Below, one piece after another: positions 1-64,000 of a DNA stretch of 64,000 nt (its first letter is position 1; the number at the start of each line of letters is the position of its first letter). The notes beneath the pieces are model-generated. The model was given only the letters and a program-made list of their open reading frames with translations. It made no database searches and was not told the DNA's origin. The DNA is from Isoetes taiwanensis (Eukaryota > Streptophyta > Lycopodiopsida > Isoetales > Isoetaceae). The DNA is taken from contig JAJEKV010000010.1 in the NCBI GenBank assembly GCA_021234155.1, positions 21,290,833 to 21,354,832 of the forward strand. The letters run 5' to 3'. The translations under genes were made by a program, and so were the position numbers.

Positions 1-71
1 AGAGAGGCAAAGTGAGAATGAAAATATGCTCTTGTCGAAACCAAAGATAGTGGTGTTTAGTGTGTGAGAAG

Positions 72-886
<815 letters not shown>

Positions 887-1254
887 GTGAGAAGATTGCA
901 TGAATTGTTAAAGAGTCTGGAAGATTATTTCAATAAAATCACAAAGAATTTTGCACATAAGATAGACAAAGGGAAGTTAACATCGAGATTCTTCAAGAAA
1001 ATCAAATATATTCCACTAGATGTTGATGTAGCAGATCCAAAGGACAATGTGCTGATGGGGATTTAATTCTGAATTTGAGATAGACCTGCAAGAAATGGGG
1101 TATGAAAAAGTAAGTGATTAAGATCTTTCTTATCTTTCTTTTTTGATTTAATTGTTCCAAGTTTTTGATATCCAGTATAAAATTCTCTAACTCGACTTTC
1201 TCTTACTCCACTTTCTACAGGATGTCAAAGTATCCAAGAGAGATTAGTAAACCT

Positions 1255-1690
1255 TTAGAATAAAATAGAATAGAATGGATTATTTATCGTTCAGAGAGAC
1301 CAACTGGCCTATGGGACCCAAACAAAAAGAGAGCAGTAAGCATATTACTGTCAGGATTAAAAAACTCCCGACCTGAAGGGTTTTCGAGGGAAAAACCTTA
1401 GCAGTAATAAGTATGCTGGTACACTGCACAATTGTATAGGACAATTCAATATTGCTGAGTCTGTGCATCCATAACCTCCTGGAGGTTTGACCCCAGCAAG
1501 CCCATAGATGCCGTATTCGAATAACTCATGCAACGGCTGGCCAGGCACTAGTAACCGAACATACCACGCCCGGATAAGGGCAAACGCTGGGCAGATCTGG
1601 AGGGCATTCAGACAGGGTGTTGGACTCGGGAAGCATGGGAGGAGAGGCTTTGTCAGTGTTGCCACCAGGGTGCCATAAGTTAGTGTCGAG
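1255..1690 (-). mobile_element. LINE 3' end, minus strand (last ORF2 codons, 3' UTR, GAATA tail)
   Basis: Read on the minus strand, this matches the 3' end of the LINE at 56.4-61.5 kb. Both have a stretch of TTTTTCCCTCGAAAAC followed by CCTTCGGG-type sequence and a run of T, then a TGGGTCCCATAG block and a GGTCTC block. The segment ends on the plus strand in AATAGAATAGAATGG, the complement of a pentanucleotide 3' tail. The upstream part encodes a Cys-poor C-terminal fragment without intact frame. Between 895 and 1254 I see no gene. Confidence 0.8.
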
Positions 1691-2186
1691 GTTGTATGAG
1701 AAGGCTCACGTCATCTATATTAATTTTGTAAATTTTATTACTTGCACCAAGAAGCTGTTTCTAAGAGAAACCCTAAGAAGAAACCAAGTAAAGTAACAAG
1801 ATTGGTCTAAACACTGGTATCACTTTCGATTTTTTGGAACATGCAAGAAAATCAATGACCTCATTTGTGCCACATAACTACAAGGCTTATTAGCAAGCCT
1901 TTCAATCCAGACAATGTTTGAGAAGTTTTGTACCTGTCGACTTTCCTTGTTGTATCCAGTCTACGCATGGGTGGCATCTATGTACTCCTTTAACATCAAC
2001 TTGGTTACCATGTCTGGCTTTGGTGGGTGCGACTGGGGTCATCACCATCCACATTCATGTCAATGGGGATGGAGGGAGGGACGAGGGGAGTTGTTATGGC
2101 TATCTGGGACATAGGGCTGTTTGGAGATGCAGAAATTTGGGTAGGGCAGAAAAGTTGCTTGATTGGCGTTTCGGATGCTTGGAATC

Positions 2187-2535
2187 CAAAAAGGGATTAA
2201 AAATATCCTTCATGCAACATTTTAGAGCAAACATGAATTAGAACAAAAATTTAGGGCAAAGCAGAGAAGTTCTCGAAGAGAATTTTTGGATGCTTAGAAT
2301 CCAAAATAGGGTCTTGAAAATGTCTGTTGTGCAACTTTTTAGGGCAGATTGGAATTAGGATAGAAAATTGAGCAAAGTAGAGAAGTTGCGCGAAGCACAT
2401 TTTTAGATGCTTGAAATCTAAAACAGGAGTCGCAAAACATTTTTTGCGCAACTTTTTAGGGCTGATAGAACTTAGGGCAGATTTTAGGGCAAAGCGGCGA
2501 AGTTGCTCAAAGCACATTTTGGATGCTTGGAAAAC
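2187..2535. repeat. Degenerate tandem repeat, about 100-116 bp unit
   Basis: The phrase GGATGCTTGGAATCC or a variant recurs at about 2187, 2289, 2405 and 2520. Each is followed by an AAAA-rich part, a TGTGCAACTTTTTAGGGCA-like part and a GCAAAGCAGAGAAGTTG-like part. This gives three to four diverged units. No coding potential is evident. 1691-2186 holds nothing I can assign. Confidence 0.75.
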
Positions 2536-2640
2536 GTCCTTTGTGCAACTATTTGGAAGGACAAGAGGCTGGGGGTGAGGCAAAACCATAGTGAGAGAGA
2601 ATTGGCAAAACCCTAAACCTAGAGAGAGAAGGGAGGAAGG

Positions 2641-2761
2641 TGCTAGATAAATAGATAGATAGATAGTATTTTTATGTCACGCCACATTGGCAGCATCCAT
2701 GAAGACATATGACGGACCCCCACTCGAACACAAGATCTCTACCTAATAGACTAGCCACTAA
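2641..2761 (-). mobile_element. tRNA-derived SINE, minus strand, with target duplication
   Basis: On the minus strand the element begins with a Pol III A-box-like TTAGTGGCTAGTC. About 30 bp later comes a B-box-like GTTCGAGTG, then a body containing GGTCCGTCATATGTC, and a 3' tail of ATCT repeats. A near-perfect 16-17 bp direct repeat (AGAGAA(A)GGGAGGAAGG) flanks it at 2625-2640 and 2762-2778, as expected for LINE-assisted retroposition. A second copy of the same family lies at 35519-35652. Confidence 0.85.
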
Positions 2762-2868
2762 AGAGAAAGGGAGGAAGGCACACAGTAGAATTTTAAATTT
2801 CTTATGGCTAACGTGGTGATTCATCATAACTGACTCTAACCTTCCTACTTTTGATAGGGGGAATAGGG

Positions 2869-2914
2869 TACCTACCTACCTACCTACCTATCTACCTATC
2901 TATCATAAGTTTTG
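2869..2914. repeat. (TACC)n/(TATC)n microsatellite
   Basis: Tetranucleotide tract of about eleven units, mostly TACC and then mixed with TATC. No neighbouring gene is visible. Confidence 0.9.
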
Positions 2915-3092
2915 TTTATAAAATGATGTCATCTCGTATAGAGTGTGCGTGTCCCAGAGACATTTGTTCTTCAGCTGGCATTCAAAATGTTACCTTGCTC
3001 CTTCTAACCTAGGGATTTTTTGGCTGACGAAACTAGATAAGTACCAACTAGAACACAAAGCTTGAAGGACCCACTACCATACCCAGGGGTAT

Positions 3093-4450
3093 TCACATAA
3101 GTATATTGGATATGCCATTTGCGAAAATGGGCTCAGCAAGGCGTGGTAAGCCCTGGACGACGTCCGCCCTTGTGAGTTCCAGCGCTGTGCCTTCCTTGGG
3201 GGGGGTGTTGCTGCTCATACACCCTGGGGATCGTAGAGCCGCTACAAGTATTGCCTCCAAAACCCTTCGCCCAAAGGTCTTGGAAAAATGGTCCACAAGG
3301 TAAAAAATTTCCCTTTAATGCCCCGTGATGTACTTGGTTTTCTTAGCCTTGAGTACTGTTTGGCCGCATGCGTGCATAGGAGGACAGGATCTGTGACCTG
3401 GCAGATCCACCCTTTGAGTTCCTTATACTCAGCATCAAAACACTGGTTACGTGGGAAGGTTGTGGTCTCCAAGATCTGTTGCGGGCAGCTTCTCCCAAAG
3501 CATCTCTCTGCAGCAGTCCCAAGTACGTCAATCAATTGGCCAATCTATTGCTCTAGCATAGGGAAATGTGAAGTTCCTACCAAGTCATTTATGAGCATCT
3601 GAGCAAAAAGCTCTACATGTTTGTAATCCAGTCGCAGGTGAGGCATGCGAGGAGCTGCCGCACATGAGGTTCGAATAGCCTATCAAGCCAGCTGCAAGTA
3701 GAGCGGTAGGTGGTCTGAGTCAGCCTTCTCAACTCTACTGTATGTGCCCACTCAAAAGTGATTGACCACATGCATATCCTGCTTAGCCACTAACACATAG
3801 TCCACTACACTAGATCCACCCTCTGGTTCTCTTGCTTGGAAGTGCACTTGCTAGAGGACAACCACTGTGCTAGTCCATTGCACATTACCAAGTCAAAGAT
3901 ACCGCAAAACAAAAGCAACTGTCTACCATAGTGCGTGACCTGGCTGTCATCTAATGTCTATGGCCAAGCCACTTCTGTAGGGTGCAACTGTAGCACATCG
4001 TTAGCCAAGAGGTCAAATTTCATGGGTTGTTCCACCCCCGTACATTGAACCCTCGTAGGAGTATGACACTGCCCAACTACTTGTGCTTCTGTGTGTCATC
4101 ATATAGATCAACATAGGGGTCCAGCCTATCCATATCTGGATGGGTGTAATAGACATTGCTTTTTGAGTGCAGGAAGTAGGAGGCTGCCACAAAGAGAGGG
4201 TTGCCTCTGCAATTCTGTATCCACATCCATAGGTACCGGTTGTACCTGTCTATCTTGTCTAGGGAGATAGCCAAGGCAGTCTAGTAATAGCAAAAACCCC
4301 CCTCCCTCCTCCCTTGTCCGCACTTTCTTGTGCAAGTATTGAAGACTGAGTAATGCTGATAGCCTGACAGGTGGGCTAGCATGTGCGCTGCATGCTCCCA
4401 TGTCTCCATGAGGAAGATGAGATCTATATCTGTAGCAACATAGTTGAGAT
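3093..4450 (-). pseudogene. LINE ORF2 endonuclease fragment
   Basis: The minus strand encodes pieces of an apurinic-endonuclease-like domain closely related to the LINE at 58.1-59.2 kb. Around 4077-4274 the translation contains RYNRYLWMWIQN, GNPLFVAASYF and DPYVDLYDD, matching the plus-strand LINE's NRYLWVRVHN, GNPLFLAACYF and DPYVDLYDD. Around 3700-3800 SSVVDYVLV is followed by SDHLPLYL, the C-terminal signature of this endonuclease family. Several frameshifts and stops separate these pieces, so it is dead. It probably belongs to the same insertion as the 3' end at 1255-1690, with unrelated DNA and a SINE in between. 4451-5390 contains no recognisable gene. Confidence 0.8.
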
Positions 4451-5399
4451 TATCTCCCTATTGGGGAAGAGTATTTTTGACGTGGTTTGGACTATAAGTT
4501 TGGTATAGAATCATATTGGAACCCATATTTTTGTGAGAGATTGAGCAGCTTGTTTGAAATGTTATTTATATTTTAGATTTATTTGGCGCACCTTTTTTTT
4601 GCGGTGGTCTGGAAATAAATGCCTGCAAATTGCAGACATAATTATTCTACTCTATCTTCATGCTAACTGGGGCGAAGCTACTCTGCCAATGTTCGTGGTG
4701 ATTCAAAACATTTTTCTTCTCTCTATTTTTTGTTGATTGTATTAGCAGATTTTGCGAGATTTTAGAGCACATCCTTGCTTCGAATGATTTTGTTTCTGGT
4801 GAGCAGAAGATGGGCAGAAGATCGGTGTTTCTGGAATAGAGTAGAAGGTCAGTGTTTGTTTTTCTTTATGCACCTAAAGAAGGGTGAATCTGGAGGTTTC
4901 TTTTCTTATTGCTTCCTAGCCAGACTGGGATTTGACGGTCTTCCCACATTCAGAGTGCTGGAATAAGCTTCCTTTTTCCTTGTTAAATCATTCAGGCCTG
5001 TTACAGAGCATTTTCTGGCTAGTTGGGTCTTTACAGAGGAGGAATACATCCAAGGCCTTTTTCTTAAATGCTTCAGGCCTCTGCTTGGTAATGTAGACCA
5101 ATAATTGACTCTGACCACTGGTGTGAAATGTGTAGAGGCTGAAGCGGAGTCATTTTTTTTCTTCTTTGACAGTTTGCTAGTCCTCTCACTTATATTTGGA
5201 ACAGGGTCTTTCCCCAACTCTTTGGACTTTCCTTTGAAGATACAGGCGATCTAACCTTTGAAGATTCGGGAGAGTTCACCCTTGAAGGCTCAGTTGATTT
5301 TTTTTTATATTTTTTTATTTTTATTTTTTTTATTTTAGAGTAAGAGTTAGTTTTTATCATTTATAAAAATTCAAATACAAAGCAACATGCATGCTTGTA

Positions 5400-8300
5400 G
5401 AAGCCAAAGCATGAAGAAAGAAAGTATAGTGTGAAATCACTATAAAGTACCAGGACCTAAATAGATACTATATTCCAGCTATATCCAAAAATAGAGTAGA
5501 AAGTGTGTACCAAAGAAGTCTCAGCATTTAGAGCAGCACCCCATCATTGTCTCAATGGCTTACAGACATTTATAATATCAGTAGAAAATTGTCAGCCATT
5601 GTTCTCAATTCCTGTTCACAGTACAATTTAACCAAAATAGTGAATCAAGATAAATATTTAGATTAAAGCACACCATTAAGGAAAAAATCTAGAGTGTAAA
5701 GAGATATCTCAGGTCACCTAAAGGAGGCACCATGAGCAAGTCAGAGATCTATGGCTCATCGAAGAAGATACAATTGAAGTAAGCATTAAAAGGATCAGTT
5801 GCCCCAAATGTATGGGATTTGGCAGGCTAACTATTACTGTGAAAGAGATGAAAGGTATCCACATCTCCCAAGAGTAATAGTAGTGACCCATAGACATCTG
5901 CAAGTTATTTATGGTTATAATACATTGATCTATATCTTGATAGCTGCCTTTCTGTTACGCTGAAATGGTTGTTGAACAAAAACCACCATAAACAGTGAAT
6001 CTGAATAACTTTTCTGCAGAAAATGGCAGCCCATAAAGCTTCAATATCCTTATCATAAGGAGCCAAGACAACCCTCATCATATTTGATTTTATTGGAGTT
6101 GCTAAATTGTTCTCAAACAAACTGTCAATAGTAGGTTCACAAAAGGAGACTGTTTATCAAACTTGCTTTTCCTTTCTCCTCGCAGGAATTCAAGATATTC
6201 TAGGCTCATCAGAGAAGAAAATATTAGAATCCACCACATTCAGATTTGAAGCAAACATATCAAAACAGCCTCTGCACTCTCCATATGAATCCCATTTCCT
6301 GTCATATTTAGTACCATATCTCTTTTTATGAGCAGTAGCAAGAGTTTCAAAGTCAAATGCAGCTTAATCCAAAATATAGAAAGATTTCTATTCCCATACA
6401 AAATCCTGATATTCCAGAGAGCAGAATGAACAATAGTATTAATGAATTTGTCATTGGATTGAACAAAGGACAGAAGATCTTGATTATGAGAGACGCCAAA
6501 CTTATTACTTCATTACCACTGGGCATAGGGCAACCAGCAGAAATATTAGGATTCCTCCTTGATAAGGAATAGAGATTATTCAAACTACAATGAGCAATAG
6601 GCCAGATGAAATAAGAGATCTTGGGAGGACAATAAGAATTCCAAACGTCAGAGAATAAAGCCTTAAGCTGATCAGCATTGATTGGCCACTTAGTCATAGT
6701 TTATAAGGAGCATCATTATAAGAAAGGGCATTATACACAATCCTCACTTTATATCCCATCTTACCATCAATACACCAATCTCCATTCCCTGGAATTATGG
6801 TAGAGAGATTACACACCAGATGCTTTATATGGAAGAAGATTTTTTTATCCGAAGAATTGCCCCTAATGACCTCTTTTAGTTTAGTTTAAGAGATGATCCT
6901 GTTGCTATATATAGAGAAAAGATCTTTAATATAAATAAATCCTGCATTAGACCATTTCTTGCAAATCCTTGGATGCCTAATAGCAAGCATAATAGTGTCA
7001 TGATCATCAAGAATTGGATTCCAAAAAATGGGCATTTCACCATCATGTAGTTTGTCTTTTGAAACAAAAGCATAATTTGGGGAGATAGACTTCCAGGCTT
7101 TAATTAAATTGCACATCAAGGGAGAGATATTAAGGGCAGGCTTGAGATTAACAAAGGCAGAGTAAGGTAGCAGATGTTGAATAGTAGGATGACCATACGG
7201 ATGACTTTCACGAATCCAGTATCCAATGAACTTAGAGACAGGGGATTGATTACCATGAATGGCCTTCCAGATGAACTTACCTGCTAAGGATTGAGCTTGA
7301 AGAAATATATTCTTGCAACCATATGAGCCTCTTATAACCTTCTCAAGGTCATGATAAATTAGTTTAGGGGCCACCAGAGCAGTGGAAAAATAAACATGAG
7401 AACTCGCCAGGACTGAGTTTGCAATTATAGTTCTACCAGCAAGGGAAAGAGTGGTCATGTAATTATTAAGCTTCTACTTGATTCTTGATAAAATAGGATC
7501 CTACAAGCCTTTAATATTATGATTCGGAGATAGAGGCATACCCAACAATTTAGTAGCTTGAAGAGGGGAGAGAACTTTAATACCAGCGAGACTTTGATGA
7601 GTAGAGTCTCCAACTATCAAACTTTTATCAATATTTAATTGAATACCATAAGCTACTAAAAATTGCTTTAGAATTTTAATGAAGAACTCAATATTTGATA
7701 TCTCAGCATCAAAAAGGGAGAAAGAATCATCAAAATATTGAAGAATACTAAGAGATTCATTGGAATTAGAAAGATGAAGACCTTTAATTAAACCAGCATT
7801 TTGGTAATGAGAAATAGCTTTAGTAAGCAACTCAGCTGCAACTAGGAAAAGATAAGGAGCAGGAGGGCAACCTTGCCTAACGCCTCGAGTAAGGGGAAAG
7901 AAGTCAGAATGTGAACCATTGATAAGAACAACTGAATTAGATCGAGGGTTTAAACCAAAAATAAGATTTATCAATTTAGGAAGGAAGCCAAGCTTAGACA
8001 TTGCAAAATCAAGAAAATCCCATCTCACTGAATCAAAAGCACGCTTAAAGTCCAATTTAAGCAGCACCCAATTTTGTTTAGAAATCTTGTTCCAGTGGAG
8101 ACCCTCCATAGCAGCCACATAATTATCCAGAATATATCTTTTAGGAAGAAAGGCAGACTGATTTAGGCTGAGTTTGCAAAAAAAAAATTAAGTCTAGAAG
8201 CAATGATCTTAGCACAAAGCTTATAGATAATATTGGTTAAAGAGATAGGCCTCCAGTCATGAAGATTGGTAGGATGATCAACCTTAGGGACCAAAGAGAT

Positions 8301-8985
8301 GAAACCACTAGAGATAGATGGATGCAAATGCTCAACCTTCCAGAAACCATGTACAAGAGAAGTAAGATCATTTTTAAGGATATCCCAGAATTTAACATAG
8401 AATTCAGCAGGAAGCCCATCTGGACCAGGGGATTTCTCATTACTGAAACTGTTAAGAATGTTAAGGATTTATTCCTAAGAAGGAAGAGAGACCATAGAGC
8501 AATCCATATTATCAGAGGCAGAAGGAAGAATAGTGTCAATGAGAGACTTAAAAGCATTTGCATTCTCAAGATCATTGAAGGGAATAGGTTTGCACTAAAA
8601 AAGGTCCTTATATTTAAAATGAAAAGTATTAGCAATATCACTTTGACTAGTATGAATTAGGCCAGACTCATCCATAACATCGGAAATAGAGTTTCTCAGC
8701 AACCTGTTTTTTGCCACCCAAAAAAAAGTTTGTACTGCCATAATCCATTTCAATTGTATATTTGATTTTGCATCTAATAGCAGCACTTTTAGCTTCCATC
8801 TCTTCAATGTTTCTGATTTTTCTCTCTAAGATATCTTCCCCCAGCTGCAGATTTGAGTTACAGGGATCATTTTGAAGCAGAGATCTAATTTCCTTCATGT
8901 ACTTGAGCAGACGATCCTTTGCCATACGACTCTCCTCATGCTTAGACTTAGACCAATTCTTGATCCAGTCTACACCGTACGTAAA
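5400..8985 (-). pseudogene. L1-type LINE ORF2, reverse transcriptase to C-terminal zinc-binding region, broken
   Basis: Reading the minus strand from 8985 downward: a linker of charged helices (8668-8960); a reverse transcriptase core at 7501-8118 with LKLDFKRAFDSV, then GVRQGCPPAPYLF, then the active-site box QYFDDS; the thumb/connection region at 6886-7458 (MTTLSLAGRTIIANSVLAS, then GKFIWKAIHGNQSP); and a zf-RVT-like tail at 6353-6697 (PPKISYFIW, then a Cys-containing stretch). This order is typical of plant L1-type elements. The catalytic aspartate pair is kept, but stops and frameshifts divide the frame into at least five parts. The endonuclease domain is missing; its expected place is taken by foreign sequence beginning near 8985. 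ORF1 of the same insertion appears at 11.8-13.7 kb. Confidence 0.85.
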
Positions 8986-11545
8986 ATTCCATAATCTACA
9001 CCGTACGTAAAATTCCTCGTTTGTGGGGTATGCAAGTACAAGATTTGCTATACTGTATAATAAGATTCGCAAAATACTATAAGATTTCAACCGGAATACT
9101 ATATGGTGTTGATTTCGTACGTCCAAAATACAATTATGAGGGCTCTCGCTGCCCTACGTCACCCCCCGTGTGAATATGCACCCAAACCAAAGGGGGTTTA
9201 AGGGGGATTTTAATTTAAATGTGTTGGATCCAATGGTTATATTTATTAATGTCAATGGTAGTTATGTGTTGGTTATTATACTAAAAAAAATTTTTGGCCC
9301 TTCGGGCCATAAAAAAAAAGCAGACGTGAGAATATAAAACACATTTAAAACATGTAGCAATATGTGTTATGTGTTTATGTTAATAATGTTAATTTATTAT
9401 AATAGTGGAGTCTCCAAACTAAACATATTTGTAAATTATGCACTTGAACAATTATATTAAATTTGAGAATACACCATTTCATTGTGTCTAATAATAAACC
9501 AACCTTTGCGTACAATAACCTCTCCAACTTGTTTGCTCATGAGAAACTTTTGTAGCTTGTTTCAAAGCAATAAATGTGTCAATGTTTTATCTGATTGTCA
9601 ACACAACAGTAGCTTTCACATTCTAATAGAGTTAAAAAATTAAAAGCCACGCAAATATTGGTTGAATTCCTGCCAAACAATGTGTGAACAATGAAATAAA
9701 AGAAATGAATAACAATATTAAGAGATCTCAAAAATGGTGAAACACACAAATCTTACCTTCAGCATGACAATAGCATCGATCTAGGTCTCCACCATAGGTC
9801 CACCATAGGTGCCCTGAATGTTCTACAATTTCATACCACCATCCATAATAATGGCAAATGTAAGAATCGAGAACTTAAGGTTTTACCAAAGCACTTGCAA
9901 AGTAATTGTGTGCAATAGCTTGCCATATGAAAACAGCTTGCTTTGCCGCCACTGTACTTTGACCACCTAAATTTCCTCAAATATGTTTCAGAGCTTGCTC
10001 TTGTGTTGCACAACCTGCAAAAGCTTCCGCTTCCTAACCTGGTTTGTTGCCGACTGCCATTTGCAGAAGACGATTTGCCACTTGAAGAGCTTGAATCCCT
10101 GGCGTTGTGCATTTGATTAGGAGAATCATGGTGTGCATTTGATCGGAGAAGCATAGGCGGCGTGCTACTTTCTGACCGATGATGATAGCGTAAGAGCCAA
10201 GTCAAGTCCCGCCACTTAAACAAACAAACTTTTCTCAAGGCTCCCAAGAATTGAAGATAAGCTCCCAAGAATTGAAGACAAATGTTTGCAATAACAAAGG
10301 TGGATTAGGCACCATTGCGCCAAGTCCAATGAAGCCTACTTTAGAATGGGCCATGTTGATTCACCTATGCAGGTCAAAGAATGTCATTCACACAATAAAT
10401 TCACACTGGGCACTTTGGATTCACACAATAAGATGTACTGTTCCTTAGTCGCCAAACCCGTATTCCATTGACATGTAACCTCTCAAGATAGTTAACAATC
10501 CGATGGGTCATTACGACGGGCAGCCATGACACAATGCATTTTTGCAAAGGACGGGAGGGAACTAAGGGAGCAACAACAGAGAACAATGCCGGATTCGATA
10601 CCTAAAGATTTGAACAGCCATTTGGAGGATCCCATGGATTTAAGGGGTGTTGGCCTTTCACCTATAACATGCCCGATTGGAAGAGGGATGCTTTAAGGAA
10701 GGTATCTACCTTTGGATTGGTAATATATGCTTCCTGGTAATATTTTAATGTTGCTTAAGCTTCCTAAGCTACCTTCGTGAATGGAGCCAAGAGGCTGTTC
10801 CAGTAATTGAAGCGTGACCACATTAGATTATTATACAACACCAAGCACACGCCAGCTCCAACCGCTTCAGTGATTTGTGTGGAATGCGATTTTAGACTCG
10901 TGGATCTGAAGCGGAGAGCTTAAATCAGGTTATAGAACGTTGGTTTCCATTTGAGAATCCTCAGTATATTCGTGAGAAAAAGAAGCCTAGTGCATATCGT
11001 GGATCGAAAAACAATTCTTCCTTAGCGCTTAACCCATGGAGAAATGCACCAATTTCGGGATAAAAAAAAAGCTCAAGAAACATTCCAAGAGGGAAATCAA
11101 GGCCATGCATTAATTACCTTTTTGCTTTGGAACTCCAAGCGGCTCCATTCTCGCACCCTCTCAAAGCACAAAGAACAAACGGCAGATTTGGTCTTGTAGA
11201 ATACAAGGATCTAAGGACCATCGTTTGAATGGGTTAACCAAGGTCGCACTTTTTCTCTTCCATCTTCCAAACAAATAAATCCTCAAGATTGCTTGTGTAA
11301 ACCCGCTTACAAGAAGCTGAAAATCGGGGCTTGGTTGTATTCTGTTCATAAGAAGCAGTAACCCTAAAACATTATTGCAAGAAGGCTGCATGCCCGCCTA
11401 AAGGAAAAATAGGGTGTTCGGGCACCTGTGTCTTTGTGCGTTCTTCTCCGAGACACCGTCGGATCTTTGAAAAGAATCCAATAATTTCCCAACACATAAC
11501 CCTAAAATGGGTTGTCTCGAGGCTTGCATGTCGAGCAGAATATGA
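8986..11545. other. Unassigned DNA interrupting the L1-type LINE
   Basis: The segment separates LINE ORF2 (below 8985) from LINE ORF1 (above 11769), where an endonuclease of under 1 kb should lie. It starts with two direct copies of TACACCGTACGTAAAATTCC at about 8968-9016. It contains a GGCCCTTCGGGCC hairpin at 9297-9309 followed by an A run. A minus-strand frame at 9831-10268 reads into Cys/His-containing peptide without a family I recognise. No terminal repeats could be fixed by eye. It may be an insertion plus a deletion rather than one element. Confidence 0.4.
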
Positions 11546-11768
11546 TACTACAAGAAAATATATAATATATTAAGAAATATATGACATATGGGTCTAAACC
11601 ATTGGAATTAGGCATCAAAATTAGTTTAAGCGTATGCGCACTCTAGATATACTAATCAGTATGCCTCATCAAATACATCCATGAAATCATATAAAAACCT
11701 TAGGAAAAAACGTACAAAAATACAAAAGAAACCCCCTGTTATAATGCTACATATTCATAGCTAAAGAA

Positions 11769-13728
11769 TTAGATCCTTATAGAAGCTCTTAAACTGAGAA
11801 CAGAACTTTTCATTGGGAGAAACTTTTGATCTACAAACTTATCTGAAATCTTGAGAGAACACGTGGAACATTTCATCACAGGAGAATCCAAGTCAATTAA
11901 AGAAGGCAAAGAGACAGAGGTCAAATTAGGAGGAATATCTGACTGGGCTATTTGGATAGGAGGGACTACGAGAGAAAATAAATCACACAGTGTGCTCTTA
12001 TCTAAACTAGCATCCAACTCACCATTAAGGTTAGACAATACTTGATATGAGTTAGAGCATTGCACACGTTGCTGAGTATCTGTTGCTTCATGCTCCTTAA
12101 CAGGTTAACAATCTATTTCACCAGTAGAAAAATCCTTAGGATCTTTAGGAGCTGGAATCTTTTGGTTTTGCAGAGAATCTTTAGCAAAAAGCAAATCTGA
12201 ATTTAAGATCTTCTGAATTGAAAATTCCTTCAAGTTCTTGGTTTGATACTTGGTAATCAAAGGTTGCTTTGCTTTGTCTTGAATTTTAACATTTAATGAC
12301 CACTCTTACTGATATTCTTGATAGGAAAGTCCAATAGAGTGTAAGAGCATTGACCTTTATCCTTTTGTTTAGCCTCCTTGATTATCTTATTCAAGGTTAA
12401 ACTTAAATTTTCTGTAGCAAAAGCTGATTTATCTGGAACTTTACCTTTTACAAGAAGTTTGGGCTCCCCAATTGTAATAGCTCCTTTATTTTTGAAAGAG
12501 TGTTAACTACCCTGATCATCTATCAATCCCTTATCCATTTTTTGTTCTCTAGTTGCTTTCTGCGTTTGAATTCTCTTAAAGCTGCCATTAGCTCTTGTCC
12601 ATTTAAATCTATCACCTTCTGGCAGTTTAGAGAATTGATCCTCACTTCTGACATTAATATCCCCATTAATACTTTCCTTAATGTGTATCTGGTCTGATTG
12701 CTTTTTTGAGAAAAACTGTTCACCAAGAGCTCTATCTAGCATCTGACTCTCAGAAGGAGTTTTATCTTCTGAATGAACAACTGCAGCATCCATACTGTAG
12801 TTTGATCTACAATCATAATACTAAAAATCTTTGACATTGAGAAGGCAATCCAGACCATCTGAGGGTTAAAGAAGATTTTGAACCAAAGGCATCTTTGAAA
12901 GGAATAGATAAAGGAATATCTTTAGAGAGATCTAATTGCACAAAAGATCTAGGAGGCCTTGAAGGAGAGTATTCAGTAGAGATATATATGCCAATAGAGT
13001 TGAATAGAAGCCTAAAGCATTCTTCAATCCAATATATAAGATTCAACCCAAATAAGGATGTAGAAGCAATGCAAAGGTTGTCCATTTGCTCATTATCAAG
13101 TTTGGGATGATACTTAAGGAAAGTGAATTGGGAAGTCTCAAATGTTAGTGGACCATAATTCAGAAAGAAATTGGATGTTCTCGGATTTCCACATTCAAGC
13201 AAGATATATGGAAAATTAAGCAGTAACAGAATTTGTAATAATTCCTTTGTGCAAATTAAGAAGAAAAGCCCAAAGTCTATCCAATTTTAAGACACATTTT
13301 TGAACCTTGACAATAACTGCAGACTGAGATAAAGCCTCAATTTTGGAATGAAGAATAGGAAGGTTTAAGCCATTCTAGATACTCGATTTACGCTGATGGA
13401 GATGAAGAGGCTTGGTCCGCTTGAGTCTCTCATCCAGAGCTGCATCAGAATGGATTTCGGGATGATCTCGGGAGACAGGAAATGTAGTTGGATTAATATG
13501 ATGCAGTAAACCACGGTAGTCAGGATCAAACCCTCAGCAGAATTTTTTGGACAGTTGATTGGTGCCGGTGCATGTCCCTCTCGTTGGCCTATGATTTTTG
13601 TTGGCGCTCTGACAACCTCCCACTTCAAGTGGTGGTGCTGGGGCGACCATGCCTCCATCATGTTGCCACTCAGCCCTTTGTGAATATGGGAACCGGTGGG
13701 AAGCGTTCTGTTTTTTCATGTCCCTCAC
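11769..13728 (-). pseudogene. L1-type LINE ORF1 (gag-like), broken
   Basis: Minus-strand reading pieces at 13534-13728, 12813-13202, 12503-12793 and 11769-12065 together resemble the ORF1 protein of plant L1-type LINEs. The best-preserved piece (12813-13202) contains GLNLIYWIEECFRLLFNSIG followed by RPPRSFVQLDLSKDIPLSIP. This is the conserved region preceding the zinc knuckle in plant LINE ORF1 proteins (DUF4283-like plus a zf-CCHC_4-like start). I do not see an intact CCHC knuckle. The downstream pieces are Ser/Lys-rich and low in complexity, as usual for the linker. Stops between pieces show it is not functional. Orientation and position fit the ORF2 remnant at 5.4-9.0 kb. Confidence 0.65.
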
Positions 13729-15775
13729 ACAAGTGTGAATGGATGGTTGTATTGTATGTCAGCTACCTAGTTGACCTTGCACGGTCTGCTGCATGGAGAT
13801 GACGGCATGATATAATGCGAGCCAGCAAAGAGAAGGGGTGGTACCATGATGTGAAAGTTTGGTTGGGAAAATCGAATCTTAAAATAAAATAGTTAGTTGG
13901 TAGTAAAGAGGATGTGCGCAAGCTAATGATGCAGCTATGTATGGAAAATTATAGAGGGCGTCTCCGACTACGATGTTGTTCTATCGTACATCTATAAATC
14001 CGCAGCTTACAAAAGCTAAATATCTAACAGATGGAGTACACTACATTTTTGGCACAAGTTGGCGAGCTTGAGGCTACATCACTTCAATGAGAGGTGGTAT
14101 GAAAAATCGAGGGATCAATGTATATGTGAATTGTGTGATGAAGAACAATGGATACTACACACTGCTTTATTGTTCATCTTATGAGGATCTCAGGCATAAA
14201 TATGACATACATGCAGCTTTATTGGTAGACATGTTTGAGCTCTCAATTAAAAAGGCATGTTACTTTAAATTTGATGTAATTGAGCGGCGAGAGACACACT
14301 TTAAGTGAGTGAAAAGTTTTAGTGATCATTCTAGTTTTCTCTCATCTTACTTCTAACTTATTGTGATTCAGGGATGATCAATCCCTCATCCATGTTCACA
14401 CTTATATCGTTCACACCACAATATATGTCCACAGACCAATCCCTAGCATGCACATTGCTCTATCGACCAGCCCTGGGCGGAGGGGGGGGGGGGAGAGGAT
14501 CATACACATTCATTCTTTCACGTATTATTACATTTGCAAACACAATCATAAAATAACAATGTGAACAAACAAGCTTTCCAACAAATGATCAAGCAAAGGA
14601 AAAGATCATTTCAAACATACAAAAACTCCAAAGATCCAGCTCTGGCTACCCACCAATGAATGTTATGAGCTTTTACACAAAGCTAGGGGCCAGGCAAACG
14701 CTTCAACACGAGCTTGAAGACGAATGATTTGTGTAAGGAAAGCATTTAAAACAGAACTGAGGTCTTTAATTGTAGATCTCCACTTGCAATCTTATTAAGC
14801 CCTGTCCACCTTTCTGGCAAAATCTCCCTAATTGTAAGGATCTACAATCAATTCTGAAACTAGATCCGAGAGCATGTTGAAAAGGTAAGGAGTACTCCAT
14901 TCTGATTAGTACTCAACGAGTTATGGAATTTCGAAGTTGGTCCTTTTTTTTCCATCGGCTCTTCAACAATTAGAACATATCTAGATATGCAATCTATTTC
15001 AAACTTAAAGGTTCAAAATGGTCAGAATATCTTCTCTATTTTAGGATCAATATTTGATACTATTTTCTACTCATATAGAAGACTTGGCTTTTCTCCTTTC
15101 TTGAACGCCTGCTTCCTTGGGCGCCGACTTGAGCGCCTCCTGAGCAAAACGGCCTCCTCGTACATGTAAGCCCTACCAGGCTCAAGTTTCAGCATCAAGA
15201 AATAGTAGCAGAAGCCAAAGATCAGACTCTGCCAGCCCCAGTTGTTATTCACCAAATAGTATGGCCCGTTGATTCGCAAGATTGCTTCAAATCTCAGCCA
15301 CGAACAGCTCTGCCAAGGCTTTGCTTGGTGGCATCTGCTGGCGAGACATGTTTTGCTTGGTTAAATCTTTTTGTTTTTGTTTTTTTTTTCCTGTTATTCC
15401 CTTTTACCTTGGCCGACAGTGAACCTAGCACAATAAAATAGGTCTCAAACCAATCCCTGATTGGAACTCCTAGCGCCGCCTTGGTTCACCAACCTGCACC
15501 CTGCTCTATAAATTCCCTTGATTGCTCTGTAAATTCTCTTGATTGCATAAATCCAGTGTGCATGTTATGATATTTGCTCAATAACTGCCTCTGTTTACAC
15601 CCAGCTACAATTGTACTTGAATTAAGACCCATTTAGATCCAAGAAGGGAATGCTAGATTAGCAAGTGGCAGGCTCGCGTGCAAAGTTCCACGCCATGACC
15701 AGACGGGCTTGAGGTAAAAATCCTACCGCATCCAGTAGGGATCTTCTAAAGCAGTTTCTCAAAATTAGAGACCAA
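13729..15775. other. Intergenic or decayed repeat DNA
   Basis: I see no gene I can support. Notable content is a 13-bp G run near 14480-14492 and a plus-strand open stretch at 14087-14308 of 73 codons without recognisable motif. At 15480-15600 there are two CTCT(A/G)TAAATTC phrases that vaguely resemble an LTR-type promoter, but no LTR pair or primer-binding site was found. Confidence 0.4.
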
Positions 15776-16430
15776 TTGGGCCTACGGCTCTCACCATCAA
15801 AACATGATATGTTATCACCTGCCTTGGAACAGACGATGTTTGCCCCTATGGTCATAATGGAAGGTAAGCAATTCCTTCAAATACTGATTATGCTTTCTTC
15901 CAAGATGCTGTCGAATTGCCCTATAGAGACGCCACCCTCTCCCAGGCCGGAGTGCACAGATGCCAATATGCAGGCTGACCTAGATTCGGATAGACTGCAA
16001 TGCACAGATGCCAGTCTACAGACTGATCTAGAGCCAGACGTGAGCGCAGATGCCATGACTCAGACCGGTCCAGCCTCATGCAAGGATACCATTATGATTG
16101 ATGTCCAGATACCTCCAGATTCAGCAGACATGGATTCTCACAGACAAGGAGGGCAGGATCCATCTTCCATAGATGATCCCGAGCAAGATAGAAGCCTGAA
16201 TCTGCGCATAGTGGGGCTACTTGAAACAGACTTTTGCTCAGACACTGCACAAGCCGTAAACTTTTTCATAGATATCATGCACATTCAGCAGCCTAGTATC
16301 GCCATAGCCTGGTGAATTGGGTCCCAGAGACCGGATAGACCTCATCATATGGTTATGCGGCTTCAACACCTCTCAGGACAGACTATGTGCTCCAACACGA
16401 CAGTCATTTGAAGAATACTAGCCGAACAAG
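15776..16430 (+). pseudogene. LINE ORF1-like fragment (RRM-type)
   Basis: The plus strand encodes an acidic, Ser/Pro-rich N-terminal segment with an imperfect internal repeat: two phrases of the type ECTDANMQADL and QCTDASLQTDL around 15950-16030. After this come NLRIVGLLETDF and FFIDIMHIQQPSIAIAW at 16195-16315. The pattern NLRIVGL, then FF, then PSIAIAWRIG matches the RRM-like nucleic-acid chaperone domain of L1-type ORF1 proteins. A stop codon near 16315 interrupts the frame and related sequence continues after it. It is a fragment without an associated ORF2. 16516-16793 shows nothing assignable. Confidence 0.55.
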
Positions 16431-16440
16431 GTTACATCGC

Positions 16441-16515
16441 CTCTGATTATCTTATTCAAAGTTAAACTTAAATTTTCTGTAGCAGAACTTAGTTTAACTA
16501 GAACTTTAAACCATG
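16441..16515 (-). repeat. Duplicate of part of the LINE ORF1 at 12373-12446
   Basis: The phrase GATTATCTTATTCAA and the following 40-odd bases, including TTAAACTTAAATTTTCTGTAGCA, occur both here and at 12375-12420. A fragment of the L1-type LINE ORF1 is therefore present a second time, directly next to an ORF1 fragment of another LINE. Confidence 0.75.
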
Positions 16516-16793
16516 ATTCCGTTTATTCCACTGTTCATTTTTTTTTACCTCGGGTTTTTTCCCTATGTTTTGAGCAAGAAATTGTGTCCTGTATTTTTTT
16601 TGAATATGAATTGATGGCAATATTGCACCATTTATTGAGTGTGTTAAAAATTAGTGACAACAAAACCAAGGCAAAAAAGTAGAGTGTAGACTGGAAAGAG
16701 TTAAGGCCAAACTAATTTTGCATAAAAAAACATCTTCTATATTCATATAAATTATGTATATGTACAAGTATTTTTACAAATTTGAGTACATTT

Positions 16794-17404
16794 TCATTGA
16801 CAGTAATTTTTTACAACCAGATCATAGTTTGTAGGGTTTGCTTTTCCTTGCAAATCTGGTCTAACACTCAGGAAAGCAGGCACTGTAGGGGTTGATATGA
16901 GAAACTCAAACATCTGTAGTGTTTCTGCTGACACCCAATTCTCGTCATCTACATTATTTGGGTGCCATGTCGGAGGATTTATGCTGCTGTCTACGTTCAA
17001 GCAACACTTGATTGGGGTCATCATCCACCAAACATATCTGCTCTTCTAGAAACCCTTCTATCACCTCCAAGGCCTCATGTATATTCTTGATGAAGATATT
17101 CTTTGCTCCATGTTGTAGTCGACGAACAATCCCACAATTATCTTGATCTAATATAATATAGAAATCAAAGTTCTTCAGCTCTGGAACAACTGCTTTAATT
17201 TCTAATATATTGTTTCGCAACATGGATGACCATATACCAATATTGGCTCTGTCCTTCAGATGGCACACCCATTTCGTCTTTGTCTCTAGAACCCCTCCAG
17301 AAAAAGGAGTTGTAGCACAGTACTCTGCCTTGGAGAAGAACTTGATAAGAACTCCATTGAGGTCGAAGAGGATAAGTTTGTTGTTAATTGAAGTACTCTC
17401 CTCT
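16794..17404 (-). other. FCP1/HAD-like domain of copy 1
   Basis: After a TGCATTGTGCAG acceptor the frame reads NKLILFDLNGVLIKFFSKAE, then KTKWVCHLKDRANIGIWSSM, then LKNFDFYIILDQDNCG, then ICLVDDDPNQ. This is the order of an FCP1 homology (NLI-interacting-factor-like) HAD phosphatase: a hhhDhxG first motif, a W-S-x motif and an acidic third motif. The usual DxDx(T/V) nucleophile motif is DLNGV here, lacking the second aspartate, so catalysis is doubtful. After VDDDPNQ the frame shifts near 17020 and continues as NVDSSINPPTWHPNNVDDEN to a stop at 16794. The copy 2 equivalent carries NPPSCDPKN at the same place, which confirms the frameshift. Confidence 0.65.
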
Positions 17405-17460
17405 CTGCACAATGCATATTTCAAGTTAACAAATTTTTTTGATATTTAAGAATAATACAA

Positions 17461-17475
17461 TCGCACTACGTGCGA
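17461..17475. repeat. Short palindrome in the last intron of copy 1
   Basis: TCGCAC-TAC-GTGCGA, a 6-bp inverted repeat around 3 bases, lies inside the intron 17405-17521. It belongs to the same palindrome class as those at 19455, 19501 and 20737-21014. Confidence 0.85.
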
Positions 17476-17521
17476 GACATGCTAAATAAAGATCCATATA
17501 AAAAAGATCCGTATGACTTAC

Positions 17522-19406
17522 TCTTTTGTGGTGAAGTCACTTTTTCTCCCATCCTGGATGTCGTATCTTCTTCTTCAGCTCTGATAGAACTAGGGTCAGT
17601 TTGTTCAGGAAGAACAGAAGTACTCTGTATATCTGGTTCCTGTGGATTTACCTCAAGAATCTTCTCCTCTTCTGATTAGGCCTTTGCCAACTTCTCCTGA
17701 GCCTGTGGATCCATGATTGGTGGCGACTTTGATGGTGGACTTCGTGATTCAGTTTCACTTTCTTTTGAAGCGGACTTCTCATCAGAGACAATTTCTTCTG
17801 AAGTGCCATCCCCTGCATCCTCCTCCTCAGACTCTTGCTCTGCCTCCTTCTTCTTTCTCTCCCACTTTGCATCGTTTTGACCTTGCCAATTCTCCCTCTG
17901 TGCTTGCTTCCCTTGATATGTCAGATGATGCTTCTCTACATCAGGATAATACAGCTCCAGAAACTCTTTCTGCTGCTCAGTGGCTACCCATCCTTGAACA
18001 TTTCTGCCATTGGCTAGAGCTTTACGCCCAACCCTACCATTGACAAAGTAGTCACAAACTAAGATTCCCTTGGGCACAAATGTATCCACGAGGTAGAAAG
18101 CCAAGTTCGAGCTTAGCCTGTACTTGTTCACTGCACCTCCCTTCAGGCCAACCTGTTTGTACTTTAATTCCTTTTCACATTCCTCAGTGGTCAGATTAGG
18201 GGTAAGCTCATCGGTCCAGAGGTAATTATCCAAGCTCTCCTTCTCTGTAAATCTGAGTATCGGCTCAGGAAGCTTTTGGGGACCATACTTGTGTGCCTCG
18301 TAAAGCGCGTCTGCTACTTTATTTATGATCACGTAAGTGATCATTGTTATGCCATGAGTGACATAACTGTTCTTAGCAGGCGTCCCATCTACCAGCACCC
18401 TATGGTACACACTCATATTGGCCTCTGTTTGAGTGGTGGCCTGCAAGATCTTTGGATATTCCTCTGCAGGTTCAGACAGGAACACAAGTGTGATGTACTC
18501 TTGGGTGGTCTGCTTCAGACAATTTGAAAGCATAGAGATGTAGTAGTTTATATCCTGAGGGTATGTTCGACAATCCACCACAAACAATGAAGCTGTCTTT
18601 GGAGTCTGGGGTGCAACAACCAAAGAACCCTGATAGGACTTCATCATGTAGGTTTCTGATACAGACTCAGGAATGTCAAAGTCCCCACTGACTCTGCACC
18701 TCAGCTCCACACGGACCTTTGACGGTAGATGGGCTGGTTTTCCTTGTTCCTAGATTTATATGCTTGAATAAATCCAGGCGACCACTTCGAGTACCTGAGC
18801 AGGTCTTCATCTGTTATTTTCATCATGTCCAAGATACCTTGCTCAGCTAGGTTTTGTATTCCAGACATCTCAAAGAGTTCCTTTGAGATGGCCTCCCTCA
18901 TGACACGGAGGTCTTTCATGGACTTGCAGGCCTCTGGAAAGGATGGTACCTCTTTGATTTTTGAGACCTTCTTTACAAAGACTTGTCCATGTATAACAGA
19001 CTGGAGCACCTTGAGAATTTCTTCTTCCCTTAACCCCTGTGCACTCCTCAAGTCTGTAACTATAAAATCTTCAAGGGATCCTTTCTCAGGTTTCCCTGCT
19101 TTTCTTACATGCTCTCCTGCTATCCACTTGTTCCATACCTCATTCCATTTGTCCCATATATGATCAAGACTGAATACTATGTGGTAGAAATCTGAGGGGC
19201 CTTCCTTGGACTTCTTCTTCTTGGTGCCAGTTTCCTCTTCCTCCTTTGCAACATCCTTCTTCTTTTGTATGATGTCCTTGCTGATCATCTTAATCATTTC
19301 CTCGTAAGAGTTGTCTTTCTTCTTCCCCTGCTTCTTTCTTTTTGAAATTGGATGGCCAAGCTCAATCCATTGATTTCTAGCTTGTGTCAATTGCATGTGA
19401 TATGGT
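17522..19406 (-). other. Helical region plus methyltransferase-like domain of copy 1
   Basis: The exon begins after a TTCTTATCTCAG acceptor. A basic helical part contains YHMQLTQARNQWIELG, DFYHIVFSLDHIWDKWNEVW and CKSMKDLRVMREAISKELFE. The methyltransferase-like part follows: ASLFVVDCRTYPQDINYY sits where the DPPY motif (motif IV) of beta-class N4/N6 DNA methyltransferases is expected. About 150 residues later, VNKYRLSSNLAFYLVDTFV and GILVCDYFVNGRVGRKALAN then GRNVQGW sit where K-P-x-x-L-L and D-P-F-x-G-x-G-T-T are expected. The fold order is right, but both catalytic and cofactor motifs are eroded, so methyl transfer is unlikely. The exon ends at a GTAAGT donor (17521). Confidence 0.5.
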
Positions 19407-19454
19407 CTGAGATAAGAATATAAAACCATAAGTTAGTACCATATAGATCTCCAT

Positions 19455-19515
19455 TCGCGCATAGCGCGAGTATGCCGAAGAGAGAAAGTAAAAAGCTTAC
19501 TCGCGCTACACGCGA
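19455..19515. repeat. Two short palindromes in the intron after the ParB-like exon
   Basis: TCGCGC-ATA-GCGCGA at 19455-19469 and TCGCGC-TAC-ACGCGA (one arm mismatch) at 19501-19515. Both lie between the ParB-like exon and the helical exon of copy 1, close to the acceptor. Confidence 0.85.
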
Positions 19516-19587
19516 GACTGCAGACCAATGTTGGGCTGCAGACTAATGTTGGACTGAACAATAAGAAACACAAGTTGTATTGTACCA

Positions 19588-20461
19588 CCCTTGCAGTTGT
19601 ATTCAAGTCTGCACTTATTGTAGTCAGTACAAGTTGAGGCGTGTAATGACTAAGGATTCGACATTGCCTGTAACTGAAGTTCTCCCTGTACTCCTTGGCA
19701 CCTATCTTATCTATCTTCTCTATAAGCGCCTTCTCTGCCTCAACTGAGCGCTGCCCATCAATGACAATGTAGCGCACCGTGTCGCTGTTCCTTAAGTCAT
19801 CCCATGTCTTCCATGGGTATGGCTTATCATTGACTGAGTCCCATGGTAGAACATCAGCTGGATTTGGTACTGTGGTGAGATATTCAACCATGGACTTCTG
19901 TATCCTCAGGGCATGTTTGGGATCAAAGATCCTAGATATGAAAGATGCACTCGGAGATCTTATCAGCTTGTCAATAGCTATCCTTTTTGTTACATCCAAA
20001 CCAAGTGGATACCATTGCTTGAATTTCATAAACTTGTCTACAGCATCAACCTTGGATTTCTTTTCAATATCCGTTTCCTTCACTGGCTTTGGCAAAGATA
20101 TTAGGGGCAAAGTTTCTGACTCAAGTGCATCGCCACTACCACCAAAACTAGATATGTAGAAGCTTGGAGATGGTTTCTTCTACAAACTTCGTCGGACTAC
20201 AGATATTCCTTCACATACAGAACGAACTGTATGGTGTGAGCCTTCAATGGGCCAGCCATACTTTGTAACACCGTCTGCTGTTTTATCTGGCCTGAATCCA
20301 TTTATACCTGCATTGTATTTGGAAATGATGAGATTCTTCTTTACGGTCTTCTCTATTATGAAGACACAGATGTGGTCATCAAGCTCCTCGCATGAAAGAT
20401 CAACCCTACTTTTTTGAAGGCCGCTCATCTTTGTTCTCCCTTGAATGCAGGACCACGTCAT
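19588..20461 (-). other. ParB-like domain region of copy 1
   Basis: From about 20461 down, the translation contains DDHICVFIIEKTVKKNLII and YNAGINGFRPDKTADG (no family recognised). An in-frame TAG at 20180-20182 follows, then KKPSPSFYISSFG. The ParB-like part follows: KLIRSPSASFISRIFDPKHA, then ADVLPWDSVNDKPYPWK, then YIVIDGQRSVEAEKALIEKI, then SYRQCRILSHYTP. ParB N-terminal domains have the order 'I-x-P-S..N-R', a helix, 'P-I-x-V', then a G/D-x-H/Q-R-x-x-A loop; the IDGQRSVEA loop fits this and the related DGQHR motif. The copy 2 equivalent, VIIDGQHSVEAQKAL, is even closer. The nucleotide- or DNA-binding role is inferred from family resemblance only. Confidence 0.55.
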
Positions 20462-20736
20462 ACTTTGAGCCTGCCCTGCTCACAGTGACATCCCTCATTT
20501 AAAACTATCTCTGGCAAGTCCTAACTTAGCTCACATGTTATGACTCTGCGGTCATCAATTAGCTTTATGCCAAGAGTTCGATCTATCTCCTCAGTCTCTT
20601 CTTGTACTACCTTGGGGTCCTTCCTGGGTTTTTTTGATGGTGCAGAAGTTGATGTAACTAATGCTCTCTTGGAAGTTGTAAAATAAATAATCAAGTTAGA
20701 CATTGCTGAGGTAAGTAAGCAACTTGCAGCAACATC

Positions 20737-21014
20737 TCGCGCGTGGCGCGACAAGTCTTTAAATTCTGAGAGCAATTTTTCAGGATTCGCGCGTAGCACG
20801 AGTCGAAGGATCCAGGACGGTAAGATAGATGGAATGTGACTTCTCGCGTGTAGCGCAAGAATTCAATTTCCATCTCTCTTACCGTCCTCGCATAGAGTTG
20901 ACCTCGATTATGACCTTGACTCGCGCTGAGTCGCGCGGAGCGCGACTCAAAGGACAATCCTACTCTTACGCTTACTAAGAGCGATAGAATCTGAACTTCT
21001 CGCGCTAAGCGGGA
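20737..21014. repeat. Cluster of short TCGCGC-NNN-GCGCGA palindromes upstream of the ParB-like exons
   Basis: Members: 20737-20751 (GTG spacer, perfect), 20787-20801 (GTA, one mismatch), 20844-20858 (GTA, diverged), 20921-20930 (half site), 20931-20945 (GGA, perfect) and 21000-21014 (TAA, one mismatch). They are spaced irregularly at roughly 50-70 bp in what appears to be an intron near the 5' end of copy 1. The arms are conserved while the 3-base spacer and the surrounding DNA vary. Confidence 0.85.
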
Positions 21015-21978
21015 GAAGTCCATAGACCGACGACACTCCACAGAAGGCATAATCATAGAAACACATTAAAGAGAGTATGCTTCATAAAAAAAAAGAAAAT
21101 CATAGCACAAGGAAGCGTAACCCCCTTCCCTGTCTCTGATGATTACAATTGAAGATTAAGATACTAGGAATTATAATCACCGAGCATTGAAGATTCACTT
21201 AAGACTAAGCAGAAAACCCTGAACACATAATCAAACAAAGACTAAGCTGCAAACAAAGACAAGCCAAGAAGCAGAGATGCAGGGTAACATTAATCTAATC
21301 AAATCAGAGTTGCAGAGTGACAGAGTTAATCAAAGAGTCTCAGAGTTTCTAAATCTATTAATAAAGTTAAGCACACAAGCAGAAAGTTTCTAAAACCTAT
21401 TAAAAATAGAGTGACAGAGTTCCTCATCTATTAAGAACTCGAACATACTAACCTTTAGTTGCCATATCGAAGTGCTTGAAGCTCTAGAAACTGGAATTGA
21501 ACTCTGTTGCAGCTCGAGAAGCTCGAGTGAATCTCAAGAAGCTCGGGAAGCTCAAATCGAATCGGAATTGTTGTAAACAGGCTGGAAATGAAGTAGGATA
21601 GCTCGGAATGCTGGTAGCGCTCGAGAAATTTGGATCACTTAAGAGATCACTCAAGAAGAGTGCATCGGTTTCGAAAGGCGCTCGAAGCAAAACTTCTGGA
21701 AGAAATTAGGAATGAAAAAATGGGATTCAAATTAGATTGGAATTAGAAAATGTGATTATTACACGGGTCATACAAAAAATTAATGAATAGACGCCTGCCA
21801 TTGAACACTTATCATTGTTTAGGAAAACAAGAAAATTAATCTCGCCCGCAATATAAAATTTAAAAACTTTTAGCCCGTCCGCGAATATCCCTTTCCCCAA
21901 CTACTTTTCAATCATTGGTCTGTATTAACCATCTATTTTAAAAATGCCCGCCATTTAATTTGTGTTCTTGGCCTCGCA

Positions 21979-22790
21979 TTGGATCATAGAATTTGTGTTT
22001 CTCTAATGCGCCTAGAGAAACACAAGAACTGTGTTTTCATTACTGGCTGCCCCAACAACTGCTTTGGTAGATTCACAGTGAAAGAACTTGTGGAAGCCCG
22101 ATCAATCTACAAGGAGAAAACTCATGACGCTAGAAAAACTTATATTTACAATATCATACAACATGCATTTGGGCCGTCACCTGATGTCAGGAACATGCGA
22201 TTTCCTATTGGTGGGAAATGGATATGCAGCAGTGCAGTGACAACTATACTAGGTATTTCAGCCTCTACATGGTGGAGATGAAGGCGGGACCAAAAGAGAG
22301 GGGCTCAAATAGGTTGGCATGGTAATCGGGGACAACCCCCAGGGTGCTTGCAGCTCAGAGTTTATTCGAGAAGTTTGTTAACTATCATGCTGAGAGTATG
22401 CCTCACAAAAGTGCGGTTGATGAAGAGGGATACAGGAAAGTAGCTCGAATGTTGCCTGCATATTTCACACAAAAAGTGATTTTACAAATGATCAACAAAC
22501 TTTTAGAGGAAATGGGTGTGGACAAGATTTCACAATCAGCCTTCAGCAAGCTCTGGAGTAAGCATTTTTCAGATGTCAAAAGAATGCAATATAACAACTT
22601 CTCAAAGTGCAATATAGGCGTGGATTTGTTAGATAAGTTCGAGAAGTCAAAGCTTGAGATGGAAAGATCAGCGGTTCGGAAGGAAATGAGAATTCACACG
22701 ATGGAGCAAATGTCATGTCGATCAACATACTGGATGTGGAGATGCTTGTCTACAATGGAACCAGAGAATTTTCTACATATGTGTGAGTCA
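21979..22790 (+). pseudogene. Transposase-like fragment
   Basis: Two open parts, 21979-22281 and 22344-22790, encode peptides such as CFGRFTVKELVEARSIYKEK followed by RNMRFPIGGKWICSSA, and later SQSAFSKLWSKHFSDVKRM and NNFSKCNIGVDLLDKFEKSK. An N-terminal 'cysteine, then GKxIC' part, an 'F-x-K-L-W-x-x-H-F-x-x-V' segment, and 'N-x-F-x-K-C-x-x-x' before a basic coiled region are typical of a diverse transposase-like family seen in lower plants and algae. I cannot name the superfamily with certainty. No catalytic triad is present, the two parts are in different frames, and the ORF runs into LINE-derived sequence, so it is a truncated relic. Confidence 0.45.
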
Positions 22791-22935
22791 AATAGGTATA
22801 TATGGCATCGTCTACGGAGACCAGAAGGTCCCGTGATCCAATAGAAAAAAAGCATATAGTAAATCCATTCTCTATGCAGGATTGAAAAATCTACTCGAAA
22901 GGTTTTCAAAGGATAAACCGCGATACTAAATAGGC
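22790..22935 (-). mobile_element. Degenerate LINE 3' end, minus strand
   Basis: The plus strand reads GGCATCGTCTACGGAGACCA, a TGATCCAATAG block, AGGATTGAAAAATCT and CGAAAGGTTTTCAAAGG. The order and phrases match the complement of the LINE 3' end seen at 38600-38700 and 1285-1400 (ATCGTCCACGGAGACC, GGGACCCAATAC, then TTAAAAAACCCC and CGAAGGG). It is older and more diverged. The upstream transposase-like reading frame ends inside it. Confidence 0.6.
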
Positions 22936-23140
22936 CTACTAATGAATATGTACCTATAAATTTGTTTCCAATGGCAATAGCTGAGATCATTTATTAAAGA
23001 GACTCCATGATATACGATGTTAGTACCACCACTGCAGTATCTGCGAAAGCGTGAAGTGATACAACCAAACTGACGTACTTTGCACTAAAGACAATGGAAA
23101 TTGATAGATATAGTCTTAAGCTACCACAGAATGCCCATTC

Positions 23141-23205
23141 GAATGGGATAGACTGAATTGAATTGAATTGAATTTGATTTTATCGTTTATGAGATAAAAT
23201 GCCAT
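23141..23205 (-). mobile_element. LINE tail remnant with GAATT pentanucleotides
   Basis: The plus strand has GACTGAATTGAATTGAATTG, then GATTTTATCGTTTATGAGA. This is the same layout as the LINE tail at 38582-38640 (repeated GAATA, then TTTTTATCGTCCACGGAGA). It is a very short copy of the 3' end of this LINE family. From 23206 to about 25050 I see no gene; 24950-25060 may be upstream sequence of the ERF gene. Confidence 0.5.
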
Positions 23206-25070
23206 GGCATCAGACAAAAATATACGTTCTTTACCACGAAAGGAAATCATAAGGAGGATAGATATGAAACAACATTTTCTTACATCTGTTTCAGTCAACT
23301 AGTCTATGAGATGTGCATACGACACTATGTTGCCTCATTGGCCTTACTTCTATTTCTAAGCTAATGTCTTATCACAAAACCAAATATGCAAGGTTGAGAA
23401 AGTTGAAAAGAAAACCAAATATCCAAGGCTGAAAAGGTTGAAAAGCGAAGTTCTTGTTTGATTTCCATTCCATCTTGGCTTTTCCTTGTCGTGAACACCA
23501 TGATCTAGTTCTGGGTGTTCCTCTACTCCTCAAACATGAAGTAAAAGAAGTGGAAGGGTTGAAGCAAGAAAAATGTGGTGCGGATAGATCATAGAAAATG
23601 CATTCGCCTGTTGAAATTTTATTGGACATGATATAATTAATAGCCATATTATGCTACGTTGAAGACAAATTTTGCATCAAATCCCAAGATAGAAGTAAGT
23701 TTGTCATGATTAACAAACCTGTCAATTCTAACTCCAAGAAAAATACTATAAGTACAATGGTGGATGTTAATTAAATGTAGTTATGATGTATGTATTTATG
23801 TGGTGTCTCAAATATAGTCTAGAACGTGTTTAGATTGAATTCTCTACAATCTAGCGAATTAAATAATTATTTTGTTAGCCTCTTTAAATATTGCAATGGA
23901 TCTCTCTGCCTCCCCCTCTCTCTGAAATAATTTTCTTGTTGTTAGCATACCATCAAGCGCTACCTTTCTACCAATTTTGGGTCAAGGCTATAGAGAATGA
24001 GGCATCACACGCTAGATCTAGTTAGTTTAGGAATGAGATGGTATGTTCGGAGGGGAGAATTATGAGACCCAGCATATAGTGTTTGCTAGAATTACTAGAG
24101 TGCTTTGCAAGATTGTAACACGCTACCGAATGCGTAGATGCACACTGTACCACATTGTTGTCGTCATTCTGATGATGTCTGCCAAAGTGTCCACTTATGC
24201 CGCGCGCTTGTGTCATTATTGAGCTTTAAGCATACGGTCAAAGACAGGCTCGACATACTGAAAGGAGCCAAAAGCAGACTTCATACATTGAAGGAAGCTA
24301 GTTAGGTTTACTAAACCATTTTAAAGGTCATGGGCTATTGTTTGCATCTGAGTTATTTATAGACCTAGTTATACATTTCAATTACTGAGAAATAAATTTC
24401 CTTGGTGATATGTTAGAGCAATTTGAACCAAGGAGGGCATTTTGAGTTCCTTTTGTCGTGATTAGATGTAATTTTGCTACTTCTACTTCAGGTGTAACGG
24501 TCGTGGAGCTGCTGGCGCCACAAAAAGACTACATCAACTTTAACATCATTCAGTCATAGGAACAACTGCTGAAGGCATTTGAAGTTCTGCAATAGGGCAG
24601 GAACAGACAGGTTGATTAGGCACGTGGAGGGTGGGAAGCTTTAATCTTTCAAAAAAGATTATGCCTCGGAGGCGAATGGTGCCAAGACGTCATGATCAAC
24701 TGGGAGGGATGACATCAAAGGAGTGCAGTGACACGTCAACTATTTGATGTCATGAGAAAGCTCCAACTTGATATGGCCTAGGCCTAGGAACCAAACAAAA
24801 AAAATAAAAAAATCTAACACTTAAACTATGCAACGTAATATGCAAACGTAAATGGTATGACATGTTAGGCACGGGGAAGAAATGGGATGCTCTGACTGCG
24901 CAGTTTATGTCGAGGTTACGGCGGCATGTGAAGGGGGAGACGGTTTTACAGTAACCCAATTCAACTAGCTCTCAGTAGTTAAGCTTTGCAAATTATTCCA
25001 TGGCAATCCATGTCGATGGCAGCACGCGCGTCTGAGAAGGTCAATTTCAAGCCTGCTAGAGCCTGCCAAT

Positions 25071-25195
25071 TTGTTTTTTTTTTTTCTTCAGCCCTTTCTC
25101 CTCCCTCTTCTTCCTTCTCCGGCTACAAAATTCTTTCAAACTTTCATCACTTTTGCATCTTCTATTCTCCTTTTTCCTCCTTCCTCTTTTGATCC
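25071..25195 (+). other. Pyrimidine-rich tract upstream of the ERF gene
   Basis: Almost continuous T/C with a 13-bp T run and CTTC/CTCC repeats. Such tracts are common in plant 5' leaders and promoters. A possible leader intron runs from a GTATAAGG donor at about 25390 to a CCTTTGCAG acceptor at about 25503, which would place transcription start near this tract. The alternative is a start downstream of the TATATAA at 25587. Confidence 0.4.
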
Positions 25196-25586
25196 GCATC
25201 GCAATTTCGTAGCATTGCCCTGACAATCCTCATCATCGCCATCCCTTTTGCCAGTTTCGGTTTACAAAACTTTTCGATCCATCTGTATTTCTTTTCTCTG
25301 ATCATGATGCGGTCGGATCGATAGTTCCGTTCTCAGATCGATTTTAAATCGTTGCTCGATGAATTGGGTTTTGCTTGTTGACGTATAAGGTATAAGGACC
25401 CACTAACCTGCCTTATCCGCAAAGCTTTTGGATATGGCGCTGCTGCAGCACAAGCTTTAGCACCGATTATCCCCTTCCTTTTACTTTTCTGTGTCCCTTT
25501 GCAGGCCGCGAGAACAAGAAGCCCAGAGCCGGTCTGTGGGTTTGCATCAAAATCCAGGATCAAGGCCTCGTTTGGGAGATTTCTAC

Positions 25587-25593
25587 TATATAA
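25587..25593 (+). promoter_or_regulatory. Possible TATA box of the ERF gene
   Basis: TATATAA lies 52 bp before the ATG at 25645. If used, it would give a short leader starting near 25615-25620. A longer transcript beginning upstream of the pyrimidine tract is the alternative. Confidence 0.35.
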
Positions 25594-25644
25594 TACTTCC
25601 TTGTTGGGCGGTAGAGTTTGGAAGAGATCCGTGCTGCAGCGGCG

Positions 25645-26944
25645 ATGCTAGCTCGAGATTCCGACGATGGCGACCTAATGAAGGCCGTGGAGCCATTCAC
25701 CGAGAGAAGATCAAGCAATAACGAAGCAGCAGAAACATCAGATTCAACGTCTAGTTCTTCAGATTTGGAGGGACGGAACAACGAAAATCTGAGCAACAGA
25801 ATCAACCACTGCAGCAACAACGTGCCGTCAAATCTGGTATCTCTCCAGCCGTGTGCAAATCTGAATCTTCTCCCAAACCCTAATGCTGCAAAGCCCTTTG
25901 TGTATAATAATCCAATAATGGAAGCAGCCTACGCCCAGACGCTACCGATCTACGGCATGCAGCAATTTGGGCAGCAAATGGGCAGCATCAGGACTCAGAA
26001 ATGGGACGTGGAGGCATTACATTTGAGGCAGAAGGAGCAATTCGTGGTAAAATCCGGCAACAAAGCTCCGGCGATGGTGGCCGAGAATCAGAATGAGGCG
26101 TATGGGCAGGATCAGAAGGAAAATGATGCGGAGCAGAAGAAGAAAATGGAGGTAGTGCGGCAGGCAAAATTATACCGGGGAGTAAGGCAGCGGCATTGGG
26201 GCAAATGGGTGGCAGAAATTCGGCTTCCCCGCAACAGAACCAGGCTATGGCTTGGAACATTTGACACTGCAGAAGAAGCTGCGCTTGCGTATGATCAAGC
26301 AGCGTACAGGCTTCGGGGTGAATATGCTCGCCTCAATTTCCCGCACATAAATTACCACCAAAGACAAGTCCAGCATGCAAGCTTCAAACGCCAAACGGAC
26401 CCTTCTGTCCCGTCTTCTTCCGCCAGATCCTTTCCTTTCGCTGCCCACCAAATTTCTAAGCCAAATCTCTCCGACCCTCGACCGGTTTTTGGATATGGCG
26501 TAACCCCTTCTATCCAATCTTGTTCCGAGCAGCAAATCGGTAACTCCAACTCCCAGATTCTCGTCCACAACGGAATTTTTCTGCACAGATTTCCCAACCC
26601 AGGTTCGGTTTGTTTGAAATTCTTTCTCCTCCCTTAATCGGATTTGGACATCAGATATGGTGGTTTCTGAGTTGGGTTTTTTTTTTTCATATGCAGTTTT
26701 TCATGGCAGGGATTGTTCTAATAAGTTTTTAGAAGCTGCTTCTTCGGAATCAAGACCTGATGCTATTGTTACAGCGTCTGCTTGGGCTGATCTTGATGAA
26801 AATTTCTTAAAGTCTGCTCCTAGCCTTGATGTGGATATGACCTGGGATGTTCTAGCATCTGAAGGATCAAACACAAATGCTGTAAATCAGGCTTCAAATG
26901 GAAATACTTCTCAGTTCTATCAGTGGAGGGCGTACAACAAATGA
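25645..26944 (+). CDS. AP2/ERF transcription factor, DREB A-6 (RAP2.4-like) type
   Basis: Two exons, 25645-26602 and 26697-26944, joined across a 94-bp intron (GTTCGG donor, TTTCATATGCAG acceptor, phase 1), giving 401 residues. The single AP2 domain, about residues 177-235, reads [20 protein letters not shown], then [20 protein letters not shown], then [11 protein letters not shown]. Valine after GKW and the RLPxNRTR signature place it in the A-6 group, nuclear GCC/DRE-binding regulators of stress and light responses. The N-terminus is Ser/Asn/Gln-rich and the C-terminus acidic ([13 protein letters not shown]), a likely activation region. The first in-frame ATG is chosen as start; it lies 27 bp into the open stretch. 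All residues expected in the domain are present and no lesion is seen. Most RAP2.4-type genes I know have an uninterrupted coding region, so the intron is a point to check. Confidence 0.9.
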
Positions 26945-29050
26945 TTTTTCTGGGTATTTTGCTGCCATATATGATCTTCGTCTTCATCTTCTCATCCTGA
27001 TCCTGCTGAACATGATCCTGCTCGATTCAGATTCAGATTCAGACCCAGGCTCAGGTTATTCAATGTAGTAGAATGTACACTGGATTGGATCCTTCATACT
27101 CATACTCAATACTGTTACTGTTTGTCTAATACGTGATGATACTGATATCTTGAATCAAAAACACCATGGCCAGATCCAGCAACTCTCTGGAGCTCTGGTA
27201 TGAGATTTTTTTTTTTTTTACTTGTGAATCATTGTTCTTCAATCAATATATAGTCCTATGGTTGGGTGGTTGCTTCTTCACTTTGGATCAATGGATTGTT
27301 CTTTTTTGTATAAAGGCATGGATGAATAGCACAGGATTATTGTATTCCAAAATCTGCATGCTGCTTTTTAGCTGCTGCAATGCAAAATGTAAATTTGCAA
27401 ATGGGAGAGATTTTTGCTGGCTATGGCTTGAAAAGAGAGAATGTGTACTTGGTCTGACAAAGGGGATGAACGTAGAGGACACTGCAAGCAAAGCAAGCAT
27501 GCTTCCTTTCATCATCATCTTATAAAGATTGAAGAATGACACAGGGTTGGCCATGTGTACCCTTCAATGATGCTGGCCTTGCATGCTTGAGAACGACGCT
27601 GTATTATTAACTATTATAAATCACACCATACTCCTTGTTTTAATCAACTAGCCTTCATTTTATCCCTCAAAAAGACCTGAAGACTCTGAAAGCCTATTCA
27701 CTTTCTCTCATTATACTTGGGTTGCTTTCAGATCACTGTTTTTGCAGGCAGTGCCATCAACCCAGTTTTTTCTTTTTTTTTGGCAGATCCAGAACTGGGT
27801 TTTCTGGTGCATATGCATTTCCAAACTGGGTTCTTGTCAGCAGCCCTGCAGAGGCAGCCAATCCAAGGACTGAGGGTATTACTGGTGATGCTGATACAGG
27901 AAGCTTTATTACACTTGCTGTTTAAGTCAGTCTGTTATCAAGGTGGTGCATGTCTTGATCAATGCATCTTTAGCTGTTGAATGGCGTAAGAAATACTTCA
28001 TCTCCAAGCCATACTGTAATAAACCTGTTTGGCATGTTTGGATCAGCTCTTGATCTGCAGTTCCCAAAGAAGCATCTACAGACTGTGACTCTGATGTACT
28101 GCCTGCTACCAAACTGTACTCATTTTTCACAATGCAGAATGCCTAAGTGTGAGGTAAGCTTTGCTTTTTCTTCATTCTTCAGATCTCCTTGTACCTTCCT
28201 TCTCTTCCTCTTTGTCTTTCTTGTTTTCTGGATGTCAACCTGGAATGCTGACTTATTTTGTTGCCCTTGGACTTGGTGAGTTTGTCAACATGTAGAGTTT
28301 TGCCAACATCCTTTTGGCTTACATCATCTCCCTTGCAACTTACACCATCCCCCCTCCTTGCTGGTTTTGTCCTTCATATCTGTTTAGTGATTGCACTTTT
28401 TTGTTTAATTGTCTTTCCCTTCTGCCTTCACTTCCATTCACAATGAAGAATGACCTCAAATATCTACACACGTTTTTTTCAAAGGTTAAATTCGCATGGT
28501 GGCCCTTATTTCCTTTCTTTTGAACTCTTTGTTCCTTTCTCTCTTGTTTTCTTCTCTTCTTGTCTCTAAGTTGAGGGCCCTAGCCTTGCCTTTCTTCTTG
28601 TTCTATTTCTTGTCTTGCCTTTGAATAAAGGATCGCAGGTATTTCAAAGACAAAATTTAAAAAATAAAGCGTCTAGAAAGTGTTTAAAAGGCAAACAAAA
28701 AGAAAAAACTAAGTGGTTACCAAGTTCTTATACTTGAAAATCATTGAGGCAGATTTGTACTTTAAATCATAACAATTGGGATATTTTCTCTCCTCGCTTT
28801 TTTGCGAATATATATAACTAGTTGTGATCCCCACCCTTTGCAAGAAATTTGCTACGAATAATGCAGTTGTCATCGTCTCAGAAAAAGAAAGAGGAGTACA
28901 CTTGAAGTTCTTCTCCTTTTTTTTGCTTTACAATTTGGGCCCATCACTCAGATACCAAATCTTCCTAGATAAGTTAAGGTTGTGCACTTTCACCTTAGAA
29001 TTAAGTTTTACTAAATAATAATATGGGATCTAATGATTGTAAGTTCTATT
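26945..29050. other. 3' flank of the ERF gene and intergenic DNA
   Basis: The first few hundred bases are T-rich and include a short imperfect ATTCAGATTCAGATTCAGAC repeat near 27025-27045, plausible as 3' UTR. Further on I found no coding region with recognisable motifs. The sequence 27700-28600 is T/C-rich, with open stretches that look like translations of low-complexity DNA. Confidence 0.4.
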
Positions 29051-29054
29051 ATTC

Positions 29055-29479
29055 TAAAAGAGTAGTTAAAGACTTCTACTAGATTACATGAACCTAACCA
29101 TGATCTCTTACTATGCCAGTATTGTAAATTTAGGGTCTTCGTATATAGAGTATTTAAGGTACTGAATGGGGGTATGAAGAACTGATATTGACTCATCAAT
29201 GCTTGGATGCTTCATAATTGTACAATTCTAAATGACGCCACATCCTCACATAGTTTTCTTTGGAACATTATGGTACATCTTGCAATGTGGTGATAGAGAC
29301 TAATTTTGAACTCAGACTTTTCAAATGCTCAATGTTCTTTTATGTAAAAGAAATTAACTAGGAAACTGTTTATGGACATAAGGTTTAATAAGAATGATCA
29401 ATTACTATCATTAAGTTAGAAATTCACTCTAAAAGTGGCAGACTATTTAAGGATGCACACTTGTGCATTTTCTTCTTCC

Positions 29480-29510
<31 letters not shown>

Positions 29511-30045
29511 TGCCTAAGCTAGAGCTTTTATCTATAGTCACCATATATAATGGAGGATATGCATAGAAAAAGATTTGGAATCCAAATACCTACCCCTCTA
29601 TGTTGCTTGACATTAACTTGCTCTTGACATGATTACGTAAGTAGCTAAAGACTTCTAATAGATTACATAATAATATGAACCTAACCATGATCTCTTACTG
29701 TGCCAGCATTGTTTTATTCAGCTTCTTTGTATGCAAAGTATTTAAGGTATTGAATGACGATATGAAGGATTGATATTTTTGGATGCTTCATAATTGTACA
29801 ACCCAAAGTGACAACCCAAAGTGACGACACATCCTCACATAGTTTGCTTTCAAATATTATGTTACAACTTGCAATATGATGATAGAGACAGATTTCTGAA
29901 GTCAGACTTCATGCTAGAATATTTGGGTTTCTAGGTCCTTTTTTTTTTCTCACCGTTCTTTATCTAAAAGAAATCAGTTACTATCGTTAATTTATAAGTT
30001 CACTTTGAAACATGACCATTCAAGGATACATCCTTGTGCAATATT
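29055..30045. repeat. Tandem duplication, two diverged copies about 580 bp apart
   Basis: Copy A (about 29060-29465) and copy B (about 29640-30045) share, in order, GTAG(T/C)TAAAGACTTCTA, AACCTAACCATGATCTCTTA, GTATTTAAGGTA(C/T)TGAATG, GGATGCTTCATAATTGTACA, CACATCCTCACATAGTTT and a TGATAGAGAC block. Between them sits a 30-bp A run (29479-29508). Neither copy has coding signatures. Confidence 0.85.
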
Positions 30046-30429
30046 CAATGGTTCTCGGTTTGGCATTGTAGCCTCCGAGGTATTATTTTTTTTCATTCCC
30101 CCTCGGCGTGACACTGTAGCCTCAGAGGCAGTACTAATCGGTTATTTTTCTTGCGATGGTCATTCCGCGGAGGGTTCCTGATTGGTCGGCTATTGTTTTT
30201 TCTTGGCATGGCCTTGGACCTCCGAGCTTTATTAGATATTTGATGTTCTAATGTGCAAGGCACCTAATTCTCTGACATGTCAATCTCTTTTTTCAGCTTG
30301 TCTTCGCAGGTTAATTTTGGAGGTCTTTTGGTTGTTGGGGGCGCAGGATTGCGCTTCATCCTTTTTTTGGTGCTTCAACTTTTTGTTTGATGGGATATAT
30401 TTGAGTTGTCTCATCTGGTTCAGGAACTT

Positions 30430-33355
30430 CAGGCATTCCTCAGGAGCATTGGCGACCATTTCTTATTAGGATTTTCATCGAAAACCTGAAAGGGCAAAAT
30501 TTTTGATCCCAATGAGAAGGTGTTGCTAGTTTTCTCACCTTTGCTTAGCTGGTTGCTCATTGGAGATTTCAATATGGTTGAAATTGAGACAGACAGGTGT
30601 GGCAGGGGATCACAAGTGGTTCAGGGATTTGAGCGGGAGAAATGGCAACGTCTGCTGCATGATTGTAGCCTTGTGGAGATCGAGGGTGATCAAACCTTCA
30701 CATGGTGCAATGGATGGACAGGCAATGCTTACGCCCGACATGATCAGGGCTATTATAATGCAATAGCTTCTGATTTTCTTTAGTTGCAGAGAACTAATTT
30801 GTTGGATAGTGCAGTGTCATATCATAATCCGCAATGGTTCTCTACTGGACAATCTCTACGGCGAAGAGCTACAAAAACTTACTTCAAGCTCAATACTAAA
30901 TATTTGAAGGATAGTGAATTCACTGCAGGTTGTAGGAATGCCTGCTCTCATGAATTCTCTCATAGTGGTAGTATGGCTGGTGTTGTTGCTGCTCTCAGGG
31001 CTGTTAAATCCTTTGCAAAACAGTGGGGTCATGCACAAGTGGTTTAGATTAGAGGCCAATTAACCGGTTCCATCAGGAGTTACAGAGATGTCGCACTCTT
31101 GCCCTTTCTTCTGGTATTAGAGAGAAAGCAATCTTGAGAGAGATTAAAGCCATTGAGACAGCTCATGTGAATCAAGCCAGAATAAAGGCTGGACTGGAAT
31201 GGTTTAGATCTGGTGATAGATGCTCTCACTTCTTTTTCTGGGCTGCTAAAAGAAGGTGTATGATGGCCTCTATAAACTCCCTTATTTTGCCTGATGGTAC
31301 AGAATGTTCTGATGGTTTAGTTGAAGCAGTATCTCCACGACCACTTTTCTTCATTCTTTTCCAGACATCTGTTGCCTTTTCAGGAGGATATGCAATCTGC
31401 CGTCCTGTCGAAGGTCCACCCCATTGTGTCAGATGAGGAGCATGCACACCTAGAATCGGACATCACCATTGATGATTTACATTCAGCTGCTTCTCTTCTA
31501 AAGAAAGACAAGTTCCCTGGCCTAGATGGTCTCCCAGTGGAATTTTTCCAGGAATATTGGGATTGGTGGGTTGCGATCTTTACAATGCTTTCTGTGAGTT
31601 TCGTAGGTTTAGAAGTTTGGATAAGATCCTCAATACTGGCTGCATTTCTCTTATTCCCAAGTGTAAAGAGCCGAAAACAATATCTGACTTGCGCCCTATT
31701 ACATTATTATCTTCTGTGTATAAAATATTTGCGAAGGCCCTTGCTGACAAAGTACGTGATGTCTTGGTTGTATCAACCTCTCCTACTCAATCTGGATTCT
31801 TGCCTAGGAGGAGCATTTTAGACAATGCTGCTGCTTATGAGGGTATGTATTGGGCCAGATTGAAAGGTCAACATATAGTCTATCTTAAATTAGATTTTGC
31901 CAAGGCATATGACAGTGTGGATTGGGAATTTTTGAAAAAAGGCCTCTTGACATTGGGCTTTGGTCAACAGTTCACCAGTGATGTTATGAAACTCCATATC
32001 TCTGCACGATCTACTGTGCTTTTTTAGGGGGAACCCTCCACTGTATTTTCGGTTGGGCGGGGGGTTCGCCAAGGATGCCCATTAGCTCCACTTTTGTTCA
32101 CAATAGTAGCTGAGGTCCTCTCACAGCTATTTGCTAAGGCCGTGCAGGATGAAATAGTGCAGGGTCTGAGTATGGAGGATGATTCACAGGAAATCTGTAA
32201 TCAGTATGCTGATGACACATTTCCCTTTCTTGTTACTGATGCAGACATTCTTCAAAATGCAAAGCTTCTTCTTGATACTTTCTCTTTAGCATCTGGAGTT
32301 CTTGTTGGTTGGCCAAAGTGTTGCGCATTGTGGACGCTTGATGGTTTTGTACCTCCTTGTGTGGCTGATTTTTCTTGGAAGGTGCTTCCTCATGGGAAGG
32401 CTACTAAACTTCTTGGTATTCTTGTGGGCATTCATATTTCTACCTCCGATGCTTGGGATATTATCATAGAAGGGCTGCGAAAGCATTTGTTTTGGTGGAA
32501 TACTGCTAAGCTCTCTCTGCCAGTGCAAATAACTGTTGTTAAGCATATTTTAAGTGATTCCCACATCTATATGGCATTTGCCCTTCTGGCTTCTTAGTCA
32601 AAATTTCAGGTGATTGTTACCATTGTCCATAATTTTATTTGGGATGAGAATGAGGAGCATGCTGTGGTCAAGGTGGCATGGTCCAAATGCATTAGGCCAA
32701 AATTTGCAGGTGGTTTGGGTATGACAGACCTCCATTTGCAGAGTAAGATTCTGATTTCTAACTTCATCTGGAGGATCCTTAAGGATATGGTTGACTCACT
32801 TGGAGTGCGGTTGGTGAAGCAGTCACTTGCAAAGCTTCGTTAAAACCTCTTGTTCCTCGGAGACTCTTTTATCAGCTATGCCCTTTTTCTAATGCCTCCC
32901 CTTTTTTGAAAGGCTTGCTGGAGTCTTGGAAGATTGTATGGACCTTATTTCGTATCGATCTTGTTGCATGTCATTAGTTGAGTGGTCCTTGTTGGTGGAT
33001 ACTTATGGAAAATAATCTTCCACTTTGTGCCTCGGTTCATCCATTAACTCAACGGCATTGGAGGTTAGCAGGAATCTTGACAGTTGCAGCATGGTATGAT
33101 TCTGTTCAGTTAGCGACATGGCAAATCTTTCAAACAAAATTCTTGTTGTCTCGATGGGACATGCCTATTTGGCAAAAGGTTGCTAGTACTCTGTCGTTGG
33201 TTGCTCCAGAGGCTATTGAAGATTGCATGTGGATTTTCCACCAGAGTGTTCACGAGCATAGGCTTGTGAACTCTATGTATAGGCTGCTTGTCAATGGTGA
33301 TATCCTTCGCCATCCACTAAGTGGTCCCTTCAACTCCCACCTCCTAGTTGGAGAC
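30430..33355 (+). pseudogene. L1-type LINE ORF2, 5'-truncated and broken
   Basis: The plus strand carries, in order: the middle of an endonuclease domain (30520-30783: LLIGDFNMVEIETDRCG, then EGDQTFTWCNG); a linker (31134-31320); and a reverse transcriptase (31440-32200) with KKDKFPGLDGLPVEFFQEY, then LDFAKAYDSVDWEFLKKG, GVRQGCPLAPLLFTIVAEV and the active site NQYADDT. Thumb and C-terminal regions follow (32286-33340, including KVAWSKCIRPKFAGGLGMTD). At least six stops or frameshifts divide it. The first endonuclease motif (WNVRG) is absent, so the copy is 5'-truncated, the usual outcome of target-primed reverse transcription. Its sequence differs from both other LINE types in the window. Confidence 0.85.
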
Positions 33356-33442
33356 ATATGTGGACTTGGACTTGGGATAAACTATATATATATATTAACA
33401 TATGTTCTTATGTTTGTCGCGCTTATCCGACCGTCCGTTCGA

Positions 33443-33945
33443 GATCCGACGGCTCACGTGGCTTTGGGACGTATCCTATGGCCCAGATGGCTTGGGAGTT
33501 TATATATAATCCGTATAGACACGATCCTACGGTCCAGGTTGATCGATCCTCGCCCGATGGCCCGAGATCCTACGGCTCACGTGGCTTTGGAGCATATCGT
33601 ACGGCCCAGATGGCTTGGGAGTTTGTTTGTAGCTTATATATAAGCGATCCTACGGTCCAGGTTGATTTGATCCTGATCGTCGGTCCGAGATCCTACGGCT
33701 CACGTTGCTTTGGGACACATCCTACGGTGCACATGGCTTTGGGAATTATATGTAATCGATCCTACGGTCCAGGTTGATTCGATCCTAATCGTCGATCCAG
33801 GATCTTACGGCTCACCTGGCTTCGCACATATTCTACGGTGCACATGACTTTGAGAATTATATGTAATTAGATTCTATGGCTCATGTTGCGTAAGATCTCG
33901 ACCCTTGATCGGGTTCAAGATCCTACGGCCCAAGTTGAATGCTCA
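33443..33945. repeat. Tandem repeat, 112-123 bp unit, GATCCTACGGCTCACG
   Basis: The start phrase GATC(C/T)TACGGCTCAC or a variant recurs at 33443, 33566, 33689, 33801 and 33919 (spacing 123, 123, 112, 118). Each unit also contains CCTACGGTCCAGGTTGAT and TGGCTTTGGGA. It lies directly after the LINE 3' end. The open frame across it is a repeat artefact. Confidence 0.85.
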
Positions 33946-33964
33946 TCCCTTAGGAAAAGGCTTT

Positions 33965-34055
33965 TAAATTTTTTATGGTGCGTGGGGGATTCGACCCCTG
34001 GCCATTGATCCCCCAACCCCCCATTCTAACCACTAGACCAAGCATTAATTCCATG
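33965..34055 (-). mobile_element. tRNA-like (SINE head) segment, minus strand
   Basis: On the minus strand: GCTTGGTCTAGTGGTTAGAA (A-box-like), a G-rich part, then GGGGTCGAATCCCCCAC (B-box-like) and an A-rich end. A-box to B-box spacing is tRNA-like but no full cloverleaf is supported, so it is a tRNA-derived SINE or SINE head, not a tRNA gene. A relative in the opposite orientation is at 53805-53915. Confidence 0.55.
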
Positions 34056-34109
34056 AATAACTTATATTTCACATATACTTAAGGGTAATGTTCCCATTGA
34101 GATAAAATA

Positions 34110-34640
34110 GACTATAACATTCTAGTTAGTTCAAGAAGGTTCTACAATGTTCTGGAAGGCTCTAGAAAGTTCTAGAATCTTCTAGAAAGTTCTAGAATAT
34201 ATTGAAAGTCTTAGAATGTTCCAGAAAGTCTTAGAATGTTCTAAAAAGTTCTAGAATGTAAAGGAATCCAGAAGAATCTAATAGAATGTAAGGAAATCTT
34301 ATAAAATGTACGAGAATCTAGGAAAATATTTACAAGCCTAACGGAATCTCTTAAAATATGGGGGATCTAAAGGAATCTTCATAAAATCTAAGGGAATCTA
34401 AGAAAATGTTGATAAAATCTTAGAGTATCTAAGGGAATCTTTATAGAATCTCTTTGAATCTAAGGGCAATCTGATAAAATCTAAATGAATCTAAGAGAAT
34501 CTAAGGGGATCTTCATAGAATCTTGGAAAATCTAGGGAAATTTAATGGAATCTAGAGGGAATCTTATAAAATTTAGAGAAATGCTCACGAACACTCTAAG
34601 AGAACCTTGGTAGAATCTTAAAGAATCTATGAATTTAGAG
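34110..34640. repeat. Low-complexity AGAATCTAAGG / TTCTAGAA repeat region
   Basis: About 500 bp built from variants of AGAATCTAAGGGAATCT and, in the first 120 bp, TTCTAGAA units. Its complement-type relative occupies 52620-53770. Between 34165 and 34197 there are seven perfectly alternating GAA/TTC units (GAANNTTCNNGAA and so on), which formally match a heat-shock element. Confidence 0.85.
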
Positions 34641-35518
34641 TATTCTCAAGAGATTCTTTTACAAGACCTTGCACGTAGGAACATGCTAAAACTCGAACAT
34701 GCACCGTAGGACGCATTAAATTTCTTGTATATATGAAACAAGCAAGAAATATACCCCCTCCCATATATGGGTACGGTTTTGGCCCCAAAAAAAACCCCTC
34801 CCGTACACTCACATGTTTTCTACGGTTTTTACTGAGTGCACCCCCTCGGGGCCTTGGCAGTTGTCTGTTTTGTGAATACTATCTGACGATTTTTCTGACG
34901 CAGAACAGGCATTCTCTTGTAGTTACTAATGGAACAATAACATCAACTGATGGAGCTAGCATGAAAAACGAAGAGCATAGAGCAAATTGAGCATAATCAA
35001 CAGATGTTGGAGCAATTTAGAACTAAAAGAACCAAAGTTATGGAAAACAAACAAAAAGGGGCAAATTAAAGGATATCAAGTAGCAATGACGAACGCAGCA
35101 CATGGTATAAAAATGCTCATCGAGTTTGAGGGAGCACCGAAGTAAAAGAAGAAAATGAAATAAAGAAGCCAATAGGGCGGAAGGGAGTAATGAGACAGTA
35201 GGGCTCACAGAGAAAATGGACCAAATAGGGTCGAACGGGATAAAACCTAAACAATCATGAATATGACAACAATAAAGTGCATGTGAGACTAAAAATTCAA
35301 AGGGACTAACACACTGACGACAAGGTGAATACAACAACAACAGAATGCTTTGAGAACAATAAAAGAAGTAACAATAGGCAAAGGGCAATAAGCTGAACAG
35401 TTTAATGGAACTAAAGGAGAAAAATGATGCAAATCCAAAAAAACGAACAAGGACTAGAGGTAATGACATTCACCTAGGTAAAGAACGGGTCAAATTGAAT
35501 AAAACGAATTACAAAGCA

Positions 35519-35652
35519 TAGATAGATATCTAGATCTAGTATTTTTTACGTCATGCCACATTGGCAGCGTCCATGAGGACATATGACGGACCCCTAGAGA
35601 CTTGAACACAAAGTCTCTTAATTGCTAGTCCAATGGACTAGCCACTAAACTG
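35519..35652 (-). mobile_element. tRNA-derived SINE, second copy, minus strand
   Basis: Same family as 2641-2761. It contains the A-box-like TTAGTGGCTAGTCC, B-box GTTCAAGTC, body GGGTCCGTCATATGTCCTCA, GCCAATGTGGCATGACGT, and a 3' tail of AGATCTAGATATCTATCT. I could not fix a convincing target duplication. 34641-35518 and 35653-37403 contain no gene I can support; 35040-35470 is purine-biased on the plus strand, which opens meaningless frames. Confidence 0.8.
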
Positions 35653-37403
35653 AACAACGGGAAATAAATATGGCAACTAGAGTAACCTTCTAGAAATACG
35701 ACGCAAATGAGTCAAAGTGGCCAATGGAAAAACACTATAAACACACACACAAATGATAGAGTCACATATGCATGCATGTCCTAAAGCTAAGATGATATAA
35801 TGTCAAAAACTTACAAGCCTCTCATGTCAAAGAAGCCTACCTGCGACCCCAAAATGTAAATATCTTACAAATTCAAGACAAGAGCACTTAGCCGAGAGGA
35901 TAAACGTGAGCAGGACAAAATCAAACCTCCATGAGGAAATTGGTGGATAAAACCAAGATAAAAACTACGGGATATGCACGAAACCATTAAAACCATGGAG
36001 AAAGCATTGAATAACTCTAAGAAGTACCTAGTGGATTGAGCCACAAAATATTGGACCAAGCAACATCTGGTTAGTCATCAATGATGAAGAGATGCATATC
36101 CTTTGCCACAATTTTGTCAACATAGACAATTCTTCTAATGTTGGTTTCGCTCGAAGACCATCCCACAATTATGCAAGTGGAAAATTTGTAAATGCATGGA
36201 AAAGGAAAAATGTGTATCAACGAGACTCAATGATTATCAGATACATATAGATCAACACGCCCAACCAAACAACAAAAAACAAAATTTCCCATCCCAGGCA
36301 TGTCCTACAGGTCATACACAACCATCCAAAAAACATTGATAAAACATAATGATCTTAAAGCAAGAGTAAATGCCTAACAATATGGCGATGACAACGGTAA
36401 AAAGGAAGCAAATACAAATAAATGTAATAAAGCATATATCTTGATCAAATGGCCCATAGAAAGCCTGAAAAGTAACATCACACTCAAAACATCGACTGAT
36501 GTCCCCATATAATCCAATAAATGCTAGACATGATCCAAATAGTCGTTAGAATGGGCAAGGAACTAGACTTTAAATACACATACCTTAGATCATAAAATGC
36601 GACCTCCACATACATTCGAGACCAAAGGTACCTTGAGTCAAAGAAACAGCCTAATAATGAATGACAATATCTCACCTGTTTGGCACGCCAGTTGGAGTTC
36701 TTATTTTCAAGTTGACTCTTTTGCATGAGTGCAAGCAAACCACATCCTTTCCCAACAAGCATATACCAAAACATTGCTGTAGTGGTGAGATTTGCAACTT
36801 CGAAAAGAGATCCATGATGTCGAAAAACGAAGGCCCACCATCTCCCAGGGAAAATGTATCCAGTATCCATGGATGATAAAAAGGAAATTATGGACAAGAC
36901 AAATGTGTAAAAAATCTAGCTCAACCCTATATAATAAGGACGACATGTTGGAGTCTCCATCATTATAAGCCACAAAGGTAAAAAATCCTACCTATTATCA
37001 TACCAAAACCATCCAAACACAAGTACAAAATCACACCTCACAACAGGGCCTATTGCAGGCAAAGAAAGGGGAGGGAAACAAGGAATGGCTGTGGAACAGA
37101 ATAAATGGCAGAACAAGGTGAACAAAGAATCGCTGAAGAATGTCTATGCGAGACTACCATACAAGGGAGGTTGTTGAATTGGGGCCAGAGATGGGCCCTT
37201 AATGGCGGATTTTACCTATTGGGAGTAACCAATTTTATAGGCATGTTCTATGGCAATGGACGGACAGATCAAAAGGAGGACAACCGATTTAGGAACCCTC
37301 AGGGGCAAAAACTTGCACCCAGCCCGATGAATTTGAGCGCCAATCAGGCTCATATTGGCATGGAAACTTGTAGCTATAGCTGGAACAAGGATCAATCGAG
37401 CAT

Positions 37404-37987
37404 CGTAACCCACGAGACCCTAAAATTTCCGACAGTTTCAGTAACTTTTTTTTTCCAGTAACTTCAGGGTCTAAGTTTCTGGCGGCGATCTGGTGGCGCC
37501 GCTAGAGTTTTTCTTGAGGAGCAAAATTTGGGGTCTCTTTGCTCTGCGTGAAGACATCTCTGTTCCAGGCACGAATCTATTACAAAATGAATCCCTGTTT
37601 CAGATCTATAAGCTGTGTAGGGGATGCTCTGCTCCGAAAGCCATAACCGGCAGCCAGAAGCTCTGCTCTGTATGCGAAGCTCCGAAAGCCATAACCGGCA
37701 GCCAGAAGCCATAGCCAGAAGCTCTGCTCTGTATGCCATAGCCAAAAGCTCTACAAGCCCTAGCGAAAGCATTCCTCCATTTTCTTCAGCGAAAAGGTGT
37801 GTTTCGTTTCCTACTCCAGCCATAATAGATCTTCCACAAAAAAAATCAAGAGATTACATGGATGAAGACGAGAAATAGCAGATTAAAATGGCTTCTTTTG
37901 AGCTTTCTGACTGAAAACTTCCTTGGATTCGATAGACTTCTCATCACAGTTCAAGAATAAGGAAATTTTAGGGTCTCGTGGGTTACG
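37404..37987. mobile_element. Element bounded by a perfect 27-bp inverted repeat
   Basis: CGTAACCCACGAGACCCTAA and the next seven bases at 37404-37430 are exactly complementary to 37961-37987. The interior holds a short direct repeat of CCGAAAGCCATAACCGGCAG at about 37636 and 37682 and no coding signature. No flanking target duplication was seen. It may be two ends of repeat-family members rather than one transposon. Confidence 0.6.
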
Positions 37988-37988
37988 G

Positions 37989-38146
37989 CGGGAAACTTCG
38001 GTCGCAGGGTGTTTCCGGGGGAAACTGGCCTGGCGGCGCCGCCGCTCGCGGCTGCCGCCGCTCTCGGCGGCGCCGCCAGGCCAGTTTCCCCCGGAAACCC
38101 CCTGCTCCCGAAAGTTTCCCCTTCCAAGGCAGTTCTTCTTGTAGCA
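37989..38146. repeat. GC-rich fold-back
   Basis: GTTTCCGGGGGAAACTGGCC and the following GGCGGCGCC-rich part are mirrored by GGCGCCGCCAGGCCAGTTTC and CCCCGGAAAC. The arms extend outward, imperfectly, to GGGAAACTTCGGTCGCAGGG on the left and CTGCTCCCGAAAGTTTCCCC on the right. The loop is about 20 bp of GCCGC-rich sequence. It would form a very stable hairpin, and it abuts the 27-bp inverted-repeat element. Confidence 0.85.
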
Positions 38147-38581
38147 ATACTAGATCCCGCCAGCATCCACCGATCTGAACATAAAACATAAATCAAATTG
38201 GCAAAACCTCTTCATGGAAATCTGAACCTATGGGCAGCCATGCTGAATGCTGATTCAAAACTGTCCTGGTGCTCACAACGCACCGACAAGAGTAACCTGC
38301 AAGAACAAAAGAGACACTAGCCCCAAAAACATAGGCAACCTGAACCGAAAGCAAGACAAGTACAAATCTGGACAAAGCAAAGAAGGGATCTGCTATCGAA
38401 TCTGATAACTTCTGGATATGTTGCAAAAGAAGGAATCTCCTATTGCATCCGAAATGCAAAAATAGCCATAGCGCCATAGCCTGGAATAGATTTAGAAGGA
38501 GGATTGGTAGAATCGATCAGATCATAGTAGTAGGAGCTCAAAGGGCCGAACAAGGATGAAAAAAACTAGTAAGACAGAGAA

Positions 38582-38700
38582 GAAAGAATAGAATAGAATA
38601 GAATAGAATTGTTTTTATCGTCCACGGAGACCAATCAGCCTATGGGACCCAATACAAAAAGCGCAACAGTCATTAAAAAACCCCGCCCCGAAGGGTTAAA
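38582..38700 (-). mobile_element. LINE 3' end, minus strand, with (TATTC)n tail
   Basis: The plus strand starts with four GAATA pentamers, then TTTTTATCGTCCACGGAGAC, CCTATGGGACCCAATAC, a TTAAAAAACCCC block and CGAAGGG. This is the complement of the LINE 3' UTR at 61390-61500. Only the terminal part is present, an extreme 5' truncation. 38147-38581 and 38701-39240 hold no gene I can support. Confidence 0.8.
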
Positions 38701-39269
38701 ACTAGCTCAAGAGAATGCCGATGAATGACAATAGAAGAAGAGGCGGGATAAATAGAAGATGCGAGGTCCATCCAAGGAATGTCAGTTCTATTGCTATCAC
38801 AATAGAACCGTGACATGCATGTCATCTTCTTTTGTATTTCAGTATCACAATTTCCACATCTTTATAACACTGTAACAATGCACGTTGATGGTTGGAGAAT
38901 TGTTACACTCAAGATGACAGTTAGAAAGAAGTGATCTTCAGCAGTCGTGGGTGAGTTAGAAGAAAGTCATACTAAATGAGATTCTATGATGTACATGCAG
39001 TCTCGCACAACTTCAAAGAAAACAATTCTAGATAAAAACATTTGCTCCAAATCTTATATTTTAAATAGATCATGGACAATGAAAATGTGTGCATAAATTT
39101 TAGCCAAAGCCAGTTTATAACCATGTCTCATTGACATTCTTATACAAAGTATCAAAGTGATGTTGGGCCACAAGAACCAAGATACCATACTCCAAATAAC
39201 AATTGTGTAATATGACCAATTCCTAACACATTTGAGGTTATTCTATATTCTAATTGGCTACCGCAATAT

Positions 39270-39989
39270 ACTTTGCCTAATTCGTTTCGGTTTGGGGGAG
39301 CGTTTTCTGGCAGTGGTTAAGACTATGATTTCAGTATCGTATTGTATAAAAAATGGTATAATTTGCCATGTGGGAGGAGCTTGAATGGTTATTGCTATTT
39401 TGGGTGCTTTGCAACTCCCTTTTTCCATGGATGTTTTTGCAAAGGCTCAATTGCAGATTATAAGGAGCGCCTTTTTTTAGGGCGTGGATAAGAAGGGATG
39501 CTCCTTTCTTTTTTTGGCAAGGGCAACGGAGCAGAGGCAGAGGGCATTTGTGCGGAGAGGGCGGTTTCATACAGCAAATGGGCTTTTGGCACAAATGGGC
39601 GGCTTATGCAGCAGAGGTGAGAGAAAAAATATATTTTTGAGAGAGGCATATCTACCTCTGCTGCATAAGCCGCCCATTTGTGCCAGAAGAGCCGCCCTCT
39701 CCGCCTAAATGCCCTCTGCCTCTGCTCCGCTGCCCTTGCCAAAAAAAGAAAGGAGCATCCCTTCTTATCCACGCCCTAAAAAAAGGCGCTCCTTATAATC
39801 TGCAATTGAGCCTTTGCAAAAACATCCATGGAAAAGGGGAGTTGCAAAGCACCCAAAATAGCAATAACCATTCAAGCTCCTCCCACATGGCAAATTATAC
39901 CATTTTTTATACAATACGATACTGAAATCATAGTCTTAACCACTGCCAGAAAACCCTCCCCCAAACCGAAACGAATTAGGCAAAGTATA
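39270..39989. mobile_element. Large fold-back element with 15-bp flanking direct repeat
   Basis: Two arms of roughly 340 bp (39270 to about 39620, and about 39655 to 39989) are near-perfect complements, starting ACTTTGCCTAATTCGTTTCG and ending with its complement. The loop is about 35 bp of AT-rich sequence. The 15-bp direct repeat TGGCTACCGCAATAT flanks it at 39255-39269 and 39990-40004. Open frames in the arms are mirror images of each other, not genes. The flanking repeat is longer than any usual cut-and-paste target duplication. Confidence 0.85.
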
Positions 39990-40190
39990 TGGCTACCGCA
40001 ATATGACTACATATAAGCTTTTGCATTGGCCACACTTCTCACGTACCAAACTTTAGTAAATATCAAATTGGCTACTAAACATGTAAAAATTACAAGTTTG
40101 TGTTTTGAACTAACTACTACCATTCGATCATGGCATGAATATATCCTACTTCAATGTAGCCAAATATTTTCATATAATGTTTATGTGGCC

Positions 40191-40208
40191 CGCTAGGGCC
40201 ACAAAAAA
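40191..40208. other. Hairpin GTGGCCC-GCTA-GGGCCAC
   Basis: A perfect 7-bp stem with a 4-base loop, followed by an A run. It resembles the GGCCC/GGGCC hairpin at 9297-9309. Helitrons end with such a hairpin, but no CTRR follows in the expected place. 40005-40358 has no gene. Confidence 0.4.
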
Positions 40209-40394
40209 TACCTTGGATGAATATAGTCTAGATATTGATGTGAGAGGTCGATCACAATAGGCATGCCTATAGTTCAACCAAGTGTTTTTTATATCTACTG
40301 GGCCACAATCACTTTCAAGGGTAAATTAACACATGTGTACGGATCCTCTTTCTTATTACAACTTATCGGAACAAAATATTTTTACCCCGGTTAT

Positions 40395-41280
40395 TGTGAT
40401 TCCTTCGCAAAATATTCCTTGCCGCAGAATCACCAGGCCGCAACCCCGTTATCCGTACCCGAAGCCCCGTTTTCCGTACCTGACAGGGTCGCTTTCATGG
40501 GATATATACCTTCCGGTGGTATCACAGCGGTATTCTCCCTTGCGACGGAATCTCCCCCGAGTTATTCCACGAGACGGAATCACTACGCAAATGTATTCCT
40601 CCGGAAGGTATCACAGAGGACGTGATTATTCCGCCAGACGGAATCACAACCATGCTATTCCGCCAGATGGAATCTCGAGTGTCTGATTCCGTGAGATGGA
40701 ATCACAACTCACGTATCCCGCCGGGTGGAATCACAATGTGACTATTCCACCGGATGGAATATCACGCACGATTCACTCCTGTGGAATCACAAATGTCCGA
40801 TTCTTCGAGACGGAATCACGACGAATATATTCCGCCAGATAGAATCACAACATCATGGCCATTCCGCCGGATGGAATCACGACCATGGATACAGCCCCGT
40901 GGAATCACAACTGTGCGATTCTTCGAGATGGAATCACGACGACTTCATTCCGCCCGACGGTATCACAACAGCGCTATTCCGTGAGACAGAATCACAGTTT
41001 AGTGATTCCGTCGAATTGAATCAATCCGGAACGATTCTGCCGGATGGAATCAACCCTCCGTGATTCCGCCAGATGGAATCACGGATCCATGATCCCGCAG
41101 GATAGAATCACTCCCCAGGTGACTCCGATACAGGTGATTCCGACACAGGTGATTCTGCAAAATGACAGGTGGATGCATCCGGTCCGTTCGCGGAAACCGG
41201 TTGACGGACGTTGTGGCGTCGTGAGTTCGTCCGGCATGCGGACGTAAGTGTGCCGATTCCACCGGACGGAATCACCTGCG
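40395..41280. repeat. Left subterminal palindrome array (GATTCC...GGAATC)
   Basis: About 25-30 degenerate units of the type GATTCCGCCGGATGGAATCA. In the best part, successive GGAATCAC marks stand at 40698, 40727, 40756, 40783, 40812, 40841, 40873, 40901 and 40930, a spacing of 27-32 bp (mostly 29). Each unit is itself palindromic; the middle 5-7 bases and the inter-unit bases vary. Likely role: multiple transposase-binding sites or heterochromatin seeding. This is inference. Confidence 0.9.
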
Positions 41281-41740
41281 TGGAACTCCTCGATCACAGC
41301 GAGCAGGAGTCCTCAGCGGAGCTTGTCATGGACCTCGAAGAGAAGATTGAGGAGGCAAGCACTTTCCGCCCATCTCTTTGTTGTGGCCAAGCTCTAATTA
41401 CGCTTCATTACGCTTCTTGTGGCGGTGCAAGCGTAGATTTGGCAAACAAACCGCGCGTAAGGGCATTTTGACCACGGTCGGGTGCCACCCGACGGTTCTA
41501 GAGCACCGTGGTCCCGATCCGGATGGAGGAGGCACTCAATTGGTGTGGGTTTCCTATATTCCCACCTCACGAAGTCCCGGATTTCATTGCCGGGAGCAAA
41601 AAATGGGGATGCACCCCGCAACTTCTATATAAGAAGCTCTCAAATGAATAAGGGGCTATCAAAACCAAAAATTTAGGACATATCTTTCTCACAAAAGGTA
41701 TGCGCTTCTTTAGTTTTGTAGATTACACATGGAAATTAAA

Positions 41741-44052
41741 GCATGGCTGATTCATCCTCCATGGTGGAAAGCAGTACTTGGTGTAGTTTTGGGCCCCAAG
41801 ACAATGCGGGAACACCCATGTTGTGGAAGATCGACCTCTCGCCCTCCGGGGCAAAGGAGGAGGAGGGTTCAAAGGGGGGAGAGTGTTAGAAGGGGATGCC
41901 AATGTCATTTCACTTTGAGACAACTCTACCTTCTTCCGGAAACCACTCAAATTACCTACCACAAATGGGATCATGTGAACCAAAGAAGGTCAAATTTGTC
42001 ACGGTAAAGCTTTAGCTGCTGAGAAAGGGTTGAGGTATAGGCTGGCTCCGTGGCTCACGGATGAAAAGAGAGAATGGATCAAACAAAAGCTATTGCATTA
42101 CATTGCACCTAGAATGGTGATGAATATCCACCAAGAAAGAGTGAGCTTGAAGAAGGAACTACTTGGTTTGGAGGGGCTTTCGAGAGATGACATGTTAAAG
42201 ATGCATGAAATCTACAACATTGAAAAGGAAGTGACCCGAAATGTTTGGAAGTTGCATGAAGATGAAGCTACAAGCACTCATATGTGGGTGCAACAACACC
42301 TTGACAGTGTATTCCATTATGAGCAAGGTGACATCTTCCAATTGGGGGTTATGACTCCCACCCAAAGAGGAGCCTTGTTGAGATTTGGAAAGGATAGGGC
42401 ATTGTGTCTCGACTCCACCTACAAGACGAACGGGATGAGGTAGGGTTGCACCTCTTGCATTTCAATGCTCATATAAGACTTTAGCTTCCTTGCCAACATT
42501 CTTAAGTTGTGTTGCTACTTTACATTAAAGGTACTACCTCTTCACTATCATTGGATTCGATGACTACTTCAATGGGATGCCTTTGGCTTGGATTATCACG
42601 AACTCCCAAAAGAAAGATGCAATTGCAAGATGGCTAGAAGCCATGAAAGTGTGGGTTGAACGCCATGACTCAACCTGGAAGCCCTCATGCTTTATCACCG
42701 ATTCTTGTGATGCCGAAATACATGCAATTAAAAAGGTAACAATGTTTCCACTATGAGCAATTTTAAGTGGTTCATTTTGCACACTCTATGAGCATGTGGC
42801 ATCTCTCTACACTTCAGGTTTACCCTAGCGTGCGCTTGAACCTTTGCATCTGGCATGTGAGAAGAGACTGGTTGAAGTGGTTAGTCAAGAACGTGAAGAA
42901 CAAGGAGATAAGGAACCAAATGTTTAAGGAATTGGGTGAGATCATGTATGGAATCAAGTGTCCCCCAGGTAACAATGAATATGGAGAGGATTACAATGAG
43001 GTCAAGTAAAGTAGAAGCTTTGAGAAAGTTGGAAACCCCGAAAAGGAAAGTATCCTCAAGATCCCGTTGGCCTCCTACATGAGTCGTGAGTGGACTCAAG
43101 AATATATGTGAAATGGGTGTTGGCCACAAGAATGTTCCCCCATTCAAACCAAGAAACCAATGCTGCAATAGAGGGTTGGCACAAGATACTAAAGATGCGC
43201 CTGGGCATCTCCAAATCCTGTCTGAAGGGAAGGAGGATGGACTGGCTACTACATATGCTTGTCAATGAAGTTGAGGCACATACAACATACTCAAGGTAAT
43301 TTGCAAAAGATAACGTGTTTTGTATACTTACATGTGCACTAACACACCACGTTGTTTCATTTACAAGCACACAGGGGGATGAAAGAGGCTGGTTTTATCA
43401 TAAACACATCACAAGAGAAAATTATAGAATCGGCTATTCGAGGGGCGAGGCGCATTCGGGATGATGCAGTCACCTTTGTAGACCTCGAAGGGCACACAGG
43501 AATTGGGCGAGTTGTGATTGCCCATGGGGTGCCAAAGGTAACCTTTGCAAACACCAAGTTAAGGTTATTCAACTAATGGACAGTTACAGAGAGCAGGACA
43601 TCTTGAAGGTTCTAGGTTCCGATTATGGAAATGCAAGTGGTGGCATGGAGCACTTGCGCCCTTGTACACCTGGGGTCCCCCCTGGAGATTCACTTGAAGA
43701 GATAGTTAGTCTAGAGGATGACATTCTCCCTATGAAGAAAGTTGGGTTGACCGTAGAGGAAGCTAGGGCCTCACTAGAATCGTGTGTTGCAAGGGTTATG
43801 GGACGGGCCTCCAAGGATCCCAGCCTCCTCATAGCCACAGAGGCGATGATGAGACAAGTCGACACCAGGCTTGAGAGGATGGACGAAGAGGATGGACAAG
43901 ACACAACTATATCGTCTTTGTCAGTGCTGGAGGAAGAGGAGGCATATGGAACGAGCCTTGCAAGGATGAAGCCACTCTTGGAAATAGGGAAGAGGGGGCC
44001 AAAGGACAAGAAACGGAGTTGGAAGGAAGTTGAGATGGAGAGCCTTGCTTAG
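41741..44052 (+). pseudogene. MULE transposase (DDE, SWIM zinc finger), frameshifted
   Basis: Likely start MADSSSMVESSTW at 41741. Readable exons are 42030-42439, 42531-42735 and from 42818 on, with introns 42440-42530 and 42736-42817 that restore frame exactly. The catalytic triad is visible: D in RALCLDSTYKTNGMR, D in CFITDSCDAEIHAIKK followed by LNLCIWHVRRDW, and E in NQETNAAIEGWHKILK (about 43140-43190). A SWIM finger SCDCPWGAKGNLCKHQVKV (C-x-C, then C-x-H) lies at 43510-43566 and joins in frame to an acidic C-terminus ending at 44052. Frame is lost near 41890, and by one base just before 43503; a non-consensus break also lies near 43008. All catalytic and zinc ligands survive, so inactivation looks recent or reflects sequencing error. 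Confidence 0.85.
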
Positions 44053-44079
44053 ATGGTTTTTAATTTGATGAGTTTAGCA

Positions 44080-44960
44080 TATGCACAAAATACTATAAGT
44101 ATGAATACTCTGTGTATAAATACCATGCGTACAAAATACTATAAGTATAAATACTCGGTGTACAAATACACAATGTATTAATACTCTATGTATAAGTACT
44201 GTAATTTGTAAAACTACTCGTATAAATACTATGTGTACAAAATACTATAAATATAAATACTCTGTGTGCAATTACACAATGTATTAATACTCTATGTATA
44301 AGAACACTATTTTGTAAAGCTACACGTCTGTCTAGAGTACAAAATACTATAAGTATGAATACTCTGTGTACAAGTACACAATGTATTAATACTCTATGTA
44401 TAAGCACTCTATTTTGTAAAACTACTCGTATATATACCATGCATACAAAATACTATAAGTATAAATACTCAGTGTACAAATACGCAATGTATTAACACTC
44501 TATGTACAAGTACTGTAATTTGTAAAACTACTCGTATAAATACCATGTGTACAAAATACTATAAATATAAATACAATGTGTACAAATACACAATGTATTA
44601 ATACTCTATGTATAAGAACTCTATTTTGTAAAACTACACGTCTGTCTAGAGTACAAAATACTATAAGTATAAATACTCTGTGTACAAATACACAATGTAT
44701 TAATACTATGTATAAGCACTCTATTTTGTAAAACTACTCGTATAAACACTATGCATACAAAATACTATAAGTATAAATACTCGGTGTACAAATACGCAAT
44801 GTATTAACACTCTATGTACAAGTACTGTAATTTGTAAAACTACTCGTATAAATACCATGTGTACAAAATACTATAAATATAAATACAATGTGTACAAATA
44901 CACAATGTATTAATACTCTATGTATAAGAACTCTATTTTGTAAAACTACACGTCTGTCCA
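44080..44960. repeat. TA-rich tandem array with higher-order period of about 311 bp
   Basis: Monomers of about 100-110 bp contain TACAAAATACTATAAGTATA, CACAATGTATTAATACTCTA and TTTGTAAAACTAC. The last phrase recurs at about 44204, 44312, 44408, 44518, 44626, 44720, 44830 and 44936. Three monomer variants alternate, so 44495-44650 and 44805-44960 are almost identical. It follows directly after the transposase stop codon. Confidence 0.85.
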
Positions 44961-44994
44961 ATGGTCGAAATAAATCCCGAAAGTCGTCAACTGT

Positions 44995-45200
44995 CCGGTG
45001 GAATCACCAATTCGTGATTCCACCGGATGGAAACGCCTCCGCCATCATTGCATGCCGCAGGCAATGATGCTACTTCAAGTCAGATGTCAAGTCAGTTGTC
45101 AAGTCAGCTGTCTGCCATTATGCAGGATGGCTAACTGACGTACGCAATGTGTGGTGATTCCACTGAACAGAATCACAGGTGGTGATTCCACCCCACAGAA
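44995..45200. repeat. Internal palindrome block of the MULE
   Basis: GTGGAATCACCAATTCGTGA, GATTCCACCGGATGGAAACG, then GTGATTCCACTGAACAGAAT and GTGATTCCACCCCACAGAAT. It is the same unit type as the subterminal arrays and precedes the unknown plus-strand ORF. Confidence 0.8.
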
Positions 45201-45244
45201 TCAACCTTGGGCATCGGACCAGCACCGTCCTCTTAGTATTCACT

Positions 45245-45715
45245 CATAATTCTGAAGACGCCCGTGAGGAGGCGCCCGATCTTAAATCGCTCCAGTTATG
45301 GCCGATCGCCCCGGTAGCCATACTCGACGGGGTCCTAGTGGTGGACCTCGGTTTTCTGGAGGCCCTCAAAGATTGCAGGCTCGAGAATCTGCAGGAGCGC
45401 CTCCGGGGTCGAGCATTGGTAGACGTCCCGCCCATTCCTATCGCCATACCTTCGGGACAGGGTTGTGAATGCATCAGGATTCTTGTGAAGGTTTTCAACG
45501 TTTCACACATCCCTGGGCACGAGAAGCTTAATGAAGAGTGGGCAAAGAATCTGCTTTGCCTACGCTACTAATCGCCGAAGGAAGAATCTGCTGGTTCAAA
45601 GCCAGTGAAGGTGGAGTGCAAGGATGAGCCAGATGACGGTGAGTTTGCTTTCCCGGTTCCCTGCTGCAAGGAGACAAGTTTTGGGAGGGTTGACTGGTCT
45701 ACCAACAAGGTGTGA
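45245..45715 (+). CDS. Unknown MULE-internal ORF, plus-strand copy
   Basis: The frame reads APDLKSLQLWPIAPVAILDG, VLVVDLGFLEALKDCRLENL, then IAIPSGQGCECIRILVKVFN, SHIPGHEKLNEEWAKNLLCL. A stop at about 45571 follows; sequence beyond it still encodes VKVECKDEPDDGEFAFPVPC after a frame break or intron, ending near a GTGTGAGTT donor-like site at about 45710. I do not recognise a family. A diverged counterpart lies on the minus strand at 46940-47456, sharing IP-x-x-x-GC-x-C-x-R, the x-x-IPGHE-x-x-x-x-x-WAKNL segment and DEPxDGxFxFPV. Purifying conservation of these phrases supports a real protein, possibly one exon of a longer gene. Confidence 0.5.
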
Positions 45716-46079
45716 GTTCATACACTGCTGTTCATTTGATGTTCTGTATTGTCGCTGCAACTAATGTTCTTTATTGCTGCTGCATGAACCACGCAGAAAA
45801 AACGAGCCCGCCCCAGTTATAGTGCATAGCTCGCGACTATCAATGATGGAGGACCGTCCTTTTTTGGTTTCGCTCGCATTAGCCGTTGATTTTTGATTTC
45901 CGGTAGCTACCTTGTCGCACGCCTTCTTGTGAAAATACGATTTAAGTTAATTGATGTGCAATCTCTTCGGGCCATTTCAAATTCTATGCATATTGTGAAT
46001 GTACATATCGTAATTTTTTGATGAGTTTTGCACAATATGAGTTCCCGACATGATATGTTTTGCATAGATACTCAATGTA

Positions 46080-46700
46080 CGTAATCTAAGGTTGAAGATG
46101 AATACTTTCGACGATAAATACTACGCAAAATACTATACGATACATACTATTAGTACAAACACACACAATCGCAAATCACTATAGGTTTGAATACTATCTC
46201 AGATAAAATACTAAAAGTATAAATACCATTTGTAGAAAATACCGTAAGTATAAATACTGTGTATAAATACCATGTATAGAAAATACCGTAAGCATAAATA
46301 CTCTGTGTATAAATACCATGTGTAGAAATACTCTGTGTATAGCGGTGTATAAATCTGCAAATTACTATAGGCTTGAATACTATATGTATAAAATACTAAA
46401 CGATAAAATACCATGTGTAGAAAATACCGTGAGTATAAGTACTCTGTGTATAAATAACATGTGTATAAAATACCGTAAGTATAAATACACTGTGTATAAA
46501 TACCATGTGTAGAAATACTCTGTGTATAAATCTGCAAAGGAGTATACATTTGAATACTATCTATATAAAATACTAAACGTATAAATACCATGTGAGACGC
46601 AAATACCACAAGTATAAATACTCTGCTTATGAAAACTTTAATATATTAATACTCTGTGCAGAAGTACTCGAAGCTCTATGTACAATACTTGAAGTATAAA
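46080..46700. repeat. TA-rich tandem repeats, second block
   Basis: Repeated phrases such as AAATACCGTAAGTATAAATA, CTCTGTGTATAAATACCATG and TGTAGAAA recur at irregular 45-75 bp spacing. It resembles the 44-kb array but is a different monomer. 45716-46079 holds only a T-rich stretch without gene evidence. Confidence 0.8.
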
Positions 46701-46939
46701 TACTCCCATGTATATCACGTTTATACTGCCTATGGAATCACGATTAATCCTGCGTATGGAATCACAAAAAGAAGCCATAATCGAGAAGCGTCGCACCAAA
46801 AAAAAAACAGCAGTGTTTAACGGACAGGGTTTAGCAGCAGGGTTCAACCAAAAAAAGAAACACCAGGGTTTAACAGACAGTGAATCTCAGACATGTATGG
46901 ATGCTCAAAAGGAAACTGCCAAAAAGACGGCAGTGTCCG

Positions 46940-47456
46940 CTTCATTCGTTATCAGCAGCTAGCCAGTGGAGGTGTGGGAACGCTTCCTCTGCATCAAACA
47001 TGCAATTAGTTACATCCAGAAAAAAAGAAAAATCGTGAAGCAAGAGGCGCGGATGGCCGACCTTGACGCCGGTCCGCTTAGTTCGGCGGTGGAAGGGTCT
47101 TTGCAAAGAAGTAACCGGAAACACGAAGTCGCCATCTTCTGGTTCATCGAACTCAAACGCCCTTGGAACATCCACATGCGATGACGCTTACCCGTTGAAT
47201 GAAGAGATGCAAACAAATTCTTGGCCCAATCACCGTCACATTCTTCGTGACCAGGAATTCTGGAACCCCTAGAAACTTTAACTCGAATTTTCGAGCCATT
47301 GGATTTCCTCAAAGGCACCCTCACGCAGTCGCAGCCCTCTTGCCTCGGTATGGCGGCGAAAAACCGGCGGGACCTCCGGCAAATAACCCACTTCGAAGAT
47401 TTATCCCGCAGCTCTCGAGCCCGCACCGTGGAAATTATCCAAGAAACGAAGATCAA
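46940..47456 (-). CDS. Unknown MULE-internal ORF, minus-strand copy
   Basis: Minus-strand translation contains AAIPRQEGCDCVRVPLRKSN, SRIPGHEECDGDWAKNLFAS and, in the next frame after a probable intron or frameshift near 47170, RAFEFDEPEDGDFVFPVTSL. These match the plus-strand ORF at 45245-45715 in order and spacing, so the element carries this unknown gene as an inverted pair about 1.2 kb apart. The tail (46966-47040) is Lys/Arg-rich. No catalytic motif is recognised. Confidence 0.45.
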
Positions 47457-47744
47457 TCATGAGAAACCCGTCCCTCTATAACAATTGGTGGACAACCCGC
47501 CATTCCTACAAGCCCAACCCGATGTTAGAGCGGCGAAGAGCGGACAAAGAAATTCCTTTACCGAACCACGTGAAAGAAGGAGAACTTCCTTACCGAACCA
47601 CGAGAAACCACAGAACTATCGCAAAGGATATGGCGCCTAACAATCGGATCGAAGCGCCGGAGCTGGAGCTAAGCACCTAAACCAAAACATATGATTGAAT
47701 TGGAAGCGCCAGAAGCTTGTCCGTCGGGGCTCTGAGAAATTCCC

Positions 47745-48165
47745 CCCAACGGAATCACCGACTAGGCTAAATTCGTTGTCAGTCTAGGGGCCAACGTGGC
47801 ACCCAGACACTCGTCGACGTCACGTCACTTCAGTTTGGCACGAATCCATGCAGTGAAGTACTAAATTACATTTGTCAGTGTAGGGGCCTTGGTATTCATT
47901 ACGTACGTCGCTCCACGTCACCGACTTGTGATTCCACGGAAAGGAATAACGCAAATGTGATTCCACGGTATAGAATAACGTACGAGTGATTCAACGGAGT
48001 TGAATCATGAAAGTGTGATTCCACGGAATGGACTCACCATGGTGTTGTGATTCCACGGTTTGGAATCAACGTGGGGGTGATTCCACGGAGTTGAATCACG
48101 TAAGTGTGATTCCACGGAAGGGCATCACCATGATGTGATTCCGCGGGGAGGAATCGAGCATGCAA
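47745..48165. repeat. Palindrome block next to the Ulp1 gene
   Basis: Units of GTGATTCCACGG(N)4-8GGAATCA type between 47925 and 48160, at about 30-bp spacing (for example 47930, 47958, 47987, 48016). It lies just beyond the 3' end of the minus-strand protease gene. 47457-47744 has only short open frames without recognisable content. Confidence 0.85.
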
Positions 48166-48227
48166 CTCAAATTCAAATTCAAAAAAGTTCCCGCTCCAAA
48201 ATCTTTCAATTTCAAATTCAAAAAACT

Positions 48228-50728
48228 TCATCCGATCATATACAGTGGTAACGGAATTAGAACCAGCAAAGCTGGGAATTTTCGCTCTTTGTTCAATAGC
48301 AAGGTTGAAATCATGGGCCATTTTTTTCCTCGACGGGTAACCAAGCCACCCTCCTCGGTCCAATCTCCCCGGGGTAGATGAAATGTGCTTTTCCTTTGCT
48401 GGACGCAGTCAAATAACTTCTGTAGCATGACAGCAAATGTCGACCTTGTCATGTCGATTTCCCTCCGCCCAAACCATTTGGATGTGTCAATGACCTGCAA
48501 GCAGCACCAGAAGTTTAGAATGAAACATCACGAAATGAAGTAAAAATTGCATACATAACACTCACAGAATGATCTTTCGAGTTGCAAATGTCCAGCAAGA
48601 ACCTCTTCACAAAACAAATTGTGTATATCCCACAATCCTGGGTGTTCTCTTGCTGGGGCACATTCAAAGGGATACAGGGGGCATTGTGAAGGCTTGTGGA
48701 TTCAAAATTCCATCTCTTCATAATGTCTGCTATGAAACTGAGCACAAACATAGCAATCAGGGAAGGCAAATTCGATAGGAAAGCTGTAAAATTCATCTTA
48801 CAAGGTCGCGAAAGATCTTAAATTGGAGTGCATGGGCGCCATTGAATCCAGATGCAGCACCACAGGGCACGGGGTTTGAAGCCTCCTGCTTGCCTCTTCG
48901 TTGGATACCAATATAAACAGGCTCCAGTGGTTGCTGCAAAACAAGTTTATGAAATCGAATTGCCTACCTGTTAACTTGAAATCGAATTGTATACCCGCTC
49001 ATTCATCGAAGTAGTAGAAACCGACATTTTGCATCCGCCAATTCTGCCTGCTAAAAGGTTTGGGTGGGATTAGATTACTGAAAATTTCATAGGCACCTGA
49101 CTGACCCTCCAAAGAGTTTTGCAAGAAGAGGCCGAAGGCCGCGGGATGGATGAAAACATGCTGGCACCTCTTATTCTGGGGGATGGCATGAATTAAGGCT
49201 CTGTGAAGGGCATTCTACAGTCAGTGAATGATATTGTCAAACCAAACGAAAAATCAGCTTTCAACTTACAGAAGATAGGCACCAACGCATTCCTCGTTGA
49301 TTCTGCAGTCCACATCGTCTTCTACACCGGCAATCGTCATGAAAACACGGGCAAAATTGGCATAGATCCGAAATTCGATCTTTGTCACATTTTTTCCCTA
49401 CTCAATTGTCGTCTTTGCAGATTGTTAGTGGATACTTGAATGTAAAATTACAGGTCCAATTCCTGGAAACAAGGCCTGTTTGGTAAGCAAAAACAGAATC
49501 AAAAAATGTGGCCTCCAGTCTATGCATCATGGGAATGTCAATAATTGTCCCCTCCTCTTCCGACGAAGTGGAGGGGTCGGGAAGACCTGCTGTTTGAATA
49601 GCATCGCGCAGACCCTGAATGTAGCTGGACGTCTCAAAAACAATGTGATTAGGAGCTATGCAATCTTCTGTTTTATTTGCACCCCTCTTTTTCCTGGGTG
49701 TTTTCGGAAGCCTGCTGACCGGGACCGGGAGCTTGCATGCTCTTTTGGGAGGGGGGGACGGAAATTCCCCCTCTGCTTGTGCAGCTTCCATACTGAAATC
49801 ATCTCGGTCGACCTGTTCCTGCTCTCCAGCCAAAGACATGTCGGCCCTCAACTCTTCAACAGTAACATTGAACCTTCTAGCAATGTTATTTCTTATTGCT
49901 GCCCTCTTCTGTTCCTCCAAACTCTCCTCCACCATCCGCCTTATCTCCACCTGCTGCATGACCCAAGCAGCCTTGTTTGCCGGTTTGAGAATCCCATGCT
50001 CTATTTGCTCCTCTGCCATGGCTTCGGCCCTACGCCTGGCCCTTGCCAAAATCCGTCTCAGATTGTGTTGCCACAGGTAATCCTCATCTACACTCCCGCT
50101 GCCTTTCACCAATTCAAAATCCCTCTTCTTCTTCGCTAACTTCGGGGGCATTGGGTTTCCTTCCCCGAATTGTTGGCTTTGCAGGCTTGTAATCCCCGCC
50201 CATGTTGTGCTTGGCTAATCTGTGGATTTCCAAATCCCACTTCTTGGAGTAACTTCGATCACAGTTGTCGAATTGGCAGTGCCACCGACCATCACCCGCA
50301 TCGAATTTCCAGTTGGGAATATCTGCCATGTTTCCGGGATTCTCCCAGGGAGCGTTTTCTATGGCATCGCTGCATAAATCCAGATTAAGACTCTATGTCA
50401 AGCGCTTCTTTGCAATCAACATCCTCTTGAGGCACGGAACAGACATTTCATGGCATCCGCAACCCCCAAATATTTGGGAAAAAACGAGGAGCTTGAGCAA
50501 TGAGCTTAGCACGAACAGAATCCGGAGAATCCGGTTGCGGCTCCAAACCTGCGCCTGCAGCTGTCCCAAAACCATGAACTGCAAAAGCCTTACCGGGAGG
50601 GGAGTCCACCTCCGAATCAATAGGCTCTTCTTGCAAGGGATTGTTCACAGGGAACACAAAGGCCGAATTTGCATCGGATTCAACCTGGAAGTTCTCGCCC
50701 TGCGAGGTTTCAAGACTCTGCGCCATCT
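48228..50728 (-). CDS. C2H2 zinc-finger / Ulp1-like cysteine protease gene of the MULE
   Basis: Minus-strand multi-exon gene. N-terminal part: MAQSLETSQGENFQVESDAN (start near 50728) to about 50450. A C2H2 finger follows at about 50130-50329 (HCQFDNCDRSYSKKWDLEIH, then RLAKH). A coiled, Arg/Glu-rich region with a basic PPPKRACKLP stretch spans 49450-50151. The Ulp1 (C48) domain: QHVFIHPAAFGLFL and RQNWRMQNVGFYYF (about 49000-49200), catalytic NHWSLFILVSN and the Asp in VVLHLDSMAP (about 48830-48950), then Gln and Cys in QQENTQDCGIYTICFVKRF (48560-48660). The C-terminal exon is VIDTSKWFGRREIDMTR (48228-48495). His, Asp, Gln and Cys of the triad and oxyanion hole are all present. SUMO-protease activity is inferred. 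Exon borders are only partly fixed. Confidence 0.75.
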
Positions 50729-51114
50729 GGAAACGGATTGAAGCGACAAAAACACAAGAACAGACGCTAGAAGGAACGGGGGCGCCGGGAAGAACGGAGC
50801 TGTGAGAAATCGTATGTTGGACGCTAACAGAAAAGGGGGCGCCGCCGGAACGAACCTCCGAGAAAACAAATGTTTCGAAAGAGAGAAAGGGAAATTTCGG
50901 GGTGATTCCTTCGGATGGGCGCAGTTCATGCAGGGCTTGACGTGGAGGACGATGATACGCGGAGCCGGCTTCAATCATGACAAATGTCAGGGTTTATGAG
51001 TCGCCAGAATTCAAAATATCCGTAGGACAGAATTAAAATAGCCAAAATATCCACGACATATCGAGCGGTCAGGATGCGTCACGACAAATCGAGCGGTAGG
51101 GATGCGTCGCCCAT

Positions 51115-51890
51115 TGGCAGTGATTCCGTCGAATGGAAAATCAAAACACTGTGATTCCATCCCCCGGAATCTTCATGTCGTGATTCCACGGAGTTGAATA
51201 TCACAGAATGTGATTCCATCTAGCAGAATCGCGTTCACGTGATTCCTTCTGTTGGAATCAGAATTTGGTGATTCCACGGAGTTGAATATCACAGAATGTG
51301 ATTCCATCTAGCAGAATCGCGTTCACGTGATTCCTTCTGTTGGAATCAGAATTTGGTGATTCCACGGAGTTGAATATCACAGAATGTGATTCCATCTAGC
51401 AGAATCGCGTTCACGTGATTCCTTCTGTTGGAATCAGAATTTGGTGATTCCGCGTTGCAGTATCCTACGGTTGTGATTCTGTCGAATGGGGAATCAAAAA
51501 ACTGTGATTCCTTCCCCAGGAATCTCTATGTGGTGATTCCGCCACGTTGGATAACACAGAATGTGATTCCATCTGGCAGGATCGCGTCATAGTGATTCCT
51601 TCTAGTGGAATCTGGATTTGGTTATTCCGCGGCGTGGTATCCTAAGGTCGTGATTCCTTCTAGTGGAATACAAGAGTTGTGATTCTATCCGAAGGTTTCT
51701 ACCCGTGGTGATTCCGCCGGAAGGTTTCGTAACCGACGGCCAGGATAGAGCCGGCTGACCGACGGCTGGGATGCGTCAGATGCTGCACGTGGCGTTGTCA
51801 TTGTACGGTTACGGGGTCGCCAGAACGGACCCCGTTTCCCGGGGCTCGTGATTCTGCGTCAAGGAATATCTTGCGATGGAATCACAATAA
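51115..51890. repeat. Right subterminal palindrome array
   Basis: About 20-25 GTGATTCC(N)GGAATCA units lead into the right terminal repeat, mirroring the left array. A block at 51181-51444 is three exact 88-bp copies, each containing three units (TGATTCCACGGAGTTGAATA and so on). 50729-51114 contains only the promoter-side flank of the protease gene. Confidence 0.9.
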
Positions 51891-52559
51891 CCGGGGTAAA
51901 AATATTTCGACGCCAACTTATCCGGCTCACTTCGGAGAAAGAATTGTTTAAGATATAACTAACATATGTTCTACTCATATCAACATAATGTAGGTTCTAT
52001 ATGCAAGCACGTGTATTGTCCATGATTATTCAAATAAAAAAAAGAATGATATTGACTTCTATGATGTGACAACATTTCCATGAGGGATAAAAGCAAGGTT
52101 CACTCAAAATATTGGTAAACATTTATACATGATTTGAGTACTATATATATTAGAAAATTGCCCATTTTAGATGAATACCTAGCACAAAAAAATAAACATT
52201 CTGAAATTACGCCCTACAATAGGCCAAATTTTTATCCCAAAATTCTTTGTCGATCTCCTATTGTTTTCCTTCTCCCTTGCTAAGTGGCATCACCAGCCAG
52301 GAAGCGACCAAAAAAGCAGAAAAACAAGCAAATCTCAGGGTTCCAGTTTTCTCAGTAAGGAATTTTAACAAGCAAGAAATTTCTTGGGCGGTCGCCAAGA
52401 AGAGTGTTTACCTCTTCCATAATGTTGGCAAATGGTTTACAAGTTCTTTGTTTTTTTTTTGGGGGGGGGTGGGGGGGGAGAGATTAATTCAAAAATAAGG
52501 GTTTTTTGTGCATGTTGAACTATTGAGAGTTCATATAAATACAAGTTAATCGATCCTAT

Positions 52560-53770
52560 GGCACATGTTCTGATTTGTGCATGTTCCAGTTTTCTAAGAG
52601 TTTATGAATATTCTCCCTTACATTTCCTTAGATTTTATGAGATTCCATTAGATTCTAGCCAAAAGTTACTATTGTTAGGGACTTTTCAAAAGCTACTATT
52701 CTTAGCAACTTCTATTTTATCCCCTTAGATTCCCTTGGATTCAATGAAGGTAACCTTAGATTCTCTAAGATTACCTTACATTCCATTAGATTTTATGAGA
52801 TTTCCTAATATTCCCCTAGGTTTATGAGGTTTCCTCGGATTTTATGAAGATTCCCTTCCATTCTATTAGATTCCACTAAAAAATTATTATTTTTAATGGA
52901 CTTCTCAATATTTACTACGAGTTGAGGGTGCTTATCCATGTTAGTAGACTAGTCAAAGCTCATGCTAGAACTTTCTAAAATAATCCCTTAGATTTTATGA
53001 CATTCTATTAGATTCCCTTAGATTCTAGCAAGAAGTTATTATTTTAGGAACTTTTCAAAATGTACTATTCTTAGCAACTTCTATTTTAGGTTGAGGTGCT
53101 TATCCATGCTAGCTGACCAGTCAAAGCTCAATCTCGGACTTTCTAGAACATTCCCTTAGATTTTATGACATTCCATTAGATTCCCTTACATTCTAGCAAA
53201 AAATTACTATTGTTAGAAACTTTTCAAAATTTACTATTGTTAACAACTTTTATTTTATGATATTACATCAGATTCCCTTGGATTCTAGCAAAAAACTACT
53301 ATTTTTAAGAACTTTTCAAAATATACTACTCTTAGCAACTTCTATTTTAGGTTGAGGTGCTTATCCATGCTAGTTGACCAATCAAAGCTCATTCTAGAAC
53401 TTTCTAGAACAGTTCCTTACATTTTATGACATTCAATTAGATTCCTTAGATTCCAACAAAAAGTTATTATTTTTAGAAGCTTTTAAAAATCCATTTTAGG
53501 TTGAGGTGCTTATCCATGCTGACTAATCAAAGCTCATTCTCGAACTTTCTAGAACATTCCCTTAGATTCCTTTATATTCTAGCAAAAAGTTACTATTTTT
53601 AGAAACTTTTCAAAATTTACTATTCTTAGCAACTTTTATTCTAGGTTGAGGTGCTTATCAATGATAAATGACCAGTCAAAGCTCATTCTTAAACTTCTAG
53701 AAAATTCTAGAATAGTTTAGAACACTCTAGAACTATCTAGAATATTTTAGACCTTTCTAGAAAATTGTAG
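52560..53770. repeat. Low-complexity CCTTAGATTC / TTCTAGAA region, inverted relative of 34.1-34.6 kb
   Basis: Variants of CATTAGATTCCCTTAGATTC alternate with a longer unit, GGTTGAGGTGCTTATCCATG plus GACCAGTCAAAGCTCATTCT, that recurs at about 53090, 53350, 53500 and 53645. It ends in TTCTAGAA-type repeats (53690-53770). Read as complement it matches 34110-34700, including the GCACATGTTC/GAACATGC edge. 51923-52559 has a poly-T/poly-G stretch near 52449-52480 and no gene. Confidence 0.8.
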
Positions 53771-53804
53771 CCTTAAGGATAATAAAAAAAAACAATATAT
53801 GACG

Positions 53805-53915
53805 TGATCGATGCCTGCCCCCTTAGTGGTTGGCATGGGGGGGTTTGGAGGGGTTCAACCCTATGGGGCAAGGTTTTGATTCTCACTTATGTGGGATTTT
53901 TTTTATACTGAGGAT
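53805..53915 (+). mobile_element. tRNA-like (SINE head) segment, plus strand
   Basis: CCTTAGTGGTTGGCATGGGG (A-box-like), a G-rich part and GGTTTTGATTCTCAC (B-box-like), then a T-rich end. It is the opposite-orientation relative of 33965-34055. Both sit at the same end of the AGATTC low-complexity block, so head and block form one repeat unit. 53916-54487 shows no gene I can support. Confidence 0.5.
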
Positions 53916-54487
53916 GAAATGACCAAGAAATTAGACATAGAAGCCAAGACCTGAATGCCTTATTATTTCATTGCTTTTCAATTGTAGTTAATCCTTTTGA
54001 TGCCTGATTATTTCATCGCTTTTCACTATGCTTTCGCTGGAAAGCCAAAGCAAAAGCCGAATCCGACTATCCCGAGCCGACACGTTAGCTACCTCGCCTT
54101 CACTTCCCATGTTTCAGACGTCTATTGCTGCCATTGCTTTTCACTATTCTTTGGCTGGATTTCAGAAGCAACCATCATCCAATTAATTTGGGATTATGTC
54201 AACTCCAAAATCACGCCAACCTCCTGTTGTCGTCTAGGGGGTTTTTGTTTTTTTTAATCTGTTTTTTTTTTTAATTATTTTTGAACTTCATAAATAACAT
54301 AAGGTTGCAGTTCCCATGTGTCGTTTCAGATGCGAATTGAAATATGCAAAAATGAAAGGCAAGTTGCCAAGACAGATGACACCAAAATTGAAGAGCATTG
54401 AGATGAAAATAATAGGTTTGATAATAACATATTACATTATTTGCGAGGCAATTGGAGACCCGAAATTATGGATACATGACACAAATA

Positions 54488-55137
54488 TCATGCAAAAATA
54501 TCATATATTCCAATAAAACATGAAGGGATCAATCTATGTTTTTCCACGTATTTAACAAGGTGTGGTTCCATGTCAGCCGTTCTATCTAGTTCTGGGTGTG
54601 AATATAATACTTCACGCACTGTCGTCCCCATAGCCAAATTATTCATAATAGATATAAACTTCACCAGAAAATCATCTGTCGCAAAATTTTTTGGATCACA
54701 AGATGGTGGATTCAGGGCCTGCGTTTGATTGTAGAAGCATTTTAGAACATCATCATCTACTATGATTATAGCATCATTATTCTCGATACCAAGTTTATCC
54801 ATCATGTTACTCAAGTGTTTAATGAAGATAGGCTTGCCTGTTAGATCCTTGAGATTAGTGAACTTCACACATTTGTGTTGATCCCAAAAGGTCAATCAAT
54901 GTCTACCCATTTCCCCCAGTGCCTCCACAGTATCCTTGATTTTTCGGAGTTCCATGGATGACCAAATACCAACTCGAAATAACATAAATGCCTCATCTAG
55001 CATCTCCGTTAAGTGTGGCCGCGGATAGATCCACTTGGAATTTGATTCTACTAGTGTCTGGTGAAACTGATCTCTAGCCACTTTATTTTTCGGAAAAGTC
55101 TTACAAAGAACTCCGTTTAGGTCGAACACCACAACCT
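54488..55137 (-). other. FCP1/HAD-like domain of copy 2
   Basis: After an acceptor in TTGCGTATCTAAG the frame reads KKVVVFDLNGVLCKTFPKNK, WIYPRPHLTEMLDEAFMLFR, VGIWSSMELRKIKDTVEALG; then an in-frame TGA; then TFWDQHKCVKFTNLKDLTGK and IENNDAIIIVDDDVLKCFYN, NPPSCDPKNFATDDFLVKFI. It is a better FCP1-homology match than copy 1 (first motif, W-P-R-P-h-L, WSS, QxxC, K-D-L, VDDD). Again DLNGV replaces DxDx(T/V), so the absent second Asp is shared by both copies and probably old. Confidence 0.7.
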
Positions 55138-55232
55138 TCTTAGATACGCAAGGAGCTAAATATCAAACATGTATTTGGTCATCAAGATATGATTAACATG
55201 CACACCCTTATATTATACATTGCAACATACAA

Positions 55233-55368
55233 AAGCGCCAGGCGTGATCTGAGTTAGGCTTAACTAAATCGCGCTCGGCGTGATTTAGTCTGACAATGAA
55301 ATGTATTCAAAGCACGCTTGGCGTGATTTAATTAAAACTGAAGATAAATTAAATCACACATGGCGCGA
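55233..55368. repeat. Four palindromes in the intron before the FCP1-like exon of copy 2
   Basis: 55233-55247 (AAGCGC-CAG-GCGTGA), 55269-55283 (TCGCGC-TCG-GCGTGA), 55312-55326 (GCACGC-TTG-GCGTGA) and 55354-55368 (TCACAC-ATG-GCGCGA). They are in the intron equivalent to 17405-17521 of copy 1, which has its own single palindrome. Spacing is about 36-43 bp. Confidence 0.85.
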
Positions 55369-55821
55369 TTTCATCTACAAGGCCATACCTATCATCTTCA
55401 GTTTCACTGTCGTCGTCGGCGTCATTCTTCCCTTCGCCACTCTTAATCTCCATGCTCTTCTGACTGTTAGAATTGCTATTTTCTATTAGTTCCTCTATGT
55501 TCTTCACAACTGACATTATTTTAGTGTTGATTTGGCAAACCTGGAAATCACTAGAGTGAAGGGGTTATCAATGACCCCTTCACTCTCGGTTGCCTTATCA
55601 ATTAGATCCCTGCTAACCTGTGAATTTATTGTATTGCATCACCCGCAAGGGAGGCAAGGATATCCCCCATGTTCTGCATTATCACATTATTTGAGCAGCC
55701 AGTTTAGCAGGCAGTTGCTCATTACTTTCCTTATCAGGCTACGGATTACTAGTTCCCTCACCAGAACCATCGTCCATCTTTGAGTTTGACAAGTCCACGA
55801 GGCTTTTGATTGCTGAAGATT

Positions 55822-56390
55822 TCAGGTTCCATAAGAGCCTTTAGGAGATTTGTTACGTACATGCATGAGAAATGGTTCAAGAAAGTCTTTTGCCTGCTCA
55901 TTACTCACAAAGAAGTGACATCTTCTAACACCCATAAGAGCCTCTCGGGCAATATAACCTCCAACATGAAGCTCCAAGCACGTTGTATCAATTGGAGCAA
56001 AAGCCGCGACGAGGTAAGCAGGCAAAGACAGGGGAAAACTATTTTTATTTAAGGGGCTCTTCTCCTTAGTTAGTAGCTCGTACTTGATTTCACCACTTAG
56101 GAGAGGGTCTCAATCCTCATCCCCTTCTGACTCATCATGTTCCTGATCCTGATCCTGATCCTGATCCTGATCCTGATCCTGATCCTGATCCTGATCCTGA
56201 TCCTGATCCTGATGATTGAATATAGTTGTTAAGTTTGGATCATCTAAAAGAAAACATTCCCATGCACTGCTATTGTCACCCTTGGCCGTAGCATTATCAT
56301 ATTCATCGTCTGACAGCATGGATATCATAATGAAGATCACATGTGCCATCTTCCTTGCTGTTCGCAGCTCATTATCCCTAACATCATATA
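55822..56390 (-). other. Second half of the methyltransferase-like domain of copy 2
   Basis: DNELRTARKMAHVIFIMISM aligns with copy 1 THGITMITYVIINKV. Later, KSPLNKNSFPLSLPAYLVAA, FAPIDTTCLELHVGGYIARE, ALMGVRRCHFFVSNEQAKDF aligns residue by residue with copy 1's VNKYRLSSNLAFYLVDTFV, GILVCDYFVNGRVGRKALAN, GRNVQGWVATEQQKEF. The glycine pair in ELHVGG stands where the F-x-G-x-G cofactor motif is expected. Within this half lies an expanded Asp-Gln repeat (56142-56213). Confidence 0.5.
56142..56213 (-). repeat. Hexanucleotide (GATCCT)n, encoding Asp-Gln repeats
   Basis: About twelve perfect GATCCT units, read on the minus strand as CAGGAT... giving a (Gln-Asp)n tract in the methyltransferase-like exon of copy 2, followed by EHDESEGDED. 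The frame is preserved across the expansion. Confidence 0.9.
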
Positions 56391-56514
56391 TCCCCCCCCT
56401 CCCCTTTTCGTAGCCAGAGACCCCTCAAACTTTGGAAGTCATGGCCACAGAAGATGGGCCAGCCTGGGAAACCCAAGGCGAGGGGCCGCACGCAAACGGT
56501 CCCAATCAGCCATC

Positions 56515-57880
56515 ATGGACAGGGGAGAGTCATCCTCCATGAAGAAGGAAGCTCGGGCTAAGGCTAAGACCCCCTCAGCGCGGCCAGCCCGGCCGGAAGG
56601 GATTGATTGCTCAGACCACGCAGGAACTCCTGCCTCGGCAGAGAATTGGAGCCACATCAAAGCGGGCGTGGAGGCTAACAGTGCCCGTATTGAGGCTAAC
56701 AGTGCCCGCCTGGTTGGCATGGCAGTGGAGATGGAGTCCTCGGCACCCCATGTGCTTAGAAGGCAACTGGTGGTCGAGAAGAACCACATCACAGGTCTGG
56801 AGACCCGCACACAGCAAGTAGAAGATGGCCTTGTCCTGGCACATTTCGAACGGCAACAGGCCAGGCAGGAGCTCGCTGACATGCGGGCCCGCCTAGACTC
56901 TGTGTTCATCACTCTGGACACCATGACACATGAGAGGGAGCGGGCAATGCATGAGACGATGGTCACGGTGTCTCGGCTTCAGTCAGAGGTTGAGGAAGCC
57001 ACCACCATGGCACGGGGAGCGCAGGCCATTATTACGCATGCCCGCATTACGCCTTCGGGTTCTTGAGTACGATCGAGGCAAAGAAGCCCGCCTCGACGTC
57101 TTTGCGGGGGCTCGAACGCCCTCGCTACTCGAGCCTTGAGCTCCGGGGGTTCGCGGGCAGCCATCCATAAACGGGGCAGGGGTCTCCCTACCGAGGTTAA
57201 GTAGTCAGGCTGCGGCCCGGTCTGGGCGGGGGAGATGGCCCAGCGGCGGCCCGAGCCACAAGAGCTGTGCTCCCCCACTTCCGCAGGCCGCCGAGGATGC
57301 GGCTCGGACCCGCTACCCGCCGCGGCCTCCCGCGCCCGGCAGCCAGGACCCGCGCCTGCTGCCCCCCACTCAAGCCACCCCACGCCATCCCGGCCACCAC
57401 CACCACCACCCGGCCTGAGCCCCGACCCTCGCCCACCTTTGACCCGCCAAGAGAACTCCAAGAGCCTGAGGGCGGAGAGGCCACAATCACGGTAGTCCGA
57501 GGCATGCGGAAGAGGAGGGGAGAGTCTGCGCCCACAACATCCGAACACATTCTCGATCGGATGACATTCCCATGGCGATTCACATTTCCGAGCAGCCCGC
57601 CATGGGGCTCGGCCCGGGTCGTGACCGCATTGTCATATTCGGCGGTTCGCGGATCGCGCGGGTCGCGTGATGCCATATTGCGCCCGAGGCAAGATCTTTG
57701 AAGGGACATCCACATCGTGGGCCGGGACCTCACACCCGCTTTACAGGAGGCACGAGCGGGGAGCTTGTCGGGGTCGAGGCATTAAGCCACCAAGGGGGTG
57801 CCGCGAGATTGGTTCGAGGCGGGATGCACATTTTACGCCCGACCACTGCTGCTGCGCCGGACCCCGCAGCCCCCAACCGG
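56515..57880 (+). pseudogene. LINE ORF1 (coiled-coil, RRM-like), frameshifted
   Basis: The first part is 56515-57066, starting MDRGESSSMKKEARAKAK, with a long heptad-like coiled coil (VEANSARIEANSARLVGMAV to MHETMVTVSRLQSEVEEATT). A Pro-rich linker follows (57240-57480, partly in other frames). Then comes ATITVVRGMRKRRGE and SEHILDRMTF, a further shift, and at 57700-57880 IHIVGRDLTPALQEAR then FEAGCTFYARPLLL. Coiled coil, RRM-like core and C-terminal domain is the usual ORF1 plan. Frameshifts at about 57066, 57600 and 57700 make it inactive as read. Confidence 0.6.
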
Positions 57881-58059
57881 TGAGCGTGGCCCCGCTTCGC
57901 TTCTCCTACCCACGGCCCCCTTCTCCTCTCCTACTCCTGCTCCCTCCACGACCCGCCCTCTCACCACATCTTTGCCTCCGCTCCATCTACTTGTCACTTT
58001 CGGCCTCGCTTCCCGTCCTCCCCCCACTGACTCGGTTTGCGCATACCCGCGGCTGGCGA

Positions 58060-61000
58060 CAAATAGGAATTGTGCCTCCGGGTGGTCTCATGGAATTGTC
58101 GAGGCTCCCATTGGCGAAAGGGGCGATCTCAACTCCGTGGCGGCCGATATGGATCTCATCTTTCTCATGGAGACATGGGAGCATCTTTGGCCGCAGGCTA
58201 CGTCTGCCGGGTTACCAACATTTCTCGAGCTTCAATACACATGCACAGACGGAGGGGGTCATGGTGGGGTTGCTTGCTACTACCGGACAACCTTGGCACA
58301 TTCGGTTACCCTCCAGAAGACAGACAGACACAACCGGTACTTGTGGGTTCGTGTGCATAATACCAGTGGCAACCCTCTTTTTCTGGCCGCCTGTTATTTC
58401 CCTCACGCAGAGAGCACCTTCTATCGCAGCCACTCCGGATAGGATGGACCCTTATGTCGATCTATATGATGACATACTGGCCCGGCCAAGCGATGGGTAG
58501 GGTCGTCCTTCTTGGGGATTTCAATGCACGGACAGGAGTAGAGCAGCCCATGAGACTTGACCCCCTCGCTGACGATGTCCTGCAGCTACGTCCCGCAGAG
58601 GCAACCTGGCCACGAGGATCGGATGACAGCCAGGTCACTCGCTTTGGCAGACAGTTGCTCCTGCTATGTGGTATTTTTGACTTGATAATTTGCAATGGCC
58701 TGTCACAGTGCAGATGCAGACAGGACAATCAGGGGGGAGGGTCTAGTGTGGTGGACTATGTGCTCGTAGTTGCGCAAGATATGCATCTCATCAGTCGTTT
58801 CCAGGTGGGCAACGACAGCCGGGATGAGGAGGTCGACTCAGATCACCTCCCACTTTATTTGGACATGGTTTGGCAAGCCGCGAGAACCCCCACTATGGCA
58901 GCCCCTCACCATCCTCAGTTGCGACTAGATTATGAGCAGGCAGAGGACTACGCCGAGATGCTCATGGACGCCCTGCCAGCAATTCTACGGACCCCCACAC
59001 TAGAGCAGCCGAGATGACCCGGTTGACTTCGCTATTACGGGATGCGGCCGGCGGGGTGCTTTGCGGACCCCCCCCCCCCCTCCCTCCCCCCCTCGCCTTT
59101 CGGGGACAACAACATTGCCACGTAACCCATGGTTTGATCGCGAGTGTAAAGAACATAGCGCCCGGCTCCGTCACATTTTGGATCCAGTGCCGCTTGCGAG
59201 GCCACCACCGATCATCCCCATCCGAAGGAGACAAAGGCGCGGTACCTTGCCGGGCATCGAGGGAGAGATGTTCGGCTGGCTTGGACACTCATCCTCGAAC
59301 CTTTTGGCCTTGAGTGCTTGAATGCCGGCCCAACCTACGGGGGAGATCACACCGCGAGGCGGTGGGAGCGATTGCTAAGCGGCTCTATGACCCACCCGGG
59401 GGCGCGTCGCCCATACCCCCACGGGATGGCCCCCCATTGGTTCTTGCGGAGGAGGATGATGTTGCGGAGGGCCCGCGAACGGTGGCTAATGGGAAGGCGG
59501 TGACCTCGATGGTATCTGGGCCGAAGTTACTCAAATGGGCGAGGCGGCGGCCGGTGCCAATCCTCACTACCCCTGCTCCAGCGAGCATTGCGGGAAGGTT
59601 TCCCTCGACAATGGACCACAAGCAAGATTGTCCCCATTCACAAGGGCGACCCACCCACCTTGTCGGCCAATTCACCGGCGATCATGGTCGGTTCGGTATT
59701 TGCCAAACTGTTGGGCATTCTCGAAAGCGGCCAGGTTGATCCGGTTGGCGGGGCAGCAGAGATGTGCGAGCCCTCATACAAGCAGGCTTTAGACCCCGCC
59801 ACTCAACAATTGACCATATCTTTACACTGCGGGCACTGATTGAAGACAGTCAGAACCATCGGCAGAACTTGTATTGTTGCTTTGTGGACTTCGCGAAGGC
59901 TTTTGATACGGTCCCCTAGGAAAAGCTATGGGCTAGACTGCGTCAACTGGGGCTGCCGTTGCCTGTGCAGAATGCCATATACAGGCTGTATGAGAGTTGT
60001 TTTGGCAGGATGCAGCCGACGGGCCAAGTATTCACCAGTAGTATCAGGGTCCGGCAGGGCTGCCCCCTCTCACCAACACTTTTTGGCCTCTACATTGATC
60101 AGTTAGAGCCCTGGCTTACTGAGCATGGGGGGGGATGGCATACAGCTTTTGCACCAGATCATCCGCCAGCTCATCTATGCGGACGATGTTGACCTTCTGG
60201 CCCACACCCCAGAAGCTATGCAGTCTCATCTTGATGCCCTAGACACATTCTGTCAGGCTACAGACATGCGCGTGAATCTGGCCAAGACCAGGGTGGTTCT
60301 CATATCCTCTTCACGCCACCCCACGCCTCCTGCACTCACATATCGGGGACAGCCTGTGGAGGTCACGCCCACCTACAAGTACCTAGGGGTGGAGTTTCCC
60401 TCCTCGCTCTGTTGGGAGGCGTCCATCCGCTTGCGGGTGACAGCAGGTCACCAGGCAGAGCTCTATGATTGGGGCCATCAGTCACATCTGTTTCGGGCAC
60501 TGGTCGAGCCTGTCCTTCTGTACGGGATCGAGGTTTGGGGCCCGGTCATCTCTTTGGCGACCTGGAATGACTTGGAGCAGGTGCAGAAGGCATTTTTGGC
60601 ACGGGCACTTGGGGTGAAACCTTCAGTCCCCTATCAGATTCTGCTGCAGGAAACTGGATTCTTGCCGCTTCAGCGGGCAGCCCTTGATAGACACATCGTC
60701 TATTTTCAGAAAGTGGTTAATATGGGTGATGCTCGGCTCCTGCACCTGGCTTACGCTGTGGCAATGGGCCCGCAGCGGCTCAGGGCCTGTTGGAGGGGTA
60801 AGAGAGATCAGTGGTTTGCCAGATCGAACATGCGAGGACAGGGTGCATGCGGTGGACCGCGAGGCCCGATCGTGACAGCCTGCGGGAGTACCTGGATGCT
60901 TGCTTCCTTGGCAAGCTCTGGGACCCCGGCACTCTAGAGCAGGTCAAAACGGCCCATTACAAGGAGCACATCAACCCCGTGTTAGCCCGGGGCCCGCAGC

Positions 61001-61180
61001 TCTACCTGCGTTCCCAGCTGCCCCTGAAAAAGCGCAGACTCATTGCCTCCATTCGCACAGGTGCCCACCATCTTCGCATCGAGACGGGCAGGTGGATTGG
61101 GGAGCCCCGCCAGGACAGGCTCTGTCAGTGCTGTCAAACGGGTGCCATTGAGGATGAGTCTCACAATTTCTAGAGTTGCC
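58060..61180 (+). pseudogene. LINE ORF2 (endonuclease, reverse transcriptase, C-terminal CCxC/H)
   Basis: Endonuclease: VVSWNCRG (58070-58110), then DLIFLMETWEH, GHGGVACYYR, AACYFPHAEST, VVLLGDFNARTGVE (58500-58550), SSVVDYVLV and SDHLPLYLDM (58740-58860). Reverse transcriptase: CCFVDFAKAFDTVP (59870-59915, followed by a stop), VRQGCPLSPTLFGLYIDQLE (60040-60110), the active site LIYADDVDLLAHTPEA (60170-60220), VNLAKTRVV, TYKYLGVEF and EPVLLYGIEVWGP. The C-terminus has ASIRTGAHHLRIETGRW and LCQCCQTGAIEDESH (61040-61170). Frame breaks occur at about 58440, 59020-59900 and 60130. All catalytic motifs are visible, so the copy is relatively young. Confidence 0.85.
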
Positions 61181-61509
61181 CAACATTCAGTCAGATCCGG
61201 GCCAGATACGCTCCCTTAGTACGGCCGGACTTGCCCCTACATTTGCTGATGAACACACCGTCAGTACGTGCTCTGGGGTCGTACATTCAGGAGGTACTGG
61301 ATCTGCGAGCTCACCTTTGGCCCCGCATGGCTGCCCGCTGATCAGGCACTACGGGTGCGGTGCATGAGTGTATATATTTGTCACAGTTTTTCCCTCGAAA
61401 ACTCTTCGGGGCAGGGGTTTTTTAATCCGGGTAGTAATCCGCTTGCTGCGCTTTTGTATTGGGTCCCATAGACCGATTGGTCTCCGTGGACTTCCTTCCT
61501 TCCTTCCTA

Positions 61510-62480
61510 ACTTTGAGGCACTCCAGATTATGAGCAGGGGATAGTGCATGCAGATGTGAGTCACCTAAAGGACAAATGATGATAATAGTGAAGGACCTCT
61601 CAGTTGTCAATCCTATACAGCTGGTAAATTAGATGCCATAGTCCTTCTGCTTCATCCCCATATCTCCTCTCCCTCCTCTATTGACGAACACAAAGAGTGA
61701 TATGTTTCTAAGGCAAGTAGTTGATTCAAGCACGAGACCTTTGTACCCAATGGAGATTGAATACTGGACAATGTCTTCTTCTTCAGTAAACTTCTTCACA
61801 AGGGTCACTTTTCTTCTCAACTTGGCCAGTACCTTAAGGGGCAGAGTTTCTTTATGTTTTGCATTTTTAGCCTTCCAATTCTTTAGAAAGTCCTTTGACC
61901 AAAATACAAACTTCTTGATGTCATCATTACTGACTTTGTACTTGTCCAGTAATCCAATTTCAGATAATGCCACATCCCCCAATAGCCTTTGTAACTCAGC
62001 TCCTACAACTGACTTCATTGTACGTACATCCTTCACATGGCTGCAGCACTCAACGAAGGACATCCTATCCTTAGAAAGCACTCTTCTTGTACAAGACCTC
62101 CTTTTTCAGGCACTAGTCTAACACCCAAATGGTCTCAGTGTCGTCTAGCCCGTGAGTCTTTCTCATCTGTCACATTCAGGTCAAAGATGCTTACATCAAC
62201 AGGAGGCTCCCGATCCATGGTATCTGGCACTTCTTTTGTGCATAAGCGTCCCAGAATTCATTCCACTTGAGCCATACGGCCTCCTTACAGAAGACAATCT
62301 TATATGAGTCTGTTGGACCTGACATGCTGGATATGCTATCAGAAGGATCTACTTCTCCTGTATAATTGTCTGCGATAGAGTTCGCTCCAGCAGCCTCAAC
62401 ACCTCAAACTTTGGTCCGCCCTATTTGGTGGATAATGGGCAGCCATATTCCACCCATTGTTGACGAGCATGGTGTAGTTG
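61510..62480 (-). other. Helical region and first half of methyltransferase-like domain, copy 2
   Basis: The exon begins after TTCTGTTATTGTAG with PYMEQLHHARQQWVEYGCPL (copy 1: PYHMQLTQARNQWIELGHPI). It later has YKIVFCKEAVWLKWNEFW in another frame, then CSHVKDVRTMKSVVGAELQR, FWSKDFLKNWKAKNAKHKE, TLPLKVLAKLRRKVTLVKKF and ISLFVFVNRGGRGDMG, where copy 1 has ASLFVVDCRTYPQD. A frame change near 61620 is followed by ERSFTIIIICPLGDSHLHAL (copy 1: QEYITLVFLSEPAEEYPKIL). The LINE begins right after this. Confidence 0.5.
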
Positions 62481-62513
62481 CTCCATGTATGGACTACAAT
62501 AACAGAAATTGGA

Positions 62514-62960
62514 TCAGTATAAAGTTGCACTAATCTCAGCCATATCTGCAGGTGAAGTATTGGCATCCAAGAGTCGACACCTCCTATATGCATAGTGATT
62601 GTAGAACATTGTTTGGCCTGTTTGTTCTGCCTGCCTGATAAGGGCCTTTTGTGCCTCAACTGAATGCTGCCCGTCGATGATGACGAATTTAATATCATCT
62701 TTTCCTAATAACTCATCGGCGTTCAACCACATAGCAGGCTTGTTCGTGATCGAATCCCAAGGTAACACATCTGCTAGCATAGGCATTTGACCTGGATTAC
62801 TAATCATGCTTTGAACAATCTCCATGGCATGTGCTGGATCATATCTTCTGCTAACATAAATGGAGCTTGGTGAACGGATAAGGCGCTTCACACGGAGCTA
62901 AAAATTGTCTTAAGACCACATGGATAATGGTCAGAGTACTTATTTAGCTTGTTCATGGCC
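62514..62960 (-). other. ParB-like domain, copy 2
   Basis: MKRLIRSPSSIYVSRRYDPA, MPMLADVLPWDSITNKPAMW, IKFVIIDGQHSVEAQKALIR, then YRRCRLLDANTSPADMAEIS. Both the LIRSPS-x-x-x-x-SR-x-xDP start and the DGQHSVEA loop are shared with copy 1. The DGQH(R/S)-x-E-A loop is the strongest link to the ParB/DGQHR superfamily. The frame is open throughout this exon, in contrast to neighbouring parts. Confidence 0.55.
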
Positions 62961-63660
62961 TCTAGTTGCGCCACCCTGTCCTGTTCATTCTCAAACTTGG
63001 AAGCCTCTATGCCTTCGACAACCGCAGGTTGAACATCCTTCCCCAGATCAGGACCCTCCTAGAAGCTTTCAAGTCAGCTAATTCTCTAGCCTGCTGCAAG
63101 TAGTGACTTGGTGTCGGTTTATTGAACATGCCTCTATGCACAGCTGTAACCCCCTGGCAAATAGATATTGGTATAAATTGCTACATTATAGTGGGTCAGC
63201 TATACTTAAAACATGTCTCACCGTTCACATCTGTCTTCACGAAAGTATCTTTGTATGCAATAGCTCTACAATAAACCTGATCAGATGTTTCTTCTGCTTA
63301 TGTGTCATCTCCAGTTGGTGTCGTCCTCTTCCTCACAAGAGATTAGGATCCCTTGTTTGGTCATCTTATTTGCTTCCTTTTTCCTCGAGAAGAGTGTTAA
63401 GTCGAGCTTGCCATTTGTCTTGGCGAGGTCAACGAACCACTCAACACCCTCATCCATTTCCTCTTTGGGGCATGCAAGGTCAGTGATTGCTATAAGAATA
63501 GGCCCTTCATCGTCTAAGGTGAGATCATATGATATTACATCTGGGTCGTCTACCCTTGGCTTCTTTCCAGAAATAGACCCCAAATTATTAGGGGTTTTCT
63601 TCCTCTTTGGCGCTGCAAAAGAAGATGAACATAATTTAGAATACTTTTCTGAACATGAGA

Positions 63661-63963
63661 ACACGCTTGACGTGAATGTAAAGCTAAATTAGTATAATTC
63701 ATGCTTGGCGTGTTTCTAGCTCCTATTATAGACCATGCTTGGCGTGAATTTATAGCTAAATCAGTATAATTCACGCTTGGCGTGTTTCTAGCTCCTATTA
63801 TAGACTACACTTGGCGTGAATTTAAAGCTAATTAGTATATTTCACGCTTGGCGTGTTTCTAGCTCTTATTATAGACCCTTTATCCATCTATATTTTACGT
63901 TACGTATCCTTATTGAAGACTGCTATCTCTAATTGTCAAACCCCCAATTCACGCTGGGCGTGT
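63661..63963. repeat. Palindrome cluster TCACGC-TTG-GCGTGA near the 5' part of copy 2
   Basis: Members at 63661, 63699, 63733, 63771, 63805, 63842 and 63949 (15 bp each). Arms are TCACGC/GCGTGA or GCGTGT and the spacer is TTG in all but the last (TGG). From 63699 to 63860 they alternate in two orientations inside a 71-72 bp tandem unit containing GTTTCTAGCTCCTATTATAG. The position corresponds to 20737-21014 in copy 1. Confidence 0.85.
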
Positions 63964-64000
63964 ACCCCTCTGTTTAAAACTACTAAGAACTTATTCTAAA

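Follow-up and report, generated by a model that had tools for sequence, protein, structure and literature searches.

The window, the whole 64,000-nucleotide stretch of Isoetes taiwanensis DNA analysed here, carries a gene that seems to join a ParB-like domain, a DNA-methyltransferase-like domain and an FCP1-like tail. We asked what each of these parts is, how the gene came to be in a plant and what its product might do.

Two homologous genes in the window

A sequence-only reading had described two homologous minus-strand genes sharing a set of motifs in the same order. Both were present:

16794-21465, minus strand: copy 1 of the accessory gene, with several exons, interrupted by an in-frame TAG at 20180-20182 and by a frame change near 18735
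19571-20143, minus strand: copy 1 ParB/DndB-like region, IDGQRSVEA at the loop; by homology to copy 2, which has DndB-matching relatives (best E 8e-5)
18740-19402, minus strand: copy 1 linker between the ParB-like and methyltransferase-like parts, conserved among copies; no family match
17850-18719, minus strand: copy 1 methyltransferase-like region, beta-class and degenerate, carrying YLVDTFVPKGILVCDYFVNGRVGRKAL in the motif X/I position and lacking DPPY; by hhalign and motif scan
16954-17388, minus strand: copy 1 NIF/FCP1-like HAD region, FDLNGVL...GIWSSM...VDDD, 10 residues missing; by homology to NIF-matching relatives
63970-54488, minus strand: copy 2 of the accessory gene (family 2), by homology to copy 1
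62517-62897, minus strand: copy 2 ParB/DndB-like region, IDGQHSVEA; DndB E 0.015, relatives down to 8e-5
61629-62105, minus strand: copy 2 middle and start of the methyltransferase-like region
55825-56109, minus strand: copy 2 motif-I part of the methyltransferase-like region, 33% identity to copy 1 over 72 aa
54488-55162, minus strand: copy 2 NIF/FCP1-like region; NIF E 3e-6 for 54896-55162, above the curated cut-off

Comparison of the two genes by tblastn within the window gave homology beyond chance in the ParB region (E 2e-32, 43% of 124 aa), the middle region (E 1e-12), the methyltransferase-like region (E 3e-7) and the FDLNGVL region (E 1e-9). In both genes the order is ParB/DndB-like region, degenerate beta-class DNA methyltransferase, NIF/FCP1-like tail, and the expectation that all three lie within one gene was borne out. 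Copy 1 is broken by its stop codon, by the frame change (near 18.73 kb) and by the deletion in the NIF part; copy 2 is split by a LINE-like insertion at about 56392-61496. The two copies belong to different families, whose ParB regions are 43% alike; a third, distant lineage turned up a single time.

Transposon structure and copy number

Judged from its surroundings, the gene is almost certainly an accessory (passenger) gene of a DNA transposon with terminal inverted repeats (TIRs). The corresponding features in the window are:

16509-22775, minus strand: family-1 transposon remnant with its right end at 16509; relative to copy L016 it lacks about 2.2 kb at 22043/22044
16509-16530, minus strand: right TIR of the window family-1 copy, 10 bases of the repeat missing
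22044-22775, plus strand: fragment of a DUF7869 gene transcribed divergently, from the portion preceding the DUF7869 domain; identity 88.7% (97 aa) and 75.8% (149 aa) with the L033 and L016 frames
54170-64000, minus strand: family-2 transposon copy ending on the right at 54170, with its TIR at 54170-54200; left end beyond the window

The right-end region of the window family-1 copy is common to 13 of 20 copies compared, and 22044-22644 matches C952 and L016. For its left end, no blastn match to the left-end stretch of C952 or L024 was found in the window, nor was the 24-base TIR pattern at up to three mismatches. The right end of family 2 at 54170 is shared by all other scored genome copies, 39 of 39 of which stop at most 8 bases away. 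The complete structure was defined by one family-1 copy of 10,104 bp with ~30-bp TIRs (n = 1), gene-bearing family-2 copies having been seen without both ends. In this element the order is left TIR, a DUF7869 gene reading toward it, a ~3 kb spacer, and the ParB/methyltransferase/NIF gene, which points toward the right TIR. The genes were seen in this order in both families. Both TIRs were present in the C985 element, L024 and L053, and 4-bp target-site duplications (TSDs; AGAG, ATAG, AATT) were found in three of three elements with both ends. Genome-wide, TIR-like ends numbered 246 for family 1 and 2292 for family 2, against none in the reversed-pattern control for either. The gene itself had at least 126 family-1 and at least 150 family-2 matches, many with stops; the latter count is that of the ParB/DndB-like region of copy 2, this copy included.

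The two genes of the element also lie near each other more often than expected at random positions. Among the matches listed, a DUF7869 gene of the same family lay within 15 kb of 12 of 99 family-1 genes (0.14 expected at random positions), 11 of them upstream and on the opposite strand and one downstream on the same strand, and of 4 of 150 family-2 genes (0.13 expected), all four upstream and opposite. Among the same matches, 87 of 99 family-1 and 146 of 150 family-2 genes had no listed DUF7869 gene linked to them, and two of the 99 family-1 genes had one of the other cluster nearby. The DUF7869 protein is probably the transposase. As for a Sola-type DDD transposase, a DUF7869 domain is present in the complete element (L034, E 1.4e-34), and the link to Sola runs through TSD length and layout: the Sola superfamily makes 4-bp TSDs (PMC10741241), the length seen in all three elements. 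We consider the element likely to be Sola-like.

Other modes of spread fitted poorly. An LTR or LINE retrocopy was ruled out by the kept introns, the TIRs and the 4-bp TSDs, and a Helitron by the TIRs and TSDs; the left TIR, once identified, spoke against 5' truncation. In pattern scans no relative turned up, either among viral contigs (A1, A5, A3) or in bacterial and archaeal genomes (A1), and a recent transfer is therefore unsupported.

Identity of the three domains

By sequence comparison, support for the domain names is strongest for NIF and weakest for ParB. NIF (PF03031, FCP1-like) matched eight of nine aligned members at E ≤ 1 (Pfam profile; best E 2.5e-8), copy 2 scoring 27.4 bits against a curated cut-off of 21.8. 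The NIF region of copy 1, the sole member of the nine with no Pfam match, is without 10 residues around the PRPG motif that its relatives keep. Likeness to the NIF/FCP1-SCP phosphatases consists in this curated-level match of copy 2 and in the PRPG, WSS and DDD motifs of the relatives. The difference lies at motif I, where the catalytic D-x-D of this HAD family was absent and D-x-N stood instead in all eight rows covering the motif. Some plant NIF proteins have a DLNG motif together with GVWSS and DQxHC signatures, so that the tail would be a host capture.

The accessory protein could alternatively be part of the transposition machine, with the ParB-like region binding the element ends and the NIF/HAD region processing DNA ends as a polynucleotide 3'-phosphatase does. 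Such a role would suit the pairing of this gene and a DUF7869 gene, observed in two families, and PNK3P did match two of the nine NIF-region members weakly. However, the NIF match is much the stronger of the two (best E 2.5e-8 vs. 0.061 for PNK3P), Asn stands in place of the second acid of motif I, and cut-and-paste transposases are known to leave 3'-OH ends; we regard this reading as unlikely.

For the methyltransferase-like region, single-sequence Pfam searches gave E 0.021 in one of 11 members, and unrelated families appeared at similar E in four and five members. The similarity anticipated from the sequence was recovered by profile comparison: hhalign aligned the motif X/I region with beta-class N4/N6 DNA methyltransferases (PF01555 type) at 68% probability (E 4.7e-5); the 100 column-shuffled controls all stayed at or below 0.8%. 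The third lineage was left out of this alignment; when it was added the probability rose to 94%, with no shuffle of 100 near. Because the phage methyltransferase reference set (A4) was chosen via the third lineage, the comparison without it is the one that counts. Taken in full, the methyltransferase-like alignment (A2) scored below the motif-I part against phage methyltransferases, at 43% locally and 2% when forced end to end.

An active DNA methyltransferase marking element DNA, as proposed for algal proteins, would account for a recognisable motif X/I region and for the third lineage, which reads VLDFFSGGS and has a DNA methyltransferase as its best PHROG match (E 0.0052). Against it, in families 1 and 2 motif I has decayed to CDYFVNGRV or LELHVGGYI, and no DPPY-type tetrapeptide ([DNS]PP[YFWH], catalytic motif IV) was found in 11 stretches from three lineages, family 2 being in pieces and an intron being able to split the motif. 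An active enzyme is thus very unlikely; the methyltransferase is to all appearances dead, and the sequence-only reading was right that its chemistry was probably lost.

The ParB-like region was matched by DndB (PF14072, ParB superfamily) in four of 11 members, all of family 2 (Pfam; best E 8e-5), and every match fell below the curated cut-off (best 22.3 bits vs. 29.1). The likeness centres on the DGQH loop of family 2, where the match is weak but recurs; DndB itself is bacterial and linked to phosphorothioate modification. No DndB match was obtained with the copy 1 ParB region. Unrelated Pfam families matched ParB/methyltransferase members about as weakly as did N6_N4_Mtase: DUF6742 (5/11, best 0.012), DUF3859 (5/11, best 0.029) and N_NLPC_P60 (4/11, best 0.026). 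Apart from one stray at E 0.45, Pfam gave no match for the third lineage, and none at all for its ParB region; that region had no plasmid match and hit eight phage records, none annotated as ParB. The family-2 ParB region found only a topoisomerase among phages (two records, E 4). NCBIfam yielded nothing useful. Solved-structure searches returned no relevant significant match, the hints being UBLCP1 for the NIF alignment (E 0.87) and RsrI methylase for the third lineage (E 0.9), neither significant.

Proposed function of the accessory protein and known systems

We infer that the protein binds element DNA and protects the element from silencing. Binding would occur through the DndB/ParB-like domain. 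The methyltransferase fold would no longer methylate and may serve as a DNA-sensing, SAM-sensing or dimer module, and the NIF/HAD tail, with its altered second acid, may bind or slowly dephosphorylate a host protein. The net effect would be either a shield against silencing or help with transposition, a role that we assign tentatively, at somewhat less than even confidence. As a whole, an accessory gene of a Sola-like transposon, with a dead methyltransferase and a product serving anti-silencing or transposition, is the best explanation, and one we hold with good confidence. The classic target of FCP1 is the Pol II CTD. A bolder form, which we think rather doubtful, is that a DNA-writing enzyme turned DNA reader has captured a host polymerase-CTD-phosphatase-like domain, so that ParB-like binding would recruit a phosphatase or pseudo-phosphatase to the polymerase or the silencing machinery of the host. 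Such a protein would be an anti-silencing factor of a novel type, multiplied along with its element families in a lycophyte.

That these are instead domesticated host genes, of mobile-element origin and now serving the plant, is highly improbable: some copies have long open frames and pooled pN/pS was below 1 in the three domains (0.45-0.55, one of 10 NIF pairs at 1.46; from rows without stops only and hence biased down, with CpG decay uncorrected), but families 1 and 2 have at least 126 and 150 matches, many with stops, the copies share ends, TIRs and TSDs, and copy 1 is broken. Of the earlier proposal that a prokaryotic or mobile-element-derived gene was domesticated or spread, a mobile-element origin stands, on TIRs, TSDs and high copy number, and domestication falls away.

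We know of no NIF tail in the green and red algal proteins discussed next. The closest described system is Sola1-1_Ec32 of Ectocarpus, a 21.5-kb element in which an accessory gene opposite the transposase encodes ParB-like and N4/N6 DNA methyltransferase domains, predicted to make N4mC or N6mA; for similar ParB plus methyltransferase transposon proteins in green and red algae, that source cites Iyer 2011 and Petroll 2025 (PMC12477816). The claim that the architecture had not been described holds only for the three-part form, whereas a ParB plus N4/N6 methyltransferase accessory gene is in print for the brown alga. Both are large DNA transposons with an accessory gene opposite the transposase (here the probable one, DUF7869), and in both that gene has a ParB-like and a methyltransferase-type part. 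They differ in size and host (21.5 kb in a brown alga vs. 10.1 kb in a plant), in the tail (the passages on Sola1-1_Ec32 mention no phosphatase domain) and in the methyltransferase (predicted active there, without DPPY in the stretches examined here). Fungal transposon-borne TET/JBP dioxygenases offer a looser parallel: according to PMC12730594, they too are base-modification enzymes of DNA transposons, from several superfamilies, thought to counter silencing, but they are oxygenases rather than methyltransferases, occur in fungi and are proposed to be active.

The novel features are a land-plant host, the NIF tail and a methyltransferase that appears to be dead. The algal ParB-methyltransferase accessory proteins of transposons are thereby extended to a vascular plant, and the findings suggest that the methyltransferase part may persist without its chemistry, joined to a phosphatase-like domain. 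The families provide a test case for how large DNA transposons handle host silencing, and DUF7869, a domain of unknown function, gains a partner gene. Thousands of first-look DUF7869 candidates were seen in the genome.

Homologous genes within transposon ends

Both of the homologous minus-strand genes claimed in the sequence-only reading were present, with homology seen across the four stretches compared. The features concerned are as follows.

16794-21465 (-): copy 1, accessory gene of transposon family 1
54488-63970 (-): copy 2, accessory gene of transposon family 2
22044-22775: DUF7869 gene fragment, earlier part, kept in the window
L031 (a fetched genome stretch), 866-4259 (+): third ParB-methyltransferase lineage, very divergent, motif I nearly canonical

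Copies 1 and 2 were identical at 43% of 124 residues in the ParB-like stretches (E 2e-32), 33% of 72 in the methyltransferase-like stretches (E 3e-7) and 29% of 157 in the FDLNGVL stretches (E 1e-9). Copy 1 is broken: an in-frame TAG lies at 20180-20182, where a relative has a sense codon, the reading frame changes near 18735, and the NIF part is without ten residues retained in relatives. Copy 2 is interrupted at about 56392-61496 by a LINE-like insertion missing from family-2 relatives such as L036, whose sequence runs from 56391 to 61497 with only 6 bases between and so sets the insertion bounds. This insertion (+) is GC-rich, and endonuclease- and reverse-transcriptase-like frames were seen by eye on its plus strand. 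Near the start of copy 2 is a tandem repeat (63658-63877, unit about 73 bases), the unit number of which seems variable among the relatives L036 and L037.

A right-end region was common to 13 of 20 family-1 copies (fetched with 10 kb each). In 12 of the 13 and in the window copy the element terminates in ...AACGGAATCGTGGTT or in a sequence close to it, and the DNA beyond is unrelated; in L028 the terminus was altered. The inverted form of this end was located at the opposite side of two elements. One, the C985 copy (adjacent stretches L034 and L016), is complete, measuring 10,104 bp from TIR to TIR with AGAG on both flanks; the other, L024, is an internally deleted copy flanked by ATAG. For family 2 there were 3287 candidates, and each of the 39 scored besides the window copy ended within 8 bases of the position matching window 54170; L053 is a deleted element flanked by AATT. 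Target duplications of 4 bp were thus present in 3/3 elements with both ends known. Genome-wide, the TIR patterns gave 122 forward and 124 reverse matches for family 1 and 1154 forward and 1138 reverse for family 2 (control 0 in each case). We conclude that the accessory gene sits in a transposon. L053, at 4.3 kb, has perfect 31-base TIRs. Of the accessory gene it retains the 3' tail, and inspection of its reading frames by eye showed no DUF7869 part.

Domain assignments

The three claimed domains did not fare equally: NIF was firm, whereas ParB and methyltransferase reached only moderate strength. NIF was matched by 8/9 members (best E 2.5e-8), and the copy 2 match exceeded the curated cut-off; the copy 1 region gave no NIF match. 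NIF-family active enzymes carry D-x-D at motif I, and D-x-N was found in 8/8 rows covering this motif. Tails of this type are eukaryotic, and this one may have been captured from the host.

In the ParB-like region, DndB, a member of the ParB superfamily according to PMC10853773, was matched by 4/11 members, all of family 2 (best E 8e-5), the best match scoring 22.3 bits, below the cut-off of 29.1. The unrelated DUF6742 was matched by 5/11 (best E 0.012), and the PHROG 'ParB-like partition protein' gave E 0.02-0.05 for three family-2 sequences. A plasmid search returned 7 chance-level matches (E 0.5-8), 4 of them DndB or DGQHR proteins, all from Vibrio and mutually alike; the top-scoring one was not of this type. 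Phage searches with the ParB region found no DndB/DGQHR-type match.

Pfam N6_N4_Mtase was matched by 1/11 methyltransferase-region members only (E 0.021), about the level at which DUF3859 (5/11) and N_NLPC_P60 (4/11) matched. The third lineage, 23% identical in the ParB region, carries VLDFFSGGSFSRAALCEGY. Against phages it matched 22 records at E 1-8, of which 18 bore a methyltransferase or methylase annotation; 16 of the 18 came from Gordonia phages sharing one match. An alignment was made from five of the 22 loci, each in a different phage and three of them annotated as such, and a significant N6_N4_Mtase match was present in all five. Compared with this phage alignment, the transposon methyltransferase profile reached a probability of 94% when the third lineage was included and of 68% (E 4.7e-5) when it was left out; column-shuffled controls (100 each) peaked at 3.3% and 0.8%, respectively. 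The ParB and NIF alignments gave 0.1% and 0.2%, and a longer methyltransferase-like alignment gave 43%, falling to 2% under forced end-to-end alignment. The DPPY position had been proposed to be eroded; [DNS]PP[YFWH] was absent from all forward frames of 11 stretches in three lineages (family 2 in pieces; motif IV position without confident alignment).

The neighbouring gene, copy number and selection

The space from the left TIR to the ParB gene is occupied by an opposite-strand gene with Pfam DUF7869 (E 1.4e-34), a domain named in no paper of the open-access literature searched. Among the matches listed, a family-1 DUF7869 gene was within 15 kb of 12/99 merged family-1 genes (0.14 expected at random positions), upstream and opposite in 11 and downstream on the same strand in 1. 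A gene of a second DUF7869 cluster, which shares 50-55% identity with the first once a single 38% piece is set aside, was within 15 kb of 4/150 family-2 genes among the matches listed (0.13 expected), upstream and opposite in all 4. Cross-family links among the matches listed numbered 2 (one same strand, one opposite) and 0. These counts probably miss true pairs, and many unlinked accessory genes are also as expected of decayed copies. DUF7869 had 9902 first-look candidates in the genome (150 scored) and is therefore probably not confined to these transposons.

In the genome searched (1,658,258,908 bases, 1110 sequences, window included), the copy 1 methyltransferase-like exon had at least 126 matches, its own included, many with stop codons (114 of 2987 first-look candidates scored). 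The copy 2 ParB-like exon had at least 150, its own included, many 80-90% alike and many open (150 of 3707 scored). Pooled pN/pS, from rows without stops, which lowers the ratio, and uncorrected for methylation decay, was 0.46 for methyltransferase (15 pairs), 0.50 for ParB (6 pairs) and 0.45 for NIF (10 pairs; one pair 1.46) in family 1, and 0.55 for ParB (10 pairs) in family 2. These ratios fit a protein maintained during element spread, and this extends to the methyltransferase part, which lacks its catalytic motif. What the protein does for the element is a matter of inference.

Some family-1 copies lie close together. At G000:C1062:1300053-1315406 two copies about 13.7 kb apart, with equally spaced TIRs, look like a tandem duplication, and at G000:C1029:11715915-11791080 six TIRs in one orientation were found within about 75 kb among the matches listed. 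Direct repeats of 560-580 bases, 93% alike and about 4.5 kb apart, inside another copy (joined L030 and L014, 1962-7025) are probably a nested LTR retrotransposon.

Origin and known relatives

A prokaryotic or mobile-element origin had been suggested. The mobile element is borne out by the shared ends, TIRs and 4-bp duplications, but there is no support for a recent acquisition from a phage or bacterium, since no relative turned up when viral contigs and prokaryote genomes were scanned by pattern. In the open-access literature, no land-plant or lycophyte counterpart and none with an FCP1/phosphatase domain was found, and one report was relevant: in PMC12477816, the 21.5 kb Sola1-1_Ec32 of Ectocarpus encodes, on the strand opposite to its transposase, a protein of 1104 aa in which a ParB-like domain is combined with an N4/N6 methyltransferase domain. 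The Isoetes feature is real and well bounded, a new plant form of this recently described transposon accessory gene. According to PMC10741241, a DDD transposase and 4-bp duplications are features of Sola elements, which have been found in Physcomitrella and seem to be uncommon among flowering plants. Gene layout and 4-bp duplications agree between the Isoetes elements and these descriptions; DUF7869 is a putative Sola transposase.
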